Source: Diadema setosum
Taxonomy: Eukaryota > Echinodermata > Echinoidea > Diadematoida > Diadematidae
NCBI RefSeq assembly: GCF_964275005.1
Contig: NC_092686.1
Span: 11,405,032-11,469,031 of the forward strand
Reading direction: 5' to 3'
Length of the DNA stretch: 64,000 nucleotides
The notes under the pieces are model-generated. The model was not told the origin of the DNA, ran no database searches, and saw only the letters and a program-made list of their open reading frames with translations. The position numbers were made by a program, and so were the translations under genes. Shown here one piece after another: positions 1 through 64,000 of the stretch; the first letter of the stretch is position 1; each line of letters starts with the position of its first letter.

Positions 1-63
1 TTTAGAAAAATCAGTTGTCTTCAACAGGTTAAGGGAATGGGATACTCATGAGGTGATAGGTGA

Positions 64-71
64 TGACGTCA
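64..71. promoter_or_regulatory. Consensus CRE palindrome TGACGTCA
   Basis: TGACGTCA inside the larger palindrome GGTGATGACGTCACC. It is intronic in dynein, so a regulatory role is only possible, not shown. Confidence 0.25.
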
Positions 72-177
72 CCTCACTTTACTTACATTAGAAAATGTGA
101 CTCAGATCACCACTTCTTGCAAACATTGATAACTTTGAAATCCCATAACTTAATTATATCCTGCTTTTTATAATGTT

Positions 178-263
178 TAAGTGGATCCTCAACTGCTTAT
201 GCTAACTCAACTTTCCACCATAAGTGGATCCTCAACTGTTTATGCTAACTCAACTTTCCACCA
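178..263. repeat. 43-bp tandem duplication
   Basis: Two 43-bp copies, 178-220 and 221-263, of TAAGTGGATCCTCAACTGYT.. differing at one base. In the intron before the first dynein exon of the window. Confidence 0.9.
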
Positions 264-413
264 TTGATGAAAGTCTACTAGAATGTGAAATAGTGTTTCT
301 CTGTAGCTTTGACAGGATCATGGGACATGAACAATATTTACAATCCCATGAGGCTTGACTCATTCTCCGTAATAATGTGCACTATCTTCCCTCACTGTGA
401 CCCTTGACCCCAG

Positions 414-605
414 ATGCAGCAAGTGTGCGTTGCAGAGAATTCCCAACTGGAGATGACGCCGCTCAACATGTACAACAAGTTTATTGAGCGCATCCGCCGC
501 AACCTGCACGTTGTGCTCACCTTCAGCCCCATCGGGGACGCCTTCCGCAACCGGCTGCGGATGTTCCCATCCCTCATTAACTGCTGCACCATAGACTGGT
601 TCAAG
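414..605 (+). CDS. DNAH3: Dynein exon 1 of window: AAA4
   Basis: 64 codons, phase 0 at both ends, between ccccag and gtaatt. Encodes the late AAA4 segment with [15 protein letters not shown] and NCCTIDWF, typical of axonemal heavy chains. The ATG at its start is an internal Met, not an initiator. Confidence 0.95.
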
Positions 606-3600
606 GTAATTGGGCCATCACATACTTTATATGGTGTATTTCATTGTAGTGCCAAGTAAAATACCCCTCATGATGTTTTGAATAAGTAATTCTTACAGGA
701 GATGGGAGAAAACAGCAAAATGATACTTTCCTGAAATATAGTAACGAATTCAATTAAACAGATGTCAGACTTTAGTGTATTTAATCCACAACACTAACAT
801 GTGCTGAATGTCAAGAACCCTCTTTGTGAAATACAAGGTAGGACTTGTAAATGGCAATAGAGAGAGAAAAAAATATCACCCTTTTTCTAAAGAAAAAACA
901 GTAACGCTGCTGTACGTGTGTCTAACAACAGACCCTTTGTAGCAAGTCACATGGAGATGTAACCCCGAGTTTAGCTGCTGTTGTCTCATATCCTCACGTC
1001 TTTTTGATCTATGATCTCCTCCATGCACAGGCGTGGCCGGAGGATGCTCTGGAAAGGGTGGCTCACAAGTTCCTTGACGACGTGGAGATGTCTGACGAAA
1101 TACGGGCGGAGACGGTGGTCATGTGCAAGCACTTTCACGAGAGTGTGAGAGCAATGTCAGACAGGTAAGGTGACATTTGGCATAAACTTTGGTGAACTGT
1201 GAACTATGGTGCAGTAGGAGTTGTGTAGACCATTATCAGTGATGGCTAGCAAATAGTCAGATAAGTGAAAGATCATTTTATCTGCTTTCCAATGTCATAT
1301 GCATGCATTGATGAATATTGAATATTTCTAATGAAAAAGTAAGTTGATTTCGGTGAAAGTGTTTGAAGTGTACCCTAATGATAGAGAAATGGCCAATGCA
1401 AATATCAGTACTTGACAGAAATGTGCTCTAAATTGTGTAAATACTAACACCCTCTTTGTGTGCATGGTGCATTATATATGTTACATTGATCGTACTGTAT
1501 GTAGTTGTGTTCATTTGCATCAATTTACTGGTTCAGTGGTTACATCCTTAGCTAGCCACAGGAACTCTCTAGGAAGTTGAGATATATGCTCAGTTGCTAG
1601 TGCTAAATATCTCTGTCAGATGCAGAGCATCTGTATAAATACCAAGTCTAGTTTTCATTTACTGTTCACTTTAACCCTAATCCCACCGGTTTTTTTGAGG
1701 GACTTACATTATGTAAAACCACCGGGGGGGGGCCTTTTTGGCCCCCCCCTTTCAGATCTTGGTCGTGGATTGCACGATCTTCGCGAAAATTTGCACCAAG
1801 GTAGAAGCCAATGTAATCTACAAGACTGTATAGTTAGATTTTTCAAATTTTAATTTATGTATTTTATATTATGCTAATTTATCCTAATCATTTTTTGGCC
1901 TATAAATAAAAAAAAAATCTCCAAGACTTCTAATTTTTGGTGAACATATTCTTTTCAATATCCTTAACAATAATATTGAAGCAAAAATTCGGCTTCATAA
2001 TTATTTTGTATGTATTTTATTGTTTATTGAATTTCTTATGTATTTCTTTGTTTTTTTTACTATTTGTTTTTGTTGTTTTTCCATCAAAATTTGTCGCAGA
2101 AACTTTATGAAGCATAATCAGGCTAAAATAAATCATTATCAGCCATTAAAAGTATAAATATTTATTGTTATATGAATTGATTGCAAAAACATAATTTACA
2201 TTGGATTTGTACACAAAATCATGTTTTTGAGCAATTTTTGGGTCAAAAAACTTTTTTCAAAGGGGCGTGGCTTCAAAACGGTATGCCCGGGAGCGACAAA
2301 TTTGGTCTAAAAAGTTGCGCGAGACTTGAAAGAAAAAAAAAAAAAATGTTGCGGCGAGAGCATCCCCCCCCCCCCCCCAGTGGGATTAGGGTTAAAGTTC
2401 TGCAGAGAATATTTCATTTTTGTACCATTTTCCCACCTCTTCCAGGTTTTACAGTATCTTGCGGAGGGCCAACTATGTGACTCCGACATCTTACCTAGAG
2501 CTGATTAAGACCTTTAAGACACTCCTCAACAGGAAGAGGATGGAAATCTTGACACTCAAGAACCGCTACATGGTCGGACTGGAGAAACTGGACTTTGCTG
2601 CTTCACAGGTACCCACGATATTATCCTCACTTTCATTAAAAAAACACCTACAAAACTTCATGATCCATTATACACCACTACTAGAATTTTTTGCTGTGCT
2701 AGTACATTTGCCTTTGATTCCTTCCCATGCGTAGAAATGTGCAAGAAAAATATTTAAAGAATGCAGTACATTGTGTAAGAATAAGGCAAAAAATACATGA
2801 TAACAAAATATGACCAAGAGGCTAGTGTGTCAATCCAAATTGTAACTGCCACATTTCTGAACTGTACCTTTGATTGCTGCAATATTGAGTCACATTCTAG
2901 GTCTGATGTTGCATACTACCATTTGCATATGTTCAGTGAACCCCCTCCCCCCCCCCAAAAAAAAAAAAAAAATTAAAAGTGATGAAAATAATGGAAAACA
3001 TTTTATTTTCTAAGCTATATTGTCTTAATTGTCTGTTACGCACCTGGTTCATAACTTGAGGTATCAAGAGTGCCTAATATTCATCGGAAACAAAATTGAA
3101 GTGAATCATGAAGTGAAAAAAGCAAATTGACAAGTTGCTTATGAGAAAATCTCTGTTTGTAAAATGGTCTCCTGAAACTTGAAAACTTGATGATCTGTCC
3201 ATGTCTAATATTTAGGCTATTTTGTCTTCATTGTCTAAATGTTACACAAACTGGTACATAATTTGAGGGTGCATAATGCTCATTAGGAACAAAAATGGTA
3301 ATACATTGAATGGCACTAACATACTGTACGAGCTGAAATTTTCGCGTACAGATATTTTCGCGAATTGGTACTTCGAGGACATTTTCGCGTGTTGTTAATT
3401 TCGCGGTTGCGAGGGTCTAACTGAACTTAGTTATTTGAGCGTTGTTATTTTCGCGTGTTGTTATTTTCCCGATTCAAAGGCGATTCGCCAAATTCGCGAA
3501 AATAAAACCACCGCGAAAATTTCAGCTCGTACAGTATTGTCAAGTCGCTTAGAATGAGAAAGCTCTGTTCTTGAATGGTTTCCTGAAACTTGAAACGTCT

Positions 3601-6600
3601 TGATTCTCCTTCCTCCACAACTTGCAGATCTCCGTGATGCAGGAAGAGCTGACCGCCCTGCAGCCCAAGCTGATCGAGAACAGCAAGGAGACTGACAAAC
3701 TCATCGAGATCGTCCAGAAGGAGACGCTGGAGGTGGACGCCAAGCGACAGATCGTGGCCGCGGATGAGGCGGAGGCAAACGCCGCAGCCAAAGAGGCTCA
3801 GGCCATCAAGGTTGGTGGTTCAAATCACTTTCTGTTTGACCCCTCCAAGGACAGAACTTCTTTCAGCTCTTCTTCTGTCAGTCTCTCTCTGCACCTGCAG
3901 CTCAATCTGTCATTTGTGTAATGTCAATTCCATCTCCATGGCATGTTTGATTCCTCCTTCCATTCCAAGGAACATATCAACAACGTGAATCTGTATTATC
4001 TAGTACTATTGATGAATTCACACTGTTACATCTTCCCAAGGCTTTCCTCCTCTTTTCCCCCTTTAACCGTATTCTCTATTCACCATTCCTATTCTTCTAT
4101 TAAGTGTCAAAGTCCTGAATCAGTGTGAAACTTTTTAGGCACATTTTGCTCCTTGTTTTTGTTCCTGTCAAGCACTTTGCCTCGCCTCCTACTTTGAGTA
4201 AATGTATATTTTTTCAACTTTTTAAAGTTGTATGAAATATAGTCTCAGCCCTTATTCACTGCAATATGAATTAGTATTGCCTGTCTGGTCTTAAAAATTG
4301 CAGGAAGACTGTGAGGCCAACCTTGCCGTTGCCATGCCAGCACTGGATGCAGCGGTCAGGGCTCTGGACACCCTGAAGCAGCAGGATATTACCATTGTCA
4401 AGACAATGACCAATCCTCCCGCAGGTGTCCGGCTGGTGATGGAAGCCATCTGCATCATGAAGGTCAGCTTACTGAGATAGATAGTAACACTGTCTCAATG
4501 ATGTGGATTTATAAAGATGATGATATAAAGATGATGATGATATTAAAATGATGGTATAAATATGATCGTATATACAGTATATATGATTGTATTAAGACTA
4601 TCGTATGAAGATAATGGCATACAAATGATATTGTAAATGTGATGGTGTAAAGTTGATGGAATGAAAATGATGCCATCATGAAGATGATGGCATAGAAATG
4701 ATGGTATAAAGGCAATTGTGTAAAAATGATGGTGTAAAAGTGATGGTATTAAGGTGATGGCATAGAAATGATGGTATAAAGGTGATTGTGTAAAGATGAT
4801 GTTTTAAAAATGATGGTATTAATATGATGGCATAGAATTAATGTAATATAGGTGATGGTGTTAAGATGATGGTATAAAAATGATGGTAAGATTATGATTG
4901 TGTGAAGATGATGATATACAGAAGACTGTCTCAAATAGATATGTGTGCAATTATGATGAAAATGTGCAAGAAACTGTGGGGTCATAAAATAAACTTTGAT
5001 AATTCATACAGATCTTGTGTTGAAGAATCTCTGGAGTTTGCAAATGCCAATGGACAAAATGTATTATGTAGTTTGTGTTGGAATGCTTTTTGGACTTTTC
5101 TCTTTTTGTAACGACAATGTACTGAATGCATGTGATTTGTGAGGCAGAATGCTAAAAAGAAACCAAAACCCAAAACAAAAAATAAAAAAAACTGTGTCTG
5201 TATTTGCATCTGTGTGCACAGGGAATAAAAGGTGACAGGAAGACCAACGACCAGGGAAAGCCGTTTGATGACTTCTGGCCAGCTGCTAAGAGGGTACGTG
5301 TTCAGACCAGAGAAGTGCATGTCTCTCTTATTGAAGCATGTATTCTGTGGTGACAGTTATTTAGTTTAAGACTCCAGTGCCTGCTATATGTCTCTTGAGT
5401 GTCGGGTTCTCAATCCGTGTATAAGAATGAGAACAACGTGTGTCATTGTCTTCAAGTTTTTAGTAGCGATGCAAACTTATCATCTCCACCATTGTTTAAA
5501 AAATAAAAACAAAGACAAAAGCACACACAAAAATAACCTTAGTACTACTTTCAGTGTTGTGTTTTCAGAAAGAAGTAAATATATTTTCTTACTTGATTTT
5601 GAAACAGGATGCATCCCAGGTGGAAATTTTAGATTGCTGTTTCAAACAAACTAACTTCAGCGATGCAAAATGTACCTTCATCACAAAAGTCAAAACATGC
5701 TTATTTGTAGAAGTGTATTTGCTTACATACTACAATTTAAAGAATATGACTCTTGTCTGTGCTACCCACATAAGAACTTTTTGTGAACAATAGTTGTCAT
5801 TATGAGCCAAGTTTTACCGGAAGAAAAAGGTAATTGTGTAAACGATGAGTATCGATACGGGGTAATCATTATCCACACCATGATTCAAATCTTCAGATGT
5901 TGGGGGACCTGAAGTTCCTCGAGTCTCTCAAGGAATACGACAAAGACAACATCCCAGCACCCACCATCAAGAAGATCCGGGACGGCTACATCAACAACCC
6001 AGATTTCAACCCAGAGGTGGTGAAGAAGGTTTCTTCAGCCTGTGAGGGTCTGTGTAGCTGGGTGAGAGCCGTTGAGGTCTACGACAGAGTGGCCAAGGTA
6101 CTGTAGACTGTACTGCCCCCATCGGTGTGCTCATTCATGTTTTTTTTTTTTTTCTAGTACTTTATTACGAATGTTCTTTCTTGGTGTGAACAGCTCTGCA
6201 TCATCAGTCTCTATTGTGAGTTTTCGCAAGATTTGTTACGATACTATTGAGTCTTGCTGATATGTATCCTTTTGAAATTTAATACAATTGTTCCTGTTGT
6301 TGTTTCTGAAATGCTTGTATCAATTGAACTTGAGTGTTTATTTTGTGTCATGCATCTTTATAGACTGTCTCTTGTTTATTCCCCATCTTACCATGGAGAG
6401 TACATGTAGGTAATGATATCTTCATGATGAAGTGAACAATATCCTTAATCTATCTAAAAAAGAAGAACTCTGTCTCTCAGAATTTGTAGTTTTGGCTATT
6501 CTGTCATCACAGTTTTGAGAATGACCTGTTGATGACAGAGGAATGTGCTCAAGAAAACAACAATGGGAGAGAGATACTAGGTCTATCTTCATTACCACCA

Positions 6601-7760
6601 TTAACTCGATAGTATGTTGAGATGAATTTCTGAGGTACTGACATATGTTTATGAAATGTGCTCCTCCTTGTCACAGGTTGTTGCCCCCAAGAGAGCCCGT
6701 CTCCAGGACGCCGAGTCGCGTCTGGCAGAGCAGCAGGCTCATCTGAACGAGAAGCGGGGAGTGCTGAAGGAGATCATGGGCAAGCTGCAGGCACTCAACG
6801 ACCAGCTGGCCAGGAAAGAAGGAGAGAAGAAGGTACCAAGGGGAGAGAAGTTGAAGGATGGGAGAAGGGAAGGGGAGCAATACGTAGATACACCGTAGGG
6901 AGAATTCAGTGTGAAGACAATGTTAAACTCAAGACAGAAGAGAGGCATGTCTTGAAGTTGTGTGAGGGAATTGCCTTCGATGTTATGGGGGATTCAAAAT
7001 GAGAAGATGCCCATTACTAGTCTCTTGCAAAGCCATGAAGGAAATTTTAGACAGTGCAATAAGTTTTCCGTGGTATTACACAGTGTCAAAATCTAGTTAA
7101 AAAACCAAGACCACCTTGATAGGTGCTCATAAAATGTAAGGCACTGGGTATTACTTTTACCACTTGCAATGTACATCCATTATTCTGTTTCCTTTGAGAA
7201 CTGCTTTCACATACTTGCTTCTGACAGACTATTTTGAACAGTGTAGAATGATTGTTTTATGGGATGTTGAGATAGGGAGAGAGAGTCTACATGTGTTATA
7301 TATCTACCAGTCACATATTGGTACTGCAGAAGCAAGAGAAGTACACAGACTGGAATTCCAATGCAGTGCGAGGGGAGACAGAGTGTGTTTTCGAAACAGA
7401 GTGATATTCATAACTGATTAACTGTAACTGGTTTCATAAATCCTTTTGTGACATTCTTGAATAGGAATTGGAAGACAACATTGAGCTGACAAAGCTGAAG
7501 CTGATCAGAGCGGAGAAGTTGATCGCTGGTCTGGGTGGTGAGAAGGAGAGATGGATGCAGCTGACGGAGGAGCTGAGTGAGACCTACATCAACATCGTGG
7601 GAGATGTGCTCCTGTCGGCGGGTGTGGTCGCCTACCTCGGACCCTTCACTGTCTCTTTCAGACAGGTGAGACATGCTTTGCGATGTGATGCTAGGAAACT
7701 TTTTAAAGGTCAATCAGTCAATCAATCGATCAATCAATCAATCAATCCATCCACCCATCC

Positions 7761-7806
<46 letters not shown>

Positions 7807-10800
7807 TCAAATTCAATTTAGGTAAAACAAGAACTTGCTGGCAGTACTTGTCTTTGATTATCTCAGTGATGTCCAGTGTCTCCTGGAGACCAGTGTAAAT
7901 ACTAAATAAAATAAAATCAACATAAGTGGAACATTCATTGTATAAGCAGAAAATATCTTATAAGATGATACATGTAGTCTGTCAATCTTTCATAGCGATT
8001 GTTCAGTGAAATGCAAGAAAGGGCTAGAATTTGGCATTTGACCAATTTATCATGCATTGAATTCTTTCTTCAGATAAGTAGTGGTTCCAATACGAATATA
8101 TGCACTTGACCTTTTGACTGGTGTGTTCTCATGAATGTCTAGATAACATACACACTGGTCTTAGCATCAAGAGTGTAGACCCTTACAAGGATGAGGACTG
8201 ATTTGGAGAGAGAATTCAGTACATGGCATAAAACTATGAAGTTGACAGAGCCTGTTGCATGCTGCTATGAAAAATTTGATCATAGGAGAAGCGTAGTGAA
8301 TTCCAAGGAACTTCTCCAGATGTTTAGCAGGTGTTATATCTGACCATACAATGTATATCTCACATCTAGCCACTCATCAAGTAAATGTCATGGACATCTG
8401 TGCAGTTATAGCTTTGTAATCAAAGTGTTTCAAATCAACTGTCAGTTGTTCTTTGTATTTTCCCCCTCAGGAATGTCTCAAGGAGTGGTATGACATGTGT
8501 GAGGAGAGGGACATCCCAGTCTCCAGTGTCTTCTCCCTTTCAGCGACCCTAGGTGACCCAGTCAAGATTAGGGACTGGCAGCTGGCTGGACTTCCAGTGG
8601 ATAAGTGAGTTCTCTTGTTATGTTTGAGCCCTGACAAAACAAGAGCACACATTGCATAAAAGAAGAAAATAAGAGGTTTTTTGCACGTTTTGGATTAATG
8701 TAACATGCTCACTGCAAGAAGCATTTTTCATTATTGGTCTATTTTCCTCCGTCATTTTTTGTTACTTTCTCTTCAGCTTCTCAACCGACAATGCCTTGAT
8801 AGTGACCAATGCCAATCGCTGGCCACTGATGATTGACCCTCAGGGTCAGGCCAACAAGTGGGTCAAAAACATGGAGAAGCCGAACAAACTTCAGGTCATC
8901 AAACTCTCGGACCCAACCTATACCAGGACCCTGGAGAACTGTATGCAGGTCAGTGACCCCTCCTGCTGACCATAGGCTCAATGCTGCCTCAAACAGTAGT
9001 TTTTTTTTTTTTTTTTTTTTTTTTTTGATTTTCAGACCTCTCTGTCACATGTACATGTGTTGTTGCCTTCCACCTACAGTCAAATTGGCTTTTCATAGGT
9101 GTAAAAGTGTTCTTTTATTTTTGTATAAAATGTAGCTCTACGTAATGAGGGTTGGATTTACTTCATCAGTTTATGAGACGTTGATAAACTGGTCAATCAT
9201 TGAAAGAAAATAAAATGTACTTTGGTGTGAAATATTGCTGTTCATTCATTTTCTTCAACATGGGGAATAGAGAGGCAAACTCTCTAACATAGTGTGCTAT
9301 TAATGATAATGTTATGGCTGACCTTGTATTTGATCTTAAGATGCTTCTAGTGTGACTGTTCGCTTGCCTTTAAATGTCCATAATGAGTCAGAAGTGCTGT
9401 GACTGAAAATTTTGTGCAGTTTCATCTTTCACTGTGCTTCTGCCTAAGCATTCATACATAATTTTGTATGTGATTGGAGATAGAATATTCCATGCCGTGA
9501 TCATATTTTGTTCTCTAACATCACTAAAGTCATTTAATTCCCCTTTTCATGCCTCTCTGTGTAGTTTGGTCAGCCATGTTTGCTTGAAAATGTTGGAGAA
9601 GAACTGGATCCTGTCCTGGAACCACTTCTTCTGAAGCAGACATTTAAGCAGGTAAGACATTGCCTTAAACATATGAGACATTTTTAGCCATGTAGTATAG
9701 TTGATGTCACTGCATGTTTGCTAATACTCGGTGCATCATATTTCTTTTGTCCTTGCTTTTTTCTTGGGTTGGTAGGGTGGGAATAGTTAACATCTTTTAT
9801 AGGTACAGGCCTCTAATTCAAGAGGGCACTGTTTGATAGTGCGATGATCACAGCCATCTTTATTACAGAGATTGCTGATGTGAAGCCAATTCACTGTCAA
9901 TTAGATTACTTATTTATTCAAAAAGTTTTCATGGCTGGCTAGCATGCAAGCATTCTCTTTGAAGAGTTATACAGTAGTAAGCTGAGCCAGCCAGGACCGG
10001 CCGTTGAATCAGGAGACGAACTGAAATTGACATCATTTCAACCATTTTTGACATACATGTACCATATGAACTGGTTTTATTTGGGCATTTGTAATGTGGC
10101 AGATGTGTATTAGAATATACAATCATATGTTCAGGTAATAATGTACCAAAGTTTGATATTTATGTGATAGAGTGGAAGAATGTAATAAATGAAAAGCAAT
10201 TGCAAAAGTAATACATCTTCTCCTACAATGGTGATATAACTTGTATAAGTTGCTTGTAAAATGGCATGCGATTGATTTGGTTTGAGAGAATTCTGGAAAA
10301 TCTCAACAAGAAGAACAGGAAACTTGAACATTGATTGTCATCAATATTGATGAATATGTAACTTTTTTTTTTCCATATCTGCCTCTCTCTTTCAGAATGG
10401 ACTGGACTACATACGACTTGGTGACAACGTTGTGGAGTTCAGCCGTGACTTCAAGTTCTACGTCACCACGAGGCTGCGTAACCCACACTACCTGCCTGAA
10501 GTCTCTGTCAAGGTTCGTTGGTCAACTCATGACAGACCGGATTGGTTTGAAATAACAAACTTTACATGTTCTCTGCTCTTGCCATCCTCCATATTTGATG
10601 AGGGATGGACTTAAAGTATGAAAGTTCAGTATTTGCTGCTGATTCATCTAGTTTTTATGCAGCAATCTCTCTTCCCACCAGTACTGCATCTGTGATGAAA
10701 AACTCTTCATCAAATTCTGATATTTATCAAGCTAGCAATTCTACAGACATACTTACCAACCCTGTTTGTGTCAAATTGGTTGGAGTTTACGCACTGGCTA

Positions 10801-13800
10801 TGAAGTGATATGTCATTTAGAATGTCACTGCTAAGTCATATAAATATCAGTGATGGTTTGATCAAATTTTATCAAACCGTTTGCTAAGATCACTTTGCAA
10901 TGCAAAGTGATTGTACAAATATAGGCCTATTTCATTGCCAAAGTTATCACTGTCCACATATAAAGTTTGATACATGTGTTGCACCATAGCATAACTAAAT
11001 CATGTAAAACATGTTTTTCATTGTGCAAACAAAGCAAAGTAACAATGTTATTTGGATGTTGTATCTTTGCAGACCAAACTTTTTTCAATTTAAACATTTT
11101 CTTCTCTTTTTGTCTTTTGTTTGATTACTCAGGTCACTCTTCTGAACTTCATGATCACTCCTTTGGGCTTGGAGGACCAGCTGTTGGGCTTGGTAGCGGC
11201 CAAAGAGAAGCCAGACCTGGAAGAAAAGAAGAACCAGCTGATCCTTGAGAGTGCCAAGAACAAGAAACAACTCAAAGAGATTGAGGACAAGATCCTTGAG
11301 GTAGGTTCCAGACTTGTCTTGCCTGAAATGTGATTATGTATACATGTCAGGTGCTAGTACACCAGGGTGTGCATTTGCTGTTCATTGTTTACCAACTGTA
11401 TACCAAATATAGATTGGCACAACAGGTGCTAGTACACCTGGTGAGTATTTTGTCTTTTGTTTATTAGTCATAAACATTTCATAAAATGTTTTTGTTCAGT
11501 GGCTTTTACTGACAGATTTGCTCTCAGCCAATCAGGTGCAAGGATTTCAGTAGCTTAAAACAGTTGTCAGTGACTAACAAGTTTCATGAAAGGCTGGCCT
11601 GGCATGAACTCTGTTTTTGTTGTTTGCCACCAGTGTACGCTGTACCAAATAAGGATTGACATGACAGGTGATAGTACACCTGCAGTGTATTTTGTTTTAA
11701 TTGTTTACCACCAGTGTGCCAAATATAGATTGGTATGACAGGTGCTAGCACACTGTTGTGTATTTTGTTTTTGTTGTTTATTACCACTGAACCAAATATA
11801 GATTGATATGACAGGTGCTAGTATACTGGTGGTATTTTGTTTTTGTCCTTTATTACCAGTATACCAAAATAGATTGGCATGACAGGTGCTAGCACTTGTA
11901 CCACTGGGTGTGGAATTTTTGCTATTGTTTACCAGCTGTATACCAAATAGTTTTGACACAGTCAATCAATAATCTCTTTGTTCTTTTGTTCACTTGATTG
12001 TTGTCTTCATGTGACTAGAGTTCGTCAGATTTTCCAGCTTTTTTCTCCGTACTTATTTTCATGTAATCATCCTTGATGAAATTGATAACATTTGCAGTAG
12101 CATGTTTTCCTGTGCATGCATACCCTTGTGCATAATGCTAATGCACGTAATGGAAAATAAACTTTGAAAGCGCAGCAGCTGCAATCCAAAATATATTCTG
12201 CCATGCTGTGCTGTCAAGAAAAAAATGGTGTAGATACAGTGTATATCTAGCTTTACAAATGATTACAAATGAAATAGCCAGCTAAGTAAAGAAAGTCCTG
12301 TATGCCGTGATAATGAATTCATGAGAATCTAGGAATGGGGCATTTCCCTTTGAAGTTTTAGTGAAGCATTTCTTTTTCCTTTTTTTTTCAACCTTTAAGT
12401 CAGACCAGTTGTGTGACCTTCCTAAAAAGTAGCGGCCTCAAATTTACCTTCCACACGATATACACCCTGTATTCCATGGTCAATTAACCTTTGAATGAAA
12501 CACATACATATACTATTAAAGTGAAGCCTCCAAACAATACTGATCATTTTGCGGCCCTCATTTTTCCATCCCACAAAGGTGTTGTCATCATCACAAGGGA
12601 ACATCCTGGAGGACGAGACAGCCATTGAGATCCTCTCCTCATCCAAGGTCCTGTCCAAGGAGATCTCGGAGAAGCAGGAGGTCGCCAGCAAGACGGAGAA
12701 AGAGATTGATGAGACGAGAGATGGATACAAACCTGTGAGTTCTTACCAAAATTCCGTTTTAGTATATAGCTCATTCGTGCGAAGATCCTCTGCATGTTTT
12801 ATGTATGATGAATATACAGGGGCGGATCCATAGGAATTCTGTAAAGGGGGGGGGGGTGGGCGACTATTATTTCTGGTGCCACTTCCTGGTTTCATTTCAT
12901 TTTTTTAAATTTATTTTGTTTTTAACGAAAAATAAGGGGGGGGGGCATATGCCGGTTGCACCCCCCTCTGGATCTGCCACTGATATATTGTACCAAGGAG
13001 CCCTCTTGGGATCAGCTGTTGGACTTTTGCCTAGTTCTGTGGCAAAGAGTGATAAGGAGCATATCAATTCTCTTTCCAGATGTGCATTCTGTGTCATATG
13101 GTGTATTTGTAAACTAATGATATGGGTACAGTCAGTGACAATCAAAGCTACATTATATTTGTTTTGTCTTGATTTGTTTAAGAGCTCTCTATGTGGATAT
13201 TTTTGGATTTGAACTTGATATTTGAACTGATAGACCATACAGCATTGATGTGAATTCTGACCAAGAGTGCAATATATCTCATGAACTCCCTGCATGAAAT
13301 TCATATGGACTCTTGGCTTTTCTTTTTTCCAGGTGGCTAAGCACTCATCCATTCTGTTCTTCACCATCTCTGACTTGGCAAACATAGAGCCCATGTACCA
13401 GTACTCCCTAGCCTGGTTTATAAATCTCTATCTACAGGTAAGACCAGATTTTATGTTTCTGCTTTATATAGAAAACAAAACAAAACCGTTACAAAACAAA
13501 TCAAAACAAAACAAAACAAAACAAACTAAAATAGTTTGTAGCAATTGAACACATACAAATGTATATGAATATGAATAACCTTCAGGAACTTTTGTTCGCA
13601 AACAAAGGTATTAACAGCTTCAAATTTTATGCAGTTGCACTTCACCAGTCTGGTCTTTTGCTTCAGAGCTATTATGTTACCAGTGGGATAAAGAGATAGA
13701 GTGACATGGTCAATCATAGTTTAAATCAAATGTTTGCATTTCATGAGGAGATGTGAAAAGAAATACCATCTAGTGATATCAAAACACCATATTTTCTTTT

Positions 13801-16800
13801 GAAGCAATTTATATTCATTTATTTATCATATTTTATACTGTTATCATAGAGAGATTTTTAGGAAAAACTGTACATCAGCTCCACAACAGCTTTAGATCAT
13901 TCTTACTAAGTGATATAAGTCATTTGTTGAAACACCCTTCACTGTGTGCGTATGATAGTATTTGTAATTACTGTAATTCACAGAAATATAGCCTACATGT
14001 ATATGATGCAGAAAGTTGTAATTTGTTAGCCTGAAATGGCGGATCGTCCTTCACGATACCAGGTGCTAATGTTGTTCTTATAGCATTCTTCCACCATGTC
14101 TTGATTCTCAATGCACTTTTCATCATACGGCTCATAGTGACATTGTGAATGAAATGTTGATGTTATTTGATTTCCTGGAACCGCTTCACAGTCTGTGTTT
14201 GACACAAAGGAAATGACCCCTGAAATGTTGGCTGAGATTCCAGTAAGTCTTTTTTCTCTCGTGCTGTGCATTTTGGTGAAGGATTTTTTTTTTTTAAAGC
14301 AAGCAGAAGTTTTTACAGCGATGTCATCAGCACCTGAGCACTCATGAAGCCATGTTAATGTTGTAAAGGTGGTCTTACTAATTTTCTTTAAAGGTTTTCT
14401 CCTTTTGTCTGTGTGTTTGCATCTACAACGTATATGTGTGTGTGTGTGTGTTCATGTGCGTGTTTGTTTTTCTGTTTAATGAAAATAATCACTTACCGTA
14501 CATACCTATGTTATAAATGTGAAGTTTGGGAACTTCTGTTGGTTTTGGTGCCAATTCATAAATAAATCAGGAATTTAGCAGCAAATTACACATTGTGTCA
14601 TGTTCCCTGCAGACAATGGCTTGAATCCACCAAAGGTAGTTTAGAATCAAAAGTAGTCTTGTGGATTAAGAAAATATTGACTACGTACACTGTAAATGCA
14701 TAACACATTTGTACACCACTAGACAACTAATTATGACCAGAGGCTAACACACGCATCTATAGGGTATGCATATTTTTCACTTGTTTCAATTCATGAACCA
14801 AAGTTTAGACATGGATTTGACTTAACTACCATTGTGAATGGGGGCAAATAACTGAAGATGACTTTTGAATTTTCCATAATCATATCTAAGTCCTGGAAGA
14901 TGCAGTGATTATGTCTATTGCATTTAATGTGTGGTGTGTCATTAAAATGGTATTTTCTGTGTAATATAGTTTTAAAGATAACTGCATAGTGCATTAGATA
15001 TATTATAAGATTTTCATACGGAGAGAGGAAATTTTATTAACCACACAGACATACTTGTACTACAGATGTAATGAAATATATTTCATCTGTGCTGATATGT
15101 CAAAGTCAGATATACAGTGTAGCTTTCTCTCTGTGATTTGATGTCCGGCTTCAGAAATTAGCACAATGTGGTTGCTTCATCACGTGTTATTTCCATCATG
15201 TGGGCATGTGGGGTTGTTTGTATGTTTCATTGACCGTTACAATATATTTTGTTCATTTCTGCTAAATGACACAAGCAATCATTTGGTTCCATTTCTGTAA
15301 GACAAATTAGATTGCCAAATAAATGTTACTAACAGTTTGTTGTGGTGGTGGATATATATTTATAGAATAAAGGAACAGTTTGAAGAAGAAAGACACATAT
15401 TCTTAAAAGAAACATTCAATATCTTTTGGTTTGGGTTTATGGAGATAATTGTAAATCGATATTATTTATCGATATCGAGATATTGTATTTCGTTGAGCAT
15501 ATTCAGCAGTAAATAATTTCAGCTGTGTTGCACTGCAGTCATTTTATCTTTTTGCACTTGCATAAACTAGTTGTCTTTTATTTGCAGGGATTGCCCCTTA
15601 CATATCCTTTTTTTTTTTCTTACTTTGCGTCGTGAAAAGTGGCACTTTCATGTTTTGGGTTTTGTGTTGTGCAGAGCAAATTGATAACTGTGAAGATGTC
15701 TTTGCTCTTCCAGTTTTTCGTCTATGTTTGCTGCACTTTTAATAATCTATTCACACTCTATGATTCATGCCTTATCCCTAAATGATAGATGGAACAACAA
15801 CCCTGACAGCAAAAGATAAAAGCACACCAGTTTTGAAAGGACAAGGCATAGAAAGGCAGAGATGCCTTTTTTTTCTGGCAACATGCACAGTAAAAAGTGT
15901 TGTTGTGTGAATGGTGCAATGTATCATGAATTGAGTGATGCATATTGTCTTTGACTTATTGTTCTGATGTGAAAGTGGCAAACAAGATGACACAGTGCTT
16001 CTTACCTCCCCTCAAAAAAACAAAAAAAGAGAGAAGAAAAATGATGAAAGAATTCTGCATGGTTACCCCACAGAAGCCATGGTTGATAGGAATATCTCAG
16101 GAATCTCTTACCCATTCAACCCCTGTGACTTTTTATAATTGCTCAAATTGATGTCTTTGATATACTTTGCACTTGTACTTATGAATTCTTTCCATTCAAG
16201 CAATCCCATGTCTGTCACATTTGATTATTAATCGTTACATTCCATATATGGAGTATCATAGGTGTAAAATGTCCTCAACCTTTTATCCCCTGCCCCCTTC
16301 CATTGTTGACATTTCTAGTCCAGTTCCAGTGCATCAATAAAGTCTTTTCCACCTTGGATTCATTTCCTCTGTGAAGTCTACAAGGGAGCCCATAATTGAA
16401 ATTCACCTTTCAATTAAAAAAAAAAAATTGATACTGCATCAAGTGTTTAAAACCCACAACTTTGTTTCTACAGACTCAACTTGCTCCTATCCCTGCAACA
16501 GGCAGCTGTCATGTGATTCTGAAAACCTCTGCTTGTAAAGCCTTTCATTAGATTTGATCTTTACTGTGAGAGCATCATGCAGCATTGTAATTATCAGCAG
16601 TAATGTTTTAGGTATGATATTACGGGCATACATGAATACTAAATGAACATGTGCTAATTGTTGCTGCACAATCTGAAGTGGTGTATTGTCACCATATGTA
16701 TGTGATGAGAATGCAAAAGAAGCTAGTAACTACATAGATAATGAAGGAGCTTTACTCCAACTGTTAGTGATGCTATGATTTTGATTTATGCGATTTTTGC

Positions 16801-19800
16801 TCCCACAATCCTCTCTCCAGTCCATCACCCAGAGTGAGCCCTCTACGGACCTTGAGCGTCGCATCAAGAGCCTAAACGATCACTTCACCTACAGCATCTA
16901 CCAGAACGTCTGTCGATCTCTCTTTGAGAAGGACAAACTCCTCTTCTCCTTTATTCTCTGTATTGGGATCGCCAAGGGAAGGTAAGAATCTAATTTTATG
17001 CTTTAATATAGAGGAGTTTATTAACTTAATATTCAAATTCCATGTATGCCTTCGAAATGAAAGTTATTTGTGGGCATCTCAGTAATTAGTACATAATTTT
17101 TCCATAGGAGTAGTCACTGAAGCTTGTCAGTTCTTCTGTGATAAGTTTTGCAAAATCCTGTTTGTTATCTTGATTATCCCAGGGGTGACATTGATGATCG
17201 TGAGTGGAGGTTCCTGTTGACAGGGGGCGTGGCTCTGGAGAACCCCTTCCCAAACCCCGCCCCCAACTGGCTGACTGACAAATCATGGGCAGAAGTGGTC
17301 AGGGTATCTCAACTGGATGCCTTTGATGGCTTCATGCTAAACTTCAGAACCCATGTGAGTAGGAAAGTTTTTTTTTTTCTTATGCAATTTTCATATTGAC
17401 GAAAAATTCAAATTCTCATATTCTAGATTAAGGTAGTTTGAGCAATATGTCTACTAGAAAGCAAAGAATGAGCTCAATATAATATTTTAATGTGTTACAA
17501 ATATTGCAAAGAGGAAATAAAATATAATTTCTTGTTTCAATCAAAGAGCAGCATGAAATAATTCGAGTAGTAAGTCCAAATATCATATCCCGAGTGTTTG
17601 TGTAATTTTAGTGTAGTGTATTTTATTTCTTCATATTTACTAAAAAGCACACCAGTCATAAGACAGCTGGCATTGGAAGGCCTTTGTGTTACACAATTTT
17701 ACAAAAAATATAGAAGCGTGTAACTCAAGCCTAGGCAGTTTGTGCTGTGTGGATTTTTCTTTGTGAATTAAAGGGACATGTATCATTTGTGATAAATCTT
17801 TTCCTCTGATCGATCCCAGATATCAGACTGGAAGAAGCTTTACGACTCACACACACCCCACACGGACAAATTACCCGAGCCTTGGGAACTCTGTCTCAGT
17901 GACATTGAGAAACTCATCATTCTCAGGATCATCAGACCAGACAAGGTAAATAATCCTTCTTTCTCTTTTTTTTTTTTTTTCATCCCACTGGGTATCCAGG
18001 AATATTTCAGGTATGTGTATCTTACGTAAAGTTCTTGGAGTGCCATGGTGTGTAATGAGTATGGTTCCGGACCTTGTAAACACAAGGGATCCAGAATTCA
18101 AATCCTGATGTAGATGACATTAATTGTTTATTAGACAAACTGAGAACACTATGTTCTCTCTCTCTCTGTTTTTTTTTTTTTTTTTCAGACTACTAGTGTT
18201 TGTGTAGTGGCATATTTTCATAGTTTCAGTCTGAGGTCAAAAATCATTTCTTACCATAATTTCGATGACATTAACGATGACATTGTATAATCATAGTCCT
18301 GCTGTTCACCTCTGTAACTCTTAGCCTATCAATTAAGGTGAACTTTAAACATCAATGCATCTCATCATATGTTTGATTTTTTTTTAATTTTTTGTCTCCA
18401 GTTCACTGGCAGAAACATTGACAGATGAAACTTATGATTATGTACTCACTCACAAGAATAAAAGTATAATTTTATCACAATCTTGGCCAAATATCTGTAA
18501 AGATATTTTATGTAGACAAAGTGGTGTGGCTCAACAATATAAATTGACCTTTTTGGTGATGTGGTACACCTGATGATATTTCATGCAGATTGTTCCAGCT
18601 GTCCAGAACTTCATCATTAAGGCCATGGGTCAGGCATACATTGAGCCGCCGACCTTTGACCTCGCCAAGAGCTACGGAGACTCCTCGTATTTCACCCCCC
18701 TCATCTTCGTGCTGTCGCCGGGGGCCGACCCCATGAACGTCCTCATGAAGTTTGCTGTGGAAAAAGGTGAGGTCTTCCTTGACCATGGAACAGATACAAT
18801 GTCTGCTTTCAAGGTTGATATGCTTGGTTGAGTGTAAAATAGCAAAGAAAGGAATACTGATAACACCTAAGACAGTTTACTAACTGGATTTGGGGGAATT
18901 TTGGGGGATTTAAAAAAAATATTGATTGATATCAAATTTTACATTCATACCGGTGGCATGGCATTCATACAGTACCTTGGTCATGCAACATAGTGTTTCT
19001 GGTAATTGGTGCTCTTAAAGGGTGTTTTTTTTTTTTTTTTTTTTTTTTTATACACAGAAACATATTTTGAAGCACATCGCTTTTGCACTGGTGCCAGAAA
19101 TTATGCAATTAATCATATGGCAATTGTTATGTCACAATTTGAAGTTAATTTTCAAAGTTTTCATGCCCAGCACACACCACGTTGCATTATGCGCACACAC
19201 TTTGCAGTCGTGAAAATTTATGTGGTAAAGTCACTTCAACTGATTATTTTGTTGTGAGATGCACTGTGTGTGTTGTAGCTCGAAATGTTACAAAGTTCAC
19301 ATGCTTCAAGTACTGTGTTTTAAGCAAGAATTTCAAGAAAGTTTTGTCACAGGAACATGCTGTCATTCATTAATTGTGTGTATTCACTATCAGCTCAGAA
19401 GCACAGGGTCATAAACGCTTTTAAAACTATGAATATAACACCTTTTTATTTCTCATCTGAAGATAACATGGTGTTTATGAATAGCTGCAACATATGTTTG
19501 AACATGCATTATAATGATCTTCCACATGTCAAGCTTGCATGAAGTGTATCTCCATACAGTGGCAATTGCAACCAAAGACATAGGCCCGAATTCACGAAGG
19601 TAGTACAAATGAAACCATGGTTTAAACCAACGACAAAAACCATGGAGCACCAAAAGTCGCATGGAGTATTTCATTATGAAATCAGTCATTTCGTCGATGA
19701 AATGATTATTTTGTAACAAAATGACAACATTTTGTAACTAAATGAACATTTCGTCCGCGAAATGATAATTTCGTTAACAAAACAGTCATTTTGTCGACGA

Positions 19801-22800
19801 AATGACCAATTTTGTAACGAAATATTCTGTGCGACACTTGGTGCTCCGTGGTTTTTGTCCATGGTTTAAACCATGGTTTCATTTGTACCACTTTCGTGAA
19901 TTCGGGCCATAATGTTTAAGAATCTGTGGGGAAGACTCAGATATTGCTTTCCAATTTTAACCAAGTATGCTTGGGAAAAAAAAAGTGCTTGTATGGCATC
20001 GGAGGAATAGGGTAGGATGCTTTGAACCTCACTTAACCAAGTTAAGCATGATATTGTGTTTTTGCTGAAAGTGCTGGTGCTATTACCCTTACTGCACTTT
20101 GCACAAATAATATACCATGGAAACACAACTAGATGGGTGCACGGACTAACAGTAGACAATCTGTTAACCAGTTACTGAAGATAACATGTGAATTGTGTAT
20201 GAGGGTGATGTTGCTGGAGGATTACATTGCATGGTTCTTGTAGAAGTAGAATCCCCCTCTAATGAGTGCAACCCCTTTTTTTTGTGCATTTACTTGTCCT
20301 TTACTGATGTAGTTGGTGCATGTGTGGGATAATTGTCTTGTGAATCCTTCCCAGCATGCCTAAATTACCCTTCAAGTATCTTTGGCATGAATACCCTGTT
20401 GCTGAGTGCACTAATCATATTCTTATTCCAGTCTTGTGAAGGATTCTTGATGTTTGTTCCCCCCCCCCAAAAAAAAAAAAGTGTTTGGTCAGATTTATTA
20501 GGGGAGCTTTATTGTGATGAATGCACACCACTTCTGGTTGCACATGGACAAAAGCATTTTTTTTTCTTCCAAAAATGACCATGCAGTTAGATAAACCTAC
20601 CATTTGTGTGTAAATTAGAGGTTATCTGTAAAAAAAAAAATGAAAGGGGTGTACGCATGTTCACAGTCACCATGCATGATGTATGTTCTATATGAGCACA
20701 TGTGACACAAGATAAGCCACAACAGATCTTAAAGCGGTGAGATGGGATTGTCTGTGCCGATGTTTATGCTGGCAGTTTGTCTTGATAAATCCGACTAAAA
20801 TGGAGATTTGTCAGCTTTCATACACAAGGTTGAAAGTGATATGCCAGTTTGTATGTGTGAGAGAGAGAGAGAGGTAGGTTAAGCATGTCACATGACTTGA
20901 ATTCATGCCATGTGATTCCTCTGCCACCATGTACAATTTCTGTCTTCCCCAAATAAATGCATGTATCTATGAAATGAAAATGATAACAGGTTTTCTCAAG
21001 CCACCGAAGCAAGAGACGCTGACCCTCAAGTCTGGTCTGAGCCAGTCGCCGACCACTGCCGGGGTGGGCAGCGCAAGGAGCGCGGCCGAGAGGAGGCCAA
21101 AACTATTAACGAGAGACTCCACAGTCTTGCTGGAGGAGATGTGTGCAGGTGATGGTAGTGGTGGTGATGGGCGTGGTAGTAGTGGTGATGCAGACAAGGA
21201 GGAGATTGGCTCTGCCCGCATGCTTCCTAGCACAGCACAGCAGCCCACCGGCAGTAGTGATAGCGGCTCACTATCGCCTAGCCCTACCCAGCCAACGTTC
21301 AATGTCAGCACTAACCCCCTTTGGGTCCGGGTGGAGTCGGGCAGCAGCTCCCCCGGACCGGTAGGCATGCATGAGGACTCCCAGTTTGAGCTTGTCGCTG
21401 AAGATTTAGTAGACATCTACCCCACTGCACGCGCTCTTTCTGTCATTCCGGAGGCAGAGAGCTCTGCCGAGACAGACCGTGAACCCACTCCCGACACCCA
21501 ATATAATGCTCCCAATCCCATGCTTGCATCCTCATGCCGCATTCACCCTCTGGCTGCCCCGCCCAAAGCTGCCTCCCCCATCTCTCCATCTCCATCTTCT
21601 TCACTGTCTCCGTGTGAGAATGAGAGTGGTCCTGGGGAGCCACGCCCCAAAACCTCCACAGAGGAGAATCCAGACCATCCCCCTCAGCAAGTCCCCCAGA
21701 CTGACGGGGAGGCTTCACCGACGCCCCTTGACCCCGTTGAGGCGGCTGGTCTGGAATACCTCGGAGATGCTAGTCGCCATCGTCGGAGGTCAACTGTCTA
21801 CCGCCCTCCTGTGACCAGATCCCTCAGCAGTATGTCCCGCAAAAACCCTAGAGAGAGTGAAAACTCTTCAATTGATTGCCTCTTTTTTTTCCTTTCGTTC
21901 ATCTCTTTCTTTCTTTGAAATATATTCATATATATCATCATCTTCTTTTGCAGATATTATACCCTTCTTTTCCCTCTGTTGCAGTTCATTCCCTCTGTTC
22001 TATTTTTTTTAAGCCTCCGCCAACGAAGTGGCTGGAGGCATTATGTTTTTGGGTCGTCCGTCCGTCCATACGTCCGTACGTCCGTCCCGTTTTGTTTTTG
22101 TCGATATCTCAAGAACCGTGAGGTGGTTTTGCATCAAACTTGGTATGAGGGTATATCCTGGGGGGATAATACTTTGTTTGGATTTTAGGGTCTCGGGGTC
22201 AAAGGTCAAAGGTCACAGGTTATTTTGTGAAAAAAAGGTTGAAATTTCATGTTTTTCTCCATATCTCGCAAATGGTTCAAGGTATCTTCATGGAACTTAG
22301 TATATATGCATGTACCGATGGGCAGTGATTATCTAGGGAAGTTGGGGGTCATGGGTCAAAGGTCAAGGGGTCAAAGGTCAAGGTCAACTCCTCTATATAT
22401 CACTGCTTTCCTTATATTTATGCAATGCCTGAAGGATTTTTTTTTTTAACTTGAGTATGCATGTATAACCCAATATATATTCTGTGGGAAGTTTCTTGCC
22501 AAAAGGTCAAAGGTCAAAAGGTCAAAGGTCAAGTGAAAGTGCTAAATTGCAATTCTTCCTCCATATCTCAAAAGTAACTCAAGGTATTATCATGAAACTT
22601 ACATATTTATGCATGTTCTACCTAACAGTGATTCTCTTTGGAACTGTGAAGTCAAAGGTCAAAGGCCAGGTTTAGATAATACTATTTTACCATTTGATAC
22701 TGAAATTATACTCTTTCTCAATACCTTGAAAATTACTCAATGCATAAACTTATAAAAGGGTCAAAAGTCAAGTAAAAATCATCATTTCCCCCAAATACCT

Positions 22801-25800
22801 GCACTCTGACGTTTTAATCATTCATCCAATTAAACCTAGTTCTAGGAAAGTGAACATTCAGCACATTTGTGGCAAACCTGTCATTTTAATATTTTGCCAA
22901 TTGTGTGAAACTTTCATCACACATTGTCAAGACATTGTACTATAGACCTATTAGGAGAACCGTGCATTATGGCGGAGGCATACACCAGTCGCCGTAGCGA
23001 CATTTCTAGTTTCTGTTTGTCTTTAAATTGTATCACATATTAAGCGTACTTCTGATTATTATTCTAAGAGTTTATTGCTGGATTATAATTGTCAAATACT
23101 TAAGATTGATGTTCATCCTTTCAATCTTTTTTTAATTGTACTTATGGAGTTTTGTTTTCAACCGGTTTAAGCAGGGGTCGATTCGTAGAGATATGTGATC
23201 ATGATGCAGCATTTAGATATAGACAGCTGGGTTGCCATGTTTATAACCATGCCAAAAAAGTGCAGATATTGTGCTCATGACTGCAGATCATCAACTAATC
23301 CTGAGTTTGAGCTTTAAAGCCATGAACCATACTGTAATAAAACAATATTCCCAATCATATTCCAGTATTTAGTGTATTTTTACATTCCTTAAATTTTATT
23401 TTGTTTGTGTCACTCTAAGTGCCGATCGACAATTGGTACCAAATCAAGTTTAAGCTACATTGTTTATACACATGAAAAAGCAGGATTGAACAGATTTTTA
23501 CTTAAAGAAATTGTATTCATTTGTGAATTATGCCAGTCTGTCAGAGTAACAAAGGATCAGCGAAGATTATTCATGCAGTATAGTATGTAGATTAGTATCT
23601 TCTGAAGCCCAGTTTAGTGTTTCGACAAACGGAGTAGCAAAGAAGTTGGTTGAGTTTTGATGTTTTAAATTATACCAATCACAAATATAATATTGGTACA
23701 ATTAAGCTTTTAGATTTATAGGCTTTGTGTATTTTGGACCAGTGCAATAACACCTGCATGCCAAAAAATGAAGAAGAAGAAGAAACAAATAAACAAATCG
23801 AGAAGAAGCCCTGTTTGGAAGTGATGACATGGCAGAAGATAGGGTCTTCCATCAAATTCATTTGTATCTTTTAGCTCATTTCACATGCATCCAAACATGA
23901 TGAAAGCATATCTTGTTCTGCATTCACAAAAGGAAAGCATGGACTTATTATTTTCTTTTTTGTCTTGCAAAAGCTGCAACGGGGAGCCGTAGATGCATCC
24001 TGTATTTTAGATATTTCTTCATTTAAAAGTCATATTTATATGGTCAAGCAATGTTCATACACTCTACTGCATCCTTTGGAAAGATAAATATATCTAATAG
24101 CAAAATAATGAAAATGAGAGTTTACTGCATTCATTCAAGCAGGTCTTCAATTTAATTCGATCGTTCTGTGTTTTGTATCTTGAAATGACCCATACATCTC
24201 AATTTTGTTTTTCTAGAAAACATTTATTTCTTTCCCAGCACCTTGCATTCTCCTCTTCAGGTCATATATTATGATTGCATGTGCATGGCATGTTGGAAAT
24301 GTGCTAACCAATGAGTCATTCCTAATGTAATATTTCATTTTAGTAAGACCTTTTTATTTTTTTCTAGTTACGCATAACCATGCAAAATATCTGGTTATAA
24401 CACTCGATCTGCACATTCACGAAAACAAACCACAAAATCAGTCATGTTTATATGATTGTGGAATACATTCAAGTATAAATTAAAAAAAAAGATTGCTAAA
24501 GAAAATTGTTTCGACTTTTATATCAGAGTCTTGCCTTCTTTGTTTTAATCTTTTGATGTGATTAATATTTTTCTCCCTCAAAAGTAGATTGAAAAAAATG
24601 GGAGAAAAATTGAAATAATTCATACATACTTTACATGCACAATTAGGACCTACATTTTATATGACTGATTTTGTGAATAATTGCTATCGGTTCACTAATT
24701 TATGATATTGCATGAATTTTTTTGAAAATTAATATTCTGTTGGCATGATGTGTTAGATTTAACACTAACGGCATGCTTCACACAATGCACCTGTACATGG
24801 TTATCTAATCCTATATGATTGTGTGCTAATGACTGTTGTGCTAACAAATTATATTGATCAATTTTAAATGTTATTCATTGGAGTGGTGATTCGTAACAAA
24901 AACATTGCCCTGTAATCATTATATCATGCACATGTATTTCCAATAAAAAAAATTGTATCTATTGAATTTAGCTTATGGTTTAACTGCTTACTGAATTTCT
25001 AACCTGGGTTATGTTTCAAAGTTAGCATTTTTGATGACCACATTCATATCATTCTCTTTTTTTTTCTCATGTGTTATTGTCTTTTGTTTGTTTATTTGTT
25101 TGTTTTTTAATGCAGTAAAGAGATCTCAATATTGATTTACCCTCCTTTGCAGTCTACTATTTCAAAATCTGATTTGGAACAAACCAGAACCAGTTATTAC
25201 ATGAATACCTGCTGCAATATTTCTAGACATTATTTCCTCTTATTAATTGACAAGAGCTTAGAGACATGCTGTAAATATGAGATTTGCTATACTGCCAAAT
25301 GTTAAAAGATGGATTTCATTGAAAAAGAGTGTTTTGAAGAAGAAATAATGAAGACAAATTCACCACCAAAATTCTGGTTAAATCTTTATTTGTGCTGGTA
25401 TTGTAGCTGATGAGATATGATCTGGTGTCCTCTCTTTTTGTTTGTTTGTTTGTTTGGTTTTTGTTGGGGAGGGAGAGAAGGGAATTAGGAATATTAAATA
25501 TGTCTTTATGTATTTGTTATTGTGAATTTCATTTTAGTTCTATTCAGTGCTTTAGCAATCATATCCATGATGAAAATAACACTGAAAAAAAAAAAGAATA
25601 GGTGCAGCATGCATTCCATTCATTAAGACTGCAGGTCGCATAAATGCATGGGCAAAGCAAGTATTTTGCATCGATCAATGCAAAGATATAATTATACATA
25701 CAATGTAGGCATGCAACAACATATATGTATATGATTATACATAACTCTTCCTTCACTGTTCAACTCGATCTTATTCAGTAATGCTGCTTGACCAAAGAAA

Positions 25801-28676
25801 TGCATATCACATGCAAGGAAAGAGTTATGGAAGTACATGCAAAAAAGTATTTATGGTATATAAGCTGTCATGTCATTATTCAACTTGATTTAATAAAATC
25901 TTATTTTTTTTTTTCATATATCATATGTAAACACACTATAATATATGCATCGTGGGAAAGAATATTTCATTCACACTTCACTACACACTCTTCTATTCTA
26001 GGCATGGGTGGTCCTGGACTACAGACTGTGTCTCTAGGACAGGGACAGGGACCAATTGCATCCAAGCTGATTGATGACGTGAGATTTGTTCAATTATATT
26101 TCAACTACACAAATGAACACATTTCCTGCAGAAATTCATCAAAAACTTTCTTTTTGTGAATAAAAAAGAATAGGTGCAGCATGCATTCCATTCATTAAGT
26201 GGTTACATGAAGTGGTGCAGGAATGACTACTGCAGAGTACAGATTTGTGTGAACATGTAGCATTGATGCACATGGTTATATGTACCATACACTGTATGTA
26301 GTATTTCAGTTGTAGAATGCATAGGAGCTCTCTATGTATTCATTAAAGATGATCAAGGCTGTTATTTGGAATGGGACACTGGTGGTATGACACATAATGG
26401 CCATCTGGTTCCCAGTATATGCCAAATTTTTTCATATTTTCCTCTCTGTCTTTCATGTCTGTCTGTCTGTTTACAAATTGTATCTGTCTTTGTCACTGTC
26501 AGTATATTTGTATCTACGTATCAATCTATGCTTATATCATAGCCAGGTACCTTGTTTACTGGTCACTCTGCAGAATGGGGCCTCAGCAGTCCTGCTGAAG
26601 TGCCGTTTTCTTCTCTTGTCCCTGCATATACACAGATTTGTTTATCTCCCATCTATTCATGTCAGTCTTGGCTTTCTGAATATGTGTTTATGTTGTCAAT
26701 CAGTGCTCCAAGTCTGACTCATGGTTGTTGGTTGCTGCCCTCTGTAGGCGGTTGAGAACGGGACATGGGTAGTCCTACAGAACTGCCACCTGGCTCTCTC
26801 TTGGTTGCCCACCCTGGAGAAGATCTGCGAGGAGCTTATCACCGATGCCGAGCGGACACGCCCATCCTTCCGTCTCTGGCTGACCAGCTACCCCACGCCC
26901 ACCTTCCCCGTCTCTATCCTCCAGAACGGAATCAAGATGACCAATGAGCCCCCCAAGGGCCTCCGTGCCAACCTGCTTCGCTCCTACCTCAACGATCCCA
27001 TCTCAGATCCCGAATTCTTCAATGGCTGCACCAAGCCTGATGTAAGTTCCCTTTTCTCTGTTCTCATACATCATATGAAATGATTGAGTTCTCAGGAACT
27101 GATTATACCACATCCAGACAAATTCCTCAGAACAATTACAGTGTACATCCTGAATAAGTACAGTTTTTAAGAGTTACCCCCAGGTCTTATTGCAACCCCA
27201 GAACTTACCTGGTACTCCTAGGTGGCCTACAAGGACAATTACTGACCAGGACAAATATCTCCAGGATCTGCTAGGGACATCATTCTCATGGTAGTTATGG
27301 GAGCGTGTGATTATCACAGAGGGTACTGATCCTTGGAAATGATGGGTTATAGGGATTATTGTCCAGGAATATTCACCAGAAGACCTGACCATATGAACAG
27401 AACATATGTCTCTGTCACCTAATGACAATGTACATGTGCCTTGGTACACCTGGGGGGCATTTCATGAAGGAACTTGTCGGACAAAATATCTGACAAGTCA
27501 ATTATATCCGACAAGTTTTGAGAAATTCTTTACTCTGATTGGCTGATTTCTCTGATCTTGTCGGATATAATTGACTTGTCGGACATTTTATGCGACAAGT
27601 TCCTTCATGAAATGCCCCCCTGATTTTCTTCCTCCAATGTCTATTGCTGCCATTGAAATGATGATTGAATTCACAAACATAATGTATTGCATCCATCTAT
27701 AGGGCTTAAATAGAAATATGGAATGCTGTCAATCTTTGTGTAGTAAAGTTTATGCAAAGCAATTCAGAATTCATATTTTACCTTGATCCTGATTTTCATG
27801 TCACAGTTGTGTTGAGATAGAAGATTGGTTGATGGTATAGATCAGTATGAGAATTCCTCTCGTCATTAGTCAAAAATTTTCCTTTCACTTTGTGGTGTGA
27901 TTGAGTTCCACATTGTCCGCACTTGAGTAGAGGACTTATGAAGCGTTTTCCACGTTCATGATAAAGTAGAATGTGATTTTTAAAAATCACATTGATGGCA
28001 TGTGATTTTTAACCCATTGAGGACGGGCTGATTTTGCTACAACATGCATTTCCCATAGACTCCTCCCCGAGTATACTCAGGACTCGTCCTCAAGGGGTTA
28101 AAAGTCAGATTGGTGATGTGTGATTTTAAAAAGTCAAATTGATGGATGTTTGTCTGATTTCTATGTAGCTGTGGAGGAAGCTGCTCTTCAGTCTGTGCTT
28201 CTTTCACGCCTTGGTCCAAGAGAGGCGCCAGTTTGGACCCCTGGGTTGGAACACGCCCTACGAGTTCAACGAATCGGACCTCAGGATCAGTGTCAGGCAG
28301 CAGCAGGTAACATGCACTCATTTTCACTCTCACTGCCTCCCCCCTCTGTCTTTGCTCCACATTTCTAATTTGCCAGTACACACCAAATACTTCCATAATG
28401 TAGGTATTAAAGATACCAGTTGTTTTTATCCCATTTAGAGATGATTCCATAACCTTCTATAGAGAAATGGATGGACACAAGCTTGTCACATTTCATGAAT
28501 TATTTGTATGTTTGTGTTACCGTACTGTATTGGAGCTGCCTCTTTAGCATGGTGACATAGCCAAAAACCTGGTTTTATTTGCATCTCACCTCACTTATGA
28601 GGGAAGTGGATAAGTATTGTACAGTCACTATGTCAGATCATGTCCTTTTACGACATGCTCTAGGAATAATTGTATA

Positions 28677-28707
<31 letters not shown>

Positions 28708-31700
28708 TTAGGAGACTTGTGAAAGAGGGTGTCTGTGAGCTTGACCATGCAGAATGTGACAAGAATTGAGCATTGATGACTGTTAACATGATGAGGTGTA
28801 TGTAGGTTACTAGGGCAACACCTCCTTTACTTCATTTGTATTCTGTAACCATCCTTGCTGGCGTCTGCAGAGCAGAATGTCGGCAAAGGTGTAAAGTGAA
28901 CAAAGGCCTCTGGCTAGCCACCTGAATAGTGCTGAACACTAAACAAACCAGGATGTACAAACTATTAGTGACATTTAAATTTGCATCTTCCACTGTTGAA
29001 AGGATGCCTTTGTGTTACCATGGAACTGCCCCTCCCTCTTCCCCCCAGATGTTCCTGAATGACTACGACGTGATTCCCCTGGAGGCCCTGACATATCTGA
29101 CGGGGGAGTGTAACTACGGTGGCAGGGTGACGGACTACCACGACCGCTGCCTTCTCAACAGCCTCCTGGCCATCTTCTACGACGAGGAGATCATTGCTGA
29201 GGAAGGCTACAGTTTCTCTGAGAGCGGCAACTACCGATGTCCACCCTCCGGCCCCCATGAGAGCTACACGGAGTACATCAAGAGCCTTCCACTCATACCC
29301 CACCCCGAGGTATTGAATTTGACACCCTACAGCATTATGCCACTCCAAATAGTTCACAAATATCAACCATCACCAACTTATTGTGACTTTAATATTAATG
29401 TCAGTCTATGTTCTGGGCCCCATTTCAAAAAAGTTGATATGATAGCAACATTTTGCTGGAATGGCAATTGTCATAGTAATGACAAAAATCCAGCTTCCTG
29501 ATTTGCTATTGCTATTGCTGTGGGAAGTTGCCATTTCAGCAAGAGTTGTCATCTTAACATCTTTTATGAAATGGCGCCCTTGGTAGCCGTTGCTGGGGGA
29601 TTGTCATCCAGAGTTTTGGGGAAAGATGTTTCATTTTTTGAAAGAGATTCTCAAACTATCAGTCTTTATTTTGCACCTGAGGAAAAGCAATATTGGTCAG
29701 TTTAACTGCCTCTGTGGAGAATGCAACATTTTTTGGTGTTGTAGTTTTTCAATACTTCTGTCACTTTGATCACTGGTTGGAGCATATTGTGGCTACATTG
29801 ATGTTTGATGTGGCAAGAGAAAGAAATGTGTTTCTTTTTTTGAAGTTGTTTCCTTTTTTGCAAGATAGCTACTAGTTCTACTACTCAATCGAAGATTTTT
29901 TTTTCAATCATATGATGTGTTGTTGAAAACAGAACCTGTACAAAACTGTGAATGGAATTAATCAAATATTATGTTTGAAGTGTTTGATGATATTCTTTCA
30001 GTAAAATGATTATTGGTTCCCACATAATTTCAATGCCTGCCAAAGCCTCGTAAATGATCAATATATCGTCTGTTGAGAATGAGAAGGGCGTTAAGTTGTC
30101 CCGAACACTATGGGTTTAGAGGCAACTTAACGCCCTTATCATTCTCAACCGACGATATCATGATAGTAGTAGAAAAGGTAGAGAACCAATAAGAGGCAAC
30201 TATTTTCCCCTCCTTGATCCAGGTGTTTGGTCTCCATGAGAATGCTGACATCACTAAGGATCAGAAGGAGACACAACAGCTGTTTGACGGCATCTTACTC
30301 ACCCTGCCACGTCAGGTAAGCCATCCTCTCAGTGTGCTAACATGCCTCCAACCTTCTTGTGTTACCCATAATGCATTGCTTACTGAGTCTTATTGATATG
30401 ATGAATTTCTGCCACCTGAATTGAATACAGTCATTATAAAGATGAGGCATTTTCCATTTTTCCAACGTGTGTCTGACGTCTGACTGTCTTTATGCAATTT
30501 TGAATTAACTAATATATGTAATCACTTCTCTTAATTTGTGTCAAGTATTGAAATGCTGATTCCTTATTTCCCAAGTTCGTTTCAGTGTCATAATGTGATG
30601 TTCATGATGAATATTGGACTGAATATGGTGAATGAAGTAATATTTGAATCAGTATGGTGAATGAAGTGAAATTTCCGCTACTGTATTAAAGTTGTTTAAA
30701 TCTTCCTGTTTGGCAAAGCCATGGAATTGAAATGATATTAACTTGAGTAGCTAATATCTAAATCAGATCCATGAGATTGAAGCAGCTGAGATATCCAGGA
30801 ATGTTTTTTGGCCTTGTTTTGATTTTTAAGCTGCAGTTTTAGCCCAAAATGTGATTTCTTTTTGGACCCTCTAAATAATACTGTTGAAATGATCATACTG
30901 TGTTCTCTGAAGAAAATATAATACATCTTCTGTTTCTTGCCATTTTCAATACACAATCATGAAAAGAGCAAGGGACAATAGCAAAATACTTAGGCATTGT
31001 CATGCATCCTTCATATCATGAACATGCTCTTGAATGGAATTGGACCTATCTTTGAGGAAAAAAGCTTGCATCATAGGCTGTTATCTTGCATTTGATGATG
31101 TAGTGGTACAGTTGTACATGCATTTGTTGTCTTTTTAAAAAATATTTTAACCTGAAAATTTTTGTTACTTGGAAAAATGCTGTCAGAGGTGTTAATTCCA
31201 AACAAATATTTTTCTGTTTGCTTTGCTTCGTATTATATATGACTTCAGTCGGGAGAGGTATATTTCTACAGTTTACTGATTCTCTCTCACTTTACTGACT
31301 GAGAATGCTGCAACCTTCAACTGCACTGCCTGCATATTGCACCCTTTAATTCTTAACTCCTTTCCAATAATAATGGTGGCTTATTTGACATTATGTACTA
31401 AATTATATGATGTAAAAGAATGTGAGATCCATATTTTACATTCAACATCTTTTTACTAGTTTTCATCTGTCAAAAATGTATGCCAGACTTGAAATCATAG
31501 TTTTTAAAATCTCAAATAAGCTACCAAAATTGTAACATTTTAGCATGATAATGTGTTTGCAGTGATCTGGTAATTTAATTTTGCTTTGTAACATAACAGA
31601 AGAAAAAAGGTTTTATTTCTAGTGTGCTTTATTCCTCGCACAATTTTGTACTATCTTTCAGATGATGCAATTCTGCACCTTCGTATGAAACCCTCTGCTT

Positions 31701-34700
31701 TAGAAAATAAAAGTGATCCTACACCATTTGAAAATTAGCTTGATACACAATTTTAGTTGGAAAGAATAGAGTTGTCATGTGCACCATTTTAACATATCCT
31801 GTCTTTACACATTATAATAAATGATCCTTTGAATTCCAGCTCACTTCCACAATATTTCATGGCAATATGTTTTTGTCTGTCATGCAAATTATGATGCAGC
31901 AAATTAGAAGAAAAAAAAAAAAACCCATCCAAAATCAGTTATGTGCCCTCAAAGTATTCATTCATTGCAAAACCACACAGTTTAGTGAAAGAGTAAATTC
32001 AAGCACGGCAAAATAGGTTGCATTATAGGAATGGCTCATCAAGTGATCATGCAATAAACCAGCGAGAAAAAGAAATGACTTAAATGTTGCTGTAGTTCTT
32101 TAGGTAGCATGACTACATGGCCTATATGTGCTTGTGTACATAGATCAGATTGAATATTGTTGTTGAATTATGCAAAGTGCTGGTGTAAAAGTGTAGAAAA
32201 ATTGAACAGAAGTGCCCTGTGTTGACATTTCAGTTTTATAAGCTAAAAACCTAGTGATGCTCAGTGTATTTATAGTAATTGATAAAAATAATTTGTGTCA
32301 TCTCATGCATGCATGGTGACACATGTTTTTCCATTATGCTCTAGCTTTGAGTACTAATGACCATAGACTTACCTTTTGAAATTAAATTTGTTGTTAAGTT
32401 TCTGCTTATGGGCTGAGTGAAAAATCCTTTCACAATTTTTGCCTAAAATTTCGGAGCAAAGTGCAGTTTTTAAGCAACCACCAATAATGAATTTTGATGC
32501 ATGGAGAAAAAAAAATCACTCTACATCAATCTAACACACAATGTGATGTTTCAATGAAAGTCATTAGATTTGTAAACTTTATGATGCTGGATATACCAGC
32601 ATGAGCTAGTATTAAAGTGATGTTATGGCAAGAAGTCTTGCTCATAATGCAGGTTCCTATTCAGCGAATTGGAAAGCAGCAATCCAAAAAAAGAGTGAGT
32701 TACACCATGTACATGTAATTCCATGTCTTCACGATGGAACATCTATCCAGTGTTCGTCATCTTTATCTCATTCTTCATCACACATGTATGTGATCAGTAT
32801 ATTTTAGCTACAATCTAAGTTGTTCTCATGCCGTACCCAGTTACAAAGCATCATTCAGTATATTTGAGAAATATATATTACATAACACACACATATTCCT
32901 TCCTTTCCATAGTCTGCATGTATTTGTCTTTAATAGCACATTCTAATCTTGGAAAGTTCTACCTTTTCTAACCACACTAAATATAGCACTATATTTGATA
33001 TCAATATTTGTTTTATGAATAGCACATATAACATTTTAATTGGCTCCCTAGAACAGAACTTTTGTCATACTAATCTGCAGTGTACATGATGGATTAGTTC
33101 ATATTTTGAGACTTCCACAGATTTTAAACAGCAATATATAATCAAAGTGAGGACCAGCAGAAGTCTCATCATAAATTCCCTTGATACTTCTTATTCAAAG
33201 ATGTAGCACGCTTGTGGAATGTAAACATAGAAAATAGTGACTGATATCTGAGCTTTCCTGACCTCAAAGCATCCCAGTAAACAGATTCATTTCATTGCTT
33301 TAGACAATACTTGCATATACAATGTATGCACACATGTAAACTGCATATTGATGCTCTGAAGATCAAAAGAACTGAATGACTGAGCCTACAGTCATTTGAA
33401 ACACAGACCTGAATCCATGGCACCTGTCAATCAATCACTTTTAAAGTGTTGAAATATTAAACAGTGACTGTGCTGGTGCCATACATTTTTTTTTTTCACT
33501 TTTTTGTCGTTGACATGAATATCTTATTCCAACCTACAATGTATGTGTCAGAAATGTTGACTGATTAGTATGTATGTATAATTGATTAGATTAGTTTAGA
33601 TTAGATTAGATTAGATTGGATTAGATGAGATTAGTTTAGAAATTAGACATGAACGGATATGCGATCTGCATTGTACATGGTGTGTAGTGCATGATTTTAG
33701 TACATTGTACATGTAGTAACCTCACAATACTGTATTGTGTTCACCACTGTGAGAAGTGTAGACCATTGATTTGTGTCTGCTACCAAAGGAAATCCTGTTA
33801 CAGTTGAACCTCTCATATCCGGACAAGTCGGGACCGGGGCTCATCCGGATAAGGGATTTGGCCGGATTCGGGAGACTCAATGCTTTATACATGTACATAT
33901 ACATACACATGTACTGATGTAGCCCATTGTAGTGCTACATGTAGCAATGTGTATACTGCAACCTTTTCATTGTTACATTTGGGGATGTTTCGGGATGTTG
34001 AAATGTCTGAAGGTAAGCAGTTTGGAAGGAAATTTGATGCAATGTATGTTAATCATATTGGAAGTAATATGTAATTCATGTGTGTTTGGGTAGGAGTTCT
34101 CAAGAAGTTGGGAATCCCCCTTTCTTCCCGTAATTATAAAAAAAAAAAAATCAAGGCGAGATTGCGTCCGGATAATAGAGAGATCCGGATAAAGGGAGGC
34201 TGGATAATAGAGGTTCAACTGTATATTGAATATGTGATGGTTTACAGTGGAACCATCTTTGAGTCATGTTCACATCGACAAAGTTTCATCAGCTTCAAAA
34301 TGTGCAGCATGTATGCAGTAAGGTGTTATTTCATCACATTTTGCTAACAGTGTAAATTACATGTAAGTTGTAAGTGACTAACATTGTAGATTGACTGTAT
34401 TGCATCATCTGTGTAGTTTCATGCTATTCCATGCCCAGGATGTGGGTGAGATGTTGTCCTTAATGTCATAAATGCTCACATATTATGCGTTTGCTTAATA
34501 GTCGTATGTATACAATGTTCATGTATGTCACATTTTCGTGTCATCTTAAACATGTTAAAAGGTGTAGGCATAAATCTAGCTACTTTGGTGCAACATTATT
34601 CTTTTTTTTTTGTTTTGTTTTGTTATGATTCATCTATAGTTTCTCTTGTGCAGTTTTTCAGGCAGTCCATAAATGTTATTCCTGTGAGTGAAGTTTATGT

Positions 34701-37700
34701 TTTTGAAAGTAAAAAAAAATCATACTCTTGCTTTTGAGGCATGGTAATTTCCCATAGTCCACTTCCTTTAAGAAAGGAAATAAAAATTGAATATCACTAA
34801 AGGGATATGATTTAGCTTAACCTTCTGCATGGAAGGTAGCCATTTTTTTTTTATAGTCTTCAAGGAAAAGTTCTCCTACATGTAGCTGTTATACATAATG
34901 GTACAGACGCATTCTTACACAGGTATATGGAAAGGTAAGTCAGCACTTCAGTCATGTTTTCTTGTCGTTCATACTTTGCCCATCAAAAAGAAAGACAGTA
35001 GCAGTCACTAATCACCAGTAAAAATTGTTCAAATTGAACTTATAAAAATCCTTCAATATCTCACACCCCAGTATTCTATGCTTTAATGAACTCAAATATA
35101 AAATCACTGTAGTGTTACATTATGCCACTGCCCTCAGAAATCTGTACAGGAATCAGATTTCACTAAAAATGTCTTTGTATCTTCAGGCTGCGGGAGGAGG
35201 TAAATCTTCCCAGCAAGTAATCGAGGACCTTGCCTCGGACATCCTGTCCAAGATTCCACCAAATTACAACCTGGAAGAGGTGCAGGTAGGTTGTTGAGTT
35301 TTCATCTTTCTTGTCATGACTCAAACTTGTCACAGTTCAAGTGTCATACTATTAAAGGTCCTATTTATCTTTTGGAACAGTGGTTTTAAAAATTTTCAAG
35401 ATATATGACATTCAATGCATATGTGTAGGTCTGTTGTACCACAAAACATCCTATCATACAAAATTTCACGATAAAGCCTACAATATATGGAGATATCTGT
35501 ATTTTTCTCATTACACCGTAACTGTAGACGGTTTAGTCTGGAAGCATTTTTATTATAACAATTGTTCACATTTTGTATATTTAACAATACTTAACATCAA
35601 TTTTACCGATTCAATTTTTTACTGTGGTTGTTTCTATCCGTAACTTACATTTTAGAACTATTTCAAAGCACTAATGCTGGGTTTTTGTTTCATCTGCAAA
35701 TGGTAAATTATGTCTTTAAACCTTCAATTGTTCCAGTTTCCATGTTTCTTGTCTCAACTCAAGCATGTTGTAACTACCAGGTAACCTTCAGTTGCAAAAT
35801 ATTGTAGGCCAGTGAAAATGAATACACTCTCTCAATGTGATACATGTTTTTTTTTTTTCTTCTTTTTGTTTCTCATGTCCTCTTTATTGAGAGCATGACT
35901 GATGTGCAAATTTAAGGTGACAGCAATAGCCAACTATAGTGCTGATACTATCTTTTCTGCATAGGAAGTCCAAAAATGCCCTTTGAGAAGTAAAATGGGT
36001 AACGGTTAGTTGTTACGTCAGTGAATTTTTCTCACTGCGGTAGAATACAGTCTGCAGTAGAAAGATGGATACATCCCGACTGGATTTTACATAGATATGA
36101 TTTCCTTGTTTTCTAAAATAAATGTCTCCCTCATGTGACATTTTTCTCCCAATGAACATTTTTCTCCTTGTCACACGTGTACACAGGCCAAGTACCCTGT
36201 GAGCTACGAGGAATCCATGAACACAGTGCTGGTGCAGGAGCTCATCCGATTCAACCGACTGATCGAGGTGGTCCGGGTCAGTCTGCAAGACATTCGCAAG
36301 GCCATGAAGGGTCTGGTCGTCATGTCGGCCGAGCTGGAGGACGTCTTCGACAGCATGATGGTCGGCAAGGTGAGGACAAGGAGATGCAGGTGTAGCCATA
36401 GCGATGGGTCAACTCCAACTGTTAATTGACAGTTGCTGTCAGAATGTATACACCATTTGATGAAGTGATGATTAAGTTATGTGGTTTGATAAAAGAAACA
36501 GCAATTTGGATGTGGGCACTTTAGACATTAACAGTACATATTCACACAGTATGTGACTCTTAGTGAACACTGTGGTGCAGTGGTTAAAGATTTCTGAGCT
36601 TGTTAACACGAGATCCAGGGCTCAAATCCTATCACATGCATGAATGTTCAGACAAGATGTATATTAATTCACCAGGTCTCCCTTGACCAAGGTGTCTATT
36701 TGGGTCCCTGGGAATGTTTTGGCACCAATACAGGGGCAGGGCTGGTGACAGTGCTCTCACAGAAGCAGCTGTCCTGAGTAGATCTAGTGGTATTTTTCAC
36801 TCATTATTGGTTTTTATTTCTAGGTTCCCGGAATGTGGGCAGCCAAGTCGTACCCATCCCTGAAACCTCTTGGTAGCTACATCACCGACCTCCTGGCCAG
36901 ACTCCAGTTCTTCAAGGTGAGATTATTTCAGATAAGGTCTCAGTTTGTTTGAGATATTACATGTTTAGAGGAAGTTTTGTGCCTTCTGATTGACAGTGAT
37001 CGTCTTTGGCTGGAAATTTTAATTGTATGTTTTGTTATGATCAGCTACTTTTCATTTAGAACGTATGTGTCTGGACTTTTTACATTGGGTGTATATCAGA
37101 TGACTTCTATTCGACAAGCCTATCTTGTCATATGTGATATGAATCAACAAGGTGAGAGCTACCACTTACCAGTATCACAGTCATGTTATAATTGCAAGGC
37201 ATCCATTCATTCAATATGACCCTGAATGTTATGCATGTTTAGTTTTGCTGACATTGCTCACATAGGAATAAAAGTTTTCCACTTGAATTGATCTTCCCCT
37301 CAAACACATATTCATGAAAACATTTTAACCCATTGACGACTATCTGAGTTTTCTATAACAGTAAACACTCATTTTCCACAGACTCCTGCCCGAGTATACT
37401 TGGGACTAGTCTTCAGCAGGTTAATAGCAAATCCCCTTATAGTCAGATGTTAAGGTCAATGCTGATTTTAATAAATATCAAACATGCTGTATTTTTATTT
37501 CAGGAGTGGATCAGAGACGGAGTGCCAACAGTTTTCTGGTTGTCAGGGTTCTACTTCACACACTCCTTCCTGACGGGAACCATGCAGAACTTTGCCCGCC
37601 GCTACAAGATCCCCATCGACCAGCTGGTCCTAGACTTTGAGGTCATGAAGAAGGAGACCGACATGGCGTCCAAGCCGGTTGGTAGAGATCAGTTCTTGAC

Positions 37701-39749
37701 CTCGCCAGTAATATTCCAGAACTCTTCATTTCCCACAGCATACTGTTTGTTTGTTTATGATGTTTGTAACTCTGATGATTGGCTCATACTGTTTGGAAAA
37801 GGTTGATTTGGTGAGCTGTTTAGGACAGTAAAAAGCCTCCTGATAGCAGGAATTTACTATGGGCAAACTTTGATAATTCATGCGTGTGGGTCCATTTCGT
37901 CTGTTGAGAATAATAAGGGCGTAAAGTTGCCACTAAACTCATGGTGTTCAAGACAACTTAACGCCCTTCTCATTCTCAACAGTCGATTTGTGCCATTATA
38001 ATTGAATTTTATTTTTTTTTATTCATGCACAAATTTTGTGGTTTAGAAATGAAGATATTATTTCAATTTATGTAAACCTTTAGATAAGTAAGTTTGTGTA
38101 TGTGCATTAAAATACTGACACATATGTATTTGCCAACACCCACATATGCATTGGCTTGTACATCCATGATGTTTCACACATGTCTCATATTTGCTGGTTC
38201 CAGAGTGATGGTGTGTATGTGAAGGGCCTGTTCATCGAAGGAGCAAGATGGGATCGGCCAACTCAACTCCTGGCCGAATCGCTGCCCAAGATTCTCTATG
38301 ATACGTTGCCAGTTGTATCCTTTCTTAAAAATATTCTGTGTGGATGGCTGTAGTTATTTGTGACACATGTAGAGGATTGCAAATGGGTTTTCTGTGATGG
38401 TGGTGTACTGTAAAACATCATGATATATTCGTTGCATGAAAATTTCGCGAATTGGAGCCGATGGCCTTTCTCGCGGCATGAAATTTTCGCAAAATGCCAC
38501 TGGCATCCAATGCATATTGTGTAGGCAAGAACTTTCGCATGCAATTTAATTTTGCAAATGTCGGCGCTTCCAAAATTTGCGAAATTAAAATGCATGCGAA
38601 CATTCTGTGTTTTACAGTATTCATTTTGAAGTCTGTGAATGTAGTCAATGGTAATTTACCATATTAGAATGATTGCCAATTATGGGCAGAAAGAGATTTT
38701 TAAAAAAGATTTCTTTATCACTTTGCTGTAGAAGATATAGTGTGAGCAGTGATGTAACTGACACTGAATATGTCATCATTCGTGTGGACACAGATGCACC
38801 AAACAAAAATGAGAAGAGTTGTCATGTACATTGTACAAATTACCATTTGTAGTCCCAAAATGAATGATGATGTAAGAAAAGATTACTGTGATGTTGATAG
38901 TGATAGAAGTGATGGTCATGATTCGTAAAAGAGCTTTTGTCTCCTAGTTTCAGAGTTTAGAATCAGACATTAATGAAGCATATTCAAATCTGTTAAACAA
39001 TTACAAGTTAGACTCTACTGTTGAGTTTTGATTGTACATGTACATAGTGCTTATTTGTAAACTTGTCAGATATGGCAATACTTTAGCTGGGTTATGAGTA
39101 AAGTTTGCTTTGCCCTGTGGATGTCTATAAAGCTCAGTTGTGGCATGCCACATAGATTTGTCAATTTCCTTGACCATCATCACCTCTGACCATCAGATCT
39201 GGGTGAAGCCAACAGAGAAGTCCAACTTGAAGACCAGGCAGTCATATTCATGTCCAGGTAAGTGTCTTTCATATAAGTAAAACAGTAATGCAATATGCCT
39301 CATGATTACATCAAAGACAGCAGTCCTGAACATGCAATGGATGATTATTATGAGTACTTCTGGATTTTAGTAGTCCTTCAGTAGCTTTGTCTTTCAAATT
39401 TGACAACTTCACAAGAGAGACAGCAGTATCAGGTGCCGAAGAGATGCATAGTTAGGTTTTGCTGTCATGCAAATACAAGAGCTATCAAGCAGCAGTAACC
39501 ATGTTCATAGATTTTATGTCGATGCGTGGCAAAGATTCATTGAGAGACTTGTTCAACAGAGACACACATGAAGTGTTCATTCTATGTTTCTTGGATTTTG
39601 CAGTGTACAAGACTAGCGTGAGGCGGGGCACTTTGTCCACCACCGGCCACTCTACCAACTTTGTCCTGGAGATGCAGCTGCCGTCGTCACGGAAACCAAA
39701 CCACTGGATCAACAGGGGTGTGGCCATGCTGTGTCAACTAGACAACTGA
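414..39749 (+). CDS. DNAH3: Axonemal dynein heavy chain, DNAH3-like, 3' part of the gene (32 exons)
   Basis: Motor part of an inner-arm ciliary dynein heavy chain, an ATP-driven minus-end microtubule motor of the axoneme. Thirty-two GT-AG exons sum to 4767 nt and keep one frame, giving 1588 residues and a TGA stop. In order they encode the end of AAA4 ([30 protein letters not shown]), stalk helix CC1, the microtubule-binding tip (exon 7), CC2, AAA5 ([16 protein letters not shown]), the buttress coiled coil, AAA6 ([15 protein letters not shown]) and the C-terminal domain ([11 protein letters not shown], final LCQLDN). The N-terminal two thirds, including the AAA1 P-loop, lie outside the window. 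Assignment to the DNAH3/7/12 group is firm by family knowledge. DNAH3 is preferred over DNAH7 and DNAH12 from C-terminal details recalled, not searched. Introns range from about 170 nt to 7.2 kb and are loaded with miniature transposons. The gene is convergent with BAP1. Confidence 0.93.
1031..1164 (+). CDS. DNAH3: Dynein exon 2: end of AAA4
   Basis: 134 nt beginning [11 protein letters not shown] directly after exon 1 DWFK; the family has DWF-x-WPEDAL here. Acceptor gcacag, donor gtaagg. Ends in phase 2. Confidence 0.94.
1671..2395. mobile_element. TTAA-flanked miniature element, family A copy 1 (piggyBac-like ends)
   Basis: Body 1675-2391 starts CCCTAATCCCACCGG and ends in its inverted copy, flanked by TTAA on both sides. 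Inside are runs of G and C next to the termini and an AT-rich centre. Homologous, in opposite orientation, to 41124-41903. No transposase frame. It lies 50 nt before dynein exon 3. Piggybac affinity is inferred from TTAA and the CCC ends. Confidence 0.75.
2446..2608 (+). CDS. DNAH3: Dynein exon 3: AAA4 to stalk base
   Basis: 163 nt completing the split Arg codon. Contains [12 protein letters not shown], the conserved entry to the stalk, then the start of coiled coil 1. The acceptor tccag lies only 50 nt after a transposon end. Confidence 0.94.
3003..3605. repeat. Intronic tandem duplication, second copy split by a transposon
   Basis: Copy 1 about 3003-3196 and copy 2 about 3206-3605 share ordered blocks (TTGTCTTMATTGTCT, CTCCTGAAACTTGAAA, CAAGTYGCTTA). 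The 3321-3537 element lies inside copy 2 only. Confidence 0.65.
3321..3537. mobile_element. TA-flanked miniature element with TTTTCGCG arms, copy 1
   Basis: About 26-bp nearly perfect terminal inverted repeats (ATACTGTACGAGCTGAAATT) and many internal TTTTCGCG/CGCGAAAA words. TA at both ends suggests a mariner-type target site. It interrupts one copy of an intronic duplication. Confidence 0.78.
3628..3810 (+). CDS. DNAH3: Dynein exon 4: stalk coiled coil CC1
   Basis: 61 codons rich in Lys, Glu and Ala with heptad character ([18 protein letters not shown]). Acceptor ttgcag; the donor gttggt is weaker than consensus. Confidence 0.94.
4304..4462 (+). CDS. DNAH3: Dynein exon 5: stalk CC1 distal part
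   Basis: 53 codons with [20 protein letters not shown] and the conserved [17 protein letters not shown] leading to the stalk tip. Confidence 0.95.
4505..4935. repeat. Degenerate minisatellite, ATGATGGTATAAA-type units
   Basis: Roughly 430 bp of 12-17-nt units such as AATGATGGTATAAAGGTGAT, with many variants. In the intron after dynein exon 5. Confidence 0.8.
5222..5293 (+). CDS. DNAH3: Dynein exon 6: short stalk exon
   Basis: 24 codons ([23 protein letters not shown]) joining CC1 to the microtubule-binding domain. Acceptor cacag, donor gtacgt. The FxDFWxxAK pattern is usual for this family. Confidence 0.92.
5897..6097 (+). CDS. DNAH3: Dynein exon 7: microtubule-binding domain
   Basis: 67 codons: [20 protein letters not shown] through [20 protein letters not shown]. 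This is the stalk tip that contacts tubulin. The sequence is of the DNAH3/7/12 type and unlike the DNAH1 type. Confidence 0.95.
6677..6832 (+). CDS. DNAH3: Dynein exon 8: stalk CC2 start
   Basis: 52 codons opening [20 protein letters not shown], the conserved return helix of the stalk (family VxPK motif). Confidence 0.95.
7465..7665 (+). CDS. DNAH3: Dynein exon 9: CC2 into AAA5
   Basis: 67 codons with [16 protein letters not shown] and [17 protein letters not shown], the end of the stalk and first helix of AAA5. A TCAA microsatellite starts about 45 nt after the donor. Confidence 0.95.
7710..7806. repeat. (TCAA)n microsatellite
   Basis: Tetranucleotide ATCA repeat with a CATCCACC interruption. 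Just after dynein exon 9. Confidence 0.92.
8471..8604 (+). CDS. DNAH3: Dynein exon 10: AAA5
   Basis: 134 nt with [19 protein letters not shown] and AGLPVDN (the Asn codon is split with exon 11). Donor gtgagt, phase 2. Confidence 0.94.
8777..8948 (+). CDS. DNAH3: Dynein exon 11: AAA5 core
   Basis: 172 nt with [20 protein letters not shown] and [16 protein letters not shown]. This is among the most conserved AAA5 blocks; AAA5 has no functional Walker A in this family. The intron before it is only 172 nt. Confidence 0.95.
9565..9651 (+). CDS. DNAH3: Dynein exon 12: AAA5
   Basis: 29 codons: [20 protein letters not shown] then TFKQ. Matches the universally conserved [11 protein letters not shown] block. 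Acceptor tgtag, donor gtaaga. Confidence 0.94.
10396..10512 (+). CDS. DNAH3: Dynein exon 13: AAA5
   Basis: 39 codons: [20 protein letters not shown] then [12 protein letters not shown]. The donor gttcgt is weaker than consensus. Confidence 0.94.
10855..10911. repeat. Two adjacent short palindromes
   Basis: GGTTTGAT..ATCAAACC (10855-10878) and ATCACTTTGC..GCAAAGTGAT (10889-10911) lie 10 nt apart. No link to a known element. Confidence 0.6.
11133..11300 (+). CDS. DNAH3: Dynein exon 14: AAA5 to buttress
   Basis: 56 codons: [19 protein letters not shown] then a charged helix ([13 protein letters not shown]), the first arm of the buttress coiled coil that braces the stalk. A minisatellite begins about 40 nt downstream. 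Confidence 0.94.
11341..11955. repeat. Minisatellite of about 85-bp units
   Basis: Six or so imperfect units with CCAAATATAGATTGGCATGA, CAGGTGCTAGTACACC and TATTTTGTTTTTGTTGTTTA, interrupted at about 11460-11585. In the dynein intron after exon 14. Confidence 0.78.
12579..12734 (+). CDS. DNAH3: Dynein exon 15: buttress
   Basis: 52 codons: [20 protein letters not shown] then [18 protein letters not shown], the second buttress arm. Acceptor acaaag, donor gtgagt. Confidence 0.94.
12817..12982. mobile_element. Short element with CAG-GGCGGATCC ends
   Basis: CAGGGGCGGATCC at the left and GGATCTGCCACTG at the right, with G runs inside. ATATA occurs on both sides as a possible target duplication. 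The CAG-type ends resemble hAT miniature elements. It lies just after dynein exon 15. Confidence 0.6.
13333..13437 (+). CDS. DNAH3: Dynein exon 16: AAA5/AAA6
   Basis: 35 codons: [20 protein letters not shown] then [11 protein letters not shown], near-invariant in this group. A 3.4-kb intron follows. Confidence 0.95.
13438..16820. other. 3.4-kb dynein intron without recognised genes
   Basis: Apart from the AAAAC repeat and a short TG run near 14437, this is AT-rich single-copy-looking sequence. No conserved frame or clear transposon ends seen. Confidence 0.6.
13477..13531. repeat. (AAAAC)n simple repeat
   Basis: ACAAAACAAAACAAAACAAA-type run just after dynein exon 16, interrupted by CCGTT and TC. 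Confidence 0.8.
16821..16981 (+). CDS. DNAH3: Dynein exon 17: AAA6
   Basis: 161 nt with [20 protein letters not shown] and [16 protein letters not shown]. Acceptor ctccag, donor gtaaga, phase 2. Confidence 0.95.
17183..17354 (+). CDS. DNAH3: Dynein exon 18: AAA6
   Basis: 172 nt: [33 protein letters not shown]. Completes the split Arg codon from exon 17. Donor gtgagt. Confidence 0.95.
17820..17945 (+). CDS. DNAH3: Dynein exon 19: AAA6
   Basis: 42 codons: [20 protein letters not shown] then [12 protein letters not shown], the conserved LRxxRPDK hinge. Confidence 0.95.
18039..18115 (+). mobile_element. Older relative of the same tRNA-derived SINE head
   Basis: CATGGTGTGTAATGAG.. then TTGTAAACACAAGGGATCCA and GAATTCAAATCC (B box). 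The block aligns with TTGTTAACACGAGATCCAGG of 36600-36620. Confidence 0.4.
18589..18766 (+). CDS. DNAH3: Dynein exon 20: AAA6 up to SPGADP
   Basis: 178 nt: [41 protein letters not shown]. Ends in phase 1 with a split Gly codon and donor gtgagg. The next certain exon is 7.2 kb away, with the candidate cassette exon between. Confidence 0.95.
19583..19908. mobile_element. Fold-back element with GGCCCGAATTCACGAA ends
   Basis: Long inverted arms (about 75 nt): GGCCCGAATTCACGAAGGTA to the matching GTGAATTCGGGCC, flanked by ATA. The centre is an array of short palindromic words of the TTTCGTCGACGAAATGA type. In the AAA6 intron of dynein. Confidence 0.75.
20990..21829 (+). CDS. Candidate in-frame 840-nt cassette exon (Ser/Pro-rich, disordered)
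   Basis: A GC-rich frame stays open through this stretch inside the AT-rich 7.2-kb AAA6 intron. It is preceded by gataacag and followed by donor gtatgt. Both junctions are phase 1, the same as intron 20/21, so inclusion would add exactly 280 residues between EKG and MGGPGLQ. The predicted peptide has [18 protein letters not shown] near its start, many proline-directed sites ([23 protein letters not shown]), an acidic stretch, and a basic end ([19 protein letters not shown]). I recognise no domain. An inner donor at 21149 (CAG gtgatg) is also phase 1 and would give a 53-codon version. Its pyrimidine tract is mediocre. Alternatives are a nested intronic gene (gccaccATG at 20929) or an exon with the readthrough stop at 21916-21918, which would truncate dynein before its C-terminal domain. 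Confidence 0.5.
22011..23010. mobile_element. About 1-kb repeat element with CGTCCGTC and AGGTCA arrays
   Basis: Bounded by GCCTCCGCCA at the left and its inverted form TGGCGGAGGC near the right end, then CGCCGTAGCGACATTTCTAG. Inside are (CGTC)n and repeated phrases ATATCTCAAGAACC / ATATCTCGCAAATG, each followed by runs of AAAGGTCA. No coding frame. It begins about 180 nt after the candidate cassette exon. Confidence 0.65.
26002..26078 (+). CDS. DNAH3: Dynein exon 21: AAA6 LGQGQG block
   Basis: 77 nt: completes Gly, then [20 protein letters not shown] and KLIDD. Directly continues AVEKG of exon 20 in the family alignment, which shows that the standard splice skips the candidate cassette. Confidence 0.94.
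26748..27041 (+). CDS. DNAH3: Dynein exon 22: AAA6 end / C-terminal linker
   Basis: 98 codons: [53 protein letters not shown]. This is the longest confirmed dynein exon here. Acceptor tgtag, donor gtaagt. Confidence 0.96.
27452..27620. mobile_element. 169-bp palindromic miniature element
   Basis: GGGGGGCATTTCATGAAGGA at the left, TCCTTCATGAAATGCCCCCC at the right. The arms continue with ACTTGTCGGACA and its complement, leaving a short loop around CTGATTGGCTG. Intron after dynein exon 22. Confidence 0.8.
28009..28101. mobile_element. TTAA-flanked 93-bp palindromic element, family C copy 1
   Basis: TTAACCCATTGAGGACGGGC at the left and CGTCCTCAAGGGGTTAA at the right. It sits inside a short repeated unit (TGATTTTTAAAAATCACATT and relatives) in the intron before dynein exon 23. 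Confidence 0.7.
28169..28306 (+). CDS. DNAH3: Dynein exon 23: C-terminal domain start
   Basis: 46 codons: [40 protein letters not shown]. Acceptor tatgtag, donor gtaaca. The frame is confirmed by the conserved [11 protein letters not shown] block. Confidence 0.95.
28679..28706. repeat. (GAT)n microsatellite
   Basis: Nine GAT units in the intron after dynein exon 23. Confidence 0.9.
29049..29309 (+). CDS. DNAH3: Dynein exon 24: C-terminal domain
   Basis: 87 codons: [59 protein letters not shown] is diagnostic of heavy-chain C-termini. Confidence 0.96.
29415..29580. mobile_element. 166-bp miniature element with GGGCCCCATTTCA ends
   Basis: GGGCCCCATTTCAAAAAAGT at the left mirrors ATGAAATGGCGCCCT at the right. 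The inner parts also pair (TTGCTGGAATGGCAA against TTGCCATTTCAGCAA). Intron after dynein exon 24. Confidence 0.7.
30067..30154. mobile_element. 88-bp palindromic element, copy 1
   Basis: Arms CGTCTGTTGAGAATGAGAAG.. and ..CTTATCATTCTCAACCGACG of about 32 nt around a short centre. The same element occurs at 37898-37985 in inverted orientation. Confidence 0.75.
30223..30315 (+). CDS. DNAH3: Dynein exon 25: C-terminal domain
   Basis: 31 codons: [20 protein letters not shown] then [11 protein letters not shown]. Acceptor tccag, donor gtaagc. A small palindromic element ends about 70 nt upstream. Confidence 0.95.
33583..33645. repeat. (GATTA)n-like repeat
   Basis: Units TTAGA/GATTA repeated with a few substitutions. 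Intron before dynein exon 26. Confidence 0.8.
33801..34221. mobile_element. Pogo/Tigger-like miniature element
   Basis: CAGTTGAACCTCTCATATCC at the left and GGATAATAGAGGTTCAACTG at the right, flanked by TA. Subterminal TCCGGATAA words repeat near both ends. These ends are typical of pogo-type (Tc1/mariner) elements. The interior has no transposase. In the intron before dynein exon 26. Confidence 0.75.
35187..35285 (+). CDS. DNAH3: Dynein exon 26: C-terminal domain
   Basis: 33 codons with [20 protein letters not shown], the conserved helix after the LLL loop. It follows a 4.9-kb intron. Confidence 0.93.
36187..36369 (+). CDS. DNAH3: Dynein exon 27: C-terminal domain
   Basis: 61 codons: [40 protein letters not shown]. 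Acceptor acacag, donor gtgagg. Confidence 0.95.
36570..36780 (+). mobile_element. tRNA-derived SINE piece
   Basis: TGGTGCAGTGG (A box, 36573-36583) and GGGCTCAAATCC (B box, 36618-36629) at Pol III promoter spacing, followed by unrelated sequence (CCTTGACCAAGGTGTC) as in SINE bodies. Not a functional tRNA: no foldable acceptor stem was apparent. Confidence 0.55.
36824..36916 (+). CDS. DNAH3: Dynein exon 28: C-terminal domain
   Basis: 31 codons: [20 protein letters not shown] then LARLQFFK, with the conserved [13 protein letters not shown] piece lies in the intron just upstream. Confidence 0.95.
37325..37424. mobile_element. TTAA-flanked small element, family C copy 2
   Basis: TTAACCCATTGACGACTATC at the left, AGTCTTCAGCAGGTTAA at the right, with the shared core CCCGAGTATACTTGGGACT. 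In the intron before dynein exon 29. Confidence 0.65.
37504..37677 (+). CDS. DNAH3: Dynein exon 29: C-terminal domain
   Basis: 58 codons: [39 protein letters not shown]. The FYFT spelling favours DNAH3 over DNAH7 and DNAH12 (FFFT). The donor gttggt is weak. Confidence 0.95.
37898..37985. mobile_element. 88-bp palindromic element, copy 2
   Basis: CGTCTGTTGAGAATAATAAG.. to ..CTTCTCATTCTCAACAGTCG. The centre matches the reverse complement of the centre of 30067-30154, so the two insertions have opposite orientation. Confidence 0.75.
38204..38314 (+). CDS. DNAH3: Dynein exon 30: C-terminal domain
   Basis: 37 codons: [33 protein letters not shown]. The donor GTT-gtatcc is weak, but the join to IWVKP is exactly the family sequence. 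Confidence 0.93.
38406..38619. mobile_element. TA-flanked miniature element with AATTTCGC words, copy 2
   Basis: TACTGTAAAACATCATG at the left and CTGTGTTTTACAGTA at the right, with internal AAATTTCGCGAATT and its variants. A diverged relative of 3321-3537 and 42921-43133. In the intron after dynein exon 30. Confidence 0.65.
39197..39257 (+). CDS. DNAH3: Dynein exon 31: short C-terminal exon
   Basis: 61 nt: [20 protein letters not shown]. Acceptor catcag, donor gtaagt, phase 1. Confidence 0.93.
39604..39749 (+). CDS. DNAH3: Dynein exon 32: last coding exon with stop
   Basis: 146 nt: [35 protein letters not shown], then TGA at 39747-39749. The acceptor is ttttgcag. This is the normal heavy-chain C-terminus. 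Confidence 0.96.
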
Positions 39750-41123
39750 GAACAGACAAGGGCAGCATACCCTCTTTCTCTTTTTGAGCTGAGCTGCTGA
39801 GGTAGAAGAGAACTGTGTCCAGCACTGGTGTGAGGTTATTTCAATGTTGCTGCCATCTACGGGCACCCAGGGCTAATCTCTACACCCAAGGGTGACTCCA
39901 GACAAAAATGGCTTGTGGTCAAATTTGTTGGGCTGCAATTTCAAGCCATCTATTAACTACAGAACTAAAAGAACTCCAGATCTATGGATGATGTTAAATC
40001 TCCCCATAGACCACTCATCTCAGTGCCAGTATTGGATACATGTATTGCATGACATTATTGGTATCTAAAGGCATCTGTATGACAGGTTTCATACTCCATT
40101 GTGTCTGAATTATTGCAGCCTACTAAAATGTACCCTGTGGAGTCCTGGGTGCATAAAGGAAAGTTATAGCCCCCAAGAGTTGCTGTGCTTTCCTTCTACA
40201 GTCAAAAGATCAGGTTGTGTAGTCCTCCAAAGCCCAATGGGATTTGATGAGGCTAATGATATGAGGTGAGGAGTGTTCATCAATGGTGTGCTTTGGGTCA
40301 GTAGAGCTTTTGAAATAGTAACAGATTGCATTGATTTAGTGAAGGTGTTTTTCACTTCAGATCAGGGCAACCACTGTTTCATACAACTGGGCCCAGGTCT
40401 TTAGCTCTTTGCATTTAAAAAAAATATGGTTTCAATGCCATATTTCCTGAAGAATGCATTGAAACATATTTTTTTTTTTTTGTGTTCTTTTTTTCTTTCA
40501 CAAAAGCAAATCACCTTTACTGTCTATCATAAGAAAGAGGAAAGAATTCTTTAAATCGTAAAATGGTGACATGGATCTGAATCAAGTGAGTGTCTGAGAG
40601 CTATCACATGGCGAGTCTATTCTTTTTGCCAGAAGGCCCAAATTTTAATATTCACTGGGCATTAGTTTACTAATGACTGGTATTAACGACTGTTTGTCTG
40701 CTCTCAGCTGCATTGCAATAGTTTGTGTGTGCGATTAAGTGAACTTGCAGCTGCACGGTGCTGGCCTTGGGCATCTTGCAAAAATTGCTGCTCGAGAATT
40801 TAAATCATGTCACCATTCCATAAAACAAATAATGCACATTATTTGGTCGGGCAATAGTAAAATTATCCTGCTATCCAAAGTTAGACTTCAGTGAATAATT
40901 CTTACTAATGTCCTTTGTAATGTGTATTAATTGTATCCTTAATTGCCATGCCTTGACACTACTATAGATGCCATGTACGGCAGTGTGCAATCATGTCAAC
41001 AGACTACATGCTGTAGCTGTGGATGTGAGACCTAGTCTTCTTCAGAGTAGAGCTTTAGATCAGTTAGAGTTCTTATTCAAAGTGTTCTGCCAAGGCATCA
41101 GCAGTAAACTTGTATTTCATGAA
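39750..41123 (+). other. Dynein 3' flank, probably including the 3' UTR
   Basis: Directly follows the TGA. No clear AATAAA lies in this part. AATAAA words appear later at about 41990, 42297 and 43502, so the transcript end cannot be set from sequence. Confidence 0.5.
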
Positions 41124-41903
41124 TTAACCCTATTCTAACTGGGGGGGGGGGGGTCAAATTGACCCCCCCCCTCGACGTTTCGTGCCACGATTTCGCAACG
41201 CGCAAAGCTTTTGCCGCGTCGTTTCATGACTTTTTTCATTGAAGTCTCCCGCATATTTTGAGACCAAATTTGCGACGTCCGGGTACACTGTTTTGAAGTT
41301 ACGTAATGTTTTGCATATGCATGTCAACCAAAAAACAGCTCAAATTCATGGTATCGTGTGCAAATCCAATGCAAATTGTGTTTTTTGGTTAAATTGATAT
41401 AAATTAGATTATTTCAACTTTTAACCATTGAAATTAATCAATTCTAGTGTAGATAAGCCTGAAAAAGTGCCTGCAACAAGTTTTGGCAAAAAAACAATGG
41501 AAAACAAAAGGTTGAAAAAACAATAAAATACATAAGAAATTAACAAAACAATAAAAACAAAAGAAATTAATTTCAATTGAGCTATTTTTTTTACACAAAA
41601 ATTGTTTGATGTGTATTGAGGAATTCTGACACAAAAATTTAGCAATCCTCCAGTCTTTTTAATGGAGTTATAGGTGAAAATATGATTTCATGCACAAATT
41701 TGCATAATTAATTTATTAAAAAAAGAAAGGCTATATTTTTCTATTGTATGACGATGTAATCTTGTAGTTGACATCCAGCTCTATCTTAAGGCAAAATTTC
41801 GCGGTGATCGCGCGATCGGCGGCCGAGATCTGAAGGGGGGGGTCAAATTGACCCCCCCTCAGTAAAAACTTGGTCTCAAATAGCCCAGTTAGAATAGGGT
41901 TAA
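41124..41903. mobile_element. TTAA-flanked miniature element, family A copy 2
   Basis: Body 41128-41899 with perfect 16-bp terminal inverted repeats CCCTATTCTAACTGGG and TTAA at both ends. Paired GGGGGGGTCAAATTGACC stretches sit just inside both termini. The interior matches the reverse complement of 1671-2395 (for example the GCAAATTTGGTCT region). Confidence 0.8.
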
Positions 41904-42920
41904 TGCTTGTCAAGGTGTGGAGCATTAAGCCCTTCCTTTGCTCAATCATGAAAGCTTTACATGTATAAAGCAATGTAAAGAAATTAAGAAGAATAAAAAG
42001 AAAAAATATGTCTTTCAGAAACTATCACATCTTTGCTTGGAGATTGCCAGGAAATTTGCGAATGATTGAATTCTCACTTTGCCTTGTGAACTGTGGCCTC
42101 ATTGAATATTGTGTGATTATACTTTAAATCATATAAAAATTTTATGAGTCAGGAACAATGCTGAACTTAATTATTTTTCTCAGCTTTTAACTGAAGAGTA
42201 TGGTATGATTAATATGAACAGATATGAATTTGACAGTGTACCCAACAAGTAGGCATTCTAACAGGGCCACCAAAACTTTGCCTTGATAGTCTTGGCGAAA
42301 TAAATATGTGAACAGACAGTGCATTTTGTTGTAGTGATTAGTTTTGGTCGTAGAGATATAATGATCACATCATGTCATGTATATTTTACAGGTCTGCAAT
42401 TCAGAGTGAAGTGGAATTCTGCTTGGATCAGAGAAAAGAAATCATTTGTAATCAATCATGTTAGCCAATGTATATGTCAAACTCATCAGATAACTAAATC
42501 ATGCTACTTTCATAAATTTAATATGCCAAGATTTTTTTTAAATTCCCTTTTCTACTATTTTCATGGATTCTGCTGCATTCATTTTTCCTGGTGAAAATCA
42601 TGCTTGAAAACCTATAAATTGGCAACTCATACTCAACCTTGATAGTTTTGTAGATACAAGTAGGTTAGGTGAGTTTGGAGAAAGAAAAGTGGAATGATAA
42701 TAATACTCAGCTGTATATCAATTATGATCTCATTAATGTCGCAATCAGGGTTAAGTGGGTGCACTTTCTGCATGGTAAAATTTTTGTTGAATGTTTTCAT
42801 GCCTTTAATACTCATTGGAATGTATAGATACATTGTATGTTTACAACCTGCGTAAGGGAATATCTCCGTCAGATATTGGGTGTATGCATTTTCTTTGGAA
42901 AGTGCGAGACCAGTTTAGCT

Positions 42921-43133
42921 TACTGTAAAAGTGGATATTTTCGTGCGACTAATTTTTCGCGCTAGGCCGGGTCAGAAGAGTTTCGCGTGTTTTTAATTCC
43001 GCGGAATCAAGACATCACGCACAGGAACGTATGGCAAGCAAAAATATTCGCGTGTTTTTATTTTCGCGCTAGTTTCTGGTTGCGCGAAATGCGCGAAAAT
43101 TTCAACACCGCGAAAATTTCCACTTTTACAGTA
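42921..43133. mobile_element. TA-flanked miniature element with TTTTCGCG arms, copy 3
   Basis: TACTGTAAAAGTGGATATTT at the left, AAATTTCCACTTTTACAGTA at the right, and several internal TTTTCGCG/GCGCGAAAAT words. In the intergenic region. Confidence 0.75.
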
Positions 43134-44728
43134 GTATGGAATCATTCCAGTCATGCCATATGGAAGTCATTTTTGTTGGACTAATTTTACCTTATGATAA
43201 ATGTGTTGAGTAAGCAACCCTTTATTCATCAGCCTCTTGATCAATAAGAAACCATCTTTGTCGATTCTTTTTCCATTGGCCTGGAAAAAAGGGGAGGTAC
43301 AATAATATGCATGCATTTTGATAGAGCTTTCAGTAATTTTGCACTTGCATTTGTGTGAAAGGATTTCCAAGAAAAACAGGGTTATTTTTCATATTCATGT
43401 TGCTTGTAGAATTCAAAGCATATGACATGCAAACAATTTTCATGGGGAAATTGAATTTGCATATTCTTTGGATGTGGATTGACAGTATGAAAAAGGCAGA
43501 TAAATAAACTTGTATTGATTTTTAGCAGTCTCTGATTATTTATGAATACCTGGTAACTATTTTGAAAGTGGCCATAGGCTTTACATGAAAATATCTCACA
43601 CCAAATTAGATTAAGGCAGTAATATGTTTCCTATTCTTTAATGCTAGCTCCACTTTGAGAGACTGGGTAATAGATCTGCAAAAGTCTTGTAATGAGTGAG
43701 TAGGTGTATCACCACTCTTGCCAACTACATAGGACTTTTGCAGAGCTCTGGCTTAAAGATGTAGACACCATGTAGTGCCAAATATACGTCAGATATATGT
43801 TGTAGTTGGTTACATCTTCTCAAAAGGAGGGGGCATGGCAGGGTAGGGAAAAAGAATATTGATATGTTTCTGCCACAAGTTACCTGCATTTACATATCTG
43901 TCATTTTATGCTTTGACCACTAAATGTGCTAATCACTGTGTATAATTTATTACACATACATGTATCCAGCATGAGCTACATTTGTTGCAATTACTGTGCT
44001 GTTTATAAACTCTTGGTTATATCAACCACATTTCTGCAACATTCCTAAGATCTTGTATCCAGTTGAAAACTTGTGTGCCATTTTTCTGTTTAATGTAGAC
44101 TTTCTTAATTACTTGAGATGTGTGATTTTCAATTTGATGTAAAGTTTACTATTTTGACTGTCTGTGTACATTCTTTAGCATTCCCTTTTTGCCTTGTTGT
44201 CTATAGAATGTACTCAACATGCACCTTGTTGATTGAGAAAGATAACACAATGCTCATCTTTAGCTGTACAGTGCCCAAATTATTTCTACTATTTTTTTTA
44301 TATAGTATAAATTATGAACATATAAATTTGTATGTTGTAAATACTATATCAGCAGAATATTTGGTTGCTTTTATTTTTCCTCAATCATGCAATGTGTATA
44401 TAGCTGCCTTTTATCAACTCTATGCACCATTTATGCTGCTTCCACGAATTGGACAAATTTCTAACTTTTTCGCAAATCTATTGATGATAGTAAGGAGAAA
44501 CCTGTTTTTCCTTGAGAGTCCCATTACATGCATGAATGGAATGTGTGACCTGGATGGATAATATACAAATAACCAAAAATTCAGTGATATTTGTGATAAT
44601 TGTAATGATCGTAAGGCTTTGTTGAAAATGTTTCTGATGCACTTTTGTTTCTCATGAGAGAAAGACTGTAATATACGTGAAATACTTTTTTTTTTTAATG
44701 TTGAAGGAGTATTTATTGATCCCATTCA

Positions 44729-44785
44729 TACACACACACACACACACACACATACACACACACACAGACACAGGCACACATACAT
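44729..44785. repeat. (CA)n microsatellite
   Basis: ACACACAC run with TACACA, GACACA and GGCACA variants in the intergenic region. Confidence 0.9.
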
Positions 44786-45739
44786 TTATAGACACTAAGC
44801 ACAATACACTCTTATTTCATTTGTTGTGTTTTCTCAGTTCTTTTCTTTTCCATTTTTTGTTGTTCGCTACACCATTTGATGTGTGTAGCTCTCTATGCAG
44901 GAAACCAAGTCCAAATATCCTCTTTAAAAGTACAAGGGTTATATTGACTCCGTCCTTTTTGTACTGGTCACTGCCAGCCATTGTAACTATCATACAAACT
45001 TCCCCTTAACGATGTTACTTTGGTGTATTCTAAATTATCTTGCATTCAACAAGATTGCAAATGCGGAGTAGAAGCTACTGCGTACTCCAGTGCATTTGTG
45101 GGTGTGATCAACACCAGAAGATATTCCTCAAATTGCAGTGTCTCTTCATCGTGTCATACTGTACTTTCTCTACATTCAGTACTCACTACTGTTCAGTGGT
45201 AGCAAAGTTGTAACCGTTTCTGAGTGTGTGTTTGTTTTGTACTTATTCACAGACATTTTTGTGTAACTTTTGTTATTCTGTGACCATATGCTCGTGTGTC
45301 GTTCACCTATGATGGAATATGTTGTGTCCCCGTGAATGTTACTCATTATTTCAGATATTTTTTTAATGGAGTGTCTATACTGTATATCTTCTATTTATGA
45401 TTATGGTAAAAAAAAAAAATACTCTAAATTATTTGTACAGTGTGATTATGGGATGGTACTACCAACCTGAAAAAAACAAAACACCTATTTTATTTGTAAA
45501 TTAAAAATAGATGGCTACTACTGAATGAAAATGACCTTTGGTTGATTTCTATCTTTGTTTGATCTTGAAGTCAACAATTGTTGGGAGAGAGAGAGAAAGA
45601 AGGTGGAAAAAAAGAGGAAGACATGAAGAAAGATGGAAGTAGTGAGAGAGAGAGAGAGGAAAAAGAGATATGCACAGGTTGGAGCTACAAATTTATGAGT
45701 GATTGTGCCAGCTACTGTTAGTCCCGATACTCCGAGATA

Positions 45740-45833
45740 TTGACCTATTGAGGACAGACTGATTTTGCTACAACACGTATTTCCGACAGACACCTGCCCA
45801 AGTATACTCGGGACTCATCCTCAACAGATTACT
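45740..45833. mobile_element. Degenerate family C copy 3
   Basis: TTGACCTATTGAGGACAGAC to CTCATCCTCAACAGATTA, with the core AGTATACTCGGGACT. The terminal TTAAs are eroded, so this copy is probably older. Confidence 0.6.
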
Positions 45834-46753
45834 CAGTATTAAGAAATGTTGCACTAGTTTGACAGGAATATTCTGTCCCTACGGCCCACTGGTCTGAAAC
45901 TTTGGGTTTGAATGCACCAACAAAATGACCAGCACATTTATGGTACAACTCCAAGTGTCCAATTTTAACAAAGAAGCATGCACTGGATCATGCTGTATGT
46001 GATTATTTATGTAGATGCAGAAAATTTTATATTTTGTGCACAAAGTAAACTTTCTGCAAACAATATAATGTCATTAATTATATTCAAGTGTGAATAGTGG
46101 ATACGTACGTAGAACAGCAGCAACATCATGACTAAATCACAGCATGTGGGAATTCCAGGACTGAATACAAGTTTGACTGCATATATAGTACATAATTTAT
46201 TCACAGATATACAAGTGCATATACATGTACAATCTTATTACATGATTTTTCAGGCAAAGGATGAGCAGCACACACCTGTGGTCACTTGACAACAGTTAAG
46301 ACAAATCTACAGTGTATGTCTTGAATGTCGTACACCAGCCATCTAAAATAACTAGTAGGAAGAGTTGGCACAAAACATTCTATGATGAAAAACCAGTTTC
46401 AGAACGCATGGTGTACACTATGGGGGGGCTGGCAGGGGTACAGTTTCATGTGCAAAACTTTGGTTACAACAGTTACAGGACTGTTTTACATTAGCCTCCA
46501 CAATGTCATAAATTGCAATAATGGCAGTTGCCATGACAACCACTGAACTGCTCAAAGCCTATTTGTTGCTGGTTTGCCGCTTTCAGGGTATCTGCATTCA
46601 TCTTATGCTTCATTTCTGCAGAATGTTTAATTACATAGGGTCGTGCTCTCACACTCAACAATTTAAATGACAGCAGCAATCGCAACGATCAAGATCCTGG
46701 GGTAAGTTTACATCTTGGTAACCTTTGATTACATTTGCAAACTGTTACTGTCA

Positions 46754-47220
46754 TTAAAGGAGACCTCCGGATGATTTTCAAATTTTTACATTTGAACATA
46801 TATAAATTAGTTATACTGGGTACAGAGTTTGAGGATTTATAATGACTGGGATGAAAAATAAGAATGTTTTCCAAGTTTATAACAAATTGCAATGAACAAG
46901 GATGATGACATGGCAGCCTCACCATAAGAATGCATGAGATGTGGCTCAAGGAAGCAGCACAAAAGAAGAAGGCATGCATAGATTACACACAGGTGAGCTT
47001 GCAAGCATGCGGTATTGTAATGGAATGACACTGCTACATTTCTGAGATATGTGAGGCTCCTATGTCATCATCTTTGTTCAGTGTAATTTGTTTAAGGTTT
47101 TTGAAAGTACTGTTTCTCTGCTCAAGAACCACAATAAATTCTACAAATCTATACATGAAGCTGTTGATTTATGTACTACATGATGTGAAATTATGAAAAT
47201 CGTCCGGAATGCCCCTTTAA
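46754..47220. mobile_element. TTAA-ended 467-bp element, family B copy 1
   Basis: Starts TTAAAGGAGACCTCCGGATG and ends with an inverted version (CGTCCGGAATGCCCCTTTAA). No coding capacity. The same length and clearly the same sequence as 56818-57284, in the same orientation. Confidence 0.8.
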
Positions 47221-47275
47221 GAAAACCAGATACACTCAATCAGCTAGAGAAGCTGAAACAGGCTTACCAGCAATA

Positions 47276-47842
47276 TTAAAGGACAAGTTCACCTTCATAG
47301 ACATGTGGGTTTAGTGAATGCAGCAATATTAGTAAAACACATCGGTGAGAGTTTGAGGAAAATCAGACAATCCGTTCAAAAGTTATGAATTTTTGAAGTT
47401 TCTGCTCAGTCACGACTGGATAAGAAGACTACTATGGCTTGTGATGTCACATGAGTACAATGATATAAAGAAAGAATAAAGAAAATTCAACATATTTCCA
47501 TTTTTCTCGCATAATGAAAGAATACTCAACTTCTCTCTTTCAGAAGGCAGGGGGAATAATATTACCCTTAATATACGTCAGTGACAAGTCAAAGAAATGT
47601 GCACTTTATTAAGAAAGTTAAGTTTTGTGAACTTCTCTTTTTATTTCCCTTATATCGTTGTACGCATGTGACATCATACACTGTAGTAGTCTTCTCATCC
47701 AGCAGTGACTGCGCAGATATTTCAAAAATTCATAACTTTTAAACGGATTGTCTGATTTTCCTCAAACTTTCACTAATATGTTCTACTAATATTGCTGCAT
47801 TCTCTCATTCCTTATGTATATGAAGGTGGACTTGTCCTTTAA
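47276..47842. mobile_element. TTAA-ended fold-back element with long terminal inverted repeats
   Basis: Begins TTAAAGGACAAGTTCACCTT and ends GGTGGACTTGTCCTTTAA. The inverted similarity runs roughly 200 nt from each end (TCAGACAATCCG opposite CGGATTGTCTGA, both next to AAACTTTC/GAGTTTGAGG). The short unique centre has no coding frame. Only 55 bp from the family B copy. Confidence 0.78.
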
Positions 47843-48692
47843 ATGATTTTAAGTACTGTGAAATCAACAATTCCCATACTCTACGCAATCATCCTATTAC
47901 CATGGCAACACAGTGGTTACTGAATATGTGATTCCATAGGAATCTTCAATATTTTTCTTGTACATGAGCAGAGTTTTATAGAATTGTAGTGACGTCATGT
48001 GTACAAACTACGCAAACACATCTATGGCGATGTGCAGGACACTATGCTGGGTTTTCCTACAGCTTTAAAAGCACTTTCAGCATTATAGGATAATGGAAAG
48101 ACCCAATATCAACATACATGTACCTGGTACACCATCAATACAGTTAGCGAATTTGCAACTCACCATGATTGATGGGTCTGTAGACAATTATTCAATTCAT
48201 GCATCTGATATACTTTGGAAAGCAAACACCAGACCACATGCACACCTAAATTCTCAGGTGTAACAATAATTGTGCATCCATTTTTTTTTTTTTTTTTACA
48301 CTGAGGGAATTGCGTATTTCAGAAATATTTCTTCAGACTACCGTACCTCAAGCTGTAGCATTCACAAATGGTGACACAACCAGATCACAGTAGAACACAG
48401 ATCACACACAGAGCCTTTGGTAATGAAGTTGGGTGTTGCATATATCATTATACAATAACGTGCGGTATATATACTAGCGTGTGTGTGTGTACGTGTCCAG
48501 CTTGGTAACATGCTGCTATGCAAACCCTTGCCATATGTGCATCTCTAATTGTGACACCTTTTTTTTTGACATTCAATATATGATACTATCAACATGTTGA
48601 TGTTACAGCGAGTTGCACGTGCACCATTCAATATGGGTCAAAGGTCACACACAAGTCTGAGCCAATTCAAGCTCACAGCATTGTGGGGGTTT

Positions 48693-48917
48693 CTACTTGT
48701 ATTTGCCCGACTTCTTGCGAATACCCCGGGATCGCTGCTTCCTGCGCCGCCGGTCCGGCTTTCGGTTCCTCTGGAGGCGCCCCAGCGAGATGCCCTGGCG
48801 GCGCTTGATGAGGGCGTGCTTTTCCACCAGGGGCGCAAGCTTGCCCTGCTCCGCCAGCATGGAGAGGAAGGTGAAGATGAAGGGGTCGTAGTTGTGGGTG
48901 CGTCTGTTGTCGTCCAC
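48693..48917 (-). CDS. BAP1: BAP1 coding exon 12: ULD-type domain, basic tail, stop
   Basis: 225 nt: [40 protein letters not shown], then a basic end (RKKSGKYK) and TAG at 48695-48693. Very close to the human C-terminus. The basic tail is probably the nuclear localisation and nucleosome contact region. Confidence 0.96.
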
Positions 48918-51900
48918 CTGTGGTAGCATTGAAAGAGAAAACTGATTGTTTACTATCATAATTCAATGACAGGCACATGTGCCAACTTCTATTTTACACC
49001 AGTGTGTAATTGGTGTGGTAAAATAATCGCTCAGAGTGATAACAACATCAGCACAATGTCGATTTACATTAAAACAAGTAAAGCAGAGAAGAAAAAGGAA
49101 TAATGTATGGGAATCTACACTTGTTTGAATGTGAGATCTTGAAAAATTGATGATATGATTTTCACTATTAAATGTGAATAAAGCATTACTCAATATGTAT
49201 TGACAATTAAAACAGCACAAGACAGATAAACACACAAATTCTTCAGTCACTGTTTTCAACCTTTTGAGCCATATACTAATTTACGATCTAGCAAACAATT
49301 ACATCGTTTGCCTGTATACAAAAGAATTACATATAAAATCTGCTGTTGGTTTTGAATTGTTCACATGATTCTGCTCATGAATATTTATCACAAATGTAAT
49401 GCTTTCCCTGCTGTTCAAATTATAAATTGTGCTGTATTTTTTTATGTCTGATTCTCATGATGAAATGCAAAATAAAATAAAACTGAAACTGACGTAGTAA
49501 GAATAAGATGTGCATTATCAACATTCTAACCTGGTTGATAGCTTATTATTGTCTTGCTCTACTTTGATATATCAGTTAATGCATTTTAAAAAGATGAACT
49601 CACCTTGTATTTGTTTCTCTTTTCCTTTTCATCCTGTAGTTTCTGCTCATATACACTTATCTCACTCTCTACTCCCTTCAGAACATCAAGCAGTTCCTGA
49701 TGGAATGATAGGAAAGTAATTTCACATGAACACATGCCAATTCTTTTAAAGTGTGTTACACAATTAATGTAATAATGACTGGTTACATACATTGTACCTT
49801 CTGACATGATTCTTTGCAAAGAGAAATACATTCTAAGAAGTATGCTGTGTCTGAAAAGAGGAAAGTTTGTCTACAACAAAATACATAATAAAGTAAATCT
49901 CAAAATTAGTCACATACCAAATATTCTGTAACAATACATGAAGATAAGAATCAGGCATCCTAAAATTTTGTTCCTTAAATCATGATCTGAAATAAGCATA
50001 CATTGTAATCCCACTGTCCTACAACTTGTATACAGGATCAAAAAATTGAATAACTTTTAGAAAACTCTTTGCTATTGAAATGGGCGCTACGTTGTAGCAG
50101 TTATTGATAAGTCTACTGTGAACTCCGTCAGTTGTGAAGTCACTAAAACAGATCTTGACAACAACTTTTCTCAATTACAATCTAAGTTTAAATCTGAAAT
50201 TTCGTGGCCCAAAATAAATGGAAACATTACAATCCATTTTCAGTCTTAAGTGCCTGATCACACTACCAAAAGATAGTATTCTGGGAATTTGGTGGCCCAA
50301 AATAGATTCTTAGTGGTGCAGTGCAAATGCTAATGTTAATTCCTGACTAAAACACTGGAGTGAAAAATTGTCAGGATCTTGTTTGCCACAGCTCCCTTTT
50401 CCCATCCCATTGTGAACAGGAGGCTTACCCCAGGGGTGAAGTGCTGGGTGTCATCCTGTTTGTTGGCGGCCCTCTTGATCTTGGTCCACACCCCTGCCTC
50501 CCGCTTACCGGAGCCACGCCCCCCTGATCCATCCTTGTTGAAGAGCTGCCTCTTGGCCTGAACGTCTGCATCATCAAAGTCAACACCAGGTCTCTTCCTC
50601 AATGACTTCAGCCTGTTTGATCAAGCACGATGGTAATAGATACATTACTAAAATATACAAAATAATTAAACACAATTTAAGGTTTCTTGGCCTTAACAAC
50701 ATAGCTCGAATCGACTTGTTTACAAAAACAAAACAATATAAAAAAGAAGCAATAAACATACTTCTTAACAACAAGAAACAAACTGAATATACTGTTTTGA
50801 CATATGCTCTGAGAGGCAAGATTGCATACAGACTGACGATGCATGAAGTTTGGTGATGGCATGAAAACTTTGCAAATATGTGTTTGTCTGCAGCTCTCTG
50901 TAAACATCACACTGATTGATCTGTACTTATACTGTGATTTCTAAAGTGAAAAAATGGTTTTTTTTGTAGGTTGCATTCTCGTGTAATCTAAAGCTACTTT
51001 TCAGCATGACGCAGGGAGAGAGGAGAACGTCCAACACAATCGTCTCAAACGTCTGCGTTGCAAATCTAAAGCTCCCTCATGCCACCTCATAAGCGAAGAG
51101 TTTTGGCAAAACAGGTGTTTGTACACTGTAATTGCAAGTGCTCTCTATGAAACAACAATTTCATAATTTCTTTGAAGGGATACCTGTTGATATCCAGTCC
51201 TCCGATGTCACCGCCCTCATCAATGATGGCCTGCTTTCGCTCATCCTCTATCTTCGCGATGGCAGCCTCCAGCTTGTTCCGCTCATCTGCGTTGGCGCCG
51301 GCTTTCCACTGCTGGAACTTACCGAGCTTGCTCGCCGTGGGACTATTGGAGCGTGACTGGCTGGCCGACTTGACCAGCGGTGAGTTGAAGGCACTGCCCG
51401 CCTCCGAGGCCGTGTCCGTACTGTAGTTGCTAGGCGACAGGGAGCCTGGCGACATTCGTTCAGGAGCGGTGTGGATGGTGAGGGGCTGGCAGAGGTCTGG
51501 AGGGATTTTGGCGGTGAAGGAAAGCAGTGGTCTACTGGTAGCAAAGGGGGTAGGCTCCACTTTGATGCCCTCCACTGCACTCGTGCTCTCCACTCCCTTC
51601 GTCTCCTCAGAGTCTTTCGAAGGATCCTCACACACCTCACTGTCGGCACAAATCCCGGCTTTTTCTTCATTTGCTGTGACCAGCAGCACATCCCCCTTGG
51701 AGTCTGCTGGGCTGGAATTGATGCTGACCACGTCAACCTCTTCCTCCTCCTTCACAGCGATCTCATCACCGCCTTCTGGAGCCGACGATGAGGATGTGGA
51801 TGATGATGACGTTGATGAGGGGAGGGCTTGCAGTCCCTGCTCCTCATCCTCATCTATGTGTTCCTTGACACTGTTCAGGCTCTTCTGCTCTGGATGTCTC

Positions 51901-53056
51901 TCACCACCTTTCTCCTCATCACTCTCTGAGTCTGGCGATTCACTGTTGAGGCTGGAAGCCGACAATTCGTCACAGGACAAAGGTGACTTGCAATAATTAT
52001 GGGTATCCAAGGCTGCTGGTAGTCTGTGTAGGAAGAGGAGTATGAAGAATTAAAGAGGACATTCAGTGACACAGCTGTGCATCAGTCTTTGATCATGCAA
52101 TGTCACCGCAATATCCTTAAACAGACTTTCAATTAGTAGTTGCAGAGTTACTATTAAAGTAGAAGGTACCCATACCTGATTTGCATGTATTTATTTATTT
52201 ATTCATTTATTCATTTTTGCTTTACAAGTTCAGTCCGCATCCCCATTAATTATATGCACAGTGGCAACTCTCCAGAATTTTTCTGGATCTTGGATTTGAA
52301 ATATGAAAGAAAATATTTGTCATGGTTAATAGAAGATCTCCCTTGTTTTCACCTGTCTTCAATACCTACTGAGGAATTTAAACACCACAATTTTGTCTAT
52401 TTCAAAACAAATTGACAAATTAAGCGATAAGACTCAAAACTATAAGGAAACTTGCACAGTGGCTTCAAGCACACTTAATTTCTGCCTTAAAATGGGTGAA
52501 CAATGAGGTATAAACAAACAAAAAAATACTAAAAAACAAGTGAATGTATGACAATCTTAACACAGATTGAGAGATATAGATAGACTGGGCTGAGAGAAAT
52601 TGAGGTTATGCTGAGAAGGCACATACTTGTACGTTGGTGTTGGACTCGGCCCCTTGTCCCTCGAGATCTGCTTCTTTTTCTTCTTCTTTTTCTTCTTCTT
52701 CTTTTTACCTGAGGAATGTTCCCTATGAGCCCCGTCTTCCTTCTCCCTGCTTGACTCTGCCTCCAGGGAGCTCCTCCCCGCCTCTGATACTGATGATGGC
52801 AGTGGTGGAGGTGGCAGTGGAGGAGGAAATGGAGCAGAGTCTGGGTGGTGGTCAGTGTCTGGGACGGACTGTCTCTCTTCTTTCACCTGACCTGCTGGCT
52901 TCTCGGAGGAGGCTACGGGGCCAGCACTGGAAAGCCTTGCGCCTGCCGACGCATCTCCTGATGGTCTCTGAGTCGACTCAACCAACTGAAATGATTAGGC
53001 AAGACAAACACATCTAGGATATAGGTTGGGAACAGCCAATATAGATAGATAGATAA

Positions 53057-53124
<68 letters not shown>

Positions 53125-53125
53125 G

Positions 53126-53156
<31 letters not shown>

Positions 53157-56100
53157 ATAGATGGAGAGAGAGATGGATGGATGGATAGATTGGTAGATAG
53201 ATACAATGTAGACAGATAGACAGATAGATAGATAAATAGAGAGAAGAGCATAATCAAACTCTTTGCTGATGCACACATGGCACCATTCTGGGAGAGGTGC
53301 AGTCTGAACATTATGAAAAAAAAAAATTGATATTGCCTGGTACACCATAGAATGTTAATTCTATGGTGTACCAGGCAATACTAATTTTTTATTCCACCAG
53401 CCAGCATGCTACTCTGTTGTGCACTCAAAATAGGATTCAAAACAGGGTGACAACAGATTATTATCCTTTTGCTGGTAGCTGAAGTGTCACATACATGTAG
53501 TTACAATTGTACCTAACTCTCGACCAGTGATTCACATTTGAACCTTCAGTCTACAATGACCATAACTGTTTGTGTCAACGCAACACATTCTTTGCCATTT
53601 TGACAGTTTCAACCCTAATTCTGTTCTTGTTATTATAAAGCATCAGATTGCCTCTGGTATTAATTCATTCTAGTGTACATTATTACAAGGAGGGGCCATA
53701 ATCATCACTCCATAATTAACAAATTTAATTCAATAATAATACCCAACCATTAAGTGTTCGATTATTTTTTAACTCACAACAGATTTGTTGCATTGAGCTC
53801 ATGCTGCCACGTCACATATTACAAATCAACTGAGAAAATTGTCATACCACAACATATCAAAAAGACAAAATCAACCACAAATACAAACATGGATTTTAAT
53901 ACATCTTTCACATCAGAGATTGCCATTCCTGGAACATTTTTATCATTTCACTGCATACATATTTTGCCATACTTTACATCAGAGGTGTATATCAATGGGA
54001 AATCCCTGCAGGAGGGGAATCTTTAAGTGGGCAAATTGGCAACACAAGGACTGACCGAGTTCAAGGTCTGCAGCAGGATTTGTCGATTGGATCGAAGCGT
54101 GAACAGCTTCTGTTCAATGGCCATCTTCTTGTCTGCCACCACTGCCATCAGACTGAACCTGATGTCCGACGACCCTCTGGACCAACAACAACAAATAAGA
54201 CAAAAATATTGACATAAAATTAACCCATTCCTTCCGCAAAATTAAGTATACCAGTTCCCATTGTATCAACTTATAGATGGGAACCGGGCAAGATCAGATT
54301 TTCTGCTATCAATATCTATTCTTTTTCTGTCTCAGAATTGCGAGTATTTTTGTGAAATTTATGTTTTCCAAAGTACAATATTGTAGTAGTGTGTGTATTT
54401 TGCTGCAAATCTCATCTGTACATGTAGGTAAAATTGTAGAAGTAATGACTAAGCTCACAAGATTTTGACTTTTGCTGACCACACTGTGGTGCCCTTAAAG
54501 TGTATAAGAAAAGATTTTGTGAACCCAGCGCATGCTCTATTCATCTTATCAGCTCGCTTGACTGCTTTGTATTATTTGCAGTGTATTTTGACTTTACAAA
54601 TTACAACACAAATTTCCCCTTGTCATAGTGAGCATATCTTTTTGACACATAGGGTTTAACCTGACTAGCAATAGCTTGAAATTTTATCACATCTCAGCAA
54701 TGAAAGAGATAGATAGAAAAAAAAATATAGCAAATTTCCTTGCAATTAACCCTTAACTTACCCTTCATTCTCAAGCCGTTCAGCAATGACCCTCTGGAAT
54801 TTGGCGGTCCATTCTTCTTTTTCACCCCATGGGCCTGGAATGAAGTAAAGCAAAGGACAACCAAAATTTATTATCTTTTAACTTTTGATGTTTGATTTGT
54901 GCTAAATTTATTTTAGTTGAATCAAGTCTTGCTGTGGTGCTCTCAAAGCTCTGGTGCAACATGCAGTGAAGTGGCTGGAAGTGTTGGAAGCATTGCTGCT
55001 TTCAAATTGGCAGGTCCCTGGTTCAAGGCCCAATGAAACCAGATATGCAATGTGGAGTTTCATTGAGCTACATGTAGTCTCTATTATAAAAGGCAAACAC
55101 TGTCCCTCAGATTGGATGAAAGAGTCACAACTTAGATATAGAAGACCTCATCAAAATACTCATAAAGAGCAGGGTCTAATATCAATATCAATCTGATATC
55201 AATTTTTATAAAGATGACTGGCTAAAGTCAGCAAATGCTTTCATCCAGAACATTATGCCTGGAAAATGGAGTGATGTTCTTTTCACAACAAAGTAAGACC
55301 ATGGTCTCATTACAATTGTGATTCCTCATCACCAATCACTTAAAAAACTATGAAAAAAAAAAAACCAACCCAAAAAACCCAACCCTAAAAACAAATATTT
55401 TGATCTCACTTCACACCTCTTTTATAATGACCTGACTTTCAAATTCAGATTTCAACTATTCTGCATAATATGATTTGGACAGTGATGGAACATATCACTA
55501 ATGATCTTGCACATCAAAATTTCAATTGCACGACTGATGAGGTAATACATAACTGAAAGACTGAATGATTGCCTACATAAGTGTATTCACTATATGAAGT
55601 GTAATATCTGAAATTATTGCTGGAAATGATACACCTATAGCCTGGTGCATACCGTGATCAAGAGGTCCAGGTTTGAGGCCATCTAGCTCATAAAGCCTGC
55701 CCTCTATTGGCACGTAGCTGACAAAATGGAATGTCTCCCCGGCCCTTGTGATGACACCAGTCTGTTTCTCCGGGAGACGGGGAGGCTCCGGATGAGCATG
55801 GGCATTGTGGGCCCGGGCTATCTCTGGGACATTCCCTATTGCCTCACCCCGATCCTGTGGAATAAAATTGAAGGCAAACTTCTAAACTCTTCTTCTTTGT
55901 AACTGAACCTTCAATACTGTTCATTTCACTGTTCAATGATTATATGATAACATCAATATATAGTCAAGTGTGTTCACAGGAAATTGGAATATATAGTAAT
56001 TATGAAGAATACAAAAATTCCACTTCAATGATAGGATGCACTATCAAAATACAGAATTTTCCAAGAGAAATGTAAGGAAGCTCATTTCACTTGAGACTTA

Positions 56101-59100
56101 CAGACAATTCACTGAGAAATTGTGCACATAGGTTACAACCTCTGGCCAAAGTACGAGATTTAGCTGACAGATCAACTCCTTGTTGTTGTTTTCCCTAAGT
56201 TGTTGATTGATACATTGTGGAAACTTCAACACGATACACATTGTAATTGCTGAATATGAAGGAGCAGATATAATGTAATGACATAAATGTACATCAACCA
56301 AAGACAATTTTGAAATTGTAAGCATGGGCACAAGTTGTTTAGTTAAATAATTTGTTTCAGCCACTCCTCGTCAACTGCCTTTTAACTCATTTTTCATATT
56401 CCATCTTTGAGATTAATCCACGTAAAACAGCCTTGTAACAGCACTATCTACAGGAACATCATTAATACACAGATTTTTAAACAAATGCAGACTAAACATT
56501 CCATTACAAACTTCATACCTCGGGACTGAAACTCTTGGTAAAATCCTTGAAGTTAGACAATGTTTTGCCAAGGGAGATGTCAGGACAGTTCAGGAGCACA
56601 CTCAGCAAAGCATGAGTAGCACAGGAGTTTGGAACAATCTAGGAAATGATATGAATGTAGCAACAGAAAATGAGATGCCTTGCTGTATTTGGAACATAAT
56701 TCTGCCTTCTCCCTAAATGGAAAAAGAGCAAGGAGGGTAGAGGCTCAGAGGCCTCACTCCTACAAAATGTTTGTTTCCCTGTTTGTTCACCATCTTGCGA
56801 TAGCTAAGACTTTGACATTAAAGGAGACCTCCGGATAATTTTCAGATTTTTACATTTGAACAACTATAAATTAGTTATACAGAGGACAGAGTTTCAGTAT
56901 TTGTGATGATTGGGATGAAAAATAAGAATATTTTCAAAATTTAGAACAAATTGCAGTGAACAAGGATGATGACATGGCAGAGTCACCATAAGACTGCATG
57001 AGTTGGGACTCAAGGAAGCAGAACAAAAGAAGAAGGCATGCATAGATTATACACAGGTGAACTCGCAAGCAAGCGGTATTGTAATGGAATTACACTGCTA
57101 CATTTCTGAAATATGTGAACCTCCTATGTCATCATCCTTGTTCAGTGTAATTTGTTTAAAGTTTTTCAAAGTATTGTTTCTCTGCTCAAGAACCACAATA
57201 AATTCCACAAATCTATACATGGAGTTGTCGATTTATGTACTACATGATGTGAAATTATGAAAATCGTCTGGAATTTCCCTTTAATCTTTCATGAACTTAT
57301 TGAATGATGTTCCCCCAAATGTTTTGACACTGCATTTGCATGGTCCTGGCACACAGTACAGATGTTAAGAGTACAATTACTGATCATGTGCAGTTTAAAT
57401 ATGCTCCTCTTTATATCATTTGAATAAGGAATGTATTAAAGTGCATACATGTACATTGTATGATAAATTGATCACAAAGATCAGGGTGCTAACCCAGTCC
57501 CCCAACCCCCATCAACCCACATACCCACACCAGAAATTGGGTGAATGATGCCAGCCCCTCTAGTAGTTAACTCCAATTCATAAACAACCAATAATAATCA
57601 TATGGCATCAACCAGGCACATTGAGCCATACAAAGAAGAAAGAAGAAGAAGATATTGTCTGAATGAAGAAAATATTGCTTCAGTACATGTAACAGTCAAA
57701 CTGGTATTATGAAAACATGGAATGACGGCTCCTATTTTACAGGACAATTTGGAGACTATAATGGACCTGTAAAAGTCGTTTTTACAAATGGATTATGTTT
57801 TTGGATCTAGAAGATATCCCTTTAAAAATTGTGGAAGGTGTAGTCAGTTTACAGCATGGCTACACATATTTTGGTATATACTTGTAGTGGTGATTGTACA
57901 TTTCTCACTTCTTCCACAGATCTCATCAGAGCATTGAACATGTGTAGTGACCCTGATCTGCTCTTTTCACTGTAAGTCACAATTCCACATACAGTTACTA
58001 CATGATTGACTAAAACTCACTTGGTGTGCGAAGAACATGTCGCGGAGGATTGCGGGATTGGTGACGTAAGCATCGTCAGCCAGAGACTGCACTTTGCGCC
58101 GTGCCCTTCTTTCCTCAATCCACTTGAAGAGGAATATAAAGCCATAGACGGGGCCTTCTATGGGCTTCTGGAGGTCATAAACCTCCTCTACTTGCACACC
58201 TTTAGTACCTGGAGGAGCACACAGTTTGCAGGGGTACTTTACACTGTATACTATGCATTGTCACAAACAGTTAGATTTCATTTTTTGAATGACAAATACA
58301 AAAATATCAATGTCTATTAACTATGAAATGGCTTTTATGAAACAATAAATTCTGAAGAAAGAAGGTACAAATTTGAGATTTTAAGGGACAATTGATTGAC
58401 AAATACTAGCATATTTTTTACAACTTTTCACAACTGTGAGAGACATATTTTCATCCTTATATTACAATGTTACTTTCAGACAAAACTGTCACATGGAGAA
58501 ACTCACCAAGTTCTTGAACAAGTAGAGTGAAGACTCCTATTCAGAAAAAAAAAGATACATGACAAGGTAAAGTCACTATGTGTACAATTGTACTTGAAAG
58601 AAATGCAAAATACCCAGAGACTTATTCCAACTGGACAATATACCCACATGATTTTTTATCATGGCTACTACTAAAACACTGATCAATTCAGTGCTTATTT
58701 ATGTCGATGTAGGGCAATTGTCAATCAGTTGCAATGAATATACACCAACTTTTCATAAATGGTGTCAAAATTAAATCTAGGTGTTACTGTTGCTCACTTT
58801 CACAGGCAGGAAAATCATTCCAGTGTGTCTCTGAAGTTAGTCATTTCTTATGAACTCTCTGAAATGGAATTTACACTTGCACGAGAGTAATGTATGGCAC
58901 ATTTTTTGAATGTACCTCATTGTATCACACAGTCACACACTGACACACATACGTACACTTTTCTTCTTCTTCTCTTCTTCCAATACTGTGCAGAACCTTC
59001 ACAGAGTATAAAACTCGCACAACTGATGAAAGGCTCCAACTAATGCAGACAGTCTTAGCATAAAAAAGTGTACACTCTAGATACAGGCACATACTGTAGA

Positions 59101-61225
59101 TCTCAGTCTGGAAAATCCGCTCATGAAGGTTCAATAAGTTCCCTCGCCGCAGTGCTCATGAGGTCTCCTCTTCACTTCTCATCCATCTCACGTCTTATAT
59201 ATGAATGGTCGCAAGTTTGCACTGTAATTTTTTGTTATGCACACATGTCCATTCTCCATGATGAGAAGAAAAAAAAATCATCTATTTGTTTTGATTAAAA
59301 CTACAATTCTGTCAAAACAAATACATGTAGATAGAATTTTTCTTCTTCACATCATGGAGAGCGGACATGTGTGTGCAACAAAAAATCACAGTGCGAATTT
59401 GCGACCATTTATATATCAGATGTGAGATGGATGAGAAGTAAAGAGGAGGCCTCATGATCGAGCACTGCGGGGAGGGAGTCTCTTGAGTACCCCACAGGTG
59501 CTCATGAGGGGGAGAGTGCTGTGTGAGACGGAGCCCCCCCCTCATGAGCGGACTTCCCGGAATGATCTACATATATACAGTATATCCTTGTATTTTCATT
59601 CATTTTGTGAGTATCTTTTTGTTACTAGGGTAAGGGCACCAGTATTCGGTCAGCTACCGGTATTCGGTCACTTATCAGTAGTCACCAGCCAGCAAGTTCA
59701 ACTGTCACAACACACGCAAATCACATCAATTCACATACCTGCACACTCATTCACAACAGGAAACTCCCTTAGCCCCCTCCAAAAATCCATCCAAAATCCC
59801 AAATTTTACTGTCAAAAGTGCAGAATCGGCGCTACTTTCCAAAAGCGCGCGCAGATAAGGCCCAGTTTTAAGAGTACGGGTCGCCGAAAAAGCACTAAAA
59901 ATCGAGAAATACGCCGTTCTCTCGCTGGATTTTTCGCTTATCACAAGCTTGGAGTGTAATGGTATCCTCAAAAACGCAAAAGAAAAACAAAATTTCCGTA
60001 CGTGCCGATACAGTGTCTCAATGTACAAGGGTTGAATGCAAGTGCCGAGGCCCCAGTATTCGGTCACCAACGGTCCCCGATGCAATTTTGCGCCAACAAG
60101 GTAGCGCGCGTGCACATTTTTTAAGCTGCCTTGAACACGCATCAATGACTTTGAACGCGCACATCGCGTGATCGAATACTGGTTGCGGTGACCGTATTCT
60201 GGGGCCTTTTCAAGGTGAAATATTTAAGGATTTTGTGCAATTCTGTGAGATATTTAACAAAATGAAAGTTGAGATTAAAGAAATTTGATATATAAATTGT
60301 AGATCTATTTCACATACATTGCTGTAGATATGACGTACGTATGTATTATTTTAGTTTGAAAAATATTGCAAAAAAGCTTAAGTGACTGAATACTGGGGAT
60401 GTTACCCTACATGTAACAATGTACTGTAGTTTGTTTGCCGAGTATTAGGCTCAAGATGGAAAAATAATAGACAGGGATCGTGGGAGAGGTTTATGAGCAG
60501 GTATTTTTGTGGTGTGAGACTTGAATCTGACTACGGCGAGTACCAAGTGGACGCGAATGAGGGTGATTTCTGTCTACTACTCGGTTCTGCTCTCATGAGC
60601 GTAACAAGCAGAATGATTGGAAGCGCTATTTATAGGCTAGGGCAGAACAGCTGAAATCTCCCTCCCTCCAATCGATCTCCAACTTCAGCATTGCATTGAC
60701 TGAAGTCACTCCCCCTCAGCGGCCCTTTGTATGTTGGGCAACAACTTGATCAAGATGCACAGGCCACAGCAAAACTTTCCTCAAAAAGTTCAAGTTCAAG
60801 TTTATTCATCTTTCTTCCTTTACATAAATCAAGTTAGAAAAACAAAATAAATTTACAAATAGAACCGTTCTAGCACCTTTCTTATTTGCACTTTTTTTCT
60901 TTAACAGAACACTTCACATAAACTGACACATAACTTTAGTCTAACCGTTGGATAGAGAGCGAAGAGACATAATGAAGAGCGTACAAGTGTATTTGTCGAA
61001 TCAACCTAGAAAACTCTACGTTACTCGTTAGGATTCTAGTAATTAGTATCTGCTACATTATATTGCAAGATGTCATCGAATACGTGGGACCGATAAATTT
61101 GGGAATTTGGGAATTCTCTTTGTGTTCAACCCTGACTGACTATTATCTCTACAACTCTGCCTCTGATATTCATTTCCTGTTAAGTTACCTGGGTCACTTT
61201 CGAGTTCAAGCCATTCTCCAGCCAT
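48693..61225 (-). CDS. BAP1: BAP1, nuclear ubiquitin carboxyl-terminal hydrolase (complete, 12 coding exons)
   Basis: Cysteine deubiquitinase of the UCH family. With an ASXL partner it removes ubiquitin from histone H2A (PR-DUB complex; fly homologue Calypso). Twelve GT-AG exons total 2472 nt, giving 823 residues against 729 in human. UCH domain is about residues 4-235 with Q85, C91 (NSCATHA), H168 (FHFVSYVP) and D183 (ELDGLK), aligned to human Q85/C91/H169/D184. A long disordered middle carries poly-Pro (about 309-320), twelve Lys (351-362), the HCF-1-binding THNY (384-387) and a conserved [16 protein letters not shown] block near 578-593. The C-terminus has the ULD-type domain ([20 protein letters not shown]) and a basic tail that probably serves as nuclear localisation signal. 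The start is ATG at 61225-61223, giving [12 protein letters not shown] like human [12 protein letters not shown]. All catalytic residues are intact. Only the long middle and the Lys run differ clearly from vertebrates. Confidence 0.96.
49604..49696 (-). CDS. BAP1: BAP1 coding exon 11: start of C-terminal domain
   Basis: 31 codons: [20 protein letters not shown] then a charged helix. Human has [20 protein letters not shown]. Part of the ASXL-binding C-terminal domain. Donor gtgagt. Confidence 0.95.
50429..50612 (-). CDS. BAP1: BAP1 coding exon 10
   Basis: 184 nt: [41 protein letters not shown] recognise no domain. The frame and phases (2 in, 0 out) fit both neighbours. It is the least conserved exon against human. 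Confidence 0.88.
51184..52023 (-). CDS. BAP1: BAP1 coding exon 9: HCF-1 motif and conserved STDTASE block
   Basis: 840 nt, starting [14 protein letters not shown] against human LPAFLDNHNYAKSP, so the HCF-1-binding motif is kept as THNY. An acidic Ser-rich stretch follows, then VEPTPF, and [16 protein letters not shown] nearly identical to human. Ends with a charged helix ([20 protein letters not shown]). Confidence 0.95.
52627..52985 (-). CDS. BAP1: BAP1 coding exon 8: disordered linker with poly-Pro and poly-Lys
   Basis: 359 nt: [30 protein letters not shown], and a run of twelve lysines (residues 351-362) before [15 protein letters not shown]. The lysine run is encoded by mixed AAA/AAG codons. 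No similar run is known to me in human BAP1. Acceptor tttcag, donor gtatgt. Confidence 0.93.
53041..53246. repeat. (GATA)n microsatellite
   Basis: About 200 bp of TAGA/GATA units in the BAP1 intron between coding exons 7 and 8, with GGAT and GACA variants at the right end. It starts 56 nt from exon 8. Confidence 0.95.
53331..53380. repeat. Perfect 23-bp inverted repeat with 4-nt loop
   Basis: TATTGCCTGGTACACCATAG.. (53331-53353), loop GTTA, exact complement at 53358-53380. Pairing continues imperfectly into flanking A and T runs. Same BAP1 intron as the GATA array. Could be a transposon remnant or extrude as a hairpin. Confidence 0.9.
54056..54176 (-). CDS. BAP1: BAP1 coding exon 7: end of UCH domain
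   Basis: 121 nt: [34 protein letters not shown]. Corresponds to human DIRFNLMAVVPDRR and the helix that follows. Confidence 0.95.
54762..54834 (-). CDS. BAP1: BAP1 coding exon 6: UCH domain
   Basis: 73 nt: [20 protein letters not shown] then ENE. Human has [20 protein letters not shown]. Donor gtaagt, phase 2. Confidence 0.95.
54945..55200 (+). mobile_element. Possible tRNA-derived SINE in a BAP1 intron
   Basis: GTGAAGTGGCTGGAAG.. and CCTGGTTCAAGGCC (B box about 55020-55030), with a tail that becomes simple (ATCAATATCAATCTGATATC). Antisense to BAP1. Confidence 0.4.
55653..55854 (-). CDS. BAP1: BAP1 coding exon 5: catalytic His and Asp
   Basis: 202 nt: [40 protein letters not shown]. Carries H168 and D183 of the catalytic triad. 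Confidence 0.96.
56519..56638 (-). CDS. BAP1: BAP1 coding exon 4: catalytic Cys
   Basis: 40 codons: [18 protein letters not shown] with nucleophile C91, then [14 protein letters not shown]. Acceptor tcctag, donor gtatga. It lies about 180 nt downstream (in - orientation) of a 467-bp transposon. Confidence 0.96.
56818..57284. mobile_element. TTAA-ended 467-bp element, family B copy 2
   Basis: In the BAP1 intron between coding exons 3 and 4. Starts TTAAAGGAGACCTCCGGATA, ends CCCTTTAA. Near full-length twin of 46754-47220 with scattered substitutions and no net length change. Confidence 0.8.
58021..58208 (-). CDS. BAP1: BAP1 coding exon 3: UCH domain
   Basis: 188 nt: [33 protein letters not shown], ending DMFFAHQ with oxyanion-hole Q85. 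Acceptor ctccag, donor gtgagt. Confidence 0.96.
58507..58536 (-). CDS. BAP1: BAP1 coding exon 2 (30-nt microexon-like)
   Basis: Only 30 nt, phase 1 at both ends: [11 protein letters not shown]. Acceptor gaatag, donor gtgagt. It fits human GLFTLLVEDFG exactly in length. Confidence 0.92.
59091..59584. mobile_element. TA-ended fold-back element in BAP1 intron 1
   Basis: ATACTGTAGATC.. at the left and ..GATCTACATATATACAGTAT at the right. The arms share CCGCTCATGA, GCTCATGAGG, CACATGTCC and GAAAAA blocks in inverted order over about 200 nt each. No coding frame. Confidence 0.68.
59628..60407. mobile_element. TA-flanked 780-bp element with CAGTATTCGGTCAC motifs
   Basis: GGGTAAGGGCACCAGTATTC at the left, GAATACTGGGGATGTTACCC at the right, TA on both sides. 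The motif CAGTATTCGGTCA recurs internally in both orientations. The middle is CpG-rich, unlike its surroundings. Starts 44 nt from the previous element. Confidence 0.7.
60408..61188. other. BAP1 intron 1 promoter-proximal part
   Basis: No gene. It includes GTTCAAGTTCAAGTTTATTC at about 60789, which on the - strand reads AATAAACTTGAACTTGAAC, a phrase resembling retroposon 3' ends; too short to call. Confidence 0.4.
61189..61225 (-). CDS. BAP1: BAP1 coding exon 1 (start codon)
   Basis: 37 nt from [15 protein letters not shown] plus the first base of Gly13. Donor gtaact. WLELESDPG is the hallmark UCH N-terminus, which fixes this start. An upstream in-frame start was not needed. Confidence 0.93.
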
Positions 61226-63481
61226 TGTAGAAGATTAAAACCCTTGTGCTAGGTCCGTAGACATCAAATCATGGCTCCTCCGTTCAGCATTTCATCTCCA
61301 CTTATTTTATCACTGTAAGAAGCAGATAATCGAAAGCCGTAACCGTGTGTATGATGGTGTGTGTAGGTGTAGTGCGGCGAAGTGCAGTTAGGACATGGAA
61401 AGCAAAATAAATCTCAATCGACAAGATGTCATGAATGTATGATATACCAAAATACACGAGTGTTTTCATTTGGAATAAAAATCATGCAAAATATTATGGC
61501 ATACTCGTGCCAATATTATAATAAATGAATTTATTATAAAATATTTTCAACATTATGGCTGAACTTTTTTATTTTAGTTTTTTTTTTTTTTTTTTTTTTT
61601 TAAGAATGCAAGTTTGTGAGGCTAATATTGCGGCGTTTCATAGTCGATGTCGTGTGGTTCGCTTAGAGCAGGCATGCACTGCACCCACTGAACTTGTACG
61701 GTCCGGTTTGTGTAGAGATCAATGGCTGGGATCGGAGTGAAGTGCATGATCAATGGGACGAACAGAACAGCTGGTGAACTTGACTCAGCGAGGTCACTCA
61801 TAATAGGAAGCATAATCATAACACAACACTGAAATTGAGACCCAGTCAAGACAGGTCCAGTATAAATTGTCCTTTTGGCAACATTGCATGCATTAGACAT
61901 CAAGATGTGTTTATTTCAATAGAAATCATTCTTGCTATCCCATATAAATGTAACTAACTTTTGGATTGTTTACATAATGAAGATCTTGATACGTGGACTG
62001 TGGTCTGTGGAGGCTGCTTTGTCGATTGCCCTTTGACTTTTTAATTGGCGTTTCATTGATATCTCATCGGGCTCATAAAGGGCTGTAGAGAGTAGAACAT
62101 CTAGAGGAGGGGAGGCGCCCAGGTCTTACAAAATGTAATTTAATTGTAAGTTGATCATTGATGTTGATATAAAAATTTAGACGTCTAGTCTAATAGGAGG
62201 CCCTAATGCTAGATAAAAATTCAATTCCATTTGACAACATTAATTTGTATGAAATAGCCTGCCTTACAAATATTGAAGTCGAAGCATATGGGTGATATGC
62301 TAAGAATTATGAAGTCAAATAGAGATCTAGTTTAACGTTAGACTTGCCAGACTTGCTTACTTAATTAGTAAATACAAGGTAATTCAAAATTTAGGTCTAT
62401 AGTCGATACAAGCAAGGTGGTGGTGGTACGCGATGCTGCATGCTGAAGAAATACTGTCACTTGTTGCTCGTACCCCAAAGCAAGTCTAAAATGGACAAGT
62501 ATGCAAAGAAATGTGTGAAATGATGACAATGCTCATGTGACAAAATTTCTGTTTGGTAATGACCAAAATGTGAAATGTTCGAGCCAATATGAGATGAGAA
62601 CGATTCCGATCGTGGTTGCGACGTAATGTTTTCCTTTTGATTTATCTAGTGATTCTAATCATTTATAAATTCAGTTGGGACATGGCACTGTTAGCAGTAA
62701 TTACCCATCAATCTTTGGTATGAGACACTGAGAGTGAATCGCACGCAGCTTTTTGAGAAAAACGACTGCTTGGGCACGCTCGCTCATCACATAACATTCT
62801 TCCTGTACCTACTATCTATACCCACTAGATTCTACTGAACACGGCAGTTGCTTCAGAAATAAAAGTCAAGTACCGGTAGGCGGTACACCGTCTTTTGTTA
62901 TTTTGCACTTTTGATCTCAAAACACTCCAAAACAACTCGTTATCCTGACAAATGAAATTGCATCAGTCAGACTAGTTTTCTAGTAGACCCTTTCGATATA
63001 TTGCAAGCAAAGTCCAAATAGTGGAAGATGATTTTTTAGCCCTTCTGAGTATATGCATTACCTTTAAAAACTGGGTATAGATATATCCTGCATATTATGA
63101 AGCTGCACCAGTTGTAATGTAAAGAGGATACAATCAAAAATTTCTTTATTCCATGTGGGAGAACCCTTGCCTGTCAGCATTTCTACATTCCAGACCCCAT
63201 TGGCTCTGGCTGTAATTTATTGCTTATTGTGTAGGACGTTAGGAGGTAAATAGGCTGTATAACTCCCAGTCTATTTGAGGTATGCATCACATCCAACTTC
63301 ACCACTAGTGTTAGAGTAGCTGTTCATTCACATTGTAGATTTCAACATCAAGAGAAGAGAATTAAAGCAATGAAGAATCTCTTTAATATTGAGTGAAAAT
63401 TGAACAAGCAAACACATGATGAGCAGTTATTGGAACTCACGTACAGTAGTGTTTGCATTTAAAACAGGGTCCTGATTCAGA
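61226..63481. other. BAP1 5' flank and probable promoter region
   Basis: Upstream of the BAP1 ATG. No TATA box, CpG island or conserved frame stands out. A poly-T run lies at about 61579-61602. If the 63482 exon is real, this is a bidirectional promoter interval. Confidence 0.4.
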
Positions 63482-63586
63482 ATGGGAAACACGCAGCTAC
63501 AGGTGCAGGATTTCTCACCTGTAAGGCCAGACGAGAGGAGAGAACTGAAGCTGACAAGAAAGATATCTTGTGAAGATTATCAGAAG
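63482..63586 (+). CDS. Possible first coding exon of an unknown gene running off the right edge
   Basis: From cagaATGg an open 35-codon stretch runs to a plausible donor (AAG gtatat): MGNTQLQVQDFSPVRPDERR then ELKLTRKISCEDYQK. If not spliced it stops four codons later. The charged composition and MGN start (possible N-myristoylation) look protein-like. The stretch is short and I recognise no family, so chance is quite possible. Confidence 0.22.
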
Positions 63587-64000
63587 GTATATGTAATGTG
63601 AAGCTTTGTTCAAAATGTCTAGGTAGAAAACAAAATCAGTAAATGGTCCCTTTACTAGTTGATGTATAGATCAGTTGAGATGAAGATGAGATAATTTTTG
63701 TTAGGAGTATCATCCAATCTTTTAACCTCATCTTAGTCACCCTCTCCTTGTTTAGTGTGAGACTCATTACAACATTTTCTCCCCTCACTATCAGTGGGTC
63801 ATTCAGAGAAAATGACCATTATGTAAGTAATTGCCCCACTTCAATTTTTTGAAATTATTTCACAAGTGTTTCTTTTCTCGTTATGTTCAGTAATGAGATA
63901 TCTACATCATCTGAATTAGTGGAATTCAGATACTTGGTTATCTGAATTAATGTGACTTGTCTTTGTCATTGTGTTGAATTGCACTTTTTTTCAAAACAAA
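63587..64000. other. Right edge, nothing recognised
   Basis: AT-rich sequence with no clear exon, repeat or element end. Confidence 0.5.

Follow-up and report, generated by a model that had tools for sequence, protein, structure and literature searches.

A candidate regulated cassette exon of 816–840 nt in the AAA6 region of a DNAH3-like dynein gene of the sea urchin Diadema setosum

Introduction

Variation in splicing has been described for a Drosophila gene of the DNAH3 type. The DNAH3 homologue CG17150 has an extra exon of 39 bp that is cell-type-specific, being found in the antenna and not in the testis, and that is missing from the genome annotation and is the penultimate exon of the gene (PMC6367277). 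For varied splicing of DNAH3 this small exon is a direct precedent. The other system that bears on the present locus is the set of inserts found in the large subdomains of the dynein AAA+ modules. These inserts (H2 and PS-I) are short and located in AAA1–AAA5, and the AAA6 large subdomain is described as having no inserts and as having lost nucleotide binding (PMC4047620).

The present work deals with an open frame found in an intron of a dynein gene in a window of 64,000 nt, by which we mean the whole stretch of D. setosum DNA that was analysed. A sequence-only reading had proposed that part of this frame, 20990–21829, is a hidden exon. Like the Drosophila exon, the candidate would be an optional extra exon in a DNAH3 homologue with a length that is a multiple of three; unlike that 39-bp penultimate exon, it measures 816–840 nt, lies in AAA6 and is known from sequence alone. 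It resembles H2 and PS-I in being extra sequence in a dynein AAA+ large subdomain, but where the inserts of AAA1–AAA5 are described as short, it would add about 272–280 residues to AAA6. Among the matches listed in a search of the open-access literature, as judged from titles and the openings of abstracts, no paper on an insert exon in AAA6 was found.

The host gene and its longest intron

The host gene lies on the plus strand, and 30 of its exons were annotated by hand in the window; at least two small exons are absent from this annotation, between 8949 and 10395 and near 39173–39241. The spliced C-terminal motor (567 aa) has its best PDB match in 8j07_g3, named DNAH3, at 892 bits, the other best chains being DNAH7 at 824 bits and DNAH12 at 797 bits. 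Judged by these matches, the identification of the host as a DNAH3-like axonemal dynein is supported. A tektin exon from this genome has its best match, at 390 bits over 193 residues, in the tektin of PDB 8snb, a sea urchin sperm structure, and the next tektin chains follow far behind; residues differ between the two, so that 8snb most likely comes from another sea urchin species. The intron that holds the open frame (Table 1) is the longest of the 28 annotated and the sole one in phase 1, with 24 of the others in phase 0 and 3 in phase 2. It interrupts AAA6 directly after FAVEKG, ahead of the residues of the exon at 26002. An insert at this position is absent from the four PDB alignments inspected, and in none of the 43 PDB chains listed does the match to the 567-aa query cover more than 590 residues.

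Three paralogues were compared at the same place. The DNAH7-like paralogue (L010, reverse strand, about 614–1491) has an intron of 877 nt in phase 0 that lies 1 nt from the host position, and no frame of more than 97 codons is present in it. The offset of one nucleotide, with phase 1 in the DNAH3-like gene and phase 0 in the DNAH7-like one, may reflect either an intron slide or two origins. No intron is present at this place in L003, on C8, or in the DNAH12-like L007. L003 (C8:9311247-9314582) is a DNAH3/7-like heavy chain in which AAA6 is encoded in one unbroken frame of 213 codons.

Table 1. Features of the window that bear on the candidate exon
Feature	Coordinates	Strand	Remarks
Upstream host exon	18589..18766	+	Phase 1, last letters AAA G; encodes SPGADP of AAA6; 19th of the exons annotated in the window
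Host intron	18767..26001	+	7,235 nt
Whole open frame, stop to stop	20896..21918	+	340 aa; stop at 21916-21918
Stretch after gccaccATG	20929..20991	+	-17.6 bits over 21 codons; intron-like, not coding-like
Two in-frame ATGs (20974, 20980) at the edge of the coding signal	20974..20982	+	Possible independent start
Candidate coding segment or exon as proposed	20990..21829	+	840 nt; both ends in phase 1
Same exon with better-scoring phase-matched acceptor	21014..21829	+	816 nt, 272 codons; acceptor -0.9 bits, against -3.9 bits at 20990
Weak donor GTATGT, preceded by GCA	21830..21835	+	1.4 bits; best phase-1 donor near the right border
Other coding-like block in the host intron	22052-22105	-	18 codons; from the coding scan
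Downstream host exon	26002..26078	+	Starts GC ATG GGT; LGQGQG block
BAP1-like gene	48696-58188	-	UCH_C match (9.8e-10), over the cut-off; sub-threshold Peptidase_C12 piece
Disordered coding-like block of the BAP1-like gene	51183-51971	-	Between the UCH_C and Peptidase_C12 pieces

Composition and extent of the open frame

Much of what the sequence-only reading had seen here holds. The frame runs in the sense direction without a stop for 340 codons, and the candidate segment is GC-rich, with a GC content of 0.57–0.62 at the three codon positions against 0.36 and 0.34 in the two flanking stretches of 100 nt. Its borders (ACAG/GTTTTC on the left, AGCA/GTATGT on the right) keep phase 1 on both sides as in the host intron, and translation of the host G, 20990–21829 and GC gives an uninterrupted peptide. 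A run of at least 279 open sense codons in 840 nt was seen in only 3 of 20,000 first-order Markov shuffles. The peptide is rich in Ser and Pro, as had been noted, with 43 and 37 of these among its 282 residues. The acidic middle that had also been described did not emerge, as Asp and Glu together number 12, 13 and 12 in the successive thirds, an even spread in which any such feature is at most local.

The candidate frame contains 11 Ser/Thr-Pro sites, one RRRS site and one DSGSLS match, to which we presumptively attach kinase and degron meanings. A single-sequence fold, a model with no alignment behind it, gave a mean pLDDT of 46.3 and reached 70 or more at 1 of 279 residues, which is weakly consistent with predicted disorder.

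The best-scoring coding segment, 20995–21855, approximately matches the proposed exon, which ends at 21829. Change points in base composition fall at 21000 (range 20985–21018) and 21840 (range 21816–21861), and these ranges make the borders compatible with the named splice sites without being fixed by them.

Is the frame translated?

The period-3 chi-square of the candidate is 36.7, a value reached by none of 5000 shuffles; with tandem repeats masked it is 27.8, reached by 2 of 3000 shuffles of order 1 and by 1 of 3000 of order 2. In 13 windows of host coding sequence of the same size the statistic ranges from 52 to 127, so that the candidate lies below all 13. The periodicity is genuine, yet weaker than that of the host gene. 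The amino acid make-up departs from expectation in the same frame, with Cys, Trp and Arg depleted (21 observed against 41.6 expected, as low in 0 of 2000 nulls) and Asp and Glu enriched (37 against 20.7, as high in 1 of 2000). The two departures together occur in none of the five other frames of the segment, and masking of tandem repeats leaves each measure at a level that 1–2 of 2000 nulls attain. The ratio of observed to expected CpG is 0.56 in the candidate and 0.54 in the host coding sequence; outside the candidate the host intron has 0.41, and other introns have 0.30.

A comparison is provided by a second gene in the window, whose name, BAP1, is assumed from its order of domains. It contains a disordered coding-like block of 263 codons, with no Pfam match of its own, that is attributed to the gene by way of the neighbouring pieces. 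Like this block, the candidate is long, Ser-rich, acidic and poor in Cys, Trp and Arg; the same test applied to the block gave 11 observed against 42.3 expected for Cys, Trp and Arg and 52 against 26.8 for Asp and Glu, a stronger pattern than that of the candidate. Unlike the candidate, the BAP1-like block also has host-like codon choice, with a score that 0 of 2000 nulls reach.

Codon choice in the candidate itself has to be read with care. The codon score is +0.428 bits per codon, and the highest value among 33 intronic frames of at least 60 codons is −0.317. With stop-free nulls of the same dinucleotide make-up, however, the codon score was reached in 237 of 2000 cases and the synonymous score in 1443 of 2000; the same null, applied to two BAP1-like blocks and two dynein exons, reached their scores in 0–2 of 2000. 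The codon-usage score was therefore dropped as proof of coding and codon choice is not relied on here, since composition explains it once controlled. A codon-position base model trained on the host and BAP1-like exons did not single out the candidate (365 of 5000), and a comparison of frames by position only favoured the open frame in two of five pieces when the segment was divided into fifths. An earlier comparison by quarters was set aside as biased, since it penalised stops.

In the coding scan the candidate is the only large coding-like block of the host intron. The scan was trained on the very host exons that it recovers, 29 of 30, and missed the short exon at 26002, which means that exons of small size may go unseen by it.

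It is the amino acid bias and the period-3 signal, both outlasting the stop-free and repeat-masked nulls, that support coding, and the frame is very probably translated now or was until recently.

Splice sites

The borders were scored against 51 acceptors and 51 donors, 28 of each from the host gene and 23 from introns of the paralogues. The paralogue introns were picked by alignment alone, with 2 of 25 joints omitted for an alignment gap of more than 15 residues. A 29th host joint was unreliable and was dropped, and a small exon is missing from within the joint 8949/10396, both sites of which were retained. The acceptor at 20990 scores below all 51 comparison acceptors, the lowest of which has −0.3 bits, and it has 3 pyrimidines at −15 to −4, where the minimum among real acceptors is 6. 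The acceptor at 21014 is better, yet still below all 51. An acceptor of 4.2 bits at 21010 is in phase 0 and would break the host frame. The donor at 21830 exceeds one of the 51 comparison donors, that one having 1.2 bits. The acceptor thus falls outside the range of real family sites and the donor sits at its floor; against the 28 host sites taken alone, which were picked partly by consensus score and are flattered by it, both the 20990 acceptor and the 21830 donor score below every one.

These poor splice sites argue against constitutive use of the candidate exon. Stronger phase-1 sites lie within the frame, a donor at 21149 (8.7 bits) and acceptors at 21236 (7.4 bits) and 21569 (6.4 bits), so other phase-matched choices outscore the full-length exon and shorter exons are possible too. 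Nor does the agreement of phase carry much weight, since by chance 45% of intron positions are expected to offer a phase-matched AG within 34 nt, and 64% a phase-matched GT within 46 nt; phase symmetry and the flanking dinucleotides, on which the sequence-only reading mainly rested, are therefore weak evidence. For the cassette exon put forward in the sequence-only reading, what stands is the identity of the host, the symmetry of phase and the coding character of the frame, and what does not is the quality of the splice sites and the force of a phase match that is common by chance.

Just 3′ of the candidate donor lies a pyrimidine-rich tract, 21876–21917, of a type to which splicing repressors bind.

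Other readings of the frame

The rival that survives best, and one that we regard as rather unlikely, is a gene or transcript of its own on the sense strand within the DNAH3 intron, which would end at 21918 or splice elsewhere and yield a stand-alone disordered protein. It would start at 20974 or 20980 and not at 20929, the gccaccATG that had been suggested for a nested gene, which is disfavoured by the intron-like score of the codons that follow it (Table 1). A nested gene would leave no weak acceptor to be explained, its two in-frame ATGs coincide closely with the onset of the coding signal, and the codon use is unlike that of the host (GC3s 0.558 in the candidate against 0.703 in the host gene). 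An in-frame ATG within 7 codons of intron DNA is, however, expected 18% of the time; the coding signal stops near 21855, with −6.4 bits for the stretch from the candidate donor to the frame stop (21829–21918); the first AATAAA or ATTAAA past the stop is only at 22829; and the same strand of the intron has no further large coding-like block, as seen by a scan that could miss small exons.

It is unlikely that the frame goes unused as protein, being either a former exon, since decayed or exapted, or a block of high GC content in which the long open frame is partly due to chance. The codon scores that composition explains, the poor proposed splice sites and the lack of a relative in the collections searched would all agree with such an origin, but 340 codons without a stop would not, nor would a frame-specific amino acid bias and periodicity that survive the stop-free and repeat-masked nulls.

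An alternative terminal exon of DNAH3, read through the weak donor in a frame open to 21918, or an alternative first exon, begun inside the intron at the in-frame ATGs of 20974/20980 and spliced from 21829 to 26002 to give a C-terminal fragment, is quite improbable, as for the terminal form the coding signal ends ahead of 21918, at about 21855, which disfavours, and does no more than disfavour, the 3′ end that had been proposed there, and as a motor cut within AAA6, in keeping with what holds for AAA+ rings, is not expected to fold.

A proposed regulated cassette exon in AAA6

The reading that we tentatively prefer is that the frame is a genuine sense-strand coding segment of the DNAH3-like gene, which encodes an inner-arm dynein, and that it most likely serves as a cassette exon under regulation, with weak splicing. 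The cassette exon leads as a single reading despite its poor sites because weak splice sites are frequent in regulated exons. Skipping of the exon would give the ordinary motor. Inclusion, which might be restricted to certain tissues, would use an acceptor before 20990 or 21014 and the donor after 21829, all in phase 1, and would place in AAA6, after FAVEKG, a segment of about 280 or 272 residues that is rich in Ser and Pro and predicted to be disordered. Going by the order of elements in AAA+ modules, the insert would fall in the H1-S2 loop, which leads from the helix past the degenerate P-loop to the next strand, where a flexible surface loop could be tolerated. There it could serve as a phosphorylation or docking arm, and for such an insert the putative role of a disordered arm on the ring, open to phosphorylation, is reasonable. 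The full proposal, a regulated DNAH3 isoform with about 272–280 disordered residues in the AAA6 large subdomain acting as a switchable phospho- or docking arm, is conceivable and is put forward with greater doubt.

Sperm and larval cilia of sea urchins are classical material for the study of axonemes. If the candidate is used, the dynein ring would be able to accommodate in AAA6 a flexible insert of very large size, and inner-arm motors would be tuned by splicing, matching the small Drosophila DNAH3 exon (PMC6367277). If it is unused, it stands as a warning that phase-matched intronic open frames are easily over-read.

Searches for relatives and the flanking repeats

No Pfam family matched the candidate frame at E<=1, and no relative was found in the PDB, where the one line returned (E 0.18) looks like a chance match of low complexity. 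A search of the animal's own genome (912.7 Mb) for a second copy or a parent, at the DNA and the protein level, returned only the window's own copy. A retrocopy or a transposon-derived frame was rejected, there being no other genomic copy and no known domain. Among prokaryote contigs 27 pattern matches were obtained and none was confirmed, and among viral contigs none of 2 was, which is as expected for an animal gene. Rfam gave no match at the gathering score in the whole window.

Repeats are present on both sides of the frame. Upstream lies a MITE-like inverted repeat, 19583–19714/19777–19908, with arms of 132 nt that are 86% complementary; its left arm had 567 first-look candidates genome-wide, 40 of which were scored. 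Just 3′ of the frame is a high-copy interspersed element, sampled at 22010–22420 and perhaps extending to about 23005, with 2587 first-look candidates, and among the 40 that were scored the 39 besides the window's own copy are 94–97% identical. By eye, the two ends of this element resemble an imperfect inverted repeat, one that is absent from the output of the inverted-repeat scan.
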